In this document: piece by piece, positions 1-64,000 of the stretch
How positions within the stretch are numbered: position 1 is the first letter of the stretch
Layout of the letters: each line of letters begins with the position of its first letter
Assembly: GCA_022647575.1 (NCBI GenBank)
Contig: JALCKY010000001.1
Coordinates: 372,001 to 436,000 of the forward strand
Reading direction: 5' to 3'
Origin: Lachnospiraceae bacterium
Lineage (GTDB): Bacteria > Bacillota > Clostridia > Lachnospirales > Lachnospiraceae
Length of the DNA: 64,000 nucleotides
Notes under the pieces: model-generated
What the model saw: only the letters and a program-made list of their open reading frames with translations
What the model was told of the DNA's origin: nothing
Databases searched by the model: none
Program-made: the position numbers and the translations under genes

Positions 1-53
1 TCTCCCAGCTCATTGAAATTGGCCGCCAGGACAGACGGTGAAAGAATATACAT
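1..53 (-). CDS. rpe: Ribulose-phosphate 3-epimerase, N-terminal fragment (runs off left edge)
   Basis: Only the first 17 codons are in the window. They read MYILSPSVLAANFNELG, the standard start of ribulose-phosphate 3-epimerase (a pattern of LSPSxLAAxFxxLG), the TIM-barrel enzyme that interconverts ribulose-5-phosphate and xylulose-5-phosphate in the pentose phosphate pathway. The ATG shares one base with the TAA stop of rsgA, so it is the last visible member of the murE-to-rpe operon. The rsgA-rpe order is common in Clostridia and supports the call. The rest of the gene is outside the window. Confidence 0.8.
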   Translation of the reverse strand, partial: MYILSPSVLAANFNELG

Positions 54-943
54 TATGAGTACCTCCTTTTTTCTTTTTCAGCAAGTTCGCGGTAGATTTC
101 CGCATAATCTTCATAGCGTACAGAACTGATCCTGCCTTCCGATACGGCTTCCTTGACTGCACATCCCGGTTCCTGCATATGCGCGCATCCCTGGAAGCGG
201 CATCTGCCTTCATACTCCCGGAATTCGGGGAAGCAGTCCTTCAGTTCCTCTTTCTCCATTTCCGACAGTTCAAATGCCGAAAAGCCCGGCGTGTCCATCA
301 GAAAAGAACGGTCATCGAGCGGTATCAGTTCGCAACGGCGTGTCGTATTTTTCCCTCTTGCCAGTTTTCTGCTGATCTCGCCGGTTTCCATATGGATGGA
401 ATCCTGCATCAGGTTCGTCAGCGATGATTTCCCGACGCCGGAAGGTCCGGCGGCAACCGTCGTTTTTCCGATCAGATGCTTCTTCAGCTCTGCGATGCCT
501 TCTTCCTTTGCGGCGCTCGTCAGAAAGATCGGATAGCCGGCTTTCCCGTATGTTTCCTTCAGAAGCTTCAGTTCCTTCTCCCGGCCGAGATCTTTTTTGT
601 TGAAGCAGATCAGCACGGGAATCTCTTCCCTTTCCATGCAGATCAGGAAGCGGTCCAGAAGCGTATAGCTGACCTTCGGGTTCTCCAGGGCAAAAATAAT
701 GAGTGCCTGGTCCACGTTGGCAGCTGACGGCCGGATCAGTTCATTCCTGCGGGGAAGGATTTCCGTTACATTTCCCTTACGGTCCTGACCCTCCAGGATT
801 TCAAACCGGACATCGTCACCAACCAGGGGTTTTTTCTGTTCCTTTCGGAAGATGCCCCGGGCCCTGCACTCATAAACACCGGATTCCGCTTCGTAAACGT
901 AGTAGAATCCGGCTATTCCTCTGATGATTTTTCCCTGAGCCAT
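53..943 (-). CDS. rsgA: Ribosome small subunit-dependent GTPase RsgA
   Basis: A 296-residue circularly permuted GTPase that assists late maturation of the 30S subunit. An N-terminal OB-fold region (about residues 1-65) is followed by the permuted G domain: NKKD (G4) comes before GPSGVGKSS (G1/P-loop), TTRR (G2) and DTPG (G3). The C-terminal zinc site is visible as a Cys/His cluster with CRFQGCAHMQEPGC. Length matches the family. The ATG overlaps the TGA of prkC by one base, so translation is probably coupled. Placement next to prkC and stp is widespread in Bacillota, where RsgA can be a PrkC substrate; that link is family knowledge, not visible here. Confidence 0.96.
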   Translation of the reverse strand: MAQGKIIRGIAGFYYVYEAESGVYECRARGIFRKEQKKPLVGDDVRFEILEGQDRKGNVTEILPRRNELIRPSAANVDQALIIFALENPKVSYTLLDRFLICMEREEIPVLICFNKKDLGREKELKLLKETYGKAGYPIFLTSAAKEEGIAELKKHLIGKTTVAAGPSGVGKSSLTNLMQDSIHMETGEISRKLARGKNTTRRCELIPLDDRSFLMDTPGFSAFELSEMEKEELKDCFPEFREYEGRCRFQGCAHMQEPGCAVKEAVSEGRISSVRYEDYAEIYRELAEKEKRRYS

Positions 944-3246
944 CAGCCTGCGCTGAACGGGACTTCCCAGTTCGCACGGATGACGTAGCTGCCGTCTACC
1001 AGTTCATACAGATGAACCTTCCCGGTTGCCACTCCTTCCGCACCTGTCGTCTTGAGTTCATACGGGAAAGTGATGGTATCGCCTTCAACGATTGTCGTCT
1101 CCGTAGAAGCGCCGTTGACCGTCTGCTCCAGGGTAAGCCTGTAGGCTCCACCCGTATAGTTGCTCGGGGCGCCCAGTCTCTGGTCGCAGCTCCAGGTCGA
1201 AGCCGTCGACGTCGTCGATGCGGAGGAAGCTGACTCCGATGCCGTCGAAGAAGCGGCACCCGGCGTATTGATCGTCAGCGTGATTTCAGTCCCTGCCGTC
1301 ACTTCCGTGCCTTCATCGATGCTCTGGGCCATGACTTCGCCCTGGCCGACGACATCGGAAGTTCCCGTCGCGATGGAAACGACCAGACCGAGTTTCGTGC
1401 AGGCCTCAGTGGCAACATCCTGCGTCAGTCCGGTATAGCTTCCGACCGTAACCTTCTCATTGGTAGCTGCACCGGTGCTGACCGTAACCGTAATGGCGGT
1501 TGCGGCATCTGCCTTTGTCCCGGCAGCCGGATCGATAGAGATGACGTTGTTCAGCGCCACCGTATCGCTGGAAGCCTTGGCAATCGTAATGTTCGTGAAG
1601 CCGGCTGCCGTCAGTGCACTCTGTGCTTCCGTCAGCGTCTTGCCGGTCACATCCGGGATCGCGATTGCCGCAGGTCCGGAGCTCCTGTAATAATAAATGG
1701 TCGTGTTTTTCTGAACCTGGGTTCCGGCAGCCGGATCCTGGCTGACAATGTTGCCTGCCGCCTGGTCCTCGGAAGCCTGCTCTCCCTGGTATTTGATGCC
1801 GAGGCCGAGCGCCGTCACAGCGGTCTGGGCCTGCGTCTCCGTCATGCCGACGATATTCGGAACCGTCACGACATTCGGGTCTGTAGACGTCGTCGCTGAA
1901 GATGTCGAAACGGATGCCGTCGAAACCGTGGCGCTGGAGGCAGCTGAATCCGTCGAGCCTCCGAACTTGAAGATGCCTGCTGCCCTGCCGATGAAATAAA
2001 TCAGGATGCAGATGATCAGTGCGCCGACGATAAAGCCTCCGATGGTCATGGCTTTCTCCAGGCCTCCGGAAATTCCCTCGTCGTCATCGTCGTCATCATC
2101 GCGGACCGGTCTCCGGCTTCCGGAAGTCTTCCCGCCGGAATTCCTGTTTGACTGGCTCCTGCCGGCTGAACTGCGGCTTCCCGAATTTCTGGATGCAGGC
2201 ACGTCATCCTCCTCGTCATCGTCTTCATCTTCGTCATAGACAGGTTTTTCATAGCCCTTCTGGGCAGCATCCGTTGAGGAATAGACTGCCGGCGAAGCGT
2301 CCTGCGCCCTGACCGAAGCTGTTTTCTGCTCCTGGGCACCGGATTTGATGGCCGCCATTTCCGCAGGGGAGATCATGACCGTCTGGGCATGGTCCGAAAG
2401 CGGCGCAAGCTGGACAAAATGCCCGTTCGGCTCGATCAGGGATCTCTTCAGGTCCGCAATCACGTCATTCATGGAAGAATAACGGCGGTCGACGCTCTTC
2501 TGCGTGCATTTGTAAATGATCTGCTCCAGGCTGTAGGGAAGGTCCGGCGTATATTTCGACGGCGGCTCCATTTCATCCTGAAGATGCTTGATCGCGATCT
2601 CCACGGTCGTCTCGCCGTCAAACGGGACGTGTCCCGTCACCATTTCATAAAGCGTGATGCCTACGGAATAGATATCCGACTTTGCATCGGAGTAGCCTCC
2701 GCGGACCTGCTCCGGAGAGCTGTAGTGTACGGAGCCCATGGCATTGGCGCTGATGGTGTTGGAAGATGCCGCGCGGGCAATTCCGAAATCCGTGACCTTG
2801 ACTTTTCCGTCCGTGGAAATGATGATGTTCTGCGGCTTCACATCGCGGTGGACAATTCCCTGTGCATGTGCCGCCGCAAGGCCCATGCAGACCTGGATGG
2901 CAATGCTGGTGGCTTCCCTGACCGAAAGCTTGCCCTTCTTGGCAATGTATTCCTTGAGGGTAATGCCTTCCACCAGTTCCATGACGATGTAGTACACGCC
3001 GTTGTCGTCGCCGACATCGAACACGTTGACGATGTTGGGATTTGCAAGCCCCGCTGCTGCCTGGGCCTCTCTCTTGAATTTGGAAATGAAGGTGCTGTCG
3101 TTCTTGAACTCAGCCTTCATGACTTTGACCGCTACGAAACGATTGAGTTTATGGTCTTTCGACTTATAGACGTCAGCCATCCCGCCGGAACCGATCCGTC
3201 CGACGATCTCGTAGCGCTCTCCTAATATCGTTCCTGCTTTTAACAT
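943..3246 (-). CDS. prkC: PASTA-domain serine/threonine protein kinase (PrkC/Stk1)
   Basis: A 767-residue membrane kinase that senses peptidoglycan fragments and phosphorylates growth and translation targets. The kinase domain (about 10-270) has the glycine loop GSGGMADV near 19-26, Lys41, HRD at 133-135, Asn140 and DFG at 153-155. A long low-complexity juxtamembrane region (about 310-395) has two aspartate/glutamate-rich tracts, then one membrane helix (about 400-420). Outside the cell there are three PASTA repeats (about 459-525, 528-592, 597-662), a Ser/Thr-rich linker and an extra C-terminal beta-rich segment (about 685-767). The start overlaps the stop of stp by 7 bases, the usual kinase-phosphatase pair. 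Confidence 0.96.
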   Translation of the reverse strand: MLKAGTILGERYEIVGRIGSGGMADVYKSKDHKLNRFVAVKVMKAEFKNDSTFISKFKREAQAAAGLANPNIVNVFDVGDDNGVYYIVMELVEGITLKEYIAKKGKLSVREATSIAIQVCMGLAAAHAQGIVHRDVKPQNIIISTDGKVKVTDFGIARAASSNTISANAMGSVHYSSPEQVRGGYSDAKSDIYSVGITLYEMVTGHVPFDGETTVEIAIKHLQDEMEPPSKYTPDLPYSLEQIIYKCTQKSVDRRYSSMNDVIADLKRSLIEPNGHFVQLAPLSDHAQTVMISPAEMAAIKSGAQEQKTASVRAQDASPAVYSSTDAAQKGYEKPVYDEDEDDDEEDDVPASRNSGSRSSAGRSQSNRNSGGKTSGSRRPVRDDDDDDDEGISGGLEKAMTIGGFIVGALIICILIYFIGRAAGIFKFGGSTDSAASSATVSTASVSTSSATTSTDPNVVTVPNIVGMTETQAQTAVTALGLGIKYQGEQASEDQAAGNIVSQDPAAGTQVQKNTTIYYYRSSGPAAIAIPDVTGKTLTEAQSALTAAGFTNITIAKASSDTVALNNVISIDPAAGTKADAATAITVTVSTGAATNEKVTVGSYTGLTQDVATEACTKLGLVVSIATGTSDVVGQGEVMAQSIDEGTEVTAGTEITLTINTPGAASSTASESASSASTTSTASTWSCDQRLGAPSNYTGGAYRLTLEQTVNGASTETTIVEGDTITFPYELKTTGAEGVATGKVHLYELVDGSYVIRANWEVPFSAG

Positions 3247-3989
3247 GATTCATCCACCTCGTTGCTGTCCGGTTCAATAACAATTACCGCGATATTGTCC
3301 TTGCCGCCGTTGTCATTCGCCTCTCTGATCAGTCTGCCGACCTTGTCTTTCGCCGGCTCCATCCCGTTCAGGACATTGCGTATCTCAGAGTCATCCACCA
3401 TATTGGAAAGTCCGTCGGAGCACATCAGGATTTCACTCTCCGGCGGAGCTTTAAAATCAAAGAAATCAATTTCCACGGTCGGCGCAGCGCCGAGCGCGCG
3501 CGTAATGATATGCTTGTCCGGATGGTTTCGGGCCTCTTCTGCAGAAAGCTCGCCCAGCCGCACCATTTCCTGAACCAGCGAATGATCCTGGGTGATCTGG
3601 CGGAGTTCCCCGTCCTCCAGGACATACAGGCGGCTGTCGCCGACATTCGCCGTATAGGCATACTGGTCGATAATCGTCGTGACGACGACCGTCGTTCCCA
3701 TGCCTGCCATCTCTTCATGTTCCGCCGCTTTTTCCAGGATGCCCGAATTGGCCAGACGGATCGCGTCTCCGATCAGCTTGACCGGATTCTTTTCCCTGCT
3801 GTTCTCGATGGATTCCTTGATGGTACGGACTGCAAACTTCGAAGCGAAATCCCCGGCGTTGTGTCCTCCCATTCCGTCGGCCACAATGAACAGGTTGGGA
3901 AGATTCCCAACCGGAGTTTCAGAAGCAAAAATGCTGTCCTGATTGATTTTTCTTTTCTGTCCTACGTCAGTTTCCGAGAATGCTCTCAT
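3240..3989 (-). CDS. stp: PP2C-family serine/threonine phosphatase (Stp/PrpC)
   Basis: A 249-residue PP2C phosphatase that reverses PrkC phosphorylation. Metal-binding motifs are visible: NQD near the start, DGMGGH, MGTT, NVGDSR, SDGL and a closing DNI. It is a soluble single-domain protein of normal length with no membrane segment. A good Shine-Dalgarno (AAGGA) precedes the ATG at 3989. The gene follows rlmN with a 48-base gap and overlaps prkC by 7 bases, so phosphatase and kinase are made together. Confidence 0.95.
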   Translation of the reverse strand: MRAFSETDVGQKRKINQDSIFASETPVGNLPNLFIVADGMGGHNAGDFASKFAVRTIKESIENSREKNPVKLIGDAIRLANSGILEKAAEHEEMAGMGTTVVVTTIIDQYAYTANVGDSRLYVLEDGELRQITQDHSLVQEMVRLGELSAEEARNHPDKHIITRALGAAPTVEIDFFDFKAPPESEILMCSDGLSNMVDDSEIRNVLNGMEPAKDKVGRLIREANDNGGKDNIAVIVIEPDSNEVDESC

Positions 3990-4037
3990 GAAGTCCTTTT
4001 CGCTGCGCGTATATGAAAAAAGACAGGTTTTGGCCTG

Positions 4038-5062
4038 TTATGTCATATACCGCTTTCTTAATTGGCCGCAGGCACCGTCGATGTCCCGGCCCATTTCCCT
4101 TCTAATAGTAACATGTATCCCGTTTTTTTCAAGTTTTTTCTTGAAGGCGGCCGCTTCGGAGTGCCCGCTTTCGCGGTAATCCCGCTCTTTTACGGGGTTG
4201 ATGAAGATGAGGTTGACCAGGCAGTTTTTCCCGTGCAGAAGTGCCGAAAGCCTCTCCGCATCCGCCTCCGAATCGTTCACGCCGCGGATCAGGCTGTACT
4301 CGAATGTCAGCCTTCTCCCGGTCGCCAGATAGTAGGCATCCATGGCCGCCATGGCCTCGGAAAGGGGATACTTCTTCTCAACCGGCATCAGACCGGCCCT
4401 CTTTTCGCTGTCCGGCGCATGCAGGGAAAGCGCCAGGTTGATCTGCAGCCCTTCCTCCGCCAGTTTCCGGATGCCCGGCACGATTCCGCAGGTGGAAACG
4501 GTCACATTTCTCTGGCTGATGTTCAGGCCGTTTTCATCGGTCAGCATCTTCAGGAAATGAACCAGGTTCTCATAGTTGTCCAGCGGCTCTCCCGTCCCCA
4601 TCACGACCACGTTCGAAATCCTCTCCCCGACGTCTCTCTGGATAGCATAGATCTGGGACAGCATTTCGCCGGGCGTCAGGTTCCGTGTCCATCCGTCGAT
4701 GGTGGAGGCGCAGAAACGGCATCCCATCCGGCAGCCGACCTGGGATGAGATGCAGACAGAATCGCCGTGACGGTATTTCATGAGGACGCTTTCGACAAAA
4801 TTGCCGTCGAAGAGACGGAACAGGTACTTCCGCGTTCCGTCCTCTCTGGACTCCTGCATCGTCTCACGCTCCACCCCGAGGATCGGATAGTCCTTTCCAG
4901 GACGCTGCGGAGATTCTTCGGCAGGTTCGTCATTTCCGAATAGGAAGCTGCATTTTTCACATGCAGCCATTCATAGAGCTGGCGTGCCCGGTAGGGCTTT
5001 TCCCCGAGCGAGGCAAAAATTTCAGCAAGCCCGGCCGTATCGGCCGACAGGATATCGTTCAT
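4038..5062 (-). pseudogene. rlmN: 23S rRNA/tRNA adenine C2-methyltransferase RlmN, broken by one frameshift
   Basis: A radical SAM enzyme that methylates A2503 of 23S rRNA and A37 of tRNA. The ATG at 5062 overlaps the rsmB stop by 4 bases (ATGA). About 57 codons run in this frame through the N-terminal helical domain (YRARQLYEWL, LPKNLR), then the frame shifts near 4891-4898 and the rest, from YPILGVERETMQ on, is in another frame. That second part has the CxxxCxxC iron-sulfur motif (CRMGCRFC) and both catalytic cysteines (VCISSQVGC and GACGQL). Restoring one base in the GAAAGGAC stretch gives a normal 341-residue protein. No programmed-frameshift heptamer is visible. Indel error or a real recent inactivation are both possible. 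Confidence 0.9.
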
Positions 5063-6417
5063 CCTTCCCTGTCCTTCCGGAAGCGCGCCAGAAAGAAGCC
5101 GTCCGACTCATGGACTCCGGGGACCAGCTGCAGGTAGCCTTCCGCCGTCGTGATTCTCTTCAGTTCCCGCGGAAGGTACGGATCGAGGCTCTCCAGGGTA
5201 AACGGATACGTATTGGCGAACCAGCGCGTGTTGTCAAGATTCTCCGCATGGCTGACCGTGCAGGTGCTGTAGATGAGCGTGCCGCCCGGGCGCACGTACG
5301 AAGCCGCGTTATGGAGGATCTGCTTCTGAAGCAGCGCAAGCTCCTCAATCTTCTGGAGGTTCACTTTATACTTGATATCCGGCTTTCTTCCGATGACGCC
5401 CAGTCCCGAGCACGGAAGGTCGCAGAACACGACATCCGCCTTCCCGACCGATGCTTCATCGAACAGCAGCGCATCCTGCATGACCGGCTTCACGTTGATC
5501 AGATCCGCCCTTTTGATGTTTTCCTTGATCAGGGCGATTTTTTCGGCCGTCAGATCCCTTGCCTCGACCATGCCGTATCCCGCCATCCGGTCCGCTGCGT
5601 GAAGGCTTTTTCCGCCCGGCGCCGCGCACAGGTCGATGATGTAGTCTCCCTGATGAAGACCGGCGATTTCCGTCACCAGCATCGAACTGACATCCTGCGG
5701 AAAGATCCAGCCGTTGATGAAGGCTTCCAGCGCCGGCAGGTAATTGTACCCGGAAATGTTGTATGCATAGGGCAGGTAAGGCGCCCGCTTCACGGTAACC
5801 CCCTGGTCCCGCAGGCTTTTCAGGATCTTCTCCTTTTCAATGCGGTCCGTTTTCAGGCGTACGGTCGTCGGCCTCTCCGTAAAGAAGCTTTTCAGGATCA
5901 TCTCCGTCACGTCGATCCCGTATTCATCCGTCCAGTACTTGACGAGCCACCGCGGCGTGGAGTAGACGACGCTCAGGTATTCATTCGGATTGGTATTCCG
6001 GTCCGGATAGACAATGCTGTCCAGATTGCGCGCGATGTTCCTCAGCACGCCGTTCACGAACCCCTTCAGGTTATAGAAGCCCTTGCTCTGGGCGAGCATG
6101 ACTGCCTCATTTACCGCCGCTCCGTCCGGCACGCCTCCCATAAAACGCATCTGATAGACCGCCATGCGCATGATGTTCTGGATGACCGGCTTCATGCGTG
6201 CCACCGGGACCGTGGAGAAACGGTCGATGATGTAGTCGATCTCGATCATCCTCTCCACCGTGCCTTCGCACACGCGGGAAATGAAAGCGCGGTCCCGCCT
6301 GGACAGATACTGATACCGTTCCAGCGCCTGATGCACCGCAACGTTGCAGTATTTTCCGTTTCGATTGATTTCCATCAGGACATCCAGGATGATGTCCCTC
6401 GTATTTACCTGTGCCAC
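5059..6417 (-). CDS. rsmB: 16S rRNA m5C967 methyltransferase RsmB (NusB fold plus methyltransferase)
   Basis: A 452-residue protein with an N-terminal NusB-like RNA-binding domain (about 1-140) and a C-terminal Rossmann methyltransferase. Motifs: DLCAAPGGK (SAM binding), DLPCSGLG (Pro-Cys motif) and YSTCT (the Thr-Cys catalytic motif). It methylates C967 of 16S rRNA using two active-site cysteines. The start is GTG at 6417, backed by a strong AAAGGAG site. It lies 12 bases after fmt and overlaps rlmN by 4 bases. Confidence 0.95.
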   Translation of the reverse strand: MAQVNTRDIILDVLMEINRNGKYCNVAVHQALERYQYLSRRDRAFISRVCEGTVERMIEIDYIIDRFSTVPVARMKPVIQNIMRMAVYQMRFMGGVPDGAAVNEAVMLAQSKGFYNLKGFVNGVLRNIARNLDSIVYPDRNTNPNEYLSVVYSTPRWLVKYWTDEYGIDVTEMILKSFFTERPTTVRLKTDRIEKEKILKSLRDQGVTVKRAPYLPYAYNISGYNYLPALEAFINGWIFPQDVSSMLVTEIAGLHQGDYIIDLCAAPGGKSLHAADRMAGYGMVEARDLTAEKIALIKENIKRADLINVKPVMQDALLFDEASVGKADVVFCDLPCSGLGVIGRKPDIKYKVNLQKIEELALLQKQILHNAASYVRPGGTLIYSTCTVSHAENLDNTRWFANTYPFTLESLDPYLPRELKRITTAEGYLQLVPGVHESDGFFLARFRKDREG

Positions 6418-6429
6418 TGAAAACTCCTT

Positions 6430-7362
6430 TTAACGGTTCAAATCATTGTTCCGGATGACATACCCCTTGAGGAATTCCGAAGTCGGCATCCGTTTCCTGC
6501 CCTCCAGCTGCACCTCGTCCAGGCAGAGGATTCCCTCGCCGGTCTGGACATAGATGCCCTTATGGTCCTGACGCAGAATGAACCCGGTCTTTCCCGTCAT
6601 GTCCGGTTTCTCGACATGGGCCTTCCAGATCTTGAACATTCTCCGGTCCAGCACGGCATAGGCGCTCGGCCACGGATTCAGCGCGCGGATCCTGCGTTCG
6701 ATTTCACCGGCGCTCTTCGTCCAGTCGATCAGTCCCGCTTCCTTCTTCAGCATCTTCGCATAGGGCGTCGTGCTCTCGGCCGGCTGTTTCGTATAAACGG
6801 CCGTTCCGTCGGCAATGGAAGGAATCGTCGCGATCAGAAGCGCGGCGCCTTCCCCGGCCAGGCGGTCAAAAAGACTGCCTCCGGTCTCATCCTCTGCGAT
6901 TTCCACTTCTTTCTGGGAAATGATGTCTCCGGTATCGAGGCCTTCATCCATTCTCATGATCGTGACGCCGGTCGTCTTCTTCCCGTCAAGGATGGCCTGC
7001 TGGATCGGGGCGGCACCCCGGTAGGCCGGAAGAAGCGAGGCATGCACATTGACGCAGCCGTATTTCGGCATCTCCAGGATTTCCTTCGGGATGATCTGCC
7101 CGAAGGCGGCCACCGCAATCAGATCCGGCTCCATCGCACGGATTTTTCCGACGGCTTCCGGCGTCCTGACCTTCTCCGGCTGAAAGAGCGGAAGTCCGAG
7201 TTTCTTCGCTTCCTCTGCCACCGGGCAGGCTGACGGCTCCATCTTTCTTCCCTTCGGACGGTCCGGCTGCGTGATGACGCCCGTGATTTCATAGCCCGCA
7301 TCAGAAAGTGCTTTCAGGATGCCGACGGAAAAGTCAGGCGTCCCCATAAAAACGATTTTCAT
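6430..7362 (-). CDS. fmt: Methionyl-tRNA formyltransferase
   Basis: A 310-residue enzyme that formylates initiator Met-tRNA with 10-formyl-tetrahydrofolate. The N-terminal formyltransferase fold carries the folate-binding SLLPAYRGAAPI motif and the nearby NVHAS; the C-terminal OB-like domain starts near residue 205. Length is typical. The ATG overlaps the stop of def by 4 bases (ATGA). The def-fmt pair adds and then removes the formyl group and is one of the most conserved bacterial gene pairs. Confidence 0.97.
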   Translation of the reverse strand: MKIVFMGTPDFSVGILKALSDAGYEITGVITQPDRPKGRKMEPSACPVAEEAKKLGLPLFQPEKVRTPEAVGKIRAMEPDLIAVAAFGQIIPKEILEMPKYGCVNVHASLLPAYRGAAPIQQAILDGKKTTGVTIMRMDEGLDTGDIISQKEVEIAEDETGGSLFDRLAGEGAALLIATIPSIADGTAVYTKQPAESTTPYAKMLKKEAGLIDWTKSAGEIERRIRALNPWPSAYAVLDRRMFKIWKAHVEKPDMTGKTGFILRQDHKGIYVQTGEGILCLDEVQLEGRKRMPTSEFLKGYVIRNNDLNR

Positions 7363-7919
7363 TTCTTTTCCCCTTCGCCGGACGGTCCGGCTTCCGATTT
7401 TTCTTCTGTCCCGTTTTCCGCATCTTCATCCGTTCCGTCTTCTTCATCGCTGAAGTCATCTTCCGTCACGTCGCGGATGGAGCCTTCCACAAGGTCCATG
7501 TACATTTTCCCGTCCAGGTGATCCGTCTCGTGACAGATGGCGCGCGCCAGAAGCCCTTCCCCCTCGACGGTGACCGGCTTCATTTCGCGGTCAAGCGCTT
7601 CGACGACGACATGCATCGGACGGGTAACCGTCCCTACTTTTCCCGGCAGCGACAGGCAGCCTTCATCGCCCGTCTGCTCGCCTTCCTGCAGCGTGATCTT
7701 CGGATTGACGAGGACATGCGGATCATCGCCGACATCGATGACGACGATTCTCTTCAGGATGCCGACCTGCGGAGCGGCCAGGCCGACCCCGTGCGCCTCG
7801 TACATCGTATCAAACATGTCATCAATGAGTTCCCGGATCCTCGGGGTCATTTCCGTCACTTCCCTGCAGTGCTTCTCCAGGACAGGATCCCCTGAGATGC
7901 GGATGTTTCTGAGTGCCAT
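7359..7919 (-). CDS. def: Peptide deformylase with acidic C-terminal tail
   Basis: A 186-residue metalloenzyme that removes the N-formyl group from new proteins. All three motifs are present: GVGLAAPQVG, EGCLSLPG and HETDHLDG, supplying the Cys and two His metal ligands and the catalytic Glu. The start at 7919 (MALRNIR) is chosen because GGAGGAA sits at the right distance; the frame is open further upstream but that extension has no family similarity. After the catalytic core, about 35 residues form a very acidic Asp/Glu/Gly tail that most deformylases lack. The gene lies 25 bases after priA and overlaps fmt. Confidence 0.95.
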   Translation of the reverse strand: MALRNIRISGDPVLEKHCREVTEMTPRIRELIDDMFDTMYEAHGVGLAAPQVGILKRIVVIDVGDDPHVLVNPKITLQEGEQTGDEGCLSLPGKVGTVTRPMHVVVEALDREMKPVTVEGEGLLARAICHETDHLDGKMYMDLVEGSIRDVTEDDFSDEEDGTDEDAENGTEEKSEAGPSGEGEKK

Positions 7920-7944
7920 GATGTTCCTCCGTTTCTTTTCCCGT

Positions 7945-10164
7945 TTACATGTTGAAGTCAAACTGGATCGACAGGCCGTCGAATCCCCGGTTGACCGAGA
8001 TATATTTTTCAATTCTGTCTTTTGCCCGGACCAGGATTTCCTCATCCCTGTTGCGGATGCAGATGATCTGGCGGTAGCGGTCCTTGATCTTCCCGACAGC
8101 CATGGGCGCCGGGCCGATGGCGCTGAGCACATTCTTCGTATCGAAGCGGCCGATGTATTTCATCAGATACGCCATGCCCTCGCTCAGCCTTGCCTCATCC
8201 TGCGAAGAACCCAGGATGGCGGCCATCGCTCCGGAAGGCGGATAATCCATAATGTCCCGGAAAGCGATTTCTTCCCGGTAGAATCCTTCGTAGTCCTGCT
8301 GCACGGCCTTCTCAATCGCATAATGATCCGGCTGGTAAGTCTGGACCACTGCCAGGCCTTTTTCTTTTCCCCGCCCGCAGCGGCCGATGGCCTGCGTCAC
8401 CAGCTGGAAGGTATGCTCGGCAGAGCCGTAATCCGATTCATTCAGGGACAGATCCGCCATCAGGACACCGACCAGCGTGACATTCGGAAAGTCATGTCCC
8501 TTGACGATCATCTGCGTCCCGATCAGAATGTCCGCTTCTCCGTCGGCAAATTCCTTCAGGATTTTCCGGTGGCCTTCCTTGCCTTTGGTCGTATCGGTAT
8601 CCATGCGGAGAATCCTGGCCTCCGGAAACTCTTTCTTCATTTCCGTCTCAACCTGTTCCGTGCCGATCCGGATTCCTCCGATCAGTTTGGAATGGCATTC
8701 GGGACATTCCCTGACCATCGGTGCCGTGTAGCCGCAGTAGTGGCAGACGAGCGTTCCGTCGCGGTGCTGCGTCAGGGAAACATCGCAGTGCGGACATTTG
8801 ACGACATGGCCGCAGCTGCGGCAGGTCACGAACCCCGCATAGCCTCTCCGGTTCAGGAAAAGCATGATCTGCTGCTTCTTCTTCAGCCGGTCCAGGATAG
8901 CCTCATAAAGACGCCTGCTCAGAATGGAACGGTTGCCGGCCTTCAGCTCTTCCTTCATATCCACCGCTTCGGCCTTCGGAAGGATGCTGTCTCCGTAGCG
9001 TTCCTTCAGCGTCACCAATCGGCAGCTTCCCTGCATGCACCGGTAATAGGCCGTCAGCGACGGGGTCGCCGATCCCATCACGACATGGGCGCCGCACATT
9101 TCCGCGCGGCGGACAGCCGTCTCCCGGGCATGGTAGCGCGGGACATTTTCCGACCGGTAGGTATTCTCGTGCTCTTCGTCAATGACAATCAGCCCCAGGT
9201 CCGGAAACGGCGTAAAGAGAGCCGAGCGCGGACCGACCATGATCTTCACGTCGCCGCATTTTGCCGCCTTGAACTGGTCATAGCGCTCACCTTCCGAAAG
9301 GCGGGAATTGAGGAAAGAAACGCATTTCCCGAAACGGCGGACAAAACGGAGCACGGTCTGATAGGTCAGTGCGATTTCGGGAATCAGCACGATGGCCTGC
9401 TTCCCTTCCCGGATTGCCCTGTCGATCAGTTCCATATAGACCAGGGTCTTTCCGCTGCCCGTCACGCCGAAAAGAAGGGACGGACGGTTCTGCCCGGACC
9501 ATTCCTCTTCGATCTCGCGCACGGCCTTTTCCTGCTCCTGCGTAAGGACATCCGGCTGCAGCTTCTTTGCATCGCTGATGACGCTGCGGTAGACCGCGCT
9601 GGATTCGATCCGGAGATCGCCGCTTTCCTCGAGCGAACGTACGGCTGCCGCCGTGACTCTGGCTTTCCTGACCAGATCGGATCTTGAGATCGGATCCTCA
9701 TCCAGCAGGCACGCCAGAATCCTTGCCTTCGCGGTGCAGTTCCGGCCGAGGAATTCTTCCATCTTTCTCCGGGATTCTTCTTTTCCGGCAGTCAGGGTGA
9801 CGGTTTCCTCCAGACGTCCCGCGATCTTTTTCCTTGTCGGGAATACCGTATGCAGGGCACGGTTCATTGTCGATCCGTAATGCCTGTGCATCCAGTCCGC
9901 CAGCTGTACAAGCTCCGACATCGCCGTCTCGCCGTCCGTCACGACTTCCCGGATTTCCTTGACTTCCCCGCCGTCAAAAGAGCTTGAGCTCCCGAGGCCT
10001 GTCACGAAGCCGCGGATGAGCCGGCTGCTCTTTCCGAACGGAACGATGACCGAAGATCCCACGCGCACTTCTTCTTTCAGGGCTTCGGGCACCTCATAGC
10101 TGAAGGTCCGGTCCAGTTCCGCGAGGGAAATATCGATGATGACATCGGCAAAGACTCTGCTCAT
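7945..10164 (-). CDS. priA: Primosomal protein N' (replication restart helicase PriA)
   Basis: A 739-residue superfamily 2 DNA helicase that reloads the replisome at stalled forks. The N-terminal DNA-binding domain covers about 1-200. Walker A is GVTGSGKT at 233-240, and the DEEH box (VIDEEHE) and later helicase motifs follow. Two zinc sites are formed by four CxxC pairs (CRSC, CPHC, CHYC, CPEC) in the middle of the helicase core. Length is normal. The ATG overlaps the murE stop by 4 bases. Confidence 0.97.
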   Translation of the reverse strand: MSRVFADVIIDISLAELDRTFSYEVPEALKEEVRVGSSVIVPFGKSSRLIRGFVTGLGSSSSFDGGEVKEIREVVTDGETAMSELVQLADWMHRHYGSTMNRALHTVFPTRKKIAGRLEETVTLTAGKEESRRKMEEFLGRNCTAKARILACLLDEDPISRSDLVRKARVTAAAVRSLEESGDLRIESSAVYRSVISDAKKLQPDVLTQEQEKAVREIEEEWSGQNRPSLLFGVTGSGKTLVYMELIDRAIREGKQAIVLIPEIALTYQTVLRFVRRFGKCVSFLNSRLSEGERYDQFKAAKCGDVKIMVGPRSALFTPFPDLGLIVIDEEHENTYRSENVPRYHARETAVRRAEMCGAHVVMGSATPSLTAYYRCMQGSCRLVTLKERYGDSILPKAEAVDMKEELKAGNRSILSRRLYEAILDRLKKKQQIMLFLNRRGYAGFVTCRSCGHVVKCPHCDVSLTQHRDGTLVCHYCGYTAPMVRECPECHSKLIGGIRIGTEQVETEMKKEFPEARILRMDTDTTKGKEGHRKILKEFADGEADILIGTQMIVKGHDFPNVTLVGVLMADLSLNESDYGSAEHTFQLVTQAIGRCGRGKEKGLAVVQTYQPDHYAIEKAVQQDYEGFYREEIAFRDIMDYPPSGAMAAILGSSQDEARLSEGMAYLMKYIGRFDTKNVLSAIGPAPMAVGKIKDRYRQIICIRNRDEEILVRAKDRIEKYISVNRGFDGLSIQFDFNM

Positions 10165-11639
10165 CTGTTTTTCAGGATCTCCTCTATGATCACGCGCTCG
10201 TCCATCGGATACTTCTTTCCCTTGATTTCCTGATAGTCTTCATGTCCCTTCCCGGCAAGGACGATGATGTCGCCGGGTTCGCCGTGTTCGATTGCCCACC
10301 GGATAGCCTCCCGGCGGTCGATGATCTCAATGTACTTTCCGTCCGTCTTCTCGATGCCCGTCCGGATATCGTCAAGGATGGCCTGGGGCTCCTCATCGCG
10401 CGGATTGTCGGAAGTGATCACCGTGAAATCGGCAAGGCGGCCGGAAACTTCTCCCATTTCAAAGCGTCTTGACCTGGCCCTGTTCCCGCCGCAGCCGAAC
10501 AGACAGACGATCCTGTGCGGATGATAATCCTTCAGCGTCGTCAAAAGGCTTTCCAGAGCCATGGCGTTATGGGCGTAATCGATCATCAGGGAAAACTTGT
10601 CGGAAACTTTGACCATCTCGATGCGTCCCTTGACCCTGGCTGCCTTGAGCGCCTTCCTGATATCTTCTTCCCCGATCCGGAAATGACGGCAGATGGCAAT
10701 GGCCGTCAGCGCATTGTAGACCGAGAACTTTCCCGGGATGTCCAGTTCCACATGGAAATTCATCTCCCCGGCCAGGTCGAATTCAACTCCCAGATAGCCC
10801 GGCTGATGAATGTGGCGGATATTGACTGCCCGGAGGGAAGCCTGCGGACTGTCGATTCCGAAAGTCTCAATGCTGCAGGTATGGCCTTCCAGCACCTGCT
10901 CAAGATGCCGGTCATCCGCGTTGACAATGCCGACAGTGCACTGCCGGAACAGAAGCCCCTTGCAGTGCATGTATTCCTCGAAGCTGCTGTGCTCGGCCGG
11001 TCCGATGTGGTCCGGCTCGATGTTCGTAAAGACGCCGATCTCAAAGGGGATTCCCGCCGTCCGGTCCAGCTTGAGCGCCTGGGAGGAAACCTCCATCACG
11101 CACATATCCATTCCCGCATCGATCATTTCCCTGAACGTTTCCTGAAGGACATAGGATTCCGGAGTCGTGTGCTCTGCCGGAATCTTCCTGTCTCCGATGA
11201 TCGTCTCGATCGTACCGATCAGGCCGACGGAATAGCCTGCATTTTCCAGGATGGATTTGACCATATAGGTCGTGGTCGTCTTCCCCTTGGTGCCCGTAAT
11301 GCCGATGACCGGAAGGTGCTCTGCGGGATATCCGAAAAATGCAGCCGAAATCACGGCCAGCGCACGGCGCGTGTCCTCAGCGGAAATGACCGTCATCCCT
11401 TCCGGGAAGACCGCATCCGCCGGGATCTCCGCCCCCTCCTGGATAAGCACGGCTGCCGCGCCTTTTTCAATGACGCTCTTCAGATAGGCATGGCCGTCCG
11501 TTCTGGCGCCTGTCATGCAGATGAACAGGGCTCCGGGGCCTGCCTTCCGGGAATCATAGACGACGCTGTCGATTTCCGTCTCCATGCTTCCCTGCTGCAG
11601 TTTTATTTCAAGCCTGCTGGTCAAATCGGCTAATTTCAT
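10161..11639 (-). CDS. murE: UDP-N-acetylmuramoyl-tripeptide synthetase MurE, probably meso-DAP adding
   Basis: A 492-residue cytoplasmic Mur ligase that adds the third stem-peptide residue to UDP-MurNAc-L-Ala-D-Glu. The P-loop is GTKGKTTT at 116-123. The substrate motif at 411-414 is DNPR, the form associated with meso-diaminopimelate rather than lysine in this family, so the wall is probably DAP-type. The start has an AAGGAG site 6 bases upstream and a good promoter about 40 bases further. It is the first gene of the ten-gene housekeeping operon. Confidence 0.95.
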   Translation of the reverse strand: MKLADLTSRLEIKLQQGSMETEIDSVVYDSRKAGPGALFICMTGARTDGHAYLKSVIEKGAAAVLIQEGAEIPADAVFPEGMTVISAEDTRRALAVISAAFFGYPAEHLPVIGITGTKGKTTTTYMVKSILENAGYSVGLIGTIETIIGDRKIPAEHTTPESYVLQETFREMIDAGMDMCVMEVSSQALKLDRTAGIPFEIGVFTNIEPDHIGPAEHSSFEEYMHCKGLLFRQCTVGIVNADDRHLEQVLEGHTCSIETFGIDSPQASLRAVNIRHIHQPGYLGVEFDLAGEMNFHVELDIPGKFSVYNALTAIAICRHFRIGEEDIRKALKAARVKGRIEMVKVSDKFSLMIDYAHNAMALESLLTTLKDYHPHRIVCLFGCGGNRARSRRFEMGEVSGRLADFTVITSDNPRDEEPQAILDDIRTGIEKTDGKYIEIIDRREAIRWAIEHGEPGDIIVLAGKGHEDYQEIKGKKYPMDERVIIEEILKNR

Positions 11640-11678
11640 CAGTTTCTCCTTGTTTTCCTTCTTTTCAGCTGTCTTATT

Positions 11679-11707
11679 ACAATACCATAAACCCCTGTTT
11701 TTGACAA
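11679..11707 (-). promoter_or_regulatory. Sigma-A promoter of the murE-to-rpe operon
   Basis: On the minus strand, TTGTCA and TATTGT are separated by exactly 17 bases, about 40 bases before the murE ATG. It is the only good -35/-10 pair seen in the 262-base gap between arcC and murE. The rest of that gap is AT-rich, with a terminator at its arcC end and no recognised riboswitch. Confidence 0.65.
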
Positions 11708-11854
11708 TACAGACGCCCTTCCGCCTGCTTTAGAGTTTCTTTATAAATTTTATTCTTTCTTCCTGAAGTGTACATATTCTGAACACAAATGTCCTGTATC
11801 ATAGGTTTCAGATAGTTGGTCAACCACTCACTATCTCCCCCCTCATTAAAGAAG

Positions 11855-11885
11855 AAAAAGAGGCCTTTCCGATAGGCCTCTTTTT
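11855..11885 (-). terminator. Rho-independent terminator after arcC
   Basis: An 11-bp perfect stem (AAAAAGAGGCC paired with GGCCTCTTTTT) with a 9-base loop, followed on the minus strand by more T and C. It lies 17 bases past the arcC stop and ends the carA-carB-uppP-arcC unit. Because the stem has A and T runs at both ends it could also act in the other direction. Confidence 0.85.
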
Positions 11886-11901
11886 CAATGCATCAAATGC
11901 C

Positions 11902-12837
11902 TTATTCGTTGACGATGATCGTCCCGGCCTTCCCCTGATAGGCCGCCTTGGCACGCGGAATCGAAGTGATGACCGCTGTCCGGTCCGTATTCATTTCCGT
12001 GAATTCAATTGCCGCTTCCATCTTCGGGAGCATCGATCCCTGTTCAAACTGATTTTCCTGACAGTAGTTCCTGGCCTGACGGACCGTAATCCGGCCGAGC
12101 GATTTCTCATTGTCCGACTTGTAGTTCAGCGTGACCGCATCGACAGACGTGAGAAGCATCAGCATATCCGCATTCAGGCTGATGGCAAGAAGCGAACTGA
12201 TCAGGTCCTTTTCAATGACCGCACTGGCGCCGCGGAGATCCACGCCCTGCTCCATGACCGGAATTCCTCCGCCGCCGCAGCAGATGACCGTCTCGCCGGC
12301 CTTCACCAGCGTGCGGATCGTCTGGATTTCGATAATGTCCTTCGGTGCGGGAGAAGCCACGATCCGGCGGTAGCCGTCCGCCGTCTTCTTCACGAAATTG
12401 CCCTTCTGCTCTTCGCGGTCCGCTTCCTCTTTCGAAAGGACGCGGCCGATTACCTTGGTCGGCTCATAAAAGGCTTCATCGTAGGGATCGACAAGCACCT
12501 GGGTCAGGACTGTCGAGACCGGCTTGGCGATTCCCCTCGTGATGTATTCGGCACGGATGGCATTCTGCAGGTCATATCCGATGTATCCCTGGCTCATGGC
12601 TGAGCAGACGGACATCGGAACGGAGGTATACTCCGGATGATTCTTGGAAAGCTCGCTCATGGCGGTATGGATCATGCCGACCTGATCGGAATTGCTGTGG
12701 GTGATGACGACTTCCGCCCCGCTTTCCACCAGATCCGCCACGGCCTTCGCCGCCTCGCGGGTTGCAAGCTTCTGCTCGGGCAGTGACTTTCCGAGCGCGC
12801 GGTGTCCGAGTGCCAGGACTACGATTTTCTTCTCCAT
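11902..12837 (-). CDS. arcC: Carbamate kinase family protein with altered N-terminal active-site motifs
   Basis: A 311-residue amino-acid-kinase-fold protein. Carbamate kinase makes ATP from carbamoyl phosphate and ADP, or runs in reverse. The family signatures CGGGGIPV, SAMSQGYIGYDLQ and GSMLPK are intact. Two normally conserved loops differ: the first reads ALGHRALG where family members have ALGxNALG, and the second reads HSNSDQVG where they have H(G/S)NGPQVG. Both loops contact the substrate phosphate or nucleotide, so activity could be changed. It is last in an operon with carA and carB, which make carbamoyl phosphate, 13 bases after uppP. No ornithine carbamoyltransferase or arginine deiminase is nearby. 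Confidence 0.88.
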   Translation of the reverse strand: MEKKIVVLALGHRALGKSLPEQKLATREAAKAVADLVESGAEVVITHSNSDQVGMIHTAMSELSKNHPEYTSVPMSVCSAMSQGYIGYDLQNAIRAEYITRGIAKPVSTVLTQVLVDPYDEAFYEPTKVIGRVLSKEEADREEQKGNFVKKTADGYRRIVASPAPKDIIEIQTIRTLVKAGETVICCGGGGIPVMEQGVDLRGASAVIEKDLISSLLAISLNADMLMLLTSVDAVTLNYKSDNEKSLGRITVRQARNYCQENQFEQGSMLPKMEAAIEFTEMNTDRTAVITSIPRAKAAYQGKAGTIIVNE

Positions 12838-12850
12838 GCTCTATCCTCCC

Positions 12851-13696
12851 TCAGGCAAGAACTGTTGTTACTGCGAAATAAACCAGGATAATCGCGCCCA
12901 GCGCGATCCGGTACCATCCGAAAGCCTTGAAGTCATGCTTCCGGATATAGCGAAGCAGAAACTTGATGGAAAAGACCGATACGAAAAAGGCCGTCGCCAT
13001 CCCGAGCAGCAGATACAGGACTTCCGTCCCGGAATAATGGAATCCGAACTTGACCAGCTTCAGGACGCTTGCGCCGAACATGACCGGCACGGCCAGGAAG
13101 AAGGTATACTCCGAAGCCACCTTTCGGGTCGTCCCCAGCACGATGCCGCCGAGGATTGTAGCCCCTGAACGCGAGGTCCCGGGAATGAGCGCCAGCACCT
13201 GGAATACGCCGATGATGAGAGCCGTGCTCCAGTCGATCTGGGAAATGGATCGGATGGTCGGCGTCAGCTTTTTGTTCCGGTTCTCCACGATGATGAACAG
13301 CACGCCGTAGGTAATGAGCATCAGCGCAACCGTCACGTAGTTATAAAAATGCTTTTCAATCCAGCTGTCGAGAGGAAGGGCGACGACGATGGCCGGCAGG
13401 CAGGAAATGATGATCTTCAGCCACATGTTCAGCTTCTTCCGGTCTCCGACTGCTTCGATGCCCGTCTTTTCCGGATTCCTTCTGTGGAACGGCCACAGCC
13501 TGTTCCAGAACATCACGACGACCGCAAGGATCGCCCCGAACTGGATCACGACCAGGAACATTTCCTTGAAAGCATCCGAAACATTGAGGTGGATAAACTG
13601 ATCCAGCAGGATCATATGGCCCGTCGAACTGATCGGCAGCCATTCCGTGATTCCCTCTACGATTCCCAGTAAAATGACCTTCAGGACTTCTAACAT
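12851..13696 (-). CDS. uppP: Undecaprenyl-diphosphatase (BacA/UppP)
   Basis: A 281-residue polytopic membrane enzyme that dephosphorylates undecaprenyl diphosphate, regenerating the lipid carrier used for peptidoglycan and surface polysaccharides. The N-terminal EGxTEWLPISSTGH motif carries the catalytic glutamates, and the second motif PGTSRSGATI is present. Hydrophobic segments account for most of the protein. The start overlaps the carB stop by 7 bases. Its presence in a carbamoyl phosphate operon is unusual but the overlap implies co-translation. Confidence 0.95.
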   Translation of the reverse strand: MLEVLKVILLGIVEGITEWLPISSTGHMILLDQFIHLNVSDAFKEMFLVVIQFGAILAVVVMFWNRLWPFHRRNPEKTGIEAVGDRKKLNMWLKIIISCLPAIVVALPLDSWIEKHFYNYVTVALMLITYGVLFIIVENRNKKLTPTIRSISQIDWSTALIIGVFQVLALIPGTSRSGATILGGIVLGTTRKVASEYTFFLAVPVMFGASVLKLVKFGFHYSGTEVLYLLLGMATAFFVSVFSIKFLLRYIRKHDFKAFGWYRIALGAIILVYFAVTTVLA

Positions 13697-16600
13697 TTTT
13701 TAATCTCCGCAATATCGATCAGTGACAGCTTTCTTCCGTCCGCATGCTCGAGCGATGCCGCCAGCGCCTCGGCCGTGTCGATGGCCGTGATGACGTTGAC
13801 GCCTGTCTCGATGGCCGAACGCCGGATGAGGAAGCCGTCCCTCTGATGCTCGATGCCGTGAGGCGGCAGATCGATGACCAGATCGATTTTATGCCCCAGG
13901 ATAAGATCCATCAGATTGGGATGCGGCTGCTCGATCTTGTTCGTCCTGACGGCATGCACGCCGTTCTCATTCAGATAGGCTGCCGTTCCGTAAGTCGAAT
14001 AGATCCGGTATCCCAGCTTCTCGAACTTCTCGGCAATCGGCACGATCGCATCCTTGTCCTCATCGCGCACGGTGATGATCATGTTCTTGAATTTAGGAAG
14101 CCGGATGCCCGCGCCGAGAAAGGCTTTATAAAGAGCTTCATCGAACTGTGCGGAAATGCCGAGGCACTCTCCGGTCGATTTCATTTCCGGCCCGAGGCTG
14201 ATATCCGCCCCGCGTATTTTCTCGAAGGAGAAGACCGGCATCTTCACGGCGATATGCTCCGCCTCCGGCTGCAGTCCCGGCCGGTATCCGAGATCCCTGA
14301 TTTTCTTTCCGAGCATGACCTGCACGGCCAGATCGACGATCGGGATTCCCGTGACTTTGCTGATGTAGGGAACCGTGCGGGAAGAGCGCGGGTTCACTTC
14401 GATAATATAGATCTCATCGTCCCGGTCGATAAACTGGATATTGACCATTCCGACGACATGAAGCGCCGTGGCCAGCATTTCCGTATACTGCGTGATTTTC
14501 CGCTTCGCGGCATCGCTGATGGTCTGGGCCGGATAGACCGAGATCGAATCCCCGGAATGGATGCCTGCCCTTTCCACATGTTCCATGATGCCGGGAATCA
14601 GAATGTCCTGTCCGTCGCAGACGGCATCGACCTCAATTTCTTTTCCCGACATATATTTGTCGACCAGGATCGGATGATCCTGCGCATAGCGGTTGATGAT
14701 GCCGATATAGGCTTCGATGTCCTCATCGCTGATGGCAATCTGCATGCCCTGTCCGCCGAGCACATAGGACGGCCGCACCAGAACCGGATAGCCGAGCTTT
14801 CCGGCGACCTTCTTCGCTTCTTCCGCCGTATAGACGGTCTCGCCCTTCGGACGGCGGATGCCGCATTTCTGCAGGATCTCGTCGAAAAGCTGACGGTCTT
14901 CTGCCGCATCTACATTTTCCGCGGAGGTTCCCAGGATCGGAACTCCCATCTCCATGAGAGCCTGCGTCAGCTTGATGGCCGTCTGTCCGCCGAACTGCAC
15001 GACGGCTCCGTCCGGCTTCTCGATATCCACGACATTTTCAACGTCTTCCGGAGTCAGCGGTTCAAAGTACAGCTGATCGGAAATGTCGAAATCCGTCGAC
15101 ACCGTTTCCGGGTTGTTGTTGATGATGACGGTTTCCCATCCTTCTCTGGAAAATGCCCAGGCACAGTGCACCGAACAGAAGTCGAACTCAATCCCCTGGC
15201 CGATGCGGATCGGGCCGGAACCGAGAATGAGGACTTTCTTCCGGCCGGAAGTCGGGACGGCTTCATTTTCCCCGTCATAGACAGAATAATAATAAGGCGT
15301 GCTGGCGGCGAACTCACCCGCACAGGTATCGACCATTTTGAAGGAGGCATGGATGCCGTACTCCCTGCGGAGGGCTTTCACTTCAGCTTCCTTCTTTCCG
15401 GAAAGCGAAGCAATGACGCTGTCCGGGAACATCAGGCGTTTCGCCTCGTACAGCATCTCTTTCGTCAGTTCCCTGCTCTTCAGGGAATATTCCATGCCGA
15501 CGAGAACCGCAATCTTGTCAATGAACCAGATGTCGATTTTCGTGATGTCGTGAATCTGTTCGTACGGCAGATGACGGCGGATGGCTTCCGCGATTCTCCA
15601 GATGCGGAGATCATCCACGGTTGCCAGCTGCTCCAGGAACTCATCATCCGAAAGATTCGAGAAGTCATAGGAAAGAAGGCTGTCCGTGTGCTGCTCCAGA
15701 GAACGGATGGCCTTCATCAGCGCCCCTTCGAAATTGGTGCAGATGCTCATGACTTCGCCCGTCGCCTTCATCTGGGTCGTCAGGGTGCGGCGCGCCGTCA
15801 GGAACTTATCGAACGGAAGGCGCGGAATCTTGACGACGCAGTAGTCCAGCATCGGTTCAAAAGAGGCATAGGTCTTTTTCGTAATCGCATTCGGAATTTC
15901 GTCAAGCGTATAGCCCAGGGCGATTTTCGCGGAGACCTTGGCGATCGGATATCCCGTGGCCTTGGAAGCCAGCGCGGAACTGCGGCTGACACGCGGATTG
16001 ACCTCGATGACGCAGTATTCAAAGCTGTCCGGATTGAGCGCGTACTGCACGTTGCATCCGCCGGTGATCTTCAGTTCTTCGATGATCCTCAGCGCCGAAG
16101 AGCGCAGCATCTGGTATTCCTTGTCCCCCAGCGTCTGGGACGGCGCCACGACGATGGAATCGCCGGTGTGGACGCCGACGGGATCGATGTTCTCCATGTT
16201 GCAGACCGTGATGCAGTTTCCCGCAGAATCCCGCATGACTTCGTATTCAATTTCTTTCCATCCTGCGATGCATCTCTCCACGAGGACTTCCCCGACCCGC
16301 GAAAGACGCAGGCCGTTCTGCAGGATTTCCTGCAGCTCCTCCGGATCTCCGGCAATGCCGCCGCCGGAGCCTCCCAGCGTATAGGCCGGACGCAGGACCA
16401 CCGGGTAGCCGATCTTATGCGCGAAGGCAGCTCCCTCTTCCACCGTATGGACAACCAGGGATGCCGCAATCGGCTCCCCGATTTTATTCATCGTATCCTT
16501 GAATTCCTGACGGTCTTCCGCTTTCCTGATCGTAAGTGCGGTCGTACCGATCAGATTCACGTCGTGGGTATCGAAATAGCCCTCGTCTGCCAGTTCCATC

Positions 16601-16896
16601 GCAAGGTTGAGACCTGCCTGACCGCCGAGGGTCGGCAGCACGGAATCCGGCTTCTCCTTTTCGATGATCTGCTTGACGGTTTCAGCCGTCAGAGGTTCGA
16701 TATAGACCTCATCCGCAATCTGTCCGTCCGTCATGATCGTAGCCGGATTGGAATTCAGCAGGACTACCTCAATGCCTTCCTCATGCAGAGAACGGCAGGC
16801 CTGGGTTCCCGCGTAATCAAATTCCGCAGCCTGTCCGATCACGATCGGACCGGAGCCGAGGACAAGTACTTTTCTGATGTCGGGATTCTTAGGCAT
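13690..16896 (-). CDS. carB: Carbamoyl-phosphate synthase large subunit
   Basis: A 1068-residue duplicated ATP-grasp enzyme that makes carbamoyl phosphate from bicarbonate, ammonia and two ATP. The two halves each start with a GSGPIxIGQxxEFDY/F-type motif (near the N-terminus and near residue 555), followed by the ATP-grasp domains and a C-terminal allosteric domain (about 930-1068). Length is the family norm. It overlaps carA by 8 bases upstream and uppP by 7 bases downstream. The protein feeds pyrimidine and arginine synthesis; no other pyrimidine or arginine gene is in the window. Confidence 0.98.
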   Translation of the reverse strand: MPKNPDIRKVLVLGSGPIVIGQAAEFDYAGTQACRSLHEEGIEVVLLNSNPATIMTDGQIADEVYIEPLTAETVKQIIEKEKPDSVLPTLGGQAGLNLAMELADEGYFDTHDVNLIGTTALTIRKAEDRQEFKDTMNKIGEPIAASLVVHTVEEGAAFAHKIGYPVVLRPAYTLGGSGGGIAGDPEELQEILQNGLRLSRVGEVLVERCIAGWKEIEYEVMRDSAGNCITVCNMENIDPVGVHTGDSIVVAPSQTLGDKEYQMLRSSALRIIEELKITGGCNVQYALNPDSFEYCVIEVNPRVSRSSALASKATGYPIAKVSAKIALGYTLDEIPNAITKKTYASFEPMLDYCVVKIPRLPFDKFLTARRTLTTQMKATGEVMSICTNFEGALMKAIRSLEQHTDSLLSYDFSNLSDDEFLEQLATVDDLRIWRIAEAIRRHLPYEQIHDITKIDIWFIDKIAVLVGMEYSLKSRELTKEMLYEAKRLMFPDSVIASLSGKKEAEVKALRREYGIHASFKMVDTCAGEFAASTPYYYSVYDGENEAVPTSGRKKVLILGSGPIRIGQGIEFDFCSVHCAWAFSREGWETVIINNNPETVSTDFDISDQLYFEPLTPEDVENVVDIEKPDGAVVQFGGQTAIKLTQALMEMGVPILGTSAENVDAAEDRQLFDEILQKCGIRRPKGETVYTAEEAKKVAGKLGYPVLVRPSYVLGGQGMQIAISDEDIEAYIGIINRYAQDHPILVDKYMSGKEIEVDAVCDGQDILIPGIMEHVERAGIHSGDSISVYPAQTISDAAKRKITQYTEMLATALHVVGMVNIQFIDRDDEIYIIEVNPRSSRTVPYISKVTGIPIVDLAVQVMLGKKIRDLGYRPGLQPEAEHIAVKMPVFSFEKIRGADISLGPEMKSTGECLGISAQFDEALYKAFLGAGIRLPKFKNMIITVRDEDKDAIVPIAEKFEKLGYRIYSTYGTAAYLNENGVHAVRTNKIEQPHPNLMDLILGHKIDLVIDLPPHGIEHQRDGFLIRRSAIETGVNVITAIDTAEALAASLEHADGRKLSLIDIAEIKKC

Positions 16897-17971
16897 TTTT
16901 TCCTCCCTTCATCATGTTCATGAAACGGTCAAACAGGAAATTGGCATCCCTCGGACCGGGACAGGCTTCCGGATGGAACTGGACCGTGAAAATATTCTTT
17001 CCGACATATTTCAGGCCTTCATTCGTTCCGTCGTTGACGTTGCGGAAGGCGGGAACGGCGATCTTCGGATCCAGCGTCGTTTCATCAACGACATATCCGT
17101 GATTCTGGGAGGAAATGCTGACGCGTCCGTCTCCCATCAGGTCCTTGACCGGATGATTGCCGCCGCGGTGTCCGTATTTCATCTTGTGCGTATCGGCACC
17201 CGTAGCCAGCGCCATCAGCTGATGCCCCAGGCAGATGGCAAAGATCGGGACATCCGCATCATACAGCTTCCGGAGCTCCCGGATAACGCCGGTGCATTCC
17301 TTCGGATCTCCGGGCCCGTTGGAAAGCATGATGCCGTCCGGGCGGTCCGCCAGGATCTCTTCTGCGGATGTGTCCGCCGGGTAAATGGTGACCCGGCATC
17401 CGCGGCTGTTCAGATTTTTTGCGATATCGGATTTCGCTCCCAGATCGAGGAGCGCCACTCTGAAGGAATCTCCGGGCAGGACTGACTTCTTCCTGCAGGT
17501 CACTTTCTCAACGACTTTTCCGGTGGTATAGGCCCGGAGCTGCGGAAGCACTTCATCAGGGCTGCCGTACTCCTTTGTCGTGATCATGCCGTTCATCGTA
17601 CCCTTTTCCCGGAGGATTTTGGTAAGTGCGCGCGTATCGATTCCGGAAATGCCGGGAATATCATTTTTCTTAAGAAACTCGGTAACTGAGCCTTCCGAAC
17701 GGAAGTTGCTTGGAATTCTGGAGAATTCACGAACGATAAAACCATCAACCCACGGCCGGCCGGATTCCATGTCCTCCGTACAGATGCCGTAATTCCCGAT
17801 CAGCGGGTAGGTCATGCAGACTGCCTGCCCCGCATAGGATGGATCGGTCAGGACTTCCAGATAACCGGTCATCGACGTATTGAATACGATCTCGCTGACC
17901 GTTTCCCGGGCTGAGCCGACGGACATCCCCGTAAAAACAGTTCCGTCTTCCAGAATCAGATATGCTTTCAC
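16889..17971 (-). CDS. carA: Carbamoyl-phosphate synthase small (glutaminase) subunit
   Basis: A 360-residue class I glutamine amidotransferase that passes ammonia to CarB. The nucleophile Cys247 is in the FAICLGHQ elbow, and the His-Glu pair is in FHPEACPG. The N-terminal CPSase small-chain domain covers about 1-140. The start is GTG at 17971, preceded by a moderate purine-rich site (AGGCAGGA). A strong promoter lies about 30 bases upstream, leaving a leader of roughly 25 bases, too short for a PyrR attenuator. Confidence 0.97.
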   Translation of the reverse strand: MKAYLILEDGTVFTGMSVGSARETVSEIVFNTSMTGYLEVLTDPSYAGQAVCMTYPLIGNYGICTEDMESGRPWVDGFIVREFSRIPSNFRSEGSVTEFLKKNDIPGISGIDTRALTKILREKGTMNGMITTKEYGSPDEVLPQLRAYTTGKVVEKVTCRKKSVLPGDSFRVALLDLGAKSDIAKNLNSRGCRVTIYPADTSAEEILADRPDGIMLSNGPGDPKECTGVIRELRKLYDADVPIFAICLGHQLMALATGADTHKMKYGHRGGNHPVKDLMGDGRVSISSQNHGYVVDETTLDPKIAVPAFRNVNDGTNEGLKYVGKNIFTVQFHPEACPGPRDANFLFDRFMNMMKGGKNA

Positions 17972-18002
17972 GTCTTATCCTGCCTTTCCTAAGTTCCGAA
18001 AG

Positions 18003-18031
18003 ATTATACTATAACTAGTGCACCTTTTCAA
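18003..18031 (-). promoter_or_regulatory. Sigma-A promoter of carA-carB-uppP-arcC
   Basis: On the minus strand TTGAAA and a perfect TATAAT are separated by 17 bases, about 32 bases before the carA GTG. This is one of the strongest promoter matches in the window. No attenuator hairpin fits between it and the start codon. Confidence 0.8.
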
Positions 18032-18068
18032 GGGAGGATTCAACATTTTGTGGTGTCCCTGCCCGGGG

Positions 18069-19637
18069 TCACCCGCTCTGCGAAGGCAGCTTCACGATGA
18101 CATAGCCGTTCTCCTGACGGATATAGCCTTTCTCCGGCCAGGACGGCATGGAGGCGGCTTCCTTCCCCGCTTCGTCTGCCTCAGTCTCTCCGGGCGCTGC
18201 AAACGCATAGCCCCGGATCACGGCGAACAGATAAAGCTGGTTGGAAAAACTGATTTCATTTTTATAGGAACTTGAATCAAAATAAGAACGTCCGATGAAT
18301 TCCGTCTGCGTGACGCAGGCCGGGTTGAGCGGGGCCTCCCAGGTTCCGTAGAAAATCACTTTCTGATTCGTCTCGCTGATTCCCGCCTGATGCATGTCGC
18401 TCACGATGCTGTCCAGCATGCTGCAGTCCTGTTCATAGCGGACACGGTCCGTATACCACAGCCTCATCGTCGTCTGCGTCTGCTGAAGTCCGGCCGCCAG
18501 GATGAAGGCCAGGACCGCAATGCCGGCAAGACCCGGCATTTTCGAAAGCAGTCCCGCCGCTTTGCCTCTCATAAGTTCCTGTCTTTCCTGATCGAAGGAA
18601 GCTGCAGATGCCATGAGTCCGGCTGCCAGGACAAACGGCAGCGTATACTGATTTCTGTAAGTCGAAGCCTGCCCCAGCAGGATCGGCATCGTAAAGGCTG
18701 ACAGCAGGAAAAGGAAGAACGCGATGACAAGCGGTGCGCCCGTTTCACGGATCCGTTCCTTTACGCGCGGCAGATGGAACAGGATTGCCGCAGCAGCAGC
18801 CAGAAGCATGAAAGTATATCCCTTGCCGCAGTTCTGATTCACTCCCAGCAGGACACCCTTCAGATACTCTCCGATGTTTTTCAGGCACTGGGCAGCCGGA
18901 GCTTTCGTCCACAGGAAAGTTGCATAGGCATCATTGACTGTCGGGTTGAGAAAAATCCTGGAAATTCCGAACCCTGCCGCTGCCCCGCAGAGAAAAGTAA
19001 GAGCCAGCTTCAGGCAGACGGTCCACGCTTCTTTTCCTCTGCGGATTCCCTTCAGGAGCAGAAACCCTGCCAGCGCACCTGAAAGATAGAGTGCGTAATT
19101 TGCCTCATAAGTCGTGAAGGCGACGGGCATGATGAGAACGCCTGTCACCAGGAAGACCTTCCGGTCTGTCCGGATCCATCTGAAAATCAGGATCAGGGAC
19201 AGTGCAATCAGGAAAATGGAAAAGGCGACCTCCGGATTCTGGAGTTTGAAGAACCACTGATAGACAAAAACCGGATGGGAAATAAACAGTCCGCAGAAAA
19301 TCCAGAACGGGTATTCTTTCTCCCCGCTGACAGAATAGAAAAAGAAAGAAAAAGTCTCCAGGAAAAGTACAATAAAAATGTAAGCCAGCGCCAGTGCAAA
19401 ATAAGGATTGAAAGCCGACAGATGAAACAGCTTCTGAAGAACGACCGAACCCCATCGTCCGATGGACAGCCAGTCCAGCGTCGACATCTGGTGGACCATC
19501 ATGTTGTCCGTATCCAGAAAAACCGTATCGGAAATGAAGCAGACTCCGTAAACGATCAGGACTGCCGCCGCGTTGAAGATCAGCAGTCCCTTATGGCTTG
19601 CTATGAACTTTTTGTACTGCTTCCATAATTCACCCAT
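18069..19637 (-). CDS. GtrII-like polytopic membrane glucosyltransferase
   Basis: About 522 residues, mostly hydrophobic helices. Early charged motifs between the first helices (DTVFLDTDNMM and SIGRWG) match the glucosyltransferase domain of the GtrII/GtrC family, which move a sugar from a polyprenyl phosphate onto a surface polymer outside the membrane. The last 150 residues form a soluble, extracytoplasmic tail. I chose ATG 19637 (MGELWKQ) because the first helix then begins about 17 residues in; the frame is open to an ATG at 19751, and neither start has a good Shine-Dalgarno. It stands alone between a tRNA terminator and the carA promoter. Its partner polymer may be the one made from 27 kb onwards. 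Confidence 0.7.
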   Translation of the reverse strand: MGELWKQYKKFIASHKGLLIFNAAAVLIVYGVCFISDTVFLDTDNMMVHQMSTLDWLSIGRWGSVVLQKLFHLSAFNPYFALALAYIFIVLFLETFSFFFYSVSGEKEYPFWIFCGLFISHPVFVYQWFFKLQNPEVAFSIFLIALSLILIFRWIRTDRKVFLVTGVLIMPVAFTTYEANYALYLSGALAGFLLLKGIRRGKEAWTVCLKLALTFLCGAAAGFGISRIFLNPTVNDAYATFLWTKAPAAQCLKNIGEYLKGVLLGVNQNCGKGYTFMLLAAAAAILFHLPRVKERIRETGAPLVIAFFLFLLSAFTMPILLGQASTYRNQYTLPFVLAAGLMASAASFDQERQELMRGKAAGLLSKMPGLAGIAVLAFILAAGLQQTQTTMRLWYTDRVRYEQDCSMLDSIVSDMHQAGISETNQKVIFYGTWEAPLNPACVTQTEFIGRSYFDSSSYKNEISFSNQLYLFAVIRGYAFAAPGETEADEAGKEAASMPSWPEKGYIRQENGYVIVKLPSQSG

Positions 19638-19768
19638 CGTTCTGCAGGCGGGCCGGAAATCCTTTTCCGGAAACTCCCATGCAGCCGCCTGTCGTTCTGC
19701 ACGGAATTCATGTCTGCGCTTCGGCATGCAGCTGCCATTCAGCGCCGGCATGCCAGTTATAAGAATAA

Positions 19769-19810
19769 AAAAAGGCCGGGAACCGATGATACGGCACCCC
19801 CGACCTTTTT
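19769..19810 (-). terminator. Rho-independent terminator after tRNA-Leu
   Basis: A 12-bp stem with one G-T wobble (AAAAAGGTCGGG with CCCGGCCTTTTT on the minus strand), an 18-base loop and a run of seven T. It starts 5 bases past the tRNA 3' end. Confidence 0.88.
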
Positions 19811-19814
19811 ACAG

Positions 19815-19898
19815 TGCAGGAGAAGGGACTTGAACCCTCATGATCTTGCGAACACAGGCACCTGAAGCCTGCGCGTCTGCCAATTCCGCCACTCCTGC
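19815..19898 (-). tRNA. tRNA-Leu (anticodon CAG)
   Basis: An 84-base class II tRNA. The 7-bp acceptor stem pairs GCAGGAG with CTCCTGC and the discriminator is A. The anticodon stem CAGGC/GCCTG encloses the loop TTCAGGT, giving anticodon CAG. A long variable arm typical of leucine tRNAs is followed by a T arm with loop TTCAAGT. The CCA end is not encoded. It has its own promoter and terminator. Confidence 0.95.
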
Positions 19899-19910
19899 GC
19901 GGCAATGAAC

Positions 19911-19939
19911 ATTTTACAATGTTTCATCCCGTTCGTCAA
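19911..19939 (-). promoter_or_regulatory. Sigma-A promoter of tRNA-Leu
   Basis: TTGACG and TAAAAT on the minus strand with 17 bases between them. Predicted transcription start is about 6 bases before the tRNA 5' end. Confidence 0.75.
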
Positions 19940-19976
19940 CATGAAAATCAAATGAAAATACCAGTTTCCTGCAGGT

Positions 19977-20456
19977 TTATTTTTCCCTGCCTGATTTTCC
20001 GCCGGGCAGCAGCGAACTGATGACTGCCAGAATGCTTCCGAGGAAAATGAACAGGTCCGCCGCATTGAAGACCAGACGCCCGATTTTGCCGATTCCCGTC
20101 CGGATGCGCAGAAAGTCCGTCACATACCCGTGCGTCCAGCGATCGGTCATATTTCCGGCTCCTCCGCCCGTCAGAAGGGCCAGCGCCAGTTTTGTCAGAT
20201 GCTTTCCTTTCTGGAAAAGCACAATCAGGAAAGAAAGGGCCGTGACGCCGAAAGCGGCTGTGGTGACCATCTTTACTTTTTTGCTGTCTTCATGAAAGAA
20301 GCCGCCCGCCGAGCCGCTGTTCTTCATTCTCTGAAGATAGACCTTCCCGCCGAGTTCTTCTTTCGGCTCGCCGTTTTCTTCCAGATGATCCTCCATGTAT
20401 CTTTTAAGGAAAAAATCAAGAAAGAAAACCGCTGCCGCAATGAGCAGATAAATCAT
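19977..20456 (-). CDS. lspA: Signal peptidase II (lipoprotein signal peptidase)
   Basis: A 159-residue membrane aspartyl protease that cleaves prolipoprotein signal peptides after lipidation. Four hydrophobic helices are visible. The two catalytic aspartates are in GGAGNMTDRWTHGYVTDF and FNAADLFI, the standard family motifs. The first family motif is degenerate (FFLDFFLKRYM in place of a DQxxK pattern). It follows the zinc-ribbon gene by 39 bases and is last in the clpX operon; the tRNA promoter begins just beyond it. Confidence 0.9.
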   Translation of the reverse strand: MIYLLIAAAVFFLDFFLKRYMEDHLEENGEPKEELGGKVYLQRMKNSGSAGGFFHEDSKKVKMVTTAAFGVTALSFLIVLFQKGKHLTKLALALLTGGGAGNMTDRWTHGYVTDFLRIRTGIGKIGRLVFNAADLFIFLGSILAVISSLLPGGKSGREK

Positions 20457-20495
20457 CTGTTCTCCTGTTCCCCGCTGCCTGCCGGCAGACAGCTG

Positions 20496-21068
20496 TTATG
20501 AAAAATCATCCTTGATCTTGTCGGTTTCTTCCTGTACGGTTTTCTTCGCCTTGTTCAGGGCGTCCACGACTTCGTCGTGCATCTCGGCAGCCTTCACCGC
20601 AATCTTGTCGCCGGTCGTTTCCTCAGCCGGATCGTCACCGTCCGCCGGCTTCTCTTCGTCATCCGCCTGTCCGTCCGCAGCCGCTTCTTCCGCCTCTCCG
20701 GCCGGCTTCTCCGCCGTCGGAACCAGTGCTCCGCATTTCGGGCAGAAAGAGTCTTCGCTGTTCACCGCTGCCCCGCATTTCGGACAGATCTTCTGTCCCT
20801 TCAGTTCCGCAATATTTTTCTTGAACACTTCGACCTGACCAAGATGCATCTTGATCTCGGCAAACATTTCCTTGTACTCTTCAGGCGGATTCCCCTTCCG
20901 GTAGAAAGCCTCGCCGACAGCCTGATACAGCTTGTCGATCGTCTTCTGCTCGCCGTTCATCTGCGCAGTCAGCTTCTGCGTCTCGAAGAAAACATTCGTC
21001 TTGCTTGCCGCGGTATTTGCCGCATCCGAAAAATGCTTGCCTAAATCTTCAAAGAAATCATTCGACAT
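20496..21068 (-). CDS. Zinc-ribbon protein with helical flanks, function unknown
   Basis: A 190-residue soluble protein. Residues 1-85 look helical and charged. A zinc ribbon of two CPKCG knuckles (CPKCGAAV and CPKCGALV) sits at about 94-116. It is followed by a low-complexity Ala/Glu/Asp/Gly stretch and a lysine/glutamate-rich helical tail. Zinc-ribbon proteins of this shape are common in Bacillota and mostly unassigned. A strong AAAGGAG site precedes the ATG. It lies between clpX and lspA on the same strand, 41 and 39 bases away, with no promoter seen between, so it is probably in one operon with them. I do not assign a function. Confidence 0.8.
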   Translation of the reverse strand: MSNDFFEDLGKHFSDAANTAASKTNVFFETQKLTAQMNGEQKTIDKLYQAVGEAFYRKGNPPEEYKEMFAEIKMHLGQVEVFKKNIAELKGQKICPKCGAAVNSEDSFCPKCGALVPTAEKPAGEAEEAAADGQADDEEKPADGDDPAEETTGDKIAVKAAEMHDEVVDALNKAKKTVQEETDKIKDDFS

Positions 21069-21109
21069 GGTACTGCTCCTTTCAGCGTGTTTTTTGCTTT
21101 TAACAGTAT

Positions 21110-22576
21110 CTATTCACCGGACTGGCCGCGGAGAAGAATCTTCGGGCCGCCTTTGTGCTCAATGTATTCCCGCGTAATGATGACTTCTCCGATGTTGTCG
21201 TCCTTCGGGACTTCATACATGATATCCGTCATGAAGCCTTCAATGATTGCCCGGAGGGCGCGTGCGCCGGTATCTTTTTCCAGTGCCTGTTTCGCAATCA
21301 CCCGGAGTGCCGCATCCTCAAAGGTGAGCTTCACCTCATCCATCGCCAGAAGGGCTTCGTACTGTTTCAGGATGGCGTTCTGCGGTTCCCTCAGGATCCG
21401 CACCAGCATATCCTCCGTCAGTTCCTCCAGGGAAAAGACAATCGGAAGCCTTCCGAGGAATTCCGGAATCATCCCGAATTTCCGGAGATCCTCCACGGTT
21501 ACTTTCTGCATGATGTTGGGATCTTCGTCATACTTGTCCTTCAGATCCGCATGGAAGCCGATGGAGCCTTCCCGGTTCAGCCTCTCCTTGATGATTTCCT
21601 TCAGGTCAGGAAATGCCCCGCCGCAGATGAACAGGATATTTTTCGTATTGACCATCTTAAGCGGCACCATGGCATTCTTGGAAGTCGCACCGACGGGCAC
21701 TTCGATTTCGGAGCCTTCCAGAAGCTTCAGCATTCCCTGCTGGACAGCTTCGCCGCTGACATCCCTCTGGTTCGTATTTTTCTTCTTGGCGATCTTGTCG
21801 ATCTCGTCGATGAAAATGATTCCGTGCTCCGCCTTCGAAACGTCATTTCCCGCCGCTGCCAGCAGCTTCGACACGACGCTTTCGATATCGTCGCCGATGT
21901 AGCCGGCTTCCGTCAGGGAGGTCGCATCCGTCAGGGCAAGCGGCACGTCCAGAAGCTTGGCCATCGTCTGGACAAGATACGTCTTTCCGCTTCCGGTCGG
22001 GCCGATCATCAGCATATTTGACTTCTCGATTTCAACCGGTTCCGGAAGGTTCGGATCCCTGATCTTCTGCTTCTTCTGTTCCTGCCGGATCTTGTTCAGC
22101 TTTTCTTCTCCGATGATCCGCTTGTAATGATTATAGACGGCAACAGACATGATTTTCTTGGCCTGCTCCTGACCGATGACGTACCGGTCCAGCTGTGCCT
22201 TGATTTTATGGGGAGGCAGGATATCCTTCATCGTAAACGGCACTTCATCCGTCTTTTTCTGCTTCTCCGCTTCCGCCGCCGGATCCTGCCGGAAATTGCT
22301 GTAGAAATCCGAGAGGTCGATTGCTTCGACGTTCGGAAGATTGCTGAGCAGTGAAGAATAATTCACACCCCCGCTGCGCATGGTATCCAGGCTCTTCTGC
22401 ATGCAGTCGCGGCAGACATGCATGTTCCCCGGAAGATCGATCATCGGTCCGGTTACGCTCTCCGGCCGTCTGCAGAGAAAGCAGATTTTCTCGGCTTTCT
22501 TTTCTTCTTTCTGATTCGCTTCAGATGTTTCTGTTATTTCGTTTTTCTGATTCCCGTTTCGGTTTTCGTCGTCCAT
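21110..22576 (-). CDS. clpX: ATP-dependent Clp protease ATP-binding subunit ClpX, long N-terminus
   Basis: A 488-residue AAA+ unfoldase. A glutamate/lysine-rich start is followed by a C4 zinc finger (CFLC and CRDC) for substrate and adaptor binding. The AAA module has GPTGSGKT (Walker A), the pore loop EAGYIGDD and FIDEIDK (Walker B). SIGF matches the IGF loop that docks on ClpP. A linker of about 60 residues between zinc finger and AAA domain makes it longer than the usual 410-430. I chose ATG 22576 (AGAGGA site); the in-frame ATG at 22609 overlaps the -10 box and cannot be transcribed. No clpP is nearby, so it could be a second ClpX-type protein. Confidence 0.93.
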   Translation of the reverse strand: MDDENRNGNQKNEITETSEANQKEEKKAEKICFLCRRPESVTGPMIDLPGNMHVCRDCMQKSLDTMRSGGVNYSSLLSNLPNVEAIDLSDFYSNFRQDPAAEAEKQKKTDEVPFTMKDILPPHKIKAQLDRYVIGQEQAKKIMSVAVYNHYKRIIGEEKLNKIRQEQKKQKIRDPNLPEPVEIEKSNMLMIGPTGSGKTYLVQTMAKLLDVPLALTDATSLTEAGYIGDDIESVVSKLLAAAGNDVSKAEHGIIFIDEIDKIAKKKNTNQRDVSGEAVQQGMLKLLEGSEIEVPVGATSKNAMVPLKMVNTKNILFICGGAFPDLKEIIKERLNREGSIGFHADLKDKYDEDPNIMQKVTVEDLRKFGMIPEFLGRLPIVFSLEELTEDMLVRILREPQNAILKQYEALLAMDEVKLTFEDAALRVIAKQALEKDTGARALRAIIEGFMTDIMYEVPKDDNIGEVIITREYIEHKGGPKILLRGQSGE

Positions 22577-22607
22577 GAATCCTCTTCTTTCCTGAAATAC
22601 AGCTTTC

Positions 22608-22636
22608 ATTATAGCCTTGCCTGATGTATGTCACAA
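22608..22636 (-). promoter_or_regulatory. Sigma-A promoter of clpX
   Basis: TTGTGA and a perfect TATAAT on the minus strand, 17 bases apart, about 32 bases before the chosen ATG at 22576. Its position rules out the longer clpX reading frame. No CtsR or HrcA operator was recognised next to it. Confidence 0.75.
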
Positions 22637-22650
22637 GTGAACTTTTTCTA

Positions 22651-22680
22651 AAGTAAAAGGGACGGATTTCTCCGTCCCTC
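22651..22680 (-). terminator. Rho-independent terminator after htrA
   Basis: A 9-bp stem (AGGGACGGA with TCCGTCCCT), tetraloop GAAA on the minus strand, then TTTACTTT. It lies about 55 bases past the htrA stop and just before the clpX promoter. Confidence 0.85.
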
Positions 22681-22733
22681 TGAAAGCATTCTGTACTGCC
22701 TGCATGCACTTTCCGTCATGCGCCGGATCCGGA

Positions 22734-25230
22734 TTACTGACCGCTTCCCGGAAGCTGCTGAGTCCCGTTCTGGAATGGCGATGTACCGTTCGGAAGCTGT
22801 GAACTGCCTCCCTGATCCTGCTGCGTACCGGAGTCCGCCTGGCTGTCCGTGCTCTGCGACGTACTTCCGGAAACATCTGCATCTGCCTTGGCGCCCAGCG
22901 TTACCGAAACCGTCTGCGTCTCATAGGCTGTCTGGTCGCTGTTGAGACGGCTGACTGAGAAATCAATGGTCGTGCCGGCCGCATAGTAGGTCAGCTCTTC
23001 CACAAGATCATCCGCCGAAGTAACGGAATATCCGTCGATTGCCGTAATGATGTCGCCTTCCTTGATGCCGGCCTTATCGGCTGCCCCGCCGCTGACGACA
23101 CTGTCAACATAGGCTCCTGCAGGATATCCCTGCTGCACATAAGCAGTCGGCATCGTCTTTACGCTGACGCCCAGATAGGACGCCTGCGAATCATCCACCT
23201 TCTGCCGGTCAGCCTTGTTCATCAGCTTGTTCAGGATCGGCTCTGCCTTGGAAATCGGAATGGCATATCCCATGCCTTCAACCGTTGTATCCGAATACTT
23301 GACTTCATTGATTCCGATCAGCTCGCCCTTCATGTTCAGAAGTGCGCCGCCGGAATTGCCCGGATTGATGGCTGCATCCGTCTGAAGCAGGGTATGGCTG
23401 ACATTGTCAACCGTTACCGTACGGTTCAGTGCGGAAATAATGCCGGAAGATACGCTCTGGCCGTAGCCGAGAGCATTGCCGATTGCCACAAACCGATTCG
23501 CCGACCTGGCAGCTGTCGGAATCGCCGATGGTGATTACCGAAATCTTGCTTTTGGTATCATCGGTCAGATCTGAAAGCTGGACGGCTACCACGGCAAGGT
23601 CTTCATCTGCATTCGTCCCTTTGATGGTAGCAGATGCCGCCGTGTTGTCGACAAAGGCAACGGAGATCGTATCCGAACCCGAAATGACATGGTTATTTGT
23701 CGCAATCAGAAGTTCCGTATCGGTCTGTCCGACGATGATTCCGGAACCATCCGCTTCCGCTTCATACTCCTGCGTCTCTCCTGTAAAGAAAGACTGCACC
23801 TGCTGCACCGTCTTCGTCGTAATGGCGACCATGGAAGGCATGACATTGGCTGCTACCTGTTCAATGCTCATATCGCCGTCGGAATTATTGACTGCTGTTC
23901 CGGTATCCGAAGAACTGTCCGTCTTGGAAGAAGCATCTCCCTTGCTTTCCGTTGAACCGGCTGTGCTGCTCTGCGAAGAATCCGTTCCCTGATCCGGCTT
24001 GCTGATTGCTGCGGAAGACTGCTGATTATTCCCGTTATTATGATTTCCGGTCATGGCATTTCCCAAAAGAGACACGCCGAGAAATACAAGCGCTGCCACG
24101 AGAGCGCACACGCCGGCAATCGCTGCTCCGATTCCGATTTTCCTGCCGAGGCCGGAAGACTTCTTCGGCGGCTTGTCCGAACCTCCGGAAGGCTGTCCGC
24201 CTGCCGGCTGGCTGGAGAACTGATACGTATCGTACCCGCTGTTCTGTCTGCCGTCATATCTGGTGACATCTGTCCCCGGATCCTGATAGCCCGGCATCGT
24301 GAAGTTCTGTCCGCCGCTCTGTGCATCGGAATTCTGGGAACCGTAATTCTGCGTATAGCCGTTATTCTGGGAGCCGTAATTCTGACTTCCGTTATTCTGG
24401 GAACCGTAATTCTGACTTCCGTAATTCTGCGTATAGCCGTCATTCTGCGAGCCGTAATTCCGGTTTCCGGAATTCTGCGCATAGCCATTATCCTGAGAAC
24501 TGTAATTCTGGCTTCCGGAATTCTGCGCATAGCTGTCATTCTGGGACCCGTAATTCTGGCTTCCGGGATTCTGCGCATAGCTGCCATTCTGGGAACCGTA
24601 ATTCTGGCTTCCGGAATTCTGCGCATAGCCGCTGTTCTGGGAGCCTGAGTTCCCGGAAGCATAGTTCTGGGAGCTGTAGTTCTGAGAACCGTAGTTCTGA
24701 GAGCCGTAATTCTGGGAACCGTAATTCTGCGTATAGCCGTCATTCTGGGAACCATAATTCTGCGTTCCGGAATTCTGTGCATAATAATCGTTCCGGGAAC
24801 CGTAATTCTGCGTTCCGGAATTCTGCGCACCGGTATCCTGTGAACCGTAAGCCTGCGAGCCGTACGTCTGTGAGCCGTATGTCTGTGAGCTGTCGTTCTG
24901 CGTGCCGGTATCCTGCGCGCCGGTATCCTGCGCGCTGATGTTCTGCGTGCCGTCATTCTGAGAACGGAAATCCTGCGAAGTACTGTCCTGCCGGCTGAAA
25001 GCCTGCGAACTGAAAGTCTGCGCACTGTCCTGCTGCGCGGAACCCTCCTGTACATCCGGATTCACAGAGGAAGAAACCTCCTGTTCAGCTGCTGATGCAC
25101 TGGCGGATTCCGTCCCGTCGGAGCTGAAGGATGCCGAAGCATCGCCTGCCGCCGATCTGCCCTCATTTACAGGCTGCTCCGTGTTTTCGCTGCCTGCATT
25201 ATTCTGACCGTAATTCCATTCATCACTCAT
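22734..25230 (-). pseudogene. htrA: HtrA/DegP-like membrane serine protease with long repeat domain, broken by one frameshift
   Basis: A trypsin-fold, PDZ-containing quality-control protease anchored outside the membrane. Residues 1-340 are cytosolic by topology and low complexity, rich in Ser/Gln/Asn/Gly/Tyr with many QNYGSQ-like repeats. A membrane helix is at about 365-390. The triad is His514 (ATNNHVIS), Asp544 (NADEDLAV) and, in the second frame, the serine of NPGNSGGAL. A PDZ domain and a Gln/Gly/Ser tail follow. The frame breaks at 23490-23492 after the codons for QVGESV; removing one base from GGTTTGTG restores VAIGNALG and an 831-residue protein. An AAAGGGG site precedes the ATG. No convincing promoter was found in the 71 bases upstream. 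Confidence 0.9.
24316..24969 (-). repeat. In-frame tandem repeats coding for the HtrA Asn/Gln/Gly/Tyr domain
   Basis: About 650 bases encode HtrA residues 88-305 as degenerate repeats. The base unit is 15 bases (SQNYG); larger blocks alternate SQNYG with SQNDGYAQN or similar, giving a longer period of roughly 40-60 bases. The units keep reading frame and vary at silent and some coding positions, so this is a protein repeat and not a CRISPR array. Such tracts can change length by slippage. Confidence 0.85.
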
Positions 25231-25301
25231 GATTCATAAACCCCTTTCTGGATCTTCTATCAGAATAGGGGATAATTGTGTCTACTTTGTGATTAAATCA
25301 T

Positions 25302-25348
25302 AAAAAAAGACTGCCGGACTTTTCGGATGTCCTGCAGTCTCTTTTTTC
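25302..25348 (-). terminator. Rho-independent terminator after glmS
   Basis: A 12-bp stem with one mismatch (AGACTGCAGGAC with GTCCGGCAGTCT), followed by seven T on the minus strand. It closes the polysaccharide/glmS transcription unit just downstream of the glmS stop. Confidence 0.88.
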
Positions 25349-25352
25349 GGAT

Positions 25353-27185
25353 TCATTCAACCGTGACCGACTTGGCCAGGTTTCTCGGCTTGTCGACGTC
25401 AAGTCCCTTGCCCAGCGAAATGTAATAGGCAAAAAGCTGAAGAGGGATGACTGCCAGCGAACAGGTGAAATACCGGCTTGTCTTCGGCAGATAAAGAACG
25501 TACTGCGCCGACTTCTCCACCTCGACATGGCCGGATGTCGTAACGGCCATGACAAATGCCCCGCGCGTGATGACCTCCTGCACATTGGACAGCGTCTTTG
25601 CGATCAGCTCTTCCTGCGTCAGCACGGAAATCACCAGCGTCCCGTCCTCTACGAGGGAAATGGGGCCGTGCTTCAGCTCGCCTGCCGCATAGGCTTCGGA
25701 ATGGATATAGGAAATTTCCTTCAGCTTCAGCGAGCCTTCCAGCGATGCCGCATAGTCCAGTCCTCTGCCGATGAAGTAGATATCTTTGGCCGCCAGATAG
25801 CGGTTTGCGAACTTCTGGATTTTTTCTTTATTTGCCAGAAGCATCTCAATCTGGGACGGAAGTTCTTCCAGGCTCCGGATGAGGCTCTTCTGTTCTTTCT
25901 CATCGATCGTGCCGCGGACCGAGGCAAACTTGACTGCCAGGAGATAATGGGCAATGAGCTGCGTGCTGTAGCTCTTGGTGGCTGCAACGGCGATCTCCGG
26001 TCCGGCCCAGGTGTACAGGACGTGATCCGCTTCCCGCGCGATTGAAGATCCGACTGCATTGACGATGCCGAGCGTCCGGAGGCCTTTGCTTTTCGCAAGC
26101 CTCAGCGCTGCAAGGGAATCGGCGGTCTCTCCCGACTGGCTGACGATGATCACCATCGTGCCGGGGTCGCAGATCGGATTGCGGTAGCGGAATTCCGAAG
26201 CGACATCGACCTCCACCGGAATGCGGGCCATTTCCTCAAAAATATATTTGGCGGCAACGCCGGTATGGTAAGCCGTGCCGCAGGCAACGATATAGATTCT
26301 CTTCATGTCGCGGATATCCTGATCCGTCATTCCCAGTTCCTCGATGACGATCCGTCCGTCGCGGATTCTCGGGCTCAGGGCATTCTTGACGGCATTGGGC
26401 TGGTCATAGATTTCCTTGAGCATGAAATACTCATAGCCGCCTTTCTCAGCGGCATCGATATCCCACTCAATCGTCTTCAGCTCTTTTTCGATCGGCTCGC
26501 GGTCAATGTTGCAGAAGGAAACCTTCTTACGGGAAATGGAAACGATCTCCTCATTTTCCACGAAGTAGACATTGCGCGTATAGCGGAGGATTGCCGGGAC
26601 ATCCGAGGCAATAAAGTTTCCGCCGGCCGATGTACCGATGACCATCGGGCTGTCCTTCCTCGCCGCATAGACATGATCCGGATGATCGCGGAAGAGAATG
26701 GCCAGCGCATAGGAGCCTTCAATTCTCTGCATGACCGTGGAAATTGCCTTGACCGGATCGCCGTCGTAATAGTATTCAAGAAGCTGTGCCACCACTTCCG
26801 AATCGGTTTCAGACCTGAATTCAATGCCCTTCGACTGAAGCTTTTTCTTCAGCTTCATGTAGTTTTCGATGATGCCGTTGTGCACAACCGCAATGCTGCC
26901 GTCCTCGCTGAAATGAGGATGCGCATTCTCAACGGACGGCGCCCCGTGGGTTGCCCATCTGGTATGGCCGATGCCGGCAGTTCCCGGCAGGGTCGTGCCG
27001 CCGTGCGTCTGTTCATACAGGATGGAAAGTTTCCCCATCGCTTTGGCACAGCTGATCTTTTTTTCTGCCTCGTCAAAAACCGCGATGCCGGCAGAATCAT
27101 ATCCCCTGTATTCCAGTTTTGAAAGGCCGTCCAGAAGAATCGGGCCTGCCTGTTCTGTTCCGATGTAGCCGACTATGCCGCACAT
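25353..27185 (-). CDS. glmS: Glutamine-fructose-6-phosphate aminotransferase (isomerising)
   Basis: A 610-residue enzyme that makes glucosamine-6-phosphate, the entry point to UDP-GlcNAc for peptidoglycan and surface polymers. It starts MCGIVGYIG with the N-terminal nucleophile Cys2 of the glutaminase domain (about 1-220). Two SIS domains follow (about 285-420 and 460-595) with SQSGETAD as the sugar-phosphate loop, and the C-terminus ends AKSVTVE as in the family. It begins only 13 bases after a GT2 gene, so there is no room for the glmS ribozyme found upstream in many Bacillota. It appears to be transcribed with the upstream glycosyltransferase. Confidence 0.98.
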   Translation of the reverse strand: MCGIVGYIGTEQAGPILLDGLSKLEYRGYDSAGIAVFDEAEKKISCAKAMGKLSILYEQTHGGTTLPGTAGIGHTRWATHGAPSVENAHPHFSEDGSIAVVHNGIIENYMKLKKKLQSKGIEFRSETDSEVVAQLLEYYYDGDPVKAISTVMQRIEGSYALAILFRDHPDHVYAARKDSPMVIGTSAGGNFIASDVPAILRYTRNVYFVENEEIVSISRKKVSFCNIDREPIEKELKTIEWDIDAAEKGGYEYFMLKEIYDQPNAVKNALSPRIRDGRIVIEELGMTDQDIRDMKRIYIVACGTAYHTGVAAKYIFEEMARIPVEVDVASEFRYRNPICDPGTMVIIVSQSGETADSLAALRLAKSKGLRTLGIVNAVGSSIAREADHVLYTWAGPEIAVAATKSYSTQLIAHYLLAVKFASVRGTIDEKEQKSLIRSLEELPSQIEMLLANKEKIQKFANRYLAAKDIYFIGRGLDYAASLEGSLKLKEISYIHSEAYAAGELKHGPISLVEDGTLVISVLTQEELIAKTLSNVQEVITRGAFVMAVTTSGHVEVEKSAQYVLYLPKTSRYFTCSLAVIPLQLFAYYISLGKGLDVDKPRNLAKSVTVE

Positions 27186-27198
27186 AATTTAAGCCTCC

Positions 27199-28137
27199 TC
27201 AGTCATCGGAGCCTTGATAGCTCCAGAAATCTTTGTTCCAGGTGCATTTCATCACAAGTGCCTTCGGCAGGATCCGGTATGCCTTTCCCAGCCTGAAGCC
27301 CGCCAGTTTGCAGAAGCTCTGCATATAAAGATGCGGGATCAGATACCCTCTCCCGATGCTGCTCAGATAATGCCGCGTCCGGCTGACCAGTTTCTTTCCT
27401 TCCCGTGCGCTCGGCACTCCTTTGAAAATCTCCGGATGCATGGCCTGCGACACGCCGTTGTCAAAATAGCGGTGGAACTGCTCCCCGTTTGAATAATTGT
27501 GGGAATGGATGACGGAAGCGGATGCGACGTAGCGGATGGCATAGCCGAGCCGGATGAGCCGTCCTCCGTAAATCATGTCTTCGTTGAAAATGCAGGGTCG
27601 CGTGAACCCTCCGATTTCTTTATACATTTCATGATCGTATGCCGCGCAGACATTTGAACAGAAATAGGTCTTGATGCCGAGCCTCGGCAGGTCTGCCGCC
27701 GTCTTCTTCATTTCCTCATCCGGATAATTGAACTGCCTCGTGTAGCCCTCGATGATCTGGCAGTGCTCATCCGGAACCTGTCTGGCATAGGCAGCCTTGA
27801 CATCCGGATCGCGGAAGGCCTGAACCAGCCTGTAAATGAGGTCCGCATCTTTTGGCACCGCATCCTGCGTCATGAACAGCAGAATGTCCGCATTTGAAAA
27901 ACCGGCACCCATGTCGCGGGTTCCGCCGTGATCGAACCGGCTTTTGGGAATCTGAAAAACCTCGGCGGTTTTTATGCCCTCGGTCAGCCTCGGATCCCAC
28001 AGGGATTCGTCCGTATTGATGACCAGGATGTGTCCGGCGGGATAGGTCTGCTTTTCCAGTCTCTCCAGAAGCTCCCGGAGTCCTGCGTCCGGTCTGTACG
28101 CGGGAATGATTACATCCACGCTCGGATGTCTTTTCAT
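27199..28137 (-). CDS. Glycosyltransferase family 2, rhamnosyltransferase-like
   Basis: About 312 residues with one GT-A domain. The strand-loop DVIIPAYRPD opens the fold. The segment FDHGGTRDMG followed by LLFMTQDAVP is typical of the rhamnosyltransferase-like GT2 subgroup, with TQDA replacing the DxD metal motif. NEDMIYGGRL supplies the usual acceptor-side acidic residues. I chose ATG 28137 because GAGG lies 7 bases upstream; a second in-frame ATG 12 bases earlier has no such site. It probably adds rhamnose to a surface glycan. It sits between the LCP gene (with a hairpin between them) and glmS. Confidence 0.82.
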   Translation of the reverse strand: MKRHPSVDVIIPAYRPDAGLRELLERLEKQTYPAGHILVINTDESLWDPRLTEGIKTAEVFQIPKSRFDHGGTRDMGAGFSNADILLFMTQDAVPKDADLIYRLVQAFRDPDVKAAYARQVPDEHCQIIEGYTRQFNYPDEEMKKTAADLPRLGIKTYFCSNVCAAYDHEMYKEIGGFTRPCIFNEDMIYGGRLIRLGYAIRYVASASVIHSHNYSNGEQFHRYFDNGVSQAMHPEIFKGVPSAREGKKLVSRTRHYLSSIGRGYLIPHLYMQSFCKLAGFRLGKAYRILPKALVMKCTWNKDFWSYQGSDD

Positions 28138-28159
28138 TTCAGCCCTCATTCAGAAGGAA

Positions 28160-28199
28160 AGTACCATCTGAGCTTCTTCTGTGAAGCTGAAATGGTACT
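28160..28199 (-). terminator. Hairpin between the LCP gene and the downstream GT2
   Basis: An imperfect inverted repeat of about 17 bases per arm (AGTACCATTTCAGCTTC against GAAGCTCAGATGGTACT, two mismatches) with a 6-base loop, followed by TTTCCTTC. The T tract is short, so it may be a partial terminator or attenuator rather than a full stop. No separate promoter for the downstream GT2 was recognised. Confidence 0.55.
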
Positions 28200-28225
28200 C
28201 CCCGGTTTTTGCCTCGTGTATCGTT

Positions 28226-29404
28226 TTATTTGACGCTGTCTGCTTCTGATCCTGCGGCCGGTATGACGGAAGCCGCCTTGGCTTTATCAATGTCGTCCTC
28301 AGTGTAGCCGCTGTTCTGCTCCATCTGGTAGCTGTAATCCAGAACCGTCTCCGACGGTGTGTAATTATCATCGTTGAAGAGGAACTTGTGAAGCTCCTTC
28401 ACATTCGTGGCCAGCGTGACCGGCACCAGATACTCGCTGTTGATATACGGCGAATCTCCCAGGTATTCAAACGGAAATCCGGTCGTATTGACGATGGCAT
28501 AATAGCCGATCATCTGCGCCGCCATCTTGACGATCATGGCATTGGAGAGGTTTGTCTTGCACAGCGGGAAGACGTCGTTGATGATTTCGTTCACCGCGCC
28601 CATTCCCTGTCCTCTGGCTTTTTCGACGATTTTCTCAATGACGAGTCTCTGCCTCTGCGTACGCTTCATGTCGTTTCCGGCTGTATAGCGGATCCGGGCA
28701 TAAGAGACTGCCTGCACGCCGTTCAGCGTATACGTTCCGTCTGCCTCCGGCAGTTTTTCATACGTCATGCCGGTGACCTTCGAAGTCTCGACGCAATAGT
28801 TGTTCAGGTTGACCGCTTCATCCTTGGTCATCGTGATGGAAATGCCGCCGACATCGTCAACAAGAACGGCAACCGCCTTGAAATCGACGGCCAGGTAATT
28901 CGTAATGGAAAGGTCCAGATTCGTATTCAGCATGGAAAGGAACTGCTTGACGGATCCGTTGCAGTAGGCGGCATTGGCTTTCTGGAAATCGTAGTTGTCG
29001 CCGTCGATGTTCAGGTAGGTATCCCGGTAGACGGACACCAGCTTGACTTCCCCGTTGTCGTTGTTGATGCTGGCAATGATCATCGTGTCGGAATTGCAGT
29101 AATCAAAATCATCCGTATCCCGTGCGTCGATGCCCAGAAGCGCAATGTTCGTATAGCCCTGCATGACTTTGTCGACAGTCGCCGCGGAGTTGACCGTGAC
29201 ATTGTCCGTATTCAGGTTTTCATCGGAAACGGTCGAAGCGGCCGTGCTGTTCGATGACGCCCCGATATTGTGGAGCCCCTGATTGATTTTTGCATAGATA
29301 AAGATGCCTATGACCAGAGCTGCCAGAATCAGAAGTTCAATGACGAAAAGTACGATACTGCCTTTTTTCCTTCTTCTTTTCTTTCTGTTCGGATAATTTG
29401 ACAT
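28226..29404 (-). CDS. LytR-CpsA-Psr family glycopolymer-peptidoglycan ligase
   Basis: A 392-residue membrane-anchored protein. A basic N-terminus (about 1-14) and one helix (15-38) place the LCP domain (about 80-270) outside the cell. The catalytic residues are visible: GIDARD near 91-96, SDTM at 105-108, Arg127 in SVYRDT, and the ARIRYTAGNDMKRTQRQ motif. LCP enzymes transfer glycopolymers from undecaprenyl diphosphate to peptidoglycan. Its position directly after the priming transferase, 17 bases away, suggests it attaches the polysaccharide of this locus to the wall. Confidence 0.92.
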   Translation of the reverse strand: MSNYPNRKKRRRKKGSIVLFVIELLILAALVIGIFIYAKINQGLHNIGASSNSTAASTVSDENLNTDNVTVNSAATVDKVMQGYTNIALLGIDARDTDDFDYCNSDTMIIASINNDNGEVKLVSVYRDTYLNIDGDNYDFQKANAAYCNGSVKQFLSMLNTNLDLSITNYLAVDFKAVAVLVDDVGGISITMTKDEAVNLNNYCVETSKVTGMTYEKLPEADGTYTLNGVQAVSYARIRYTAGNDMKRTQRQRLVIEKIVEKARGQGMGAVNEIINDVFPLCKTNLSNAMIVKMAAQMIGYYAIVNTTGFPFEYLGDSPYINSEYLVPVTLATNVKELHKFLFNDDNYTPSETVLDYSYQMEQNSGYTEDDIDKAKAASVIPAAGSEADSVK

Positions 29405-29421
29405 AAAAACCTCTTAACCTC

Positions 29422-30840
29422 TTAATATGCGTTTTTGTTGACAAAGCCTCTGAAAATCGTCAGGAACAGAATCTTGACATCAAGTCCCAGCGTCCAGTTC
29501 TCAATATAATACAGATCGTAGTCTATTCTCTTGCGGATCGAGGTATCTCCCCGGTATCCGTGAATCTGCGCCCAGCCTGTCAGACCCGGCCGGACCTGAT
29601 GCTTGATCATGTACCGCGGAATCTCTTCCTGGAATTTCTCCACGAAGAAAGGTCTCTCCGGTCTCGGTCCCACAAGGCTCATATCCCCTTTCAGGATATT
29701 GAAAAGCTGGGGAAGTTCATCGATGCTTGTCTTTCTCATGACGCGTCCGATTCCGGTGACCCTCGGATCGTTCCGGACCGTCCACGTCTCATCTTCTGTC
29801 TTCAGGTCCTGAACCACCATCGACCTGAACTTATACATCATGAACGGACGGTTGTGAAGCCCTACCCTTTCCTGCTTGAACAGAACCGGACCTTTGGAAG
29901 TTGCCTTGATCAGGACTGCAAATACCAGCATGACCGGCGAGGAAATGGCGATTGCCAGAATGCTTCCCACAATATCCATCAGCCGTTTCGTCGCAGCCGG
30001 AAAAGCATTGGACAGCGGCACGTACCGGATGTTGATGACAGGCAGTCCCAGGACATCTTCGGTATACGGCTTCGTGGGGATGATGTTGTTGTAATCGGGA
30101 ATGAACTTTGTATGCACGCCCGACTTCTCGCACAGCGCCACGATTTTTTCCAGCCGGTAATATTCCGTCAGGCTGAGGGTGATCGTGATCTCATCCAGAT
30201 GATTCTCCGGAAGGATCACCATCAGGTTGTCAATCCTGCCCAGTACCTTGATTCCCTTGTAAGTCGTTCCTGCCTGGACCTTGTCATCCAGAATTCCCCT
30301 GATGTTGAATCCCCACTGAGGATTCAGGAGGACCCTGTCAATGTATTCTTCCGCCGCACGGCTGTATCCGACGAGAAGAACGTTCCGCTGGTTCAGTCCG
30401 GACTTCCACATCTTTTTCAGCGATGCCCAGATGGCCAGCCTGGCCAGAATGTCCAGAATCACATTGAAGACAAAAAAAAGGGCGATCATCGAACGCGACC
30501 AGTCATCCTGATGGAACAGGAAAAGCACAACCAGGAAGACCAGATACGAAACGACATTGGCTGCAAAGATACCGGCAATCTCATTCCGGCGTCCCTTCAT
30601 GCGGTTTGCCGTATAAAGATTGAATGCCGAATAAAGAATGATCATAACCGGTATGATCACAGAGAGCGCCGTCATATAGACGGGGACCGGCACCGACTCA
30701 AAAGAATGTCGGAAAATCCCGCTGCGGAACCGTATGAACCACCCCAGGACATACGATATGGCAATGACAGCGGCATCAATCAGAACCAAAAGCCGGTTAA
30801 AATACTTTTGATTATCCTCTATCAAGCCCCTATACCCCAA
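29422..30840 (-). CDS. Exopolysaccharide priming polyprenyl glycosylphosphotransferase (WbaP/WcaJ-like)
   Basis: A 472-residue integral membrane enzyme that moves a sugar-1-phosphate from a nucleotide sugar to undecaprenyl phosphate, the first step of glycan assembly. Four N-terminal helices (about 15-140) and a CoA-binding-like cytosolic domain precede the C-terminal catalytic domain (about 275-472), with KQERVG, YKFRSM, SIDELPQLFN and SLVGPRPE. The substrate (glucose, galactose or an amino sugar) cannot be told from sequence. It has its own promoter and leads a two-gene unit with the LCP ligase. Confidence 0.93.
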   Translation of the reverse strand: MGYRGLIEDNQKYFNRLLVLIDAAVIAISYVLGWFIRFRSGIFRHSFESVPVPVYMTALSVIIPVMIILYSAFNLYTANRMKGRRNEIAGIFAANVVSYLVFLVVLFLFHQDDWSRSMIALFFVFNVILDILARLAIWASLKKMWKSGLNQRNVLLVGYSRAAEEYIDRVLLNPQWGFNIRGILDDKVQAGTTYKGIKVLGRIDNLMVILPENHLDEITITLSLTEYYRLEKIVALCEKSGVHTKFIPDYNNIIPTKPYTEDVLGLPVINIRYVPLSNAFPAATKRLMDIVGSILAIAISSPVMLVFAVLIKATSKGPVLFKQERVGLHNRPFMMYKFRSMVVQDLKTEDETWTVRNDPRVTGIGRVMRKTSIDELPQLFNILKGDMSLVGPRPERPFFVEKFQEEIPRYMIKHQVRPGLTGWAQIHGYRGDTSIRKRIDYDLYYIENWTLGLDVKILFLTIFRGFVNKNAY

Positions 30841-30865
30841 TACCCTTTTAAATCTTCAAGTGAAT

Positions 30866-30894
30866 ATCATACTATACCGTATCTTAATCCGCAA
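30866..30894 (-). promoter_or_regulatory. Sigma-A promoter of the priming transferase gene
   Basis: TTGCGG and TATGAT on the minus strand with 17 bases between, ending about 25 bases before the start codon. It lies in the 174-base gap after the 31-52 kb operon. No strong terminator was seen in the rest of that gap, so some read-through from the large operon is possible. Confidence 0.6.
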
Positions 30895-31014
30895 GTTTTC
30901 TTTTCCCTGCGAATCCTTAAAATTCCCTTAACTTGCCTCAGATTCCGTCATTTTTCAAGCCTTTTCCGGTATTCTTTGAGCATTCACTTACCGCTTTCCG
31001 GGCATCTTTTCCCT

Positions 31015-32010
31015 TTATCGGTAAAAGAAATTCGCAATTCTCCGGAAGATATTGATCCACAGTTCCAGCTGGATCACGAAATAGTTCTTCAGGTTTTCCG
31101 CACGGAAGACGACCTTTCTGCCCTCCTGCCGTCCCTTCCGGCTCAGCCGGAAGCCTTTCCCGATGCCAAGGGCGTACTCCCGTCCGTATCCCTTCAGGAT
31201 AAAGAAAACCCACTTAATCAGGAAGCCCGGAATCAGAAGAGGCAGATTCAGGATCAGCTGAAGGACCGGCATGTTCTTCGCGATCAGATAGACTGAATTC
31301 CTGGAAGAATTCCGGACCTTGAAGAGATTGTAAATGGAGCCGCTCGCGGCGCTTCCTATATGAAGGACGCTGGCTTCCGGCTCATAGACATTGCGGTAGC
31401 CTTCGATCCTGGCTCTCCATCCGAGGTCCGTATCTTCCAGATAAGCGAAATGATTCTCGTCAAACAGGCCGATCTGATCGAAGATTTTTTTCCGGTAGAT
31501 GGCTGCTCCTGCACAGGTAAAAAAGACATCCGTGCTTTTCCGGAACCTCTTCCCGTCATGCTTTCCTTTCCCTCTTGAGAAAGCCCATCCGAGGGCGCAG
31601 TAGAAATCACCCGCGTCGTCGATGATTCCGGAATCCTTCATGGAAAGCATTCTGGCCTGACAAGAGAAAATCCGTTCATCCTTCTCTGCCGCATCGTACA
31701 GCCTCTTTGCAAAAAGCGGATCCGCCTTCGTATCGTTGTTCAGAAGGATAATGTACCGAAAAGAACCGGCAGCACGGATCCCTTCGTTGACCGCTCCGCA
31801 GAATCCCCGGTTCGTTTCCAGACGGATCAGCTGCACTTCCGGATATTCCTTTTCAATGATCCCGGCACTTCCGTCTTCCGACCCGTTGTCCACGACGATG
31901 ATTTTCAGCGCGATGCCTTCCTGGGCGCGCAGGGAATCAAGGCATCCGCGGATATAGGCGGCGCCGTTGAAATTCGGTATGACGACTGCGGTCAGATCTT
32001 TCCGGTCCAT
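31015..32010 (-). CDS. Glycosyltransferase family 2 with C-terminal membrane-associated region
   Basis: A 331-residue GT-A enzyme like the WbbL/rhamnosyltransferase group. It opens VVIPNFNGA, has the donor-side VVDNGSEDGS, the metal motif in LLNNDT, and an acceptor-side acidic motif YLEDTDLGWR. About residues 245-275 are hydrophobic and probably sit in the membrane. It is the last gene of the rfbB-led operon, 7 bases after the tandem GT2. The donor is probably dTDP-rhamnose given the neighbours. Confidence 0.85.
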   Translation of the reverse strand: MDRKDLTAVVIPNFNGAAYIRGCLDSLRAQEGIALKIIVVDNGSEDGSAGIIEKEYPEVQLIRLETNRGFCGAVNEGIRAAGSFRYIILLNNDTKADPLFAKRLYDAAEKDERIFSCQARMLSMKDSGIIDDAGDFYCALGWAFSRGKGKHDGKRFRKSTDVFFTCAGAAIYRKKIFDQIGLFDENHFAYLEDTDLGWRARIEGYRNVYEPEASVLHIGSAASGSIYNLFKVRNSSRNSVYLIAKNMPVLQLILNLPLLIPGFLIKWVFFILKGYGREYALGIGKGFRLSRKGRQEGRKVVFRAENLKNYFVIQLELWINIFRRIANFFYR

Positions 32011-32017
32011 TTTCCTC

Positions 32018-33802
32018 TTATCTTGCCCTGAGCGAATAGTTCCATTTTTTTACCGACAGATTCGGATTGTAGTTCGGATCGCCGTTCTTCAGGATATCCG
32101 TCCAGTGCGTCCTCATGTATTCGATTTCACTCTGGAAGCGCCGGACCTTCTCTTCCGTATCCTCTGCTCCGCGGCTCTTCGATTCATCATGGTAGAGCTC
32201 GGCATACGGATCATAGACGATTCTCCAGCCCTTCCGCCCTGCCTTCAGACAGAGGTCGATATCGTTGAAGGCAACGGCCAGTTCTTCCGTGAACCCTCCC
32301 GCTTCCTCGAATGTCTTCCTTTTCATCAGCATGCAGGCTGCCGTCACGGCGGTAAGGTCCTGCATCAGGGATGCCTTGTGCATGTAGCCGCTGCGGCTGC
32401 GCGGCAGGCCGGCGAACATGTTCGCGGCAATCCCGCCGATTCCGATGACGCATCCCGCATGCTGGACCGTATCGTCCGGATAGTAGAGCTTGGCTCCGAC
32501 CGCCCCGACATCCGGTCTTTCGCAGACGCTCAGCATTTCCGAAATCCAGTCCGGGGAAATGGTGCCGTACACGTCATTGTTCAGGAAAAGAAGGTACTCT
32601 CCCGCGGCCGATCTCACGCCGAGATTGTTGATGGCGGAATAATTGAAGCCTCCGTCATAGACCGCGATGCGGACATTTCCTTCCTTCTTCAGTTCTTCAT
32701 AGAAGCGCCGGGTCTCCTCTTCGGTGCTTCCGTTCTCCACGATGATGATTTCAATCTTTTTATAAGAAGCGTTCCGCAGGGCATCCAGGCATTTTTTCAG
32801 GATATCCGCATGGTCCCGGTTCGGAATGATGACCGAAATGAGCGGCTCCGACGTCAGCCGGTAATGCACGCGGTAGAAACCGTAGTCTTTCAGAATTTCA
32901 GCCGTCCCCGAAAATCCCAGTCTCTTCAGCGAATCCTCGATGGCTTTCTTCCCTGCCTCATAGGCATAGACCTTGCTCATCGGATTGTCCGCCGTTGACG
33001 CTTCGTGCGTCCGCCAGTGATAAAGCACTTTCGGGATATGGACAATCTTCTCCGCCTTCTCTGCCGCACGCAGAATGAGGTCATAATCCTGGGCGCCGTC
33101 AAAACGGTCATCCAGCCCTCCGACTTCTTCAAACAGGGTCTTCTTCATGATCAGAAAATGCGTGATGTAATTGTTCGACCGCAGCAGATCCGGATTGAAA
33201 TCCGGCTTGAAATGAGGCTGGTAATATTTCGTAAGATCTGCGGAAACCTTGTCTTCATCCGAATAGAGAAAATCTGCCTTCTTCTCCAGGATTGCCCTGG
33301 CTGCTTCAAAGAGCGACTCCGGGGCAATGAGATCGTCATGGTCCAGAAACGCAAGGTAGCTTCCCGCCGCCATCTTCTCCGCTTCATTGGTGTTGGCCGA
33401 GATTCCTCCGTTCCTGTCCAGCTTCCGGCAGCGGATCCTCCTGTCTTTCCGGGTATACGGAAGCACGGCATTCTCCACGCTGCTGTCATCGGAAGCATCC
33501 GCGATGCAGAGTTCCCAGCTGCCGTAGGTCTGTGCCGTGACGGATGAAATCATCTCATCCAGGAATTTTTCCGGCGTGCGGTAGGCGGGAACCAGAATGG
33601 AAATCAGAGGGCCATCTGCAAAAGAAGTCTCCCTCTGTTTCTTCAGTTCCTGTTCCGACGGAAGGTGCTCTGTCCTCCACGGTCCGTACGGCACATCTTC
33701 CGGTTCCATCCGGTCGCGGACATGATTCCAGAATTCCTTCCACCCGAAATGCTTCAGATAGCGCCAGGCTTTCTTCAGTTTATAGAGCGGCATTCCGTTC
33801 AA
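32018..33802 (-). CDS. Tandem-domain GT2 glycosyltransferase (rhamnan synthesis)
   Basis: A 594-residue protein with two GT-A domains. The first (about 65-290) has SILVPAYRTPE, ADASDD, DHDD and the acceptor-side GAQDYDLILR; the second (about 320-560) has SVIIPNRDH, VENGSTEEE, LNNDVYG and FNDIDLC. The end reads GDPNYNPNLS, a signature shared with the two other tandem GT2 proteins of this locus. The start is TTG at 33802, chosen because a perfect AGGAGG lies 7 bases upstream; the in-frame ATG 9 bases later has it too far away. It overlaps the YfhO gene by 23 bases. Two active sites suggest it makes two linkages. Confidence 0.87.
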   Translation of the reverse strand: MNGMPLYKLKKAWRYLKHFGWKEFWNHVRDRMEPEDVPYGPWRTEHLPSEQELKKQRETSFADGPLISILVPAYRTPEKFLDEMISSVTAQTYGSWELCIADASDDSSVENAVLPYTRKDRRIRCRKLDRNGGISANTNEAEKMAAGSYLAFLDHDDLIAPESLFEAARAILEKKADFLYSDEDKVSADLTKYYQPHFKPDFNPDLLRSNNYITHFLIMKKTLFEEVGGLDDRFDGAQDYDLILRAAEKAEKIVHIPKVLYHWRTHEASTADNPMSKVYAYEAGKKAIEDSLKRLGFSGTAEILKDYGFYRVHYRLTSEPLISVIIPNRDHADILKKCLDALRNASYKKIEIIIVENGSTEEETRRFYEELKKEGNVRIAVYDGGFNYSAINNLGVRSAAGEYLLFLNNDVYGTISPDWISEMLSVCERPDVGAVGAKLYYPDDTVQHAGCVIGIGGIAANMFAGLPRSRSGYMHKASLMQDLTAVTAACMLMKRKTFEEAGGFTEELAVAFNDIDLCLKAGRKGWRIVYDPYAELYHDESKSRGAEDTEEKVRRFQSEIEYMRTHWTDILKNGDPNYNPNLSVKKWNYSLRAR

Positions 33803-36056
33803 TCTTCTTCCTCCTGATGCGCCCCATGATCAGCAGCAGCACGAAAACAGCTGCTCCGGTGAAAGAGATCAGTGCTCCCTTTTTAAAACACGGACAGCTG
33901 TAACGGTAAGTCACCGTATGGCTGCCGGCTTTCAGCTGTACACCGAGAAAGCCTTTCTCCGTAAGGACTGCCGGCGTTTCCTGCCCGTCCACTTCAACCG
34001 TCCATCCCAGTTCATAGGGGATCGCCGTAAAGAGAAGTCCGTCTTTTGATACATTCACGGATGCCGACACGAAATCACTTTTCCCCGTATCGGAAATTTC
34101 AATTTCTGCATCCGTATCTCTCTTTTCATATTCAACTTCCGCGCCGACATCGATTTCGGAATAATCGCCTTCATCGTAGAAGCTGGAGATATTTTTCACG
34201 CTTGTGCTTTTGAAGACCGTGTAGTCCCCGAAATGGGCATACGGCTCATAGCCGGGCAGGTTCTGGTTGTCCCGCTTCGCGATGATGTATTTGATTCCGA
34301 CCAGCTGTGCCTGATCCGTGTCCCGGGATCCCAGGGAAAAATTCAGATGATTCTGGTCATGATAACTGAGCGATGACCAGTAGGTGTCAACATAGGCACG
34401 CGTGAAGCTGTTCATGGTTGAATTGTATGTGCTGACGGGATGATAGTCCTGAACCAGGGAATCCATGCAGGAAGTCGCGCCGAAGGTCTTCTCGATCCTG
34501 TAATACTGCGTATCCGTCATTTTCAGATATTCCAGCGCCTGCTCGATATCGGAGGAGTACATGCTCTCGGTATAGCGGTCGCCGGTTTTATTGATCGTGT
34601 TCCTGCTGAAGAAAGACATATAAGTATCGCTCCAGACATTGACAGCCAGTCCGGCTGCCAGAACGATCAGCATGAAGCGGCGCACTTTTTCCGCCTTTGC
34701 ATACCGGAAAAACAGCAGGGCTGCACACATCAGCACGCCGGATGCCGAAAGAAGCAGGATGCCTTTCTTGGAATTCGAATAATCGCCTAAAATCGCCGTC
34801 CGGTAAAATACAAAGATGAGAAGTGCTGAAACCGCAAGAGCTGCCGGATTCATTTTCCTCTCCGTCACGATCCGGTGCAGCGTAAATCCGGACACCAGCA
34901 GGAAATAAGGCATATAGAGGAACGTGTACCTTGAGAAAGGAGCGGTGCCGCCGTTCATCAGGATTCCGGGTTCCATGAACAGAAGACCGGCCGCAGATGC
35001 AGCCGCCACCGCATAATGGATGACCTTGTTCTTCCGTGAAGTCTTCATCGAAGGAATCAGGAAAAGATACTGGAGAAAAAGAATTCCAAAAAGCATGGAG
35101 AAGAAAAGCTGCGGAGATTCATAATAATTCAGGTACCCGCCGAAGGCCGTGATTCCCTGGCTCGCACTTGAAAACAGACGCATGAAAAGCGTCTTGTAAT
35201 AAGACGTTGCATAAAAGCTTCCGAAATACAGGAGCCGCCCGATCAGGCTGTAGGAAGAGTAAAGCCTGGACGAGACGCGGATTGCCTGATAGGACGGCCA
35301 GAGATTGATGAATCCCATCATCAGGCCGAGGACCATGGGCCAGGCACAGGCCAGCACGCTCCGGAACCAGCTCACGAATTTCCCGTTCCGCATCAGGCAG
35401 CGCACCATCACATAGACAGCGCAGATGATCAGCGACATATAGGAAAGGTACATGCTGTCCAAAGCACAGATGCAGGTCATGACCGTCAGGGCAGGCCATC
35501 TGCGCGGGTCACGGATCCGCCGCTCAATCGTCCAGAGGAGCAGCGGCAGGATGAGACAGATCGCACCGAACTGATAATGCTGTCCCCAGACGATCAGAAA
35601 ACCGTTGAAGGCATACATGAACGAGGCAGCCGCCTTGGCTTTTTCATCCAGATGGAAAACGGAAAGATACAGGTAGGCGCAGACGGCACTTCCCATGATT
35701 TCGCCGATCAGCACATATACAAGGCAGGGAAGCAGGGCTTCATTTCCGAAAAGGAAACCGATGAGATAAAGAACCATCAGCACCGGATTTGTCAGATTAT
35801 AAAGGAAGAGATTCACGCCGAAGCCGTTGTTGGCATCCCAGAGCGAAAAATCTCCTCTCCTCAGTTTTCCGATAACGGAAGCATACTGCGAAAGGTACTG
35901 CTGAAGCGTGTCGTTGCCGACGTCACGGAAGGCCAGATACCGGTTTCCGAAAATATACGGATAAAAAGCCGCAACACAGACTGCTCCTGCCGCAATCAGC
36001 AGGAACAGAATGGTTTTCTTATTGACCTGTGTCAGTACCTTTGGGGCGGTTTCCAT
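33780..36056 (-). CDS. YfhO family membrane glycosyltransferase-like protein
   Basis: A 758-residue polytopic protein: about 12 hydrophobic helices, then an extracytoplasmic beta-rich domain (about 515-720), a last helix and a basic tail. The first loop carries FRDVGNDTLQQY and GDFSLWDANNGFG, the acidic signature of YfhO proteins. Family knowledge: B. subtilis YfhO and relatives transfer a sugar from an undecaprenyl-phosphate carrier, loaded by a GtrB/CsbB-type enzyme, onto a surface polymer. It lies inside the rhamnan operon, sharing one base with the rfbD stop, so side-chain decoration of that polymer is the likely role. Confidence 0.85.
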   Translation of the reverse strand: METAPKVLTQVNKKTILFLLIAAGAVCVAAFYPYIFGNRYLAFRDVGNDTLQQYLSQYASVIGKLRRGDFSLWDANNGFGVNLFLYNLTNPVLMVLYLIGFLFGNEALLPCLVYVLIGEIMGSAVCAYLYLSVFHLDEKAKAAASFMYAFNGFLIVWGQHYQFGAICLILPLLLWTIERRIRDPRRWPALTVMTCICALDSMYLSYMSLIICAVYVMVRCLMRNGKFVSWFRSVLACAWPMVLGLMMGFINLWPSYQAIRVSSRLYSSYSLIGRLLYFGSFYATSYYKTLFMRLFSSASQGITAFGGYLNYYESPQLFFSMLFGILFLQYLFLIPSMKTSRKNKVIHYAVAAASAAGLLFMEPGILMNGGTAPFSRYTFLYMPYFLLVSGFTLHRIVTERKMNPAALAVSALLIFVFYRTAILGDYSNSKKGILLLSASGVLMCAALLFFRYAKAEKVRRFMLIVLAAGLAVNVWSDTYMSFFSRNTINKTGDRYTESMYSSDIEQALEYLKMTDTQYYRIEKTFGATSCMDSLVQDYHPVSTYNSTMNSFTRAYVDTYWSSLSYHDQNHLNFSLGSRDTDQAQLVGIKYIIAKRDNQNLPGYEPYAHFGDYTVFKSTSVKNISSFYDEGDYSEIDVGAEVEYEKRDTDAEIEISDTGKSDFVSASVNVSKDGLLFTAIPYELGWTVEVDGQETPAVLTEKGFLGVQLKAGSHTVTYRYSCPCFKKGALISFTGAAVFVLLLIMGRIRRKKIERNAAL

Positions 36057-36973
36057 CAGCAGCTTCCCGTATCCTTCAGGATCTTCACGTACCTTCTGAG
36101 GGCATCCTGCCAGGTCGGCAGAGGCTCGAACCCTTCCTTACGGATTTTGGAGCGGTCCATCCGGCTGTTATACGGCCTTTTTGCCGCCGCGCCGTATTCA
36201 GCGGAAGTCACCGGAATCACGGTCATGTTCGTAAGACCGGCCTCCTTGAAAATCGCGCAGGCGAAATCATACCAGGAAATGTATTCCCCTTCATTCGTGA
36301 CATGATAGATGCCGTAACGGTCTGTCTGAATCATATCGACGACCAGGCGGGCCAGGTCATAGGTATACGTCGGTGTTCCGATCTGATCGCTGACCACCTT
36401 CAGGGTGTCATGCGTTTTGGATAGATTCAGCATCGTACGGATGAAATTCTTGCCGTTCACGCCGAAGACCCAGGCGATGCGGAGAATGAAATATTTCTCC
36501 AGATTATCCATGACCGCTGTCTCACCCTCGGCCTTCGTCTGCCCGTAGACATCGAGCGGATCCCGTCTGTCGTCCGGTTCCCAGGGCCGCGTTCCGTTTC
36601 CGTCAAAGACATAGTCCGTCGAAAAATACATCATCGGGATATCCAGGGATTTGCACATTCCTGCAATATTTGCCGTTCCTCCGGCATTGATTTTCCGGAC
36701 GAGTTCCTCGCACTCCTCTGCCTTGTCAACCGCAGTCCAGGCTGCGCAGTGGATGACCGCATCCACGCCGGCTTCGGAAATCGTCTTCTTCACGGCTTCT
36801 TCATCCGTGATGTCCATCGAGACATAAGGCATGCGCGTTACGGCGCTTCCGTCTGCCGCACCGCTGTACTGAGGAGCCAGATCGCTCCCGATTCCTTCCA
36901 TTCCGCGCCTGTCGAGCTCATTCATCACATCGTGTCCGAGCTGTCCTGCCACACCCGTTACCAATATCTTCAT
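36056..36973 (-). CDS. rfbD: dTDP-4-dehydrorhamnose reductase
   Basis: A 305-residue SDR enzyme, the last step of dTDP-L-rhamnose synthesis. The NAD(P)H loop is GVAGQLG at the N-terminus. STDYVFDG and the catalytic YGQTK (Tyr-x-x-x-Lys) follow. Length fits RfbD/RmlD. The other three rhamnose genes (rfbA, rfbB, rfbC) are 13 to 16 kb away at the head of the same operon, so the pathway is split but complete. Confidence 0.96.
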   Translation of the reverse strand: MKILVTGVAGQLGHDVMNELDRRGMEGIGSDLAPQYSGAADGSAVTRMPYVSMDITDEEAVKKTISEAGVDAVIHCAAWTAVDKAEECEELVRKINAGGTANIAGMCKSLDIPMMYFSTDYVFDGNGTRPWEPDDRRDPLDVYGQTKAEGETAVMDNLEKYFILRIAWVFGVNGKNFIRTMLNLSKTHDTLKVVSDQIGTPTYTYDLARLVVDMIQTDRYGIYHVTNEGEYISWYDFACAIFKEAGLTNMTVIPVTSAEYGAAAKRPYNSRMDRSKIRKEGFEPLPTWQDALRRYVKILKDTGSC

Positions 36974-36991
36974 CCTGTTTACCGCCTTTCT

Positions 36992-39420
36992 TCAGTTTCT
37001 TTTCAGTGAAAAATCCTGCGTCACCATCGACAGATTCGGGTTGTAATACGGATCGCCGTCCCTCAGGATCTCCGGCCAGCGTTTCCGGAATTCCGCCATC
37101 TCATTCTGGAACCTTCTTACCTTTTCCGGCGTGTTTTTCCAGGCCGCGGGACCTTGACTCGTAATGATACAGCTCTGCATAAGGATTATAAACGATCAGA
37201 TAGCCGGCCTTCCTGAATTTCATGCACAGATCGATGTCATTGAAGGCAACAGCCAGCTTCTCCGTAAATCCTCCGACCTCGTTAAAAGCTTTCCTCTTCA
37301 CCATCATGCACGCTGCCGTCACGGCACTGTAATCCTGCTGGCAGATCACCCTGTGCATATAGCCGGTCTCTCCGCGTTTCTGATTGACAAATGCGTGCCC
37401 GGCGATGCCGCCCCATCCGACCACGACTCCGGCATGCTGAATCGTATCGTCCTCATAGTACAGCCGGGCTCCTGCTGCCGCCGTATCCGGCCTCATCGCA
37501 TATCCCAGCAGCTGTTCCATCACATCCGGGGAAATGAATTCCGTATCGTTGTTCAGAAGAAACAGGTATTCGCCGTCCGCCTTCTGCGCCCCGAAATTAT
37601 TGATGGCGGAATAGTTGAATCCTCCTTCGTAGCGTTCGATCCGGATGCGATAGACTGTCTGCTTTCAGTTTTTCATAATAGCGGAAAGTCTCCTCTTCCG
37701 TGCTGTTGTTCTCAATAATCACAATATCATAATCCGGATACTTCGATTTCTCCCGGATCGAGTTCAGGCAGCGTTCAAGTTCCCGGACATGATCTTTATT
37801 CGGAATTAAAATACTGACCTTCGGCTGCTCCTTCCAGTGCCAGCTGGTCACGTAGATGCCCGGGTACTCTCCTTTTTCAACCGTCGCCGGCAGGCCCAGC
37901 CTTTGGTAATGCGCCTCGACTGCCCTTTTCCCGGCATCGAAGGCATAGCTCTTGCTTTCCGGATTCGCTGCCGTCGATCCTTCAAAGAATCTCCAGTGGT
38001 ACAGGATCTTCGGGATATGACGGATCTTGTCCGTCTGCTCAGTGCACCTGAGGATAAAATCATAATCCTGCGCGCCGTCATAAGCGGGATCAAGTTTTCC
38101 GACCCGGTCGATCAGCGTTTTCTTCACTGCAAGCAGATGGCAGATGTAATTGACCGAAGTCAGAAGATCCGGATCGAAATCCGGCTTAAGGTTCGGCTGC
38201 ATGTATTTATCGCCGGTCCCGATCTTATCCTCATCTGAATACATCAGTTCCGTATCCGGATAAAGATTCAGCGTACGGACGAGTTCATAAAGCGCATTCG
38301 GCGTCAGCAGGTCGTCATGGTCCGCAAACACGATCAGGCTGCCCTTCGCGGCATCGACAGCCGCGTTTGTATTCTCCGCGATGTGCAGCTGCTTTTCATT
38401 TTTCAGCACGCGGATCCTGGGTTCTTCCGCTGCAAGGCGTTCCAGGAGAGGGGTAAGGGGCGAATCCGCTCCTGATCCGTCAGACAGGATCAGCTCCCAT
38501 TTTCCATAGGACTGGGCTTTCACCGATTCCGTCAGTTCCGTCAGGAATTTTTCCGGCGTCTTGTAGAGCGGCACGACGATGCTGATGAAAGGCTCATCCT
38601 CGAATTTCTCCGCCCTCTGCTTTGCCAGAAGATGCTCCGACGGAAGATGCTTCCTGATCCATTCCGCATAGATGACCGGCTTCATCGCCGGGTTGAAAGC
38701 TTTATCGTAGGTTTTCCTGACCAGTGCGGAAAACCCGTTGTATTTCAGATAGCGGGTTCCTTTCCGGAGAAGGCGCGAAGCTTTTTCCGTCTTCACGGAA
38801 ACCGTATCCGTCCTGTATTCACGGATGCATTTTCCCTTTCCCGCACGGAAAAGGACATAGATTTTTTTCTCCGGTACCGGCCGGATCTCGATATTGAATC
38901 CGGAATTCACATCAACCGGATATTCGTCAAAGAGGCTGACAACGTCCACCCTTTTATATCTTTCGACCGTACAGTCAAGCTTCTTCTTTCCCGCATCCAG
39001 CACGGCGATTTCCACCGGCTCCTTCGCCGCCGCCCAGCCCTGCAGACGGAGAAGCCCGTCTTTGGGGATTACGCTGAAGTCATCGATGAAAACCTTGATA
39101 TCCTGCATCTTTTCAGCCAGTTCCGCGGTGGAGATCTCAAAGCAGAGCCTTCTGCTCCCGTTCTCCCGGCAGGCATAGATTTTCAGGATCCGATGGGAAG
39201 CAATATCTTCCGGTATTTCAAAACAGGCGCGCGCTTCGGAACCTCCGAACCGCTCGTCCACGTTTTCGGTCATTTTCTCCAGACGCAGCGGAAAGGGCTG
39301 TCCGTCGAGGGCAGCCGTCAGTTCCGTACGGGGAGCAATCCATCCCAGCAGGAAATACTGATTTTTTTCGGTCAGTGAAAAACGGTCGTTTTTCACCAGA
39401 AATCCGTTATTGACCATCAT
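36992..39420 (-). pseudogene. Tandem-domain GT2 glycosyltransferase with extra N-terminal domain, broken by two frameshifts
   Basis: After removing two extra bases this would be an 808-residue protein. Residues 1-215 are a beta-rich N-terminal region unlike its neighbours. Two GT-A domains follow: first SIVVPLYKTPE, DHDD, GAQDYDFILR; second SILIPNKDH, IENNSTEEE, then LNNDTE and FNDIDLC in the second frame; it ends GDPYYNPNLS. Break one is near 37653-37660 after the codons for YYEKLKAD. Break two is in a five-base A run (T run on plus strand) at 37134-37138 after SRGLE. Both are single extra bases. ATG 39420 was chosen because it is the first start within reach of the upstream gene's end, which it overlaps by 14 bases. 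Confidence 0.85.
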
Positions 39421-41740
39421 GTTCCGTTTTTTCCCCGTCTGCGTCAAAATTCGTGTAATTCGGAGGGATCGTCCCCTTCAGGATATAGCCGGATGTCATA
39501 TAGTCCAGATTCGGGTTGAAGTACGGATCGCCGTCGCGGTAGATATCCGGCCAGCGCTCCCTCAGGATGGCTGCCTCGTTCATCTGCCGTTCATGCTTAG
39601 CGGCATCCGCTTCCGCTTTGTCTGAGCCTCTCGAAAGCGATTCATAATGGGTCAGCACAGCCCAGGCATCGTATACGACAAGAAGTCCTTTTGCCCGTAC
39701 CTTCAGGCAGAAATCAACATCGTTATAGGCAACGGCCAGCTTCTCTTCAAAACCTCCGGCCTCGTCGAATACTTTCCGGCTCGTCATCAGGCAGGCACCC
39801 GTGACGGCGCTGACATCCTGCGTCTTGAAGACCCTTCCGAAATAGCCTCCGGAATTCTTTTTTTCATACAGACAGATGTGTCCGGCAATTCCGCCGATTC
39901 CGACGACGATGCCGCAGTGCTGCAGGCGCCCGTCCGGATAGTAGAGGCGTACGCCGCAGATGCCGACATCTTTCCTCTGGCAGTAGCCCAGCATTTCCTC
40001 GATCCAGCGTTCTGTCACGACTTCCACATCGTTGTTCAGGAAAAGCAGATATTCGCCCTTCGACTGCGTCACGCCGAAATTGTTGATGGCCGAATAATTG
40101 AAAGGCCTGTCCCATTTCACGACCCGTACATTCGGATGGGCTTTCTGCAGTTCCTCATAATAGGCAAAGGTTTTCTCTTCGGTGCTTCCGTTCTCCACGA
40201 TCAGAATTTCAAAATTCCGGTAAGTTGATTTCGTGAAAATGGAATCCACCGCCCGTTTCAGGGAATCCGACTGATCCCGGTTCGGTATGATAATGGAAAC
40301 GAGCGGGTTCCCCTGGATCCGGTAAACCGAACGGTAGCTGCCGATATCTTCGGCAAGAGACGCCTCGGCCGGAATTCCCACCCGGTCATAGTGGGCCTGG
40401 ATGGCCTTCCGTCCGTTGTCATAGGCATACATCTTTGATTCCGGGTTTCCGGAAGTCGAAGAATCATGCGATCTCCAGTGGTACAGGAAACGGGGAATAT
40501 GGCAGATCTTCCGGGCCTTTTCACAGCAGCGCAGGATCAGATCATAGTCCTGGGCTCCGTCGAATTCACTTCTCTCCCCGCCGACTTCATCGAGAATGGT
40601 TTTTCTTACGCAGAAGATATGCGTAATGTAATTGTTGCTGCGGAGCAGGTCCGGATTGAAATCCGGTTTGAAATTCGGGCTGTAGTATACCCCCTCTGTC
40701 AGCATGATCTTGTCTTCGTCCGTATAAAGGGCATCGATTTCCGGATCTTTATTCAGTGCGGAGACAATTTCATAAAGGGCATCCGGTTCGATCGTATCGT
40801 CATGATCGCACAGCATGATGAATTCCCCGTGTGCCATTCCGACAGCCGCATTCGTATTTTCGGAAATGCCTTTGTTCTCCGAAAGCCTCTGATAAAGGAT
40901 CCGCGGGTCGGAAGCGTATTTTTCACGGATGCGGTTTTCCGCTGCATCCCCGGTGCTGCCGTCCGCAAGACACACTTCAAAGTTTCCGTAAGTCTGCGCC
41001 AGGATGCTGTCCAGAAGCTCATCCAAAAACTTGACCGGCGTATTGTAAAGCGGGATGACAATGCTGATTTTGCAGGACCGGTCGAACTTCGTCTTTCGCT
41101 GTGCTTCCAGCTCTTCCGAAGTCGCCAGATGGTCATGAAGCCAGTCGTTATAGCCTCCGCTGTCAATGGCATAGACCGGATGGGCATTCTGATCGATATA
41201 ATTCCTGCGCTCTTTTTCATCCGTAATGACATGCACGTGCATCGCATAGTATCCGAATTCATTCATGAATTCGACCGAAAGGTCCTCGTGCCGGAAAAGG
41301 GATACCGGAACCTTGACGGTAAAGCCCGTGCAGGTATCCGGCTGAATCTTCAGAAGATCATTCACGTCGCTCCGCGGATAACGGATCAGGGAGGAAGGTT
41401 CGAGAATACGGCTGCGGTCTCTCAGCAGAATCGGTGTTTCCTCGCCGCTTTGGTCATGAACCCAGCCGCGGACAACGACATCTCCTTTTCGATAGGAAAC
41501 GGAATCGATATTGGCAAGGATGCCTTCCGGAGAAGTGCCCGTCTGCGGGCGCAGCTGTTCAAACGGATCTCCCGATCCGCGCATCCGGCCGTATTTCCTT
41601 GCAACGAGCATGGGCTTTGCAGACTCAACGGCGGCAATCCTGCGCTGGAGTCCGATTGCGGCCTCCCTGGCTTTGCGGTAGCGTTCCTGAAGCCTGTCAT
41701 ACTCTTCTTTCAGTTCCTGGTATTCCGTTTTTTCAGACAT
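39407..41740 (-). CDS. Tandem-domain GT2 glycosyltransferase with N-terminal coiled coil
   Basis: A 777-residue protein. Residues 1-42 form a heptad-like charged helix, probably a coiled coil. Residues 60-200 are a beta-rich region, then come two GT-A domains: SIVIPLYNTPV, DHDD and GAQDYDLILR in the first, SIIIPNRDQ, VENGSTEE, LNNDVEV and YNDVDFC in the second. It ends GDPYFNPNLD like its paralogues. It follows the kinase-like/coiled-coil gene by 7 bases. The adjacent coiled coils could be an interaction surface between polymerase and terminator, as WbdA and WbdD interact in E. coli; that is inference. Confidence 0.87.
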   Translation of the reverse strand: MSEKTEYQELKEEYDRLQERYRKAREAAIGLQRRIAAVESAKPMLVARKYGRMRGSGDPFEQLRPQTGTSPEGILANIDSVSYRKGDVVVRGWVHDQSGEETPILLRDRSRILEPSSLIRYPRSDVNDLLKIQPDTCTGFTVKVPVSLFRHEDLSVEFMNEFGYYAMHVHVITDEKERRNYIDQNAHPVYAIDSGGYNDWLHDHLATSEELEAQRKTKFDRSCKISIVIPLYNTPVKFLDELLDSILAQTYGNFEVCLADGSTGDAAENRIREKYASDPRILYQRLSENKGISENTNAAVGMAHGEFIMLCDHDDTIEPDALYEIVSALNKDPEIDALYTDEDKIMLTEGVYYSPNFKPDFNPDLLRSNNYITHIFCVRKTILDEVGGERSEFDGAQDYDLILRCCEKARKICHIPRFLYHWRSHDSSTSGNPESKMYAYDNGRKAIQAHYDRVGIPAEASLAEDIGSYRSVYRIQGNPLVSIIIPNRDQSDSLKRAVDSIFTKSTYRNFEILIVENGSTEEKTFAYYEELQKAHPNVRVVKWDRPFNYSAINNFGVTQSKGEYLLFLNNDVEVVTERWIEEMLGYCQRKDVGICGVRLYYPDGRLQHCGIVVGIGGIAGHICLYEKKNSGGYFGRVFKTQDVSAVTGACLMTSRKVFDEAGGFEEKLAVAYNDVDFCLKVRAKGLLVVYDAWAVLTHYESLSRGSDKAEADAAKHERQMNEAAILRERWPDIYRDGDPYFNPNLDYMTSGYILKGTIPPNYTNFDADGEKTEHDGQ

Positions 41741-41747
41741 CTGTATG

Positions 41748-42788
41748 CTATTGATTCCTTCCGAGTACTTTCCTTACTTTGTTGACAGCCTTCCAGGACT
41801 TTGTCCCGACCACCAGCTCATATCTCTTTTTCCACAGATTGCGGTCCGCATCCAGTTTCTTATATTCATTGATCAGATTGGCATATTCCTTTTCCGTCTG
41901 ATCGAAGCGGGCGACCTTGGTCTGCATTTCCTCTATGGCCTGGGAACAGGTCCGCCACATTTTCGCTGAAAGCAGAGCAGACTTGCGGACCTCCGTATAT
42001 TGATTCCTGATTTTTTCTGTTTCTTCGATTTCCGCCGAAGCCGACAGATGCGGCTTAAGCAGCGACTGTTTTCCGAGTGCCAGACTGCTGCCGTCGGCTT
42101 CCAGGATGACATGGTTCCAGAAGTGGATGTAGGACGCCTCCAGTTCCCTGATATCCGTCCTGACTCCGAGGTAATCCATGGCAGATGCAATCGGATAGAA
42201 TTCTTCCAGTCCGTCGATATGATAGTAGAGGTCATGCACGCTGTGGTAAATGACCAGGTCCTTCGGCATGCTGAATTTCATGACCCACTCATAATCGATG
42301 AAATAGATATCCGGTCCCCGATAGATGATATTTCCCGCAATGGCATCGAAATTCGCAATCTTAAAGCCTTCCTGTCCTTCATAAACCGCAGCGTCGCCGA
42401 ACCAGTTGAAGAAATCCGCACTCCCTTCGAAAACCGCTTCATTTTCCGGATTGATTGTAAGCAGCCTGCAATGCTCCGTCAGGTTTGCCTCGAACTCATC
42501 CCGGCTTCTCTTTTCAACGGCTTTCCTGTAACGGTCCTCAAGAGTCTCGCCCTCGATGAACTCGAAGTTCAGAACAGGCCCGTCCTGCACGACGGGGCAT
42601 GCCTTGACCGGCGCATATACCCTTTCCAGCACCTCAGGGTTCTGCATGATATCCCTGATGTGGGAAATCCCCTCCGGATAGGCGGCTTCCTTCGTCACGA
42701 CTTTCCTGCCGTCTTCTTCTCCGATTTCCGTTATGACAGAAAAAATACGGTTCCTCTCATCCGAACATTTTATGAAAGACTTTTTCAT
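41748..42788 (-). CDS. Kinase-like protein with C-terminal coiled coil (WbdD kinase-ruler-like)
   Basis: A 346-residue soluble protein. The first 240 residues carry protein-kinase-like fold landmarks: Lys33 on a beta strand (VVTKEA), a hinge LNFEFIEGETL at 73-83, a catalytic-loop-like FDAIAGN (Asp148, Asn153) and FIDYEW (Asp165). Residues about 255-325 are a charged heptad helix. The end (SWKAVNKVRKVLGR) resembles the SWKxTxPLR tail found on chain-length and glycosyltransferase proteins. It starts inside the stop of the methyltransferase gene (ATGA). Methyltransferase, kinase, coiled coil is the domain order of E. coli WbdD, which caps O-antigen with methyl phosphate and measures its length. 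That match is by architecture only. Confidence 0.72.
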   Translation of the reverse strand: MKKSFIKCSDERNRIFSVITEIGEEDGRKVVTKEAAYPEGISHIRDIMQNPEVLERVYAPVKACPVVQDGPVLNFEFIEGETLEDRYRKAVEKRSRDEFEANLTEHCRLLTINPENEAVFEGSADFFNWFGDAAVYEGQEGFKIANFDAIAGNIIYRGPDIYFIDYEWVMKFSMPKDLVIYHSVHDLYYHIDGLEEFYPIASAMDYLGVRTDIRELEASYIHFWNHVILEADGSSLALGKQSLLKPHLSASAEIEETEKIRNQYTEVRKSALLSAKMWRTCSQAIEEMQTKVARFDQTEKEYANLINEYKKLDADRNLWKKRYELVVGTKSWKAVNKVRKVLGRNQ

Positions 42789-43717
42789 TTTGCACTCCTC
42801 TTAGCTTCCACCAGGAATGAATTGGCGAAAATTTCCCTCTCCGCGCTGCCTCTCAGGGATTCCAGTGCCCTGACCTGCGAAAACAGATGCAGGATATCCT
42901 TATCGTAATTGGTATATTCCGAGAACTCCAGATGGGCATCACGGAATGTGCTTTCATCATAGATTGCCGAAGGAAGCTTATAGTCCGGCATCGGATAATA
43001 GAATTTCAGGCTGCCGAAACCGCTCTCGCTGACCAGCTTCTCCAGCTCCGATTTCGAGAACGTCCTGACTTTGTCCTCCTTCGTATAGCCTTCGATTCCC
43101 GCAAACGCCTTCCCGAGATGATCCTCATGATATCCCGAGAAATATTTCATTCCGAGCCTGTTTTCAATGGCAATATAGACCCTGCCGCCCTCTTTCAGAC
43201 AGGAGGCTGCCTTCTTCAGCATTTCATGGTACGGGTCTTCGCCGCCCACATAGTTTTCCGCGTATTCCAGGACGCCGATCAGCATGACGGCATCATATTT
43301 TTCCGTTATCACGATATCTTTGAAATTCCCGACCATGATCCGGATTCCGTCGAGGTCCTTATGCCTCCAGGCATTGATCATCGAACGTCTTTTGGAAAGT
43401 TCGATGCAGTCGACGCTGCCTGCCCTTTTCGCAAAAGCACCCGTCACGGCACCCATTCCGGCTCCGATCTCCAGCACGCTGTCCTTACGGCCGATGTCCA
43501 TCGGAATCGCGATGTTTTCCCTTTGACGGATCAGATGATAAAGGACCGGCCAGGAGGAAAAAATCTCCCTGCTGTGTTCATAATCGGGTGTCGTTTTCAC
43601 GATATCCAGGATTCTGTTTTCTATGTCATCCCCGTCGCTGTAAAGATCCTGTCCGCTGTAATACTGATAATCCAGCGTGACTTTTCCGATCTTCTCCTGC
43701 TTGTTCTGATCCGTCAC
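42785..43717 (-). CDS. Class I SAM-dependent methyltransferase of polysaccharide locus
   Basis: A 310-residue Rossmann methyltransferase. Motif I is VLEIGAGMGA at 81-90, the acidic ribose-binding residue is in DCIELS, and the post-motif LIGVLEY follows. IENRLGMKYFSGYHEDHLG and FAGIEGYTKED mark a subfamily often found in glycan clusters. Long flanking regions suggest a protein- or glycan-sized substrate. It overlaps both neighbours by 4 bases (RgpF upstream, kinase-like downstream). A role in methylating the non-reducing end of the exported polymer, together with the kinase-like protein, is inferred from gene order. Confidence 0.82.
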   Translation of the reverse strand: MTDQNKQEKIGKVTLDYQYYSGQDLYSDGDDIENRILDIVKTTPDYEHSREIFSSWPVLYHLIRQRENIAIPMDIGRKDSVLEIGAGMGAVTGAFAKRAGSVDCIELSKRRSMINAWRHKDLDGIRIMVGNFKDIVITEKYDAVMLIGVLEYAENYVGGEDPYHEMLKKAASCLKEGGRVYIAIENRLGMKYFSGYHEDHLGKAFAGIEGYTKEDKVRTFSKSELEKLVSESGFGSLKFYYPMPDYKLPSAIYDESTFRDAHLEFSEYTNYDKDILHLFSQVRALESLRGSAEREIFANSFLVEAKRSAK

Positions 43718-45390
43718 TGCCTTGTCCCCCTGATTTTTTCTAACATGAATTGGAACCGGTCCGGTCCGAAACGCTTGAATATCATCGCGTTATTCAGCCG
43801 CAGCTTATAATCTTCATTCGTCGTCTCTACAGCCGCATAATGATTGCTCATGACAATGCCCGTATAGTATCCGAAAGACTGTGCCAGATACGGAAGCAGG
43901 AATTTCATGACTTCGTCATCCGGAACAAGTCCTTCCAGAGGCAGCCCGGCAATCGCCGCAAGAAGTTCCGTCCTGATCCAGAAGGCTCCTCCGTACGGTA
44001 CGACCGGATGCGGATTGATAGCGTGGATGTCGGCCTTGATGTCCAGCTGATCCAGGATCCTTCTGACAGGTTCCATGTGTCCTTCCCATCCGTCTCCGAC
44101 CTTCCAGAAGAAGATGCCGAAGTTGACGACCGGCGGCGTCAGTATCCCGAGCCGGGGTTCCTCGCCGAACTGGTCGAATACATTTCCGATGAATGCTTCA
44201 GACGGAATCGTATTTTCCAGATCCCTGTACAGCAGCGATGCCCAGTTGTCATGCGACCAGCCGTCGCGCGTCATATCGAACAGATCGATGATGCAGGAAA
44301 AAGAATATCCTGCAGCCATCTTCCCGGCTTTCAGCAGCTTGGCCGTATACGATTCTCCGCCGTCCAGAAAAACCTTCCGGACATTTTCGGGAATGCAGGG
44401 TGCATAGCGGTAGGCAACTTCCTCGAATTTCTCCCGGCTTCCGAAAATAAAAACGATCCCCTCGTCATTTCCGCTGAATTCATGTTCCGTAACTTCGCCC
44501 GGCAGACAGAAATCCATATGCATGGTCTGATGCAGTTCCGCCAGGTCGCAGGTTCTCAGGAGATGCTGCCAGATCAGCTTCGTATTGTAGTCCGTCTTTT
44601 CTTTTATAAACCGGTAAGTCTCCGGCCCCGTCTCACCGCAGGTATTGTTCAGGATTTCCGTGTAGTCCGCACAGAAAACGCCGCGGCTGACAAACGGGCA
44701 TCTCCTGTCCTGCAGCAGGTGCTGCGTCTCATATTTAAACGGATCGACCGTCACTCCTTCATATTCCGAAGTATCGACATAGACATCCCATTTGAACTTA
44801 TGGTCTGAGAAATACTTCGTGGCCGGCCTTACGAAGCTGTCGAAAGCCTGCTCTTCATTTTCCGGATCCTGCAGATTGAAAAGAAAGTGCTTGAAACAGA
44901 ATCCTTCAATCAGCGTCTTCCTCATGGCAAAGAAATGAGGATCAATGTATTCCGGGTGCGGCGTTTTCCCAATGATTCCCAGGGGATCCCCGTCAAAGGA
45001 ATGATGTTTGACCAGGCCCCAGAAGTCCACCTTCCGGCTTTCCATTTCATTCAGCATCTCAGAGAGCGGAAAGATCGGCCCGAACAGGGAGTCATCGGTG
45101 AAGATCACCTCATTATACTGTTCCAGCTCCCTGAATCCGATATAATACATGGCTTCGCGGAAAGCACCGGCCCGGCCGCCGATCGTCGTCCTGGTCAGAA
45201 GTCCGTCGGAAACCGCGGAAAGCTTTTCCATGGACTCATCGGTAAGAAAGCCGTTGGCAACGACGAGGATCGTGCTGTTATTTTCCTGAAACTCATGAAG
45301 GGCATGAATGATGTAGTCATCCACGATGCCCTCGTGATCATAGATATAATAAATGACATATCTGCTTTTCGTATCAGAATGGATGCTCAT
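43714..45390 (-). CDS. Rhamnan synthesis F family protein (second copy)
   Basis: A 558-residue RgpF-family protein. It opens YVIYYIYDHEGIVDDY, the usual RgpF start where a short Rossmann-like strand meets the GIVDDY motif, then has the FTDDSLFGPIFPLSEM segment that corresponds to the donor site, and a repeat of that layout in the C-terminal half (FIKEKTDYNTKLIWQHLLRT). RgpF proteins extend or cap the polyrhamnose backbone of streptococcal wall polysaccharide. The ATG at 45390 was picked because family similarity begins there; a longer frame from a TTG overlaps the upstream gene. It is a paralogue of the gene upstream. Confidence 0.87.
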   Translation of the reverse strand: MSIHSDTKSRYVIYYIYDHEGIVDDYIIHALHEFQENNSTILVVANGFLTDESMEKLSAVSDGLLTRTTIGGRAGAFREAMYYIGFRELEQYNEVIFTDDSLFGPIFPLSEMLNEMESRKVDFWGLVKHHSFDGDPLGIIGKTPHPEYIDPHFFAMRKTLIEGFCFKHFLFNLQDPENEEQAFDSFVRPATKYFSDHKFKWDVYVDTSEYEGVTVDPFKYETQHLLQDRRCPFVSRGVFCADYTEILNNTCGETGPETYRFIKEKTDYNTKLIWQHLLRTCDLAELHQTMHMDFCLPGEVTEHEFSGNDEGIVFIFGSREKFEEVAYRYAPCIPENVRKVFLDGGESYTAKLLKAGKMAAGYSFSCIIDLFDMTRDGWSHDNWASLLYRDLENTIPSEAFIGNVFDQFGEEPRLGILTPPVVNFGIFFWKVGDGWEGHMEPVRRILDQLDIKADIHAINPHPVVPYGGAFWIRTELLAAIAGLPLEGLVPDDEVMKFLLPYLAQSFGYYTGIVMSNHYAAVETTNEDYKLRLNNAMIFKRFGPDRFQFMLEKIRGTRQ

Positions 45391-45400
45391 GCTTCTTCCC

Positions 45401-47188
45401 CTATGATTTCGATACAAGATCCAGGAAGTTATGGAATTCCTGGAAAGTCTGGATCCGGCGCGATTCCTCAAGTTCCAGTCCGGAATTGATATAGGACCAG
45501 TTATCGATGTGCGTCCCCGCGTAGGAATCCGCGAGCAGCCAGGCCGAATAATATCCCTGGCTCTGTGCGCAGTACGGGAACAGCCTCTCGATTGCATGGA
45601 GCACGGTCGCATCAATGTCGATCGGCTCTTCCGGGAAATCTTCGTATTTCCATCCGTATTCAAACATCGGCCTCAGCGCATCTGTCCTTACCCAGAAGAC
45701 CGATCCCAGCGGCGCAATCGGCTCCAGCTTTTCGCTCATCGGAGCTTTCAGCTTAAGCTGATCCGCCAGTTCCCTGGTGACCTTGTAGTTCCTGCCCCAT
45801 TCGTTCTCGCCCGTTGTCGGGAAATACGGCCCGTGCAGGGGAGGCGGCGGCATCATCATGCCCAGACGCGGATTCTTCCGGAAGGTTTCGATGACATTTT
45901 CCACGAAGACATCATTGTGCAGGACGTTTTCATACAGCATGTGTCCCCAGGACTGTCCGATGGTCGGCGGCTGGGTCTGACGTGTTTTCTTATCATGGAT
46001 TTTACAGACAAGATCGTACTTCAGAAAGACATCGGCGCAGCCGCAGAGGAACGGAGCAATGTCCCTTCCTCTGTTGCCGGTGATCCTGTATTCGATCCTG
46101 TAGTCTTCTTCGAGTCCCCGGAATGCATTCCGGGCTTTTTCCCGCTTTGCTTCATCCGGCACCGTGATGTAGATATCGCTGCCCTTCGGCATGTGCGCCG
46201 CGTATTCCCTGCATACGGCAGCCTGGTCATCGTAATAAAGATGGATGATCAGGGCGCAGGTCATTTCCGACGGCTGCTTGTTCAGTCTCAGCTTCGAGGA
46301 TAGGATATAGTTCAGATGCATCCTTCTCTTCATTTCCGCCATATGCTCCGTCCGGAGCAGGTTCTTCCAGATCATGTCGACATCATAGTCGAAATGATCC
46401 CGGATGTAATCCAGTGCCTCCAGCGTGCATTCTCCGCCGCTGCGCAGGAAAGCTTCCTCATAATCCTGGAAGAAGGAGCGCCTCTTGATGATCGGGCATC
46501 TCTGCTTTTCGAACTGATAGCGGGGGAAGTCCCTCAGCGGATCCCAGGTGAAGCCTTCGAAAGGCGCCGGATCGCAGTAGGCTGCCCATTTATATCCCCG
46601 GTCTGACATTTCCTTCGTAAAGATCGCTTCATGGAATCCGATTGCTTCACCGTAGGTATGTATTTCCGGAAGATCCTTCCACCAGTTCCGGAAGTCGTCC
46701 GTCTTCATGAAATCCTGACGGAAGACATGGAAATAAGACTGAAGATGCTGCGGAAGATAATGGTACTTGCAGGTTCCGTTCGGGTCAAAGGGAATTTCAT
46801 GGAAAGCGGATATTCCCCAGAAATCAAGATCGCGCTTCGCCATCGAGTCAAACATTTCCGAGAACGGATAAAACGGTCCGAACACCGTCGCGTTGCAGAC
46901 GATGGCTTCGTCGTATGAGCACAGCGTATCATAGCCGTCCCTGAAAAGGCCCAGATTGTAGGCCGTAATGTCAAGGCCCTTGTTCTCGCGGACCAGGACT
47001 TCAGAAGAGCAGGCCTGAAGCTTTTTGATTCCTTCTTCCGTGACCTTGCCGTTGACGATGCAGAGGATTCTGTCCGTCACTTTCTGAAGTTCCCGCAGGA
47101 AATAGGTGCTGTAATCGTCTACGATTCCTTCCCCGTCGTAAAAGACAAAAATGGCATAGCGCTTCGGATGCTTCTTCGTCAGGATCAC
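45401..47188 (-). CDS. Rhamnan synthesis F family protein (first copy)
   Basis: A 595-residue RgpF-family protein with the same layout as its downstream neighbour: YAIFVFYDGEGIVDDYSTYFL near the N-terminus, NATVFGPFYPFSEMFDSM, and a C-terminal half with the acceptor-like NRGRDIAPFL and KIHDKKT motifs. GRDIAPFL is the best-known RgpF signature. It overlaps wzt by 4 bases and lies 10 bases before the second copy. Having two copies suggests two different rhamnosyl linkages or a backbone and a branch. Confidence 0.88.
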   Translation of the reverse strand: MILTKKHPKRYAIFVFYDGEGIVDDYSTYFLRELQKVTDRILCIVNGKVTEEGIKKLQACSSEVLVRENKGLDITAYNLGLFRDGYDTLCSYDEAIVCNATVFGPFYPFSEMFDSMAKRDLDFWGISAFHEIPFDPNGTCKYHYLPQHLQSYFHVFRQDFMKTDDFRNWWKDLPEIHTYGEAIGFHEAIFTKEMSDRGYKWAAYCDPAPFEGFTWDPLRDFPRYQFEKQRCPIIKRRSFFQDYEEAFLRSGGECTLEALDYIRDHFDYDVDMIWKNLLRTEHMAEMKRRMHLNYILSSKLRLNKQPSEMTCALIIHLYYDDQAAVCREYAAHMPKGSDIYITVPDEAKREKARNAFRGLEEDYRIEYRITGNRGRDIAPFLCGCADVFLKYDLVCKIHDKKTRQTQPPTIGQSWGHMLYENVLHNDVFVENVIETFRKNPRLGMMMPPPPLHGPYFPTTGENEWGRNYKVTRELADQLKLKAPMSEKLEPIAPLGSVFWVRTDALRPMFEYGWKYEDFPEEPIDIDATVLHAIERLFPYCAQSQGYYSAWLLADSYAGTHIDNWSYINSGLELEESRRIQTFQEFHNFLDLVSKS

Positions 47189-48483
47189 GGTTTCTGCTCC
47201 TTATCATCAATAAAGACCTTGGAATCCATATCATAAAACCCGGTCGTATTCTTCTCTGAAATCACATTGATGTCGCATACGTCATAAAGTCTCTGATAGA
47301 CGCTGAACTTGCTGTGTGCAAAGCCTACGACGCCGAATGAAAGCAGGTAGCTCCTTCCCTGAAGGTTCATGACCTGGCTGAAATCAACCGTATGGACATC
47401 GTTCTTTTTGATTTTCCCCGTATCGATGCCTTCGAACATCGTATTGGTTCCGGTGATTTCCGTTCCCTGGGCATCCTTGATCGTAAAGCAGTAAAGCGGA
47501 TCTTCCATATCCATGTTGAACCGGACTTTCATCCGTATGATGAACCTGGTGCCTTTTACGATGCTGGAGTTGATCTCGCCCTTTTCATCAATAATGGCGA
47601 AGTCCTCGATCGTGGCTTCCTTCCCGCCGTATTCCAGAAGATGCGGGTTCATTTCAAGTTTCGAATACCACTTTCCCCTGGAGGCATCCTTATTGAGATA
47701 CCGGGAGATGTCCTCCTTGATGGCCGACCGCGGATCCGCGACCGGAGTCGCGACCATGACCTGCTTGTAAATATCGATGACGGTCTTCGGCTTTCCTTCG
47801 GTCTTCTTGACTCCCTTATTGAGAAGCACGACACGGTCGCAGTATTTCGCGACGCTTCCGAGGTCATGGCTGACGAAGAGGATTGTCTTTCCCGCTTTCT
47901 TGAATTCATCAAACTTGTGGTAGCACTTGGCCTGGAAGAAAACATCTCCGACCGAAAGCGCTTCATCGACGATCAGGATTTCCGGATCGATATTGATGGC
48001 CACGGCAAAAGCCAGGCGGACGAACATGCCGCTGGAGTAGGTCTTGACCGGCTGGTTGATGAAATCGCCGATATCCGCAAACTCCAGGATCTGCTGCAGA
48101 CGGGCGTCTATCTCTGCCCTGCTGAAGCCCATCATCGTACCGTTCAGATAAATGTTCTCGATGCCGGTGTATTCTCCGTTGAAGCCGGCACCCAGTTCGA
48201 GCAGCGCCGAGATTCTTCCCTTGACGGTCACGGTGCCGGAGGTCTGGCTGAGGACTCCGGTAATAATCTTCAGCATGGTTGATTTTCCGGAGCCGTTGGT
48301 TCCGATGATTCCCACGCACTCTCCCTTCCTGACGTTGAATGAAACGTCATTCAGGGCATAAAGCTCCGTATAATGGATTTTTTTGGAAAGCCCCAGCGAT
48401 TCCTTGAACCGGTCTGAAGGATTCTTGTACAGCTTATACAGTTTTGTGATATGGGAAACGTCAATTGCTATTTCTTCGTTCAT
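47185..48483 (-). CDS. wzt: Polysaccharide ABC transporter ATPase with C-terminal substrate-binding domain (Wzt)
   Basis: A 432-residue protein. The ATPase half (about 1-255) has Walker A GTNGSGKST at 61-69, signature YSSGM at 149-153, Walker B ILIVDEA with Glu174, and the switch His in SHD. The remaining 170 residues are a beta-sandwich-like domain (about 280-432) of the Wzt C-terminal type. In E. coli O8/O9a this domain recognises the modified end of the finished glycan before export. It overlaps the first rgpF gene by 4 bases and lies 8 bases after wzm. Confidence 0.93.
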   Translation of the reverse strand: MNEEIAIDVSHITKLYKLYKNPSDRFKESLGLSKKIHYTELYALNDVSFNVRKGECVGIIGTNGSGKSTMLKIITGVLSQTSGTVTVKGRISALLELGAGFNGEYTGIENIYLNGTMMGFSRAEIDARLQQILEFADIGDFINQPVKTYSSGMFVRLAFAVAINIDPEILIVDEALSVGDVFFQAKCYHKFDEFKKAGKTILFVSHDLGSVAKYCDRVVLLNKGVKKTEGKPKTVIDIYKQVMVATPVADPRSAIKEDISRYLNKDASRGKWYSKLEMNPHLLEYGGKEATIEDFAIIDEKGEINSSIVKGTRFIIRMKVRFNMDMEDPLYCFTIKDAQGTEITGTNTMFEGIDTGKIKKNDVHTVDFSQVMNLQGRSYLLSFGVVGFAHSKFSVYQRLYDVCDINVISEKNTTGFYDMDSKVFIDDKEQKP

Positions 48484-48491
48484 ATGTCTCC

Positions 48492-49904
48492 TTACAGAAT
48501 GTCCGCAAAATGAACCTTCAGGCGTTTGAAGATAAATGTCCCGATTCCGAAAAAGATGACCGTGACAATCCAGAAGTATATCGTCAGGTCAAAGCGATTC
48601 CAGAACCATACATGGTTCATCATCGTATCCCTGTATCCATTGGCGATGTAATAAAGCGGGTTGAGCTTGAAAATAACGATCAGCCATCCCGGCATCGTAG
48701 AACCCATCGTATCCAGATTCCACATGATCGGTGTAAGCCAGACCTGCACCTGGATGATGATGTTGATGATCTGCGACAGATCCCGGAAGAAAATGACGAT
48801 GGAGCAGGTAGCATAGCAGACGCCCAGACTGTAGAGGAACAGGGCCCCGGTATAATACAAAAGCTGGATGATGATGACTCCGGGGAAGTGACCCGACAGC
48901 GTGAACAAAAGGATCATCAGGCCGATAAAGAAAATATGCACGAACAGGGCCGAAATCTCCTTGACGATCGGAAGGATGCTGATCTTGAAGACTACCTTCT
49001 TGACCAGATAGCTGTATTCCAGAAGGGCACCCGTGCCCCCCAGCAGCGTATCCTGGAAGAAGAACCAGGGGACGAGACCGGCAACCAGCCACAGCACGAA
49101 GGGGTAAGTCACTCCGTTCTGCGCCGTGACATCGCCCGAATGCAGACCCACCTGGAAAACGAACCAGTAGATCAGGACCGTGACGGCCGGCTGCACGAAA
49201 GCCCAGGTGATTCCCAGGACAGAACCCGCATACCGGGTCTTGAAATCATTTTTCGCAAGCTGCATGATCAGCTTGCGGTTCTGGTACAGTTCGACCGGAA
49301 GCGTCGAAAAACGTTTCCGGAACACAAAGAGCATGGCGACGAACAGATCGAACAGCACCGTGTAGACAATGTTCTTGATGATGTTCCGCTGCGTGATGCT
49401 GCTTAAGATCGGCGCCGCAAGTTCCGTCGGACCTTCATTGACGATGATGAACGGATCCTTGCCTGTCGACTCGACCGTCAGGACTCCGTTTTCCAGGACC
49501 GGATCCTGAAGGTCTTTGATCTGATACGCTTTGCCGGATGTGAATCCGGACAGGTCGAGTTCCTGCTCCGTTTTTCCGTAGCTGTACCAGATACGCGAAA
49601 TCTTAAAGACAGATCCGATCTGTCCTCCGAAGTCGATACGCAGGAAAGTGGCATAGGACGGCTGGGAATACGTCAGCGTCTTCTCAGTGCCTGCCTTATC
49701 GTAATTGACGACAGATGAATCCTTTGCCGCGAATTCCGGGGCCGTACCGTAAAAGGACTGGATATCATCCGTCACGCTGCCGGTCATGGTGACATGCAGG
49801 GTCACGTTGTCATACGTCGGTCCCTTATGCGTCAGCAGGAGAAAGTTCATCCCGATGACCAGAAGGGCAAGAATAACGAGAATGATTTTTTTCTTTGAAG
49901 ACAT
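48492..49904 (-). CDS. wzm: Polysaccharide ABC transporter permease with N-terminal extracytoplasmic domain (Wzm-like)
   Basis: A 470-residue protein. The last 265 residues are an ordinary ABC-2 type permease of the Wzm/TagG family (six helices, start QNRKLIMQLAKNDFKTRYAGS). Before it there is an unusual module: a first helix (8-25), an extracytoplasmic beta-rich region of about 150 residues (26-175), and a second helix (177-195). Typical Wzm proteins are about 260 residues and lack this. An AGGAGA site precedes the ATG. It lies 8 bases after rfbC and 8 before wzt. The extra domain may receive or gate the polymer outside. Confidence 0.9.
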   Translation of the reverse strand: MSSKKKIILVILALLVIGMNFLLLTHKGPTYDNVTLHVTMTGSVTDDIQSFYGTAPEFAAKDSSVVNYDKAGTEKTLTYSQPSYATFLRIDFGGQIGSVFKISRIWYSYGKTEQELDLSGFTSGKAYQIKDLQDPVLENGVLTVESTGKDPFIIVNEGPTELAAPILSSITQRNIIKNIVYTVLFDLFVAMLFVFRKRFSTLPVELYQNRKLIMQLAKNDFKTRYAGSVLGITWAFVQPAVTVLIYWFVFQVGLHSGDVTAQNGVTYPFVLWLVAGLVPWFFFQDTLLGGTGALLEYSYLVKKVVFKISILPIVKEISALFVHIFFIGLMILLFTLSGHFPGVIIIQLLYYTGALFLYSLGVCYATCSIVIFFRDLSQIINIIIQVQVWLTPIMWNLDTMGSTMPGWLIVIFKLNPLYYIANGYRDTMMNHVWFWNRFDLTIYFWIVTVIFFGIGTFIFKRLKVHFADIL

Positions 49905-49912
49905 CTTCTCTC

Positions 49913-50473
49913 CTATTTCCGCTCAGCCGTATAGGCTTTGATTCCGCCCCATTTCTGATCCTTGTCCGACAGGGTCAGCTTCGTGCCTTCGGGAATGGGC
50001 CATTTGATTCCGATATCCGGATCGTCCCACTTAAGTCCGCCTTCATCATTCGGATGATAGAAATCGGTGCACTTATAGCAGAATTCCGCTTCATCCGAAA
50101 GAACGAAAAAGCCGTGCGCGAAATTCTTCGGGATGAAGAACTGCTTCTTGTTTTCAGCGGAAAGGATCACGCCGTACCATTTTCCATAAGTTGCCGAACC
50201 TTCCCGGAGGTCTACCGCCACGTCGAAGACTTCACCGTTCACGACGCGGACCAGCTTGTCCTGCGGATAATTGATCTGGAAATGAAGACCTCTCAGCACG
50301 CCTTTCGTCGAACTGGACTGATTGTCCTGCACGAACACCTTGTCGATGCCTGCCTCGGTAAAATCGTTCTGGTTATACGTCTCCATGAAGTAGCCGCGGG
50401 AATCCCCGAAGACTGTCGGCGTAATGACCTTAAGACCTTCAATTTCACAAGTTTCAACTTTAATCTTTCCCAT
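49913..50473 (-). CDS. rfbC: dTDP-4-dehydrorhamnose 3,5-epimerase
   Basis: A 186-residue cupin enzyme that epimerises dTDP-4-keto-6-deoxyglucose at C3 and C5. Signature segments are DSRGYFMETY, QDNQSSSTKGVLRGLHFQ (catalytic His in RGLHFQ) and FIPKNFAHGFFVLSD. Length is typical. It lies 24 bases after rfbA and 8 before wzm. Confidence 0.97.
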   Translation of the reverse strand: MGKIKVETCEIEGLKVITPTVFGDSRGYFMETYNQNDFTEAGIDKVFVQDNQSSSTKGVLRGLHFQINYPQDKLVRVVNGEVFDVAVDLREGSATYGKWYGVILSAENKKQFFIPKNFAHGFFVLSDEAEFCYKCTDFYHPNDEGGLKWDDPDIGIKWPIPEGTKLTLSDKDQKWGGIKAYTAERK

Positions 50474-50497
50474 TTTGCATTTCCGTCCTTCCGAATT

Positions 50498-51367
50498 TTA
50501 TAAACCTTCTGCTATTTCCATCAGATACTGGCCGTAATTCGTCTTCATCAGCGGCTTGGCCAGTTCCTTCAGCTGCGCCCTGTCGATGAAGCCTCTCTTG
50601 TATGCGATTTCCTCGATGCAGGAAATGTAAAGTCCCTGCCTCTTCTGGAAGGCGGCTACGAAATCCGCCGCATCCAGCAGCATATCGTGGTTCCCGGTAT
50701 CCAGCCATGCGAAGCCGCGGCCGAGAGTCTCGACATAGAGTTTCCCGCGTTTCAGATATTCATTGTTGACCGTCGTGATCTCAAGCTCGCCTCTTGCCGA
50801 CGGCTTGATGTTCTTGGCGATTTCCACGACATCGTTGTCATAGAAATAAAGGCCCGGGATTGCATACTTCGACTTCGGATGCGCCGGCTTCTCTTCAAGC
50901 GAAACCGCCTTTCCGTCTTTGTCGAATTCCACAACGCCGTACTCCCTGGGATCCTTCACATAATAGCCGAAAATCGTCGCTCCTTCTTCCCTCCCGGCAG
51001 CCTGCTTCAGAACCTTGGAGAAGCTCTGCCCGTAGAAGATATTGTCTCCGAGAACCAGGGCAACCCTGTCTTTTCCGATGAATTTCTCACCGACCAGAAA
51101 TGCGTCGGCAAGTCCTCTCGGTTCCGTCTGAACCTTATAGCGGAAATGCATGCCCAGCTGCTCGCCTGAGCCGAACAGCTGCTTGAAGACCGGCAGATCC
51201 CTCGGTGTGGAAATGATCAGAATGTCCCGGATTCCCGCAAGCATCAGAGTCGACAGCGGATAATAGATCATCGGCTTGTCATAGACAGGCATGATCTGTT
51301 TGCTGACTGCTTTCGTAAGCGGATACAGTCTTGTTCCCGCACCGCCTGCCAGAATGATTCCCTTCAT
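50498..51367 (-). CDS. rfbA: Glucose-1-phosphate thymidylyltransferase
   Basis: A 289-residue nucleotidyltransferase that makes dTDP-glucose, the first step of both dTDP-rhamnose and dTDP-4-amino sugars. The N-terminal [11 protein letters not shown] loop and KPMIYYPLS motif are diagnostic, with LGDNIFYGQ at the metal site. An AAAGGAG site precedes the ATG. It follows rfbB by 72 bases that include a small hairpin. Confidence 0.97.
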
Positions 51368-51405
51368 TTTTTATGCTCCTTTTCTTGTCCTTATACTCGC
51401 AGAAA

Positions 51406-51425
51406 GGCTCGTCCTGCGACGAGCC
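51406..51425 (-). other. Small hairpin between rfbB and rfbA
   Basis: A perfect 7-bp inverted repeat (GGCTCGT with ACGAGCC) and a 6-base loop, followed on the minus strand by TTTCTG. The T run is too short for a sure terminator. It could lower expression of the genes after rfbB or protect an mRNA end. Confidence 0.45.
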
Positions 51426-51439
51426 GCCTGTGCGTTATT

Positions 51440-52522
51440 TTATTGACCGGAATACATGGATTCATAATATTTCTGATAATCGCCGGATGTGACGTGATCC
51501 ATCCACTCCTGATGATTGAAATACCAGTCGATTGTCTTCCGGATGCCGTCCTCGAATTTTGTTTCCGGATACCAGCCGACTGCCGCTTTGATCTTGTCCG
51601 GCGCGATGGCATATCTTCTGTCATGTCCCTTGCGGTCCGCCACGAATTTGATCAGGTCATTGGAAATCGCATCCTTGCGCGGATCTCCATCCGGAAGCAT
51701 TTCCCTCAGGGTATCGATCACGATGTGGACGATCTGGATGTTCTCCCTCTCATTGTGTCCGCCGATGTTGTAGGTTTCCCCGAGCGTTCCCAACTCCTGA
51801 ACCATATCGATTCCCTTGCAGTGGTCTTCCACATACAGCCAGTCGCGAATGTTCTTTCCGTCTCCGTAGACCGGAAGGTCCTTCCCGTGCAGGGCATTGT
51901 TGATCAGCAGCGGAATCAGTTTTTCCGGGAACTGGTACGGGCCGTAGTTGTTGCTGCAGTTCGTGATGTTTGCCGGGAAATGATAGGTATCGATATAGGC
52001 CTTTACCAGGAAATCGGAAGAGGCCTTGCTTGCTGAATACGGGCTGTGCGGATCATACTTCGTCGTCTCGTAGAAGAAATCAGTCAGGTTGTCGAGGGAA
52101 CCGTACACCTCGTCGGTGCTGACATGAAGGAACTTCTTGTCGGCCTTGAAGCTGCCGTCTGCATTTTCCCAGGCGCTCTTCGCGGCATTCAGCATCGTCA
52201 GCGTACCGAGGACATTCGTTTTGACGAAAACATCCGGGTTGCGGATGCTGCGGTCCACATGGCTTTCCGCGGCGAAGTGAACGACACGGTCCACGTCGTT
52301 TTCGGCAAAGACTTTATCGATTGCTTCGCTGTCGCAGACATCTGCCCTGACGAAAGTATAATTGCTGTTTCCTTCCAGGTCCTTCAGGTTTTCAAGGTTG
52401 CCGGCATAGGTCAGCTTGTCGACATTGATAATACGGATGGAATCGCCGTATTTCTTAAACATATAGTGGATATAATTGGATCCGATGAATCCGGCACCGC
52501 CGGTGACGACGTATGTACGCAT
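51440..52522 (-). CDS. rfbB: dTDP-glucose 4,6-dehydratase
   Basis: A 360-residue extended SDR enzyme that makes dTDP-4-keto-6-deoxyglucose. The NAD loop is GGAGFIGSN, the active site has STDEVYG and the YSASKA Tyr-Lys pair, and NNYGPYQFPEKLIPL is the family fingerprint. It is the first gene of the 21-kb polysaccharide operon, with an AAGGAG site and a strong promoter. Its product is also the substrate of the WecE-like transaminase at 59.5 kb on the other strand. Confidence 0.97.
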   Translation of the reverse strand: MRTYVVTGGAGFIGSNYIHYMFKKYGDSIRIINVDKLTYAGNLENLKDLEGNSNYTFVRADVCDSEAIDKVFAENDVDRVVHFAAESHVDRSIRNPDVFVKTNVLGTLTMLNAAKSAWENADGSFKADKKFLHVSTDEVYGSLDNLTDFFYETTKYDPHSPYSASKASSDFLVKAYIDTYHFPANITNCSNNYGPYQFPEKLIPLLINNALHGKDLPVYGDGKNIRDWLYVEDHCKGIDMVQELGTLGETYNIGGHNERENIQIVHIVIDTLREMLPDGDPRKDAISNDLIKFVADRKGHDRRYAIAPDKIKAAVGWYPETKFEDGIRKTIDWYFNHQEWMDHVTSGDYQKYYESMYSGQ

Positions 52523-52559
52523 GGATATTCTCCTTTTCTAAAGCCATAGATAATATATG

Positions 52560-52588
52560 ATTATACCATTACGCTGATGCTCACGCAA
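52560..52588 (-). promoter_or_regulatory. Sigma-A promoter of the rfbB-led polysaccharide operon
   Basis: TTGCGT and a perfect TATAAT on the minus strand with 17 bases between, about 38 bases before the rfbB ATG. It lies in the 113-base gap after the 834-residue membrane protein gene; no U-tract terminator was found in that gap. It probably drives all genes from rfbB to the GT2 ending at 31015. Confidence 0.8.
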
Positions 52589-52635
52589 GAAATCGGGCCA
52601 ACTATTTTCCCTCTGCGGAAGAGGCTGCTTCCCCG

Positions 52636-55140
52636 CTATGAAAGCCGGTAGATATAAAATACCCCGTTCCTGAAAAGCAGGGTCAGGGAATCGCTGTCCG
52701 TCGCAAATCCGCTGAGATCGGTAATACTGAGGATATATTCGGCACCCGTCTTTTTGACGTTCTCAAGATTCATCGTAACCGTCAGGTGATCGGCCGCATC
52801 CAGGGAATAAGAGATTTCTTCACTGCTGCCGATATTGACGGTCAGATGCATATAGCGGTTATAATCGTCCTTATGCTGTCCGCTGCTGTCCAGCACCTTC
52901 CACAGTTCCGTATTCTCATAGATGTTCGTGGAATTGACGGTCGAAGCGCCCGCCAGCAGGGGGATATTGCCCACCGTAAAATTGGAGGAATCGGTAACGA
53001 TCCATTTCCCCGGGCTTTCCGTATTGACAGCCTCGATCTCCCTGACCAGCACATTGTTTTCTACATCCGACAAACCGACCTGCACCGGATTGACAAAGAA
53101 CCCTGCCGCCATGGAAATCACCGTCACATAGACAAGCCAGGGAAGCTTTTCATTTTTCGCCATGCTGCGCCCGATCAGGTAGAAGCCGACTGCCGCAGCC
53201 CCCGCCATCAGAAGCTTCAGTTCCATGGCCGGCTGCGTATCCTGATAGAGATAGAGGGCAAAGCCGGCAGACACGGCAGCCAGCACCGCAAGGGATGCCT
53301 TGACAGCCGTGCTGATTCCTCTTTCACTGAGTTCCTTCATGGCCATCAGAAGAAGCAGGATGTTGATGACTTCGATCACCATCTTGATCCGGAAGGCTGT
53401 CGTCAGGGAAAGCAGCGTGACCTTTGCCAGCAGAACCGGCCACTGAAAAAGAAAATACGAAAGGAAAACCGCTTCCGTGATTATCAGCGCTGTCGGAAGG
53501 AAATCCGCCTTCTTTTTCTTTGCCATCGCATAAACGGAAAGAAGGATGCCCGCCGGGAAGAAGTCAAAGAATGCCGTCTTCTCGGCAAGATCCGCGGCGA
53601 TCTTCGTCTGATGCTGCGTAAAGAGATTCCCCCACGCCCCGAAAAGGAACTTCAGATAATCAGGAGTTCCGCCGGTGCTGATCCTCTGTCCGGGATATGC
53701 CGTATTCATGACGGAGTGAATGGCATCGCCGGACATCCGGTAATAATGAAGACCGGCCGCAGCCAGAATCATCAGAAAAACTGCCAGGGAAATCAGGTCG
53801 GATTTCCCGAACCGGAACGTTTTCCTGTTCCGCCGGATCACCCATACTGCAAGCACCAGGGTCAGATAAGCCATGGGAATCTGCCATGCCGGATAGAGAA
53901 TCAGGGCAAAGCTCATGGCACACCAGGCAAGACAGGCGGCATACGGAATCTTTTTCTTCCATTCTCCGGGTGCTGTCTTCAGATAGCGGTCGAACATAAG
54001 AATCGCCAGTTCCGGGAAAATAAAAAGTTCCGCCGTCCCGTTTACCGAGAACCACCACTGAACCAGCGGGGAAAGAGAAATCAGGAGCGCCATCGTCAGG
54101 GCATATTTCCTGTCGCCCTTCAGAAGCAGCAGGCCGAGTTCAAAAGTGACAAGGAACAGGGCGGCCATCCTGGCGATCCAGAAAAAGGCCAGGCCGTACT
54201 CGCATCCAGCAAAAAGATAAACCAGCATGAACGGCCGGAAGACCGTGATGATATCACGGATCGGCTGTCCGTAGATTACCGACATGTCCGTTGCCGTACC
54301 CCGCAGGAGATCCGAATAATACGGATAGCCTGCCTTGTCCTGCGCAATGGAAAGAGTCGTAAAGATATTCCATTCATCCGAATGATCGAGAGTCGAACCC
54401 AGTGCGGGCTTAAAATCCGCTCCCGGCAGGATGTCGGAATAGCGGGCTATGGAAGATCCGCTGATTTTTCCCAGCGTGAAGACCAGGACGACGACGGCAG
54501 CGACGGCGTACCGGTAGCGGCACACAAAATGAAGCGTCTTCTTCCAGCCGAAGAAGACAAACCCCGCCGCCAGGCTCAAGAATGCCCAGTAGAGAATGAT
54601 CCTGCCCGGCGAATCCGATGTATAGGGCAGAAGGAAATCTTTATACGAAGAATAATTCAGGATAATGCTCTGAAGCGGAATCGCTCCCGAATCCGCAGCA
54701 TCCATGTCAATGCGCAGCTCGACTGCCGTCACGTTGACCAGGATCACCGTCTTCGTCTGTCCCGGTTCGCCGTAGCCGGTGACGGAATATTTATCGGTGT
54801 AAGTGTCTCCGTCCGTCAGCCGGTAATAAATCTGTATTTTCTGTTCCGCCTTCAGCGGCTCCGAAAATACAAAGGCCATCTTTTTAATATTTTTCGGGAG
54901 ACTGTCGATAAGAATCTTCGGGTCTGAAGAAGCGGCTGTCAGTCCTTCGGAAGAGGCACTGTAATCCACCAGCGTCACCTGCGAAAGGCTGCGTGTCATA
55001 GCCGGATAATTTTCATTATCCCTGAACAGATAGTTCCAGTCCGTCGTCGTAGCCCACTCCAGGAATACGGAGCACAGCAGCCCGGTGACCAGTACCAGAA
55101 GGACTTTCTTCAGTACGCCGGCCTTCCAATTCTTCAGCAC
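52636..55140 (-). CDS. Large polytopic membrane protein, GT-C-like, function unknown
   Basis: An 834-residue protein. One helix (about 12-28), an extracytoplasmic beta-rich region (about 35-160), then some 13 membrane helices from about 172, and a final extracytoplasmic domain (about 690-834). A loop after the third helix has DHSDEWNIF, an acidic motif of the kind GT-C enzymes use. I recognise no characterised family. Its helix-beta domain-helix start has the same plan as the front of the Wzm-like permease. It follows the SDR gene by 6 bases and sits just upstream of rfbB. A polyprenyl-phosphate-sugar-dependent transferase is a fair guess. Confidence 0.7.
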   Translation of the reverse strand: MLKNWKAGVLKKVLLVLVTGLLCSVFLEWATTTDWNYLFRDNENYPAMTRSLSQVTLVDYSASSEGLTAASSDPKILIDSLPKNIKKMAFVFSEPLKAEQKIQIYYRLTDGDTYTDKYSVTGYGEPGQTKTVILVNVTAVELRIDMDAADSGAIPLQSIILNYSSYKDFLLPYTSDSPGRIILYWAFLSLAAGFVFFGWKKTLHFVCRYRYAVAAVVVLVFTLGKISGSSIARYSDILPGADFKPALGSTLDHSDEWNIFTTLSIAQDKAGYPYYSDLLRGTATDMSVIYGQPIRDIITVFRPFMLVYLFAGCEYGLAFFWIARMAALFLVTFELGLLLLKGDRKYALTMALLISLSPLVQWWFSVNGTAELFIFPELAILMFDRYLKTAPGEWKKKIPYAACLAWCAMSFALILYPAWQIPMAYLTLVLAVWVIRRNRKTFRFGKSDLISLAVFLMILAAAGLHYYRMSGDAIHSVMNTAYPGQRISTGGTPDYLKFLFGAWGNLFTQHQTKIAADLAEKTAFFDFFPAGILLSVYAMAKKKKADFLPTALIITEAVFLSYFLFQWPVLLAKVTLLSLTTAFRIKMVIEVINILLLLMAMKELSERGISTAVKASLAVLAAVSAGFALYLYQDTQPAMELKLLMAGAAAVGFYLIGRSMAKNEKLPWLVYVTVISMAAGFFVNPVQVGLSDVENNVLVREIEAVNTESPGKWIVTDSSNFTVGNIPLLAGASTVNSTNIYENTELWKVLDSSGQHKDDYNRYMHLTVNIGSSEEISYSLDAADHLTVTMNLENVKKTGAEYILSITDLSGFATDSDSLTLLFRNGVFYIYRLS

Positions 55141-55146
55141 GCCTGT

Positions 55147-56205
55147 TTACCCCCTTTGTTCAGGGAGGAAGCTTCTGACCGTTCTCTCAAATCCTTCCTC
55201 CAGCGTATAGCTGCATTTCCATCCGAGGGATTCCAGTTTCGCCGTGCTGCGCACGGATGCAATCCTGTTTTCATTTTCCGCATATCCCTTGTCCGGTTCC
55301 GTGAAGACTGCCTTGCAGCCTTTCTTCGGAGAAAGGGATGCAATTTTCTGCGCAAGGTCTCCGATGGAGCAGATCGCGTCGTTGTTCGTGACGTTGTAAG
55401 CCTCTCCGTCCCTTCCGTCCAGAAGGACCTTGAAGCATCCCAGTGCGGCATCCGCCAGATAAATGAAAGCCCGGGTCGCTTTTCCGTCGCTCTTCACCGC
55501 AATGTCTTTCCCCTGTACGGCATCCGAGACAAAATCGGCGAAGACCCGTCCGTCAGTCTTCAGGCTCATGGTCGGCCCGTAGGTATGGGAAGGCCTGACG
55601 ATGCGTGCATGCACCTGATAGTCTTCCACATAGCCGGTGCAGAGTTCCTCTCCGGCCCTCTTGCTTTCCGCATAGCAGCTGCGGGGCGCCGTGCAGTCAA
55701 GAAAGCCTTTGTCGCTTTCCAGAATGACGTCTTTCTTCAGCTGGCCGTAAACTTCTCCGCTGCTGATGAAAAGGAATCCTTCCGATTTCTTTTCCCGTGC
55801 CACGTCGAGAAGATTCAGGGTGCCGGTAGCGTTCGGCTTCATGACCGCGACCGGATTCTTGAGATACATTTTCGGATTGGTCGGAGATGCCGTATGGACG
55901 ATGAAGTCCACCTCTCCGTCGATCGTGCGGATATCGCACACATCGGTATAAATCGGTTTGAAATAAGGCTTTCCTTCTGCTTCCGGAAACCTTTTCTTCA
56001 TCCTGTCCTTGCTGCGTCCCACCGCAAGAATCCTGCAGCGGAAATCCGGATCGCTTTCATTCAGGCTGATCAGCGGATAAATGAGGTACGATGCCAGCAT
56101 GCCGTAGGCACCGGTCACCAGAATGGTTTTTCCGCGAAATCTGCTGAAATCAATGAAGTCCGCGGAAAGCATGTTTTTAACGTCTTCTTCGATAATCGGG
56201 TTCAT
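55147..56205 (-). CDS. NAD-dependent epimerase/dehydratase (extended SDR)
   Basis: A 352-residue sugar-nucleotide enzyme. The cofactor loop is VTGAYGMLASYL (a GxxGxxxS form), then HTASPTNP, SSGEVYG and the catalytic Tyr-Lys pair in CYAESKR; RPSHTYGP is the usual substrate loop. It belongs with the UDP-glucuronate decarboxylase/dTDP-glucose dehydratase/epimerase group; substrate and reaction cannot be fixed. An ACGGAGGGG site precedes the ATG. It is first in a two-gene unit with the 834-residue membrane protein and is divergent from the plus-strand operon, sharing a 140-base control region. Confidence 0.85.
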   Translation of the reverse strand: MNPIIEEDVKNMLSADFIDFSRFRGKTILVTGAYGMLASYLIYPLISLNESDPDFRCRILAVGRSKDRMKKRFPEAEGKPYFKPIYTDVCDIRTIDGEVDFIVHTASPTNPKMYLKNPVAVMKPNATGTLNLLDVAREKKSEGFLFISSGEVYGQLKKDVILESDKGFLDCTAPRSCYAESKRAGEELCTGYVEDYQVHARIVRPSHTYGPTMSLKTDGRVFADFVSDAVQGKDIAVKSDGKATRAFIYLADAALGCFKVLLDGRDGEAYNVTNNDAICSIGDLAQKIASLSPKKGCKAVFTEPDKGYAENENRIASVRSTAKLESLGWKCSYTLEEGFERTVRSFLPEQRG

Positions 56206-56226
56206 TTTCCCCTCCGTTCTTCATCG

Positions 56227-56255
56227 AGTTTACCATAAGGATGCCCAATCTTCAA
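56227..56255 (-). promoter_or_regulatory. Sigma-A promoter of the SDR epimerase gene
   Basis: TTGAAG and TAAACT on the minus strand, 17 bases apart, about 22 bases before the ATG. It is back to back with the plus-strand promoter at 56279-56307. Confidence 0.65.
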
Positions 56256-56278
56256 GACAGACAGACTTCGTTTGCGCC

Positions 56279-56307
56279 TTGAAAGTCACTGCCGTGAATG
56301 TTACAAT
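56279..56307 (+). promoter_or_regulatory. Sigma-A promoter of the plus-strand amino-sugar operon
   Basis: TTGAAA and TACAAT with 17 bases between, about 38 bases before the ATG at 56346. The longer in-frame start at 56298 falls inside this promoter, which supports the shorter protein. Confidence 0.7.
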
Positions 56308-56345
56308 ATCAGCAATCATTAGGAAACAAGGAAAGGACGGGTACT

Positions 56346-57275
56346 ATGGCCCTCTACTCTGTCGTCGTACCGGTATACAATTCTGAGCATACTCTTGAAG
56401 AACTTTACAGCCGGCTGAAAAATGTCTTCGACAATGTACTCCGCCGGGACTTTGAACTGCTTCTCGTGGATGACGGTTCCCGGGACAATTCCTGGGCTGT
56501 CATGGAAGGCCTCCGGAAAAAGGATCCTCGCGTGAAGATTTTCCAGATGGCCCGCAACTTCGGACAGCATCCTGCCCTGCTCTGCGGCTTCCATTATGTA
56601 AGCGGCGACTTCGTCATCACGATGGATGATGACCTGCAGCATCTGCCCGAGGAGCTTCCGAAAATGATCGGCGTCATGGATAAAAGACCCGACGTCGACG
56701 TCATCATCGGAAAATACGAAGGACGTCATCACAGCTGGATCCGCAAGCTCGGGACCCGCATCTCCGTCTTTGCAACGACCAAGATGCTGAAAAAGGACAA
56801 GGATCTGGAAATCACTTCCTTCCGCCTGATGCGCCGCTTCATCGTCGATGCCATTAAGGACACGACTGTCCATCTTCCGCAGATCGGCAACCTCCTGGTG
56901 GAGAATTCCAACCGGATCATCAACGTAACGGTCAAGCATGATGAGCGCCGTTTCGGAAAGAGCGGCTACAGCTTCGGCGCCCTCGTGCGCCAGCTGATCT
57001 ACGATATCACGACGCATTCCGCCTTCCCGCTGATTGTCGTCCGCAATATCGGAATCGCCAGCTTCCTGATTGCCCTGGTGCTCGGCATCTTCTACCTGGT
57101 GCGCTACTTCACTGCCGGCATTTCCGTCGAAGGCTGGACGACGATCATTCTTCTGATCCTGGCTTCTTCCGGCCTCATGCTTCTCTCCGTCGGAATCATC
57201 GGCGAATACATCATGCATGTCCTGGACGAATCGAAAAAGCAGCCGAACTACGTGCTGCGTCAGAAAGACCTGTGA
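56346..57275 (+). CDS. Polyprenyl-phosphate glycosyltransferase, GtrB/CsbB-like
   Basis: A 309-residue GT2 enzyme with a dolichyl-phosphate-sugar synthase-like domain: YSVVVPVYN, LLVDDGSRDNSW, MARNFGQHPAL and MDDDLQHLPEE (metal motif DDD). The C-terminus has two helices (about 232-255 and 265-290). These enzymes load one sugar onto undecaprenyl phosphate on the inner face for later use outside. ATG 56346 was chosen because an AAGGA site precedes it and the earlier ATG lies in the promoter. It leads an operon with a YfhO protein, the known CsbB-YfhO partnership. Confidence 0.9.
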   Translation: MALYSVVVPVYNSEHTLEELYSRLKNVFDNVLRRDFELLLVDDGSRDNSWAVMEGLRKKDPRVKIFQMARNFGQHPALLCGFHYVSGDFVITMDDDLQHLPEELPKMIGVMDKRPDVDVIIGKYEGRHHSWIRKLGTRISVFATTKMLKKDKDLEITSFRLMRRFIVDAIKDTTVHLPQIGNLLVENSNRIINVTVKHDERRFGKSGYSFGALVRQLIYDITTHSAFPLIVVRNIGIASFLIALVLGIFYLVRYFTAGISVEGWTTIILLILASSGLMLLSVGIIGEYIMHVLDESKKQPNYVLRQKDL

Positions 57276-57285
57276 GGCATCTTCT

Positions 57286-58278
57286 TTGAAGGAAATCGGC
57301 GGTTATCTTGAATTCGAACATCTCGGGGGCCGGGAATATTATCCCGGCCTTCTGAAACTCAACCTCGGGCGCACGGCCATCGCCTGGTATCTGACATCTG
57401 CCGGATGCCGTACGGTCTATGTGCCCCGCTATCTCTGCGAGTCGGTGACGGATGCCATCCGTCTGGCCGGCATCCGGATGATTCCGTATTCCGTCGACGA
57501 AAGGCTTGTGCCTCAGCTCCCGGCTGAAATTGCCGGGAAGAAGCTGCCGCCGGATACCTTTCTCTTCCTGCTCAATTCCTACGGTCAGCTCACCGATGAG
57601 TCCGTCCTCCGCTATAAGGAAATCTACGGCAATCTTCTTGCCGACTATACGCAGGCTTTCTTCCAGCGTCCTTCGGAAAATGTCCCCACCGTCTACTCCG
57701 TCCGGAAATATTTCGGCGTGACCGACGGAGCCTATCTTTCCTCCGACCGTCCGCTTCCGCTGCCTGAGGCGCAGGACGAATCGCATGCCCGCTACGGCCA
57801 TGTACTCGGACGCTTCGAAGAACCGGCCTCCGCTTTCTATCAGGCGATGCTCGACAATGCGCATTCCTACGAAGGCGCCTCCGTCAGCCGCATGTCCGCC
57901 CTCACGGAAAACCTGCTGGGCGGTCTTGACTATACGGAAATCGCCGGAAAGAGAAACCGGAACTTTCTTGCTCTCCATGAAAAACTTGCCGGCAGGAACC
58001 TTCTGTACACGGAGCAGCTGTTCACGGTTCCCGAAGCGCCTTTTGCCTATCCCTTCTATGCGGAAAACGGCCGGGCGATCCGCCGGAAGCTGGCAGAAAA
58101 AAAAATCTACGTCCCGACCTACTGGTCGAATGTGATTTCGGAAAATGAACCGGACACGGTCGAATACCGCTATGCTGCCGATATCCTGCCGCTTCCCTGC
58201 GACCAGCGGTACGGGCCCTCTGAAATGGAAGCCGTCTCTTCCGCTGTCCTGGAAATCCTGAAAGGAGATTCCTTATGA
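57286..58278 (+). CDS. PLP-fold (DegT/aminotransferase-like) protein of polysaccharide operon
   Basis: A 330-residue protein with the outline of a fold-type I PLP enzyme: LNLGRTAIAWYL near the N-terminus, VPRYLCESV, an Asp at about 120 in ADYTQAFF, and a candidate Schiff-base Lys141 in YSVRKYFGV followed by DGAYL. It lacks most DegT signatures and its reaction is unknown. The start is TTG at 57286; GAGG overlaps the stop of the previous gene 8 bases before it. The longer frame from 57217 overlaps that gene and is unlike the family. It overlaps the ATP-grasp gene by 4 bases, so the two probably act together. Confidence 0.72.
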   Translation: MKEIGGYLEFEHLGGREYYPGLLKLNLGRTAIAWYLTSAGCRTVYVPRYLCESVTDAIRLAGIRMIPYSVDERLVPQLPAEIAGKKLPPDTFLFLLNSYGQLTDESVLRYKEIYGNLLADYTQAFFQRPSENVPTVYSVRKYFGVTDGAYLSSDRPLPLPEAQDESHARYGHVLGRFEEPASAFYQAMLDNAHSYEGASVSRMSALTENLLGGLDYTEIAGKRNRNFLALHEKLAGRNLLYTEQLFTVPEAPFAYPFYAENGRAIRRKLAEKKIYVPTYWSNVISENEPDTVEYRYAADILPLPCDQRYGPSEMEAVSSAVLEILKGDSL

Positions 58279-59528
58279 TGAAGAACCGGATCATGATTCT
58301 CGGAGCGCTCGAAGAATTCGTGCCCCTGGTCCGTCTTGCAAAAAGCCGGGGAATCCGCACGGTCGTCGCCGACGGCAACAGCGGCGCTCCTGCCAAGCAG
58401 GAAGCCGATGAAGCCTATGACCTGGATATCCGGGATACGGAAGCACTCTCGGAACTCATGAAAAAAACGCAGGTCGACGGTGTCGTGACGGCCTACTCCG
58501 ATCTTCTTCTGGAGTGCATGGTGAAAGCATCTGCCCTGGCAGGTCTTCCGTGCCACATCCGTCCGGACCAGCTTCCCTGGTACCGCGACAAATACGTCAC
58601 GAACCGCACTCTTGAAAAACTCGGCATCGGCACTCCGAAAAGCACGGTCCTGAAGAAAGACTTTGCGGATTCGGAACTGGAAGGCATTTCCTTCCCGATG
58701 GTCATCAAGCCGCTCGACATGTACGGGTCCCGCGGACTGCGGATTGTTTACAGCACGGAAGAAATCCGCGAAGCCTTCGACCTCTGCGTCAGTACGTCCG
58801 GAAACAAGACCCTGCTGGCGGAAGAATACGTCGATACGCACGAATTCAATATTCAATGCTGGGTACGGCACGGAACCGTGCATATCCTGGGGATTGCCGA
58901 CCGCGAGAAATCATTCGTGTCAAGGCATGACATCCCGGTCAGCACCCGGAACATCTATCCGTCCCGCCTGATCCGTGAGGTCAGAGACGGCGCTCTCGAC
59001 ATCCTTCAGAAATACATCGGCATCACCGGCCAGAGCGAAGGTCCCCTGTGCATGCAGTTCTACTGGGGCAGGGAGCGCGGACTGGAAGTCGGGGAAATCG
59101 CCGCACGCTTCCTCGGCTACGAACATGAGCTTCTGCAGTTCGCGGATGATTTCTCCGTGGAAGAGCTGCTCCTCGATTCCGTCTTCGACAGCGACCGTCT
59201 GGACGCCGAACTGGCAAAGGGAGACGCGATGGGCAGGCGATGCGCGGCCGTGCTTTATTTCCATGGCCGGGACGGAATTGCAGCCGATTTGAGCCGGGCA
59301 ATTGCAATCGGCAATCGGAATGATGTACAATATTCACGGGTCTTCTATCACGAAGGCCAGCGGATCGGAAATCCGCAGACGATGCCTTATGTCGCGCGGT
59401 ACGATATCGTTGCTGATTCACGCGGGGAGATTGACCGGATTTCGCAGGAAATCCTTGATGGAATTTCCGTCAGGGATCCGCAGGGAAAAGAACTGCTGAT
59501 CCGGAACGTCCTCGGAACTTATGAATAG
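58275..59528 (+). CDS. ATP-grasp ligase of polysaccharide operon
   Basis: A 417-residue ATP-grasp protein of the carbamoyl-phosphate synthase-like class. The N-terminal pre-ATP-grasp domain has MILGALEEFVPLV; the ATP site has FPMVIKPLDMYGSRG and LLAEEYV; the metal site is around EVGEIAARFLG. Such enzymes form an amide or peptide bond by way of an acyl phosphate. Sitting directly before a nucleotide amino-sugar transaminase, it may attach an amino acid or other acid to the new amino group. That role is inferred. Confidence 0.85.
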   Translation: MMKNRIMILGALEEFVPLVRLAKSRGIRTVVADGNSGAPAKQEADEAYDLDIRDTEALSELMKKTQVDGVVTAYSDLLLECMVKASALAGLPCHIRPDQLPWYRDKYVTNRTLEKLGIGTPKSTVLKKDFADSELEGISFPMVIKPLDMYGSRGLRIVYSTEEIREAFDLCVSTSGNKTLLAEEYVDTHEFNIQCWVRHGTVHILGIADREKSFVSRHDIPVSTRNIYPSRLIREVRDGALDILQKYIGITGQSEGPLCMQFYWGRERGLEVGEIAARFLGYEHELLQFADDFSVEELLLDSVFDSDRLDAELAKGDAMGRRCAAVLYFHGRDGIAADLSRAIAIGNRNDVQYSRVFYHEGQRIGNPQTMPYVARYDIVADSRGEIDRISQEILDGISVRDPQGKELLIRNVLGTYE

Positions 59529-59542
59529 ACCGGAAGGAAACT

Positions 59543-60670
59543 ATGATCGATTTTAATGTGCCTCCCTTTACGGGAAAAGAAATGGAATACATGAAGCAGG
59601 CAGTCGACAACCGCAAGATCTGCGGCGACGGCCCGTTCACTAAAAAATGCGAGGAATGGATGTGCAGCCGCTTCGGTGCGGCAGCCGCCTACCTGACCAC
59701 TTCCGGCACGCATGCGCTGGAAATGGCTGCCCTGCTGTGCGACCTGAAGCCGGGAGACGAAGTCATTCTTCCTTCGTACACCTTCTGCTCGACCGCCGAC
59801 GCTTTTGTCCAGCGGGGAGCCCGGTTGGTCTTCGTCGATATCCGTCCGGATACGATGAACATCGACGAGAAGCGGATTGAGGAAGCCGTCACCGACAGGA
59901 CAAAAGTCATCGTCGTCGTGCACTATGCCGGCGTCTCCTGTGAAATGGACACGATTCTGGAAATCGCGAAGCGCCGTCACCTGACGGTTGTCGAAGATGC
60001 CGCGCAGGCAATCGGTTCGACTTATCACGGGAAGGCCCTGGGAACCATCGGCGATTTCGGATGCTTCTCTTTCCATGAAACCAAGAATTATTCCATGGGC
60101 GAGGGAGGAGCCATCCTGCTGCCCGATCTTGCGAACCGCGACCGCGCTGAGATCTGCCGCGAAAAAGGCACGAACCGCAGCCGCTTCTTCCGCGGACAGA
60201 TTGACAAATATACCTGGTGCGACTACGGTTCCTCCTATCTCCCCAGCGATCTCAACGCCGCCTATCTCTGGGCGCAGCTGGAGAAATACGATGACATCAT
60301 GGCCGACCGCATGGCCAGCTGGAATTTCTACGACGAGACTCTCCGGCCGCTTGCCGGCAGAGGCCTGATCGAGCAGCCGGTCATTCCGGAAAACTGCACG
60401 CACAATGCCCATATGTACTATATCAAGCTGAAAGACGTGGAAACTCGCCAGGCGCTTATTGCCTATCTGAAACAGGAAGGCATCCTGGCCGTATTCCATT
60501 ACGTTCCTCTCCACTCTTCGCCGGCCGGCGTCAAATTCGGACGGTTCAGCGGAGAAGACATCTATACGACGAAGGAAAGCGAACGGCTGCTCCGGCTTCC
60601 GATGTATTATCATCTGACGCAGGAAGACCGCGAAAAAACAGCCGACAGGGTTATCCGTTTTTTCAGCTGA
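59543..60670 (+). CDS. wecE: dTDP-4-amino-4,6-dideoxygalactose transaminase (WecE/RffA-like)
   Basis: A 375-residue DegT/DnrJ/EryC1/StrS aminotransferase. The PLP Lys181 is in FSFHETKNY. GTNRSRFFRGQIDKYTW and GSSYLPSDLNAAYLWAQL are very close to the WecE/RffA fingerprint, so the expected reaction is transfer of an amino group from glutamate to dTDP-4-keto-6-deoxyglucose, giving dTDP-4-amino-4,6-dideoxygalactose (Fuc4N). RfbA and RfbB in this window make the substrate. A GGAAGGAAA site precedes the ATG. It follows the ATP-grasp gene by 14 bases. Confidence 0.9.
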   Translation: MIDFNVPPFTGKEMEYMKQAVDNRKICGDGPFTKKCEEWMCSRFGAAAAYLTTSGTHALEMAALLCDLKPGDEVILPSYTFCSTADAFVQRGARLVFVDIRPDTMNIDEKRIEEAVTDRTKVIVVVHYAGVSCEMDTILEIAKRRHLTVVEDAAQAIGSTYHGKALGTIGDFGCFSFHETKNYSMGEGGAILLPDLANRDRAEICREKGTNRSRFFRGQIDKYTWCDYGSSYLPSDLNAAYLWAQLEKYDDIMADRMASWNFYDETLRPLAGRGLIEQPVIPENCTHNAHMYYIKLKDVETRQALIAYLKQEGILAVFHYVPLHSSPAGVKFGRFSGEDIYTTKESERLLRLPMYYHLTQEDREKTADRVIRFFS

Positions 60671-60691
60671 CGGCAGGGAGAATGAGGGGAA

Positions 60692-63467
60692 ATGGAGCAG
60701 ACTGCATCTATCGGTAAACAGAATTTCTTCGAGCGGCATTCTGTTCTCCTCCTGCTGCTCCTGACCAATCTCATTTTCTGCCTTCTTTACCGGAAATTCA
60801 TTTTCGGAAACGGCGTCTACCTGTATGCCGATGTCGGCTGCGATTCCCTGACGTCCAGCTATCCGATCCTGTCGCTGCTGGCAAGGATGTTCGGCAGCGG
60901 CGACCTGACTGCCTACAGTCTGGACTTCGGCGCGGGCGCCGATATTTCAGCGACGTATCTGCAGTATCTCAATCCCGTCAAGTTCCTGATGATCGTCTTC
61001 GGAGAAAAGAACCTTCCCCTGATGATCATGGTATCCACCTTTCTCCAGGTCAATCTGCTTTCCCTGTTCGGTTTTTTCTTTTTCCGCCTGCTTCTGAAAA
61101 ATAAAACGGCTGCCCTTCTTTCTTCGCTGGCCTGGACCTTCTCCGGCTATGTCGTCCTGTGGGGACAGAATTATTCCTTCCTGACCTGCATTCTTCTGTT
61201 CACGGTTTCCATGTACTTCCTGCAGGCTTATCTTTCCGGACTGCCGCGGAAAATTTCCCTGCTCCTGATCCCGGCCTACTCGCTGTTCCTCATTTCCAAT
61301 TATTATTTCTTTTACATGACCGGCATCTTCTCGGTTTTCTATGTCATCGTTTTTATGCTTCTTAAAAAGGAACGAGCGTCCGCCGTCATCCGGAAACTGG
61401 CAGGACTGGCCGGTGCTGCCGTTTTTTTCGGCCGCCATCGCCTGTCTCTCCCTTCTGACGATCCTGAACACTTTCCGCAGCAGCACAAGGGTCGCCGAGG
61501 TAACTTCTGCCGGAACGAAAAATCTTCTGATGCCGGTGACCGACAGCCAGACTCTCCTGACCTTTCTCGGGCGTCTTTTTTCCGTCAATCTCTTCCAGTC
61601 CGGCTCCGTCTATTCCGGCTCCGGCAACTATTACGAAATGGCCGTGCTTTCCGTCAGCGCCCTGTTTCTTTTCTCGCTCCTGTATCTGATTTTCCGGAAA
61701 GCCACGCGCAGGAGCACGCTTCTTTTGACGCTCCTGGCCGTACTCTCCCTTCTTTTCCCGCTTGTTTCAAAGCTTCTGATTTTCAATGCGGAAAGCTACC
61801 GCTGGACTTTCATGATCTGCTTCGGAGAAACAGCAGCCATCGGCTTCTTCCTCAAGTCGCTTCTGGAAGATTTCGACCGGGAGGCGCTGCGGAAAACCCT
61901 GATCTTCGTTCCGGTCATCGCGGCCGTGATTCTCGGAGCGCTGCTGCTCGGCTGGAAGAACGGGGATTATCATTTCAGCCGGTCGGCTCTTTTCTTTACC
62001 GCCCTGCTTCTTGCATCCTACTGGATCATCCTGCTGATTTCCCGGAAAGAATCACGGAGACGTTTTCTTCCGGTCATGCTTACCGCTGTTCTGTGCGCCG
62101 AAATGCTGCTCATGAACAATGCCACGGTCAGCAGCCGCATTTATCTGACCCGCGAAGAATTTGAAAATGATTATTACAACGACGGGACTTCCGCAGCGGT
62201 TTCCGATGTCTGTTCTGCGGATTCCTCCCTGTACCGGATACAGACCGAGCGTCAGATGGGAACCGGCTATGTCCTTCCGGCGACGCCCGACAAGATTTAT
62301 GCAAATGAAGGAATGGTGGACGGCTATGCCTCCACGAACCTCTATTCCAGTTCCATTTCCGGAACGCTTTCCGGATACGGACGCACCTACGGCGTCACGC
62401 AGTATTCCAACAACTTCTTTATTCTGGACAGCCTGAAGCAGTATATCCTCTCCACCCTGCTTTCCGGGAAATATGTGGTTGCCGATTCTTCGGACGGTTT
62501 CTTCACCGGCGCGGACAGTTCGCTCTTTTCGCAGGCGGAGACCGGCGTCTCCGGCAAGACTGTTCTGGAAAATAAGAATGCCCTTCCGTTCGGATACCTT
62601 TACACTAAAGAGATTCCGTCGGATACGCTCTCCGGCATGGACAGCAATGAACTTCTTCATGCCGTGACTTCCGCCTTCTTCTACACGGACGGCGGAACAG
62701 GGAATGAGACGTCTCTGCCTGAAGCACAGGCTTCCGAAAATGACTCCGTCCGGCTTTCGCAGCTGCTTGCCGGAACGAATGACTGCACGGTCCAGGCGGA
62801 CGGCGATACGCTGACGATCACCCCGACAGGCTCCGATCCCTATGCTGTCTTCACGGCGCCTTCCGCTTCCGAAAGCAGCGCTTATTTCCTGGAGCTGTCC
62901 GGTGAGATTCCGGAAGGGACTTCATCCCTTTACCTTGCGTTCTTCGCAGCCGACTCTGCATATCCGGATTTCGGTCCCGGCTGTTTCCGCGACTGCACGC
63001 TGACACAGGCCTCAAAGGATCTCATGCTGCCTCTGCCGGAAGGGCTTACTTCTTTCCGGATTGACATTCCGGACAATGCCGGAAGCATCACGCTGAAAAA
63101 TGCCTGTCTCAGGTTACTGACTTCCGATGATTTTTCAGAACTTGCCTCGACCGATATTTCAGATATCTCTTTTGAAAAAAGCACTTACCGCGCATCCGTC
63201 GTCAGTACGGCGGATGAAGCGATGCTCTGCATCCCGCTTCCCTACTGTTCCGGCTGGAGCGCGACGGTCAACGGTGCCGCTGCCGATGTCCGGAACATCA
63301 ACGGAGGTCTCTGCGGAATCCTTCTCACCTCAGGCACTTCGGAAGTGACGATGACCTATCACGTGCCGCATCTCAAGACCGGTCTGGCGGTCAGCCTGAT
63401 TTCCCTGCTTGCTTTCGCGGTCCTGTATGCGGGATCTTTCCGGCGGAAGAAAACACCGGGTGTCTGA
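60692..63467 (+). pseudogene. YfhO family membrane protein, broken by one frameshift
   Basis: With one base removed this is a 924-residue YfhO protein: a run of about 12 helices from residue 17, the early acidic loops VGCDSLTSSYP and LDFGAGADISATYL, an extracytoplasmic C-terminal domain (about 475-885), a last helix and a short basic tail. The break is in a seven-T run at 61422-61428: the first frame continues FFGRHRL, the second resumes FFSAAIACL. An AGGGGAA site precedes the ATG. It is the second YfhO in the window and the expected outer-face partner of the GtrB/CsbB-like enzyme four genes upstream. It ends 5 bases from a convergent gene. Confidence 0.88.
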
Positions 63468-63472
63468 TCCGC

Positions 63473-64000
63473 CTATTCATTGACAGGGGTATTGTCCTCG
63501 AAATTGATGCGCTCCTCTTCCACGACCAGAGGCCGGTCCAGGACGCGCGCATTGATGGAAAGGATGTATTCTCCCAGAAGTCCGATGAAGAAAATCTGCA
63601 CCGCCCCGAGGAAAAACATGCCGATCAGCACCGGAGCCATTCCGGCCCGGAACCAGTCCCAGAAAATCAGCTTCAGGATCAGATAGACGAGCCCGATCAG
63701 AAGACTGACCGCCCCGATCCCGAATCCGATGAACGTCGCGACACGCAGCACCACTTTCGAATAGGAGGTGATGCCGACCATCGCCACGTCATAGAGGCTG
63801 TAGAAATTGTTCTTGCTCTTTCCGGCCTTCCTCTGCGGACGTTCGTACGGGATTGCTGCATAATCGTATCCCAGTTCGGCGATCATTCCGCGCAGGTACG
63901 GCTGCGGATCATGGATCTTGCGCACGATGTCGACAAAATCCTTATCATAGAGTCCGAAGCCGGTGAAGTTTTCAATGTGTCCGATGTCGGTGATTTTCCG
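63473..64000 (-). CDS. Polyprenyl-phosphate glycosyltransferase (GT2), C-terminal part; 5' end outside window
   Basis: The frame is open to the right edge. The visible 175 residues include IENFTGFGLYDKDFVD, the GT2 acceptor-side region, the AIPYERPQRKAGKSKNNF segment typical of GtrB/dolichyl-phosphate-sugar synthase-like enzymes, two membrane helices (ATFIGFGIGAVSLLIGLVYL and APVLIGMFFLGAVQIFFIGL) and a soluble tail. It would load a sugar onto undecaprenyl phosphate. It converges with the YfhO gene, stops only 5 bases apart, and no terminator is visible between them. Confidence 0.85.
   Translation of the reverse strand, partial: RKITDIGHIENFTGFGLYDKDFVDIVRKIHDPQPYLRGMIAELGYDYAAIPYERPQRKAGKSKNNFYSLYDVAMVGITSYSKVVLRVATFIGFGIGAVSLLIGLVYLILKLIFWDWFRAGMAPVLIGMFFLGAVQIFFIGLLGEYILSINARVLDRPLVVEEERINFEDNTPVNE

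Follow-up and report, generated by a model that had tools for sequence, protein, structure and literature searches.

How a rhamnose polymer that leaves the cell through a Wzm/Wzt-type ABC exporter would be terminated in a Gram-positive bacterium is the question raised by a locus of a Lachnospiraceae bacterium (GenBank assembly GCA_022647575.1, contig JALCKY010000001.1), in which a methyltransferase gene overlaps a gene encoding a kinase-like protein within a rhamnose operon. The locus lies in the window, that is, the whole stretch of 64,000 nucleotides analysed here (positions 372,001 to 436,000 of the contig). A preliminary description had read both proteins, hereafter MT and KIN, as a methyltransferase-kinase chain terminator, a reading supported by their domains, the conservation of their residues and their kinship to the O7 terminator of Klebsiella. 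It is quite probable that MT and KIN constitute an O7-type terminator encoded on two overlapping genes, which would cap the rhamnose polymer for export by Wzm/Wzt.

Organization of the locus

The operon has the order rml-wzm-wzt-rgpF-rgpF-MT-KIN-GT2 and, like all features given here, is encoded on the minus (-) strand. The genes rmlC, rmlA and rmlB for dTDP-L-rhamnose synthesis (49913..52522) are open reading frames named from their own sequence, and their frames show 78-86% identity to the counterparts in loci L041, L044, L047 and L064. The last gene of this pathway, rmlD (ORF at 36056..36973), is found behind the second double glycosyltransferase gene, a position common to L039, L041 and L044. 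The exporter permease Wzm (48492..49904) matches Pfam ABC2_membrane over residues 213-428 (E 2e-13) and carries about 190 additional N-terminal residues, while the exporter ATPase Wzt (47185..48483) matches ABC_tran and ends in a C-terminal carbohydrate-binding domain (Wzt_C, E 1e-35). This substrate domain had been correctly described; the adjacency of Wzt to MT had not, as two rgpF genes (43714-47188) intervene. They encode RgpF-type rhamnosyltransferases at 45401..47188 (PF05045, E 2.9e-180) and 43714..45390 (PF05045, E 1.5e-88 on a longer frame), the second of which probably starts at MSIHSD and overlaps the MT start by 4 bases.

MT (42785..43717) is a SAM-dependent methyltransferase of 310 aa with a GTG start, matched by Pfam methyltransferase domains (best PF08242, E 1.7e-8). 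KIN (41748..42788) has 346 aa, with a kinase-like domain (residues 1 to ~230) followed by a C-terminal tail of ~115 residues. The 4-base overlap reported between both genes consists of the bases ATGA, shared by the MT stop and the KIN start, with the stretch gaggag upstream. Next to KIN is GT2a (39407..41740), a double GT2 glycosyltransferase by its Pfam domains with a short N-terminal coil; the coil had been noted before, and none of 300 shuffles was equally good as its heptad periodicity. A second double GT2, GT2b (37101..39447), occupies two frames in the window due to an apparent frameshift just ahead of the stop at 37597, and its counterpart is a single frame of 808-810 aa in L039, L041, L042 and L044. 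The window also contains a LytR-CpsA-Psr family gene (28226-29404; PF03816, E 2.8e-31) and a polyprenyl-phosphate sugar transferase gene (29422-30840; PF02397, E 5.1e-72), which likely serve wall attachment and priming.

Catalytic residues of KIN

The kinase landmarks previously assigned to KIN (K33, D148, N153 and D165) are present at these positions and are invariant in an alignment of 36 sequences, comprising the window protein and 35 relatives that share 20-53% identity with it, some being near-copies of one another. Among the 107 KIN genes including that of the window, and with gaps excluded, K33 was conserved in 107/107, D148 in 104/104, N153 in 105/105 and D165 in 106/106. At an E threshold of 0.1, none of the 36 aligned sequences matched a Pfam kinase family, and a direct sequence search of the PDB with KIN gave nothing meaningful. 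A profile search of the same database produced only weak matches to JAK1 in the N-lobe (E 0.11), a hint at most. NCBIfam models matched a few of the 36 members weakly with kinase-fold families amid many chance matches (thiamine kinase, 2; Bud32 models, 2, 1 and 1; LanKC, 2; GntI, 1). By its sequence, KIN is a putative kinase-fold protein. Relatives of KIN were absent from plasmids as searched by tblastn, as were relatives of MT from viral contigs.

Comparison with O7-type terminators and WbdD

The Klebsiella O7 terminator (PMC11231755), a methyltransferase-kinase of a family other than that of WbdD, acts on rhamnose and is the appropriate prototype for the pair. In vitro assays and NMR reported there showed that ORF6-O7 adds phosphate, and then (partly) methyl, at O3 of the terminal rhamnose, and that its D441A mutation abolishes activity. 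The comparison with ORF6-O7 was made through a proxy, the Pseudomonas asturiensis protein P0010, judged to be an ortholog from its residue numbering: it carries Y28, Y66, G91, G93, E112 and Y158 at the exact published ORF6-O7 positions, and its catalytic Asp is residue 443 versus the published D441. Window D148 aligned with D443. MT is 37% identical to the P. asturiensis O7-type protein (E 3e-51; hhalign 100%), and in the alignment to P0010 the six SAM-site residues of ORF6-O7 are all identical in the window MT (Y26, Y60, G85, G87, E106 and Y152). Counted in 97 family members with gaps taken as misses, Y26 was found in 75, Y60 in 92, G85 in 94 and Y152 in 76, and the other two residues vary family-wide, G87 being present in 83/97 and E106 in 49, with Asp in its place in 48/97.

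The KIN profile matched the P. asturiensis O7-type kinase (hmmsearch E 5.1e-9 on a 1000-sequence scale; hhalign 96.3%) as well as a two-sequence O7 profile (hhalign 96.95%), and the hhalign controls reached at most 0.23% in 10 shuffles and at most 1.17% in ten other stretches. The second O7-type protein, from Citrobacter, gave a weak match to KIN by itself (28%) and lacks the Asp of the second metal site; conservation of K33 in the O7-type proxies is not clear. GT2a shows 41% identity (E 2e-125) to residues 883-1440 of the P. asturiensis protein, and thereby corresponds to the GT-GT modules at the C-terminus of the O7-type terminators.

The preliminary description had related the pair to WbdD instead. 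The WbdD proteins of E. coli O9a and Klebsiella O3 are alike in principle, with a methyltransferase, a kinase and a C-terminal helical tail in this order (PMC3482155), and a genuine WbdD-family terminator divided over two genes, with both domains descended from WbdD and the coil acting as a WbdD-type trimeric ruler, would agree with this module order, with the wzm-wzt-terminator-polymerase gene order also seen in E. coli HS and with a similar SxSW tail motif (KIN carries TKSWK close to its end). Such an origin is already contradicted by the sequence comparison, and membership of MT and KIN in the WbdD family was rejected as exceedingly improbable. KIN compared with the WbdD kinase gave an hhalign value of 0.3%, and Pfam APH and Pkinase are matched by the WbdD kinase, but not by KIN or by either of the two O7-type proteins. 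MT aligned with WbdD solely over the SAM-binding core (59.6%), up to WbdD F131 and MT L150, with WbdD Arg203 falling outside the alignment; directly past this point MT has E151-Y152, where WbdD has His132-His133, a pair essential for phosphate methylation (PMC3482155). Moreover, WbdD acts on mannose (PMC3482155), unlike the rhamnose-type system of the window.

Fused and split layouts

KIN was detected in 104/200 genomes of the family of the window, taken as Lachnospiraceae, corresponding to about half of the sampled genera. The layouts were compared in 107 loci, namely the window, 6 loci from named records and 100 drawn from the remaining 107 KIN loci (7 left out). MT accompanies KIN in 105 of these, fused to it in 57 and adjacent in 48, so that the genome-wide search for the adjacent pair proposed earlier found it repeatedly and rarity of the pair was rejected. 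In a set of 108 loci, 57 had been labelled as fused by equal frame length; one of them (G084) was coincidental, being really two frames, and after this correction 56 were fused, 43 split and 9 without MT at that cut-off. In the clade analysis (97 rows, each including 200 aa or more of MT), the window forms a clade of eight with seven related loci showing the same type of split, several of which are mutual near-copies. As the split recurs in these seven relatives, it is not a sequencing frameshift, an explanation rejected also on the basis of the ATGA overlap and the upstream stretch resembling a ribosome binding site. The split is real and represents one of several layouts; in 31/107 genes, for instance, KIN is joined to GT2 modules. 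The earlier statement that no split form had been described in Bacillota holds insofar as no report of an enzyme pair of the MT/KIN type in this phylum was found in the literature consulted; it has to be amended in that capped rhamnose glycans of Bacillota are known and the split is not rare.

The nature of the cap has to be considered in this context. KIN might phosphorylate the terminal rhamnose and the final cap nevertheless differ from methyl phosphate, for example as a 2,3-cyclic phosphate or through methylation of a sugar hydroxyl by MT. Precedents are a Clostridia glycan, proposed to be ABC-exported, which ends in 2,3-cyclophospho-rhamnose according to PMC6254364, and the plain methyl caps described for E. 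coli O8 (PMC3482155) and Geobacillus (PMC2943079). However, the presence of MT with KIN in 105/107 loci and the methyl phosphate produced by the nearest experimentally tested relative (PMC11231755) speak against a different cap, which is considered unlikely.

Association with one class of Wzt_C

A Wzt_C domain is encoded less than 2 kb upstream of KIN in 85/108 loci, and a further 13 have one within 15 kb. Among the 200 family genomes, 100 contain both KIN and Wzt_C, 4 have KIN without Wzt_C, 21 have Wzt_C without KIN and 75 have neither (Fisher p 3.5e-30). This count is preferred over the wzt BLAST label, assigned in 101/107 loci, because the label can take in other ABC ATPases. One class of Wzt_C, to which the window Wzt belongs, accompanies KIN in 100/101 genomes, the limit of this class (E 3.8e-35) having been set after the list was seen, with G067, a genome without KIN, just beyond it (2.3e-34). 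The Wzt reading domains were compared in 119/130 loci (11 in which no Wzt frame reached 380 aa were left out), two of the 19 KIN-less rows being second copies from genomes with KIN elsewhere; those of the two proteobacterial loci do not cluster with the domains of the KIN loci. Gene linkage alone could explain the pairing of KIN and Wzt_C. Based on this association, the C-terminal domain of the window Wzt is proposed as the reader of the cap.

The KIN tail and a model for chain termination

In a home-made heptad test, 14/300 shuffles were equally good as KIN residues 255-330, a stretch with few Gly and Pro, and 85/200 as the whole tail of the window protein. In eight further KIN tails the shuffles equally good out of 200 were 0 (L039), 0 (L047), 1 (L041), 8 (L053), 10 (L042), 66 (L147), 94 (L064) and 113 (L050), so that five of the nine tails lie at 10/200 or below and four at 66/200 or above. 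The KIN tail may be a coiled coil, with a weak signal in the window protein, and might act as a ruler together with the coil of GT2a. The weakness of the coil in the window KIN would be compatible with a pair that modifies a residue inside the chain or at its reducing end, or the lipid carrier, chain length being set otherwise. This is judged very unlikely in view of the near-perfect pairing with one Wzt_C class and the fusions of KIN to GT2 modules, and because of these two observations an end-capping role fits.

For the O7-type terminator favored here, the following sequence of events is proposed. A lipid-linked rhamnose polymer would grow in the cytoplasm on the RgpF and double-GT2 enzymes, KIN would phosphorylate the non-reducing terminal rhamnose (at O3 in O7) and MT would then methylate that terminal phosphate. 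The resulting methyl-phosphate cap would block further growth and make the chain a substrate for Wzm/Wzt export, with the C-terminal domain of Wzt reading the cap. A docking role, joining the terminator to the polymerase and setting the distance at which capping is possible, may fall to the tails of KIN and GT2a. As a bolder proposal, which we put forward only tentatively and hold to be rather doubtful, capping in this family could be modular, with methyltransferase, kinase, coil and polymerase repeatedly cut and rejoined and the terminator inherited together with one Wzt_C reading class as a matched writer-reader pair; the ruler of the window would then be two coils on two proteins obliged to pair, and a non-covalent three-protein machine would set the chain length.

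If the proposed termination is true, about half of the sampled genera would display a surface glycan whose end bears a modified phosphate, with a defined gene set for it, and the terminator family whose biochemistry was demonstrated in Klebsiella in 2024 would extend into Bacillota. The natural fused and split forms permit testing which joins matter for chain-length control, and MT/KIN with one Wzt_C class represents a defined candidate writer-reader pair. Enzymes of the MT/KIN type are also candidates for making the phosphate cap found on a Clostridia S-layer glycan.

Comparison with known systems

The closest described system is that of Klebsiella pneumoniae O7, which has in common with the window the order methyltransferase, kinase, GT2-GT2 and the presence of rml and wzm-wzt genes alongside, the kinase of ORF6-O7 being unannotated (PMC11231755). 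ORF6-O7 is a single polypeptide with a CBM and a coil between the kinase and the glycosyltransferases, whereas the window distributes the catalytic modules over three genes (MT / KIN-tail / GT-GT). Its orthologs are reported from alpha- and gammaproteobacteria, cyanobacteria and Methanoculleus, and the main text of PMC11231755 contains no Gram-positive term.

The Lcin_0519 family also combines kinase and methyltransferase in one protein, commonly with a coil and with Wzt, Wzm and glycosyltransferase neighbours, and is described as clearly distinct from WbdD, with an AlphaFold kinase model lacking the alpha-C helix (PMC9758233). Compared by this description it is probably the O7-type family, since it has members in Pseudomonadales and Klebsiella; it differs in being a prediction only, the groups named in PMC9758233 are all Proteobacteria and the description mentions no split form. 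For the other family of that report, Lani_1194/NoeA, the profiles found nothing in one stretch of S. meliloti pSymA, which may lack noeA.

In Bacillota, Geobacillus stearothermophilus WsaE is the counterpart for a poly-L-rhamnan exported by Wzm/Wzt, joining a methyltransferase and two GT modules and producing an end cap (PMC2943079). This cap is 2-O-methyl without phosphate, WsaE has three domains and no kinase, and the glycan goes to an S-layer protein; the window does not match this architecture, its kinase-like gene sitting between MT and the GT gene. The S-layer glycan locus of C. difficile Ox247 resembles that of the window in belonging to Clostridia, in its rhamnose-rich product, in its ABC exporter and in a phosphorylated terminal rhamnose proposed as chain end (PMC6254364). 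Compared by description, it differs by its 2,3-cyclic phosphate cap, and the word kinase is absent from the main text of PMC6254364. ABC-exported capped rhamnose glycans in Bacillota (PMC2943079, PMC6254364) had already been published, as had a proteobacterial family of kinase-methyltransferases with Wzm/Wzt as neighbours (PMC9758233).

Family of the MT/KIN pair

The genome holding the window (3.03 Mb, 11 contigs) encodes a SAM-dependent methyltransferase (MT, 310 aa; 42785-43717, minus strand), with methyltransferase domains in Pfam, and a kinase-like protein with a C-terminal tail (KIN, 346 aa; 41748-42788, minus strand), without a Pfam match worth naming. Judged by sequence, the pair is a member of the O7-type terminator family, that of ORF6-O7 of Klebsiella O7. 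The preliminary description had likened it to the E. coli terminator WbdD (methyltransferase, kinase, coil); kinship was contradicted by direct comparison with WbdD of E. coli HS, where the KIN profile reached 0.3% in hhalign. The WbdD family was rejected for KIN, as the WbdD kinase matches Pfam APH and Pkinase and none of 36 KIN sequences does. In its mode of action the pair is predicted to resemble WbdD.

With MT as the tblastn query, plasmids yielded two proteins, from Pseudomonas asturiensis (1457 aa) and Citrobacter braakii (649 aa), each encoded directly after ABC permease and ATPase genes. The P. asturiensis protein has Y28, Y66, G91, G93, E112 and Y158, the same six residues printed at exactly those positions for ORF6-O7 (PMC11231755), and its catalytic Asp lies at 443 (441 in ORF6-O7). 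Because these SAM-site residues carry identical numbers, it was taken as an ORF6-O7 ortholog and stands proxy for it. MT shares 37% identity with it over 293 alignment columns, and GT2a, the first double-GT2 gene after KIN, 41% with its GT2-GT2 end. In hhalign the KIN profile matched its unannotated domain at 96.3% and both O7-type proteins together at 96.95% (85.7% against the O7-type kinase with the first KIN profile); no KIN-O7 link was apparent from single sequences (blastp E 0.87). Against this assignment, the KIN profile scored only 28% with the Citrobacter protein alone, which lacks Asp at the second metal position, and K33 of KIN is not clearly retained in the O7-type proxies. A quick-method MT tree of 97 rows places the two proteobacterial sequences next to the eight-member clade that includes the window, though their branch is long and this grouping stays under the level for a star (90).

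Gene organization

Minus-strand genes run in the order rmlB, rmlA, rmlC, wzm, wzt, rgpF, rgpF, MT, KIN, GT2a, GT2b (the second double-GT2 gene), rmlD, YfhO, GT2, GT2, a sugar transferase and an LCP-family gene, the rml names resting on sequence and synteny. The reported four-base overlap of MT and KIN was confirmed: the shared bases are ATGA, and gaggag precedes the KIN start. The split was likewise found to be genuine, despite apparent frameshifts elsewhere in the window, since seven related loci (L039-L044, L047; KIN identity 37-44%, several of them near-copies) also have separate MT and KIN frames and form with the window a starred clade of eight. Among six named relatives found via KIN, five bear the name Lachnospiraceae and one Clostridia.

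GT2b (37101-37523 and 37597-39447, minus strand) occupies two frames in the window versus a single frame of 808-810 aa in L039, L041, L042 and L044, an apparent frameshift. By eye and from ORF lists, a protease-like gene whose N-terminus is of low complexity (22734-25230, minus strand) and a YfhO-like membrane protein gene (60692-63467, plus strand) also look frameshifted; three apparent breaks inside the window point to indel errors in the assembly. A divergent block (56298-63467, plus strand) of GT2, DegT aminotransferase, ATP-grasp and, by eye, YfhO-like genes, adjoined by a DUF7657/DUF7654 membrane protein (52636-55140, minus strand), possibly serves further decoration of the same glycan. 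The exporter permease Wzm (48492-49904, minus strand) is extended at its N-terminus by about 190 residues, which by eye form an outside domain flanked by two membrane helices. Among 91 Wzm frames from the loci, 13 were at least 459 aa and 77 at most 365 aa long, and the 12 RgpF-bearing loci had the long form in eight, a cut one in one, a short one in one and no Wzm seen in two.

Conserved residues and tail of KIN

The kinase residues singled out earlier (K33, D148, N153 and D165) are among the invariant positions of 36 aligned sequences. Among 107 genes including the window's, K33 is present in 107, D148 in 104 (3 gaps), N153 in 105 (2 gaps), and D165, E167 and W168 each in 106 (1 gap); no conserved Glu was seen soon after K33 among the alignment columns looked at.

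A coiled coil in the window's KIN is not established. In a home-made heptad test, 14 of 300 shuffles were as good as residues 255-330, compared with control values of 0/300 for the WbdD coil and 173/300 for the KIN kinase domain; for the whole tail the figure was 85/200, and for the tails of eight relatives 0-10 of 200 in five and 66-113 in three. The post-kinase tail measures 151-191 residues in 34 of 46 MT+KIN proteins without a GT, and 68 to 349 in 27 split KIN; the narrow range of the former, despite sequence divergence, could stem from a ruler or from kinship. Close to the KIN end lies TKSWK (41790-41804, minus strand), resembling a motif after the WbdD coil. Similar motifs occur in 17 of 99 KIN tails versus 2.1 in shuffles; eight of the 17 belong to the same clade as the window, and in one the motif sits at the wrong end.

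Distribution and layouts

In 200 genomes of the window's family (taken as Lachnospiraceae; each of another genus code, the window's own included), matches were obtained in 83 with the KIN sequence alone, 104 with the KIN profile, 98 with MT and 121 with Wzt_C, the C-terminal reading domain of the exporter ATPase Wzt. Across the class as a whole, KIN matches came from 26 of 391 genomes; 12 of these lie outside the family, in seven families, and 11 of the 12 have MT too.

The 107 loci comprised MT+KIN fusions followed by GT2 (35), MT followed by KIN+GT2 (21), three separate genes (17), MT+KIN (12), MT+KIN+GT2 (10), MT then KIN (9), MT then KIN+RgpF (1) and no MT (2), adjacency being partly built in for the profile-making loci (34-35 rows) and not for the remainder. 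Among the 57 fused proteins, 44 have 3-8 residues between MT and KIN. Mapping the fused/split label onto the MT tree takes a minimum of 17 changes, of which starred branches force six; shuffling gives a mean of 32.5. In L126 and L133 KIN is joined directly to an RgpF-type rhamnosyltransferase (frames of 985 and 1209 aa), so either enzyme type can be joined to the terminator.

Pairing with the Wzt reading domain

KIN and Wzt_C co-occur in 100 of the 200 genomes, with KIN only in 4, Wzt_C only in 21 and neither in 75 (Fisher p 3.5e-30, relatedness ignored). Of 108 loci, 85 have Wzt_C less than 2 kb upstream of KIN and 13 have it farther off but no more than 15 kb away; in the other 10, some of which lie on short contigs, that distance contains none. 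With a class limit chosen after the data were seen, the best-scoring Wzt_C class was present in 100/100 genomes having both; it occurs in 101, the sole one without KIN (G170) having an MT piece that runs off its contig, and KIN was found in 0/20 genomes with weaker Wzt_C only. In a tree of 119 reading domains, 96 from KIN loci and 19 others separate by one change. As the limit is post hoc and linked genes travel together, this pairing is read as association and not recognition. The two proteobacterial O7-type reading domains fall outside the KIN class (long branches, placement unsure), which disfavours one reader shared across phyla.

Proposed function

Given ATP and SAM, the O7 enzyme phosphorylates the terminal alpha-1,3-rhamnose at O3 and methylates part of that phosphate; its D441A variant is inactive (PMC11231755). 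Homology predicts that the end of the rhamnose polymer is phosphorylated by KIN and methylated by MT, which would stop growth and license export; a terminator function is predicted with good support. Reading of caps by Wzt C-terminal domains is established in other systems (PMC9445017). Given the LCP-family and sugar transferase genes in the vicinity, the polymer may be attached to the wall.

Comparison with known systems

No report of such an enzyme pair in Bacillota was found in the open-access PMC literature on terminators, Wzt and rhamnans, and the main text of the O7 paper (PMC11231755) contains no Gram-positive term. As far as the literature searched shows, the host group and the split layout are new. 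The Lcin_0519 kinase-methyltransferase family, distinct from WbdD, has 871 homologs outside Legionella, the groups named being all Proteobacteria, and Wzt, Wzm and a glycosyltransferase in 17-27% of neighbourhoods (PMC9758233); from its published description it is probably of the O7 type. Its AlphaFold kinase lacks an alpha-C helix (PMC9758233), in keeping with the KIN columns following K33. In Bacillota, precedents for capping are the 2-O-methyl cap made by WsaE (PMC2943079) and the 2,3-cyclophospho-rhamnose end of C. difficile Ox247 (PMC6254364).
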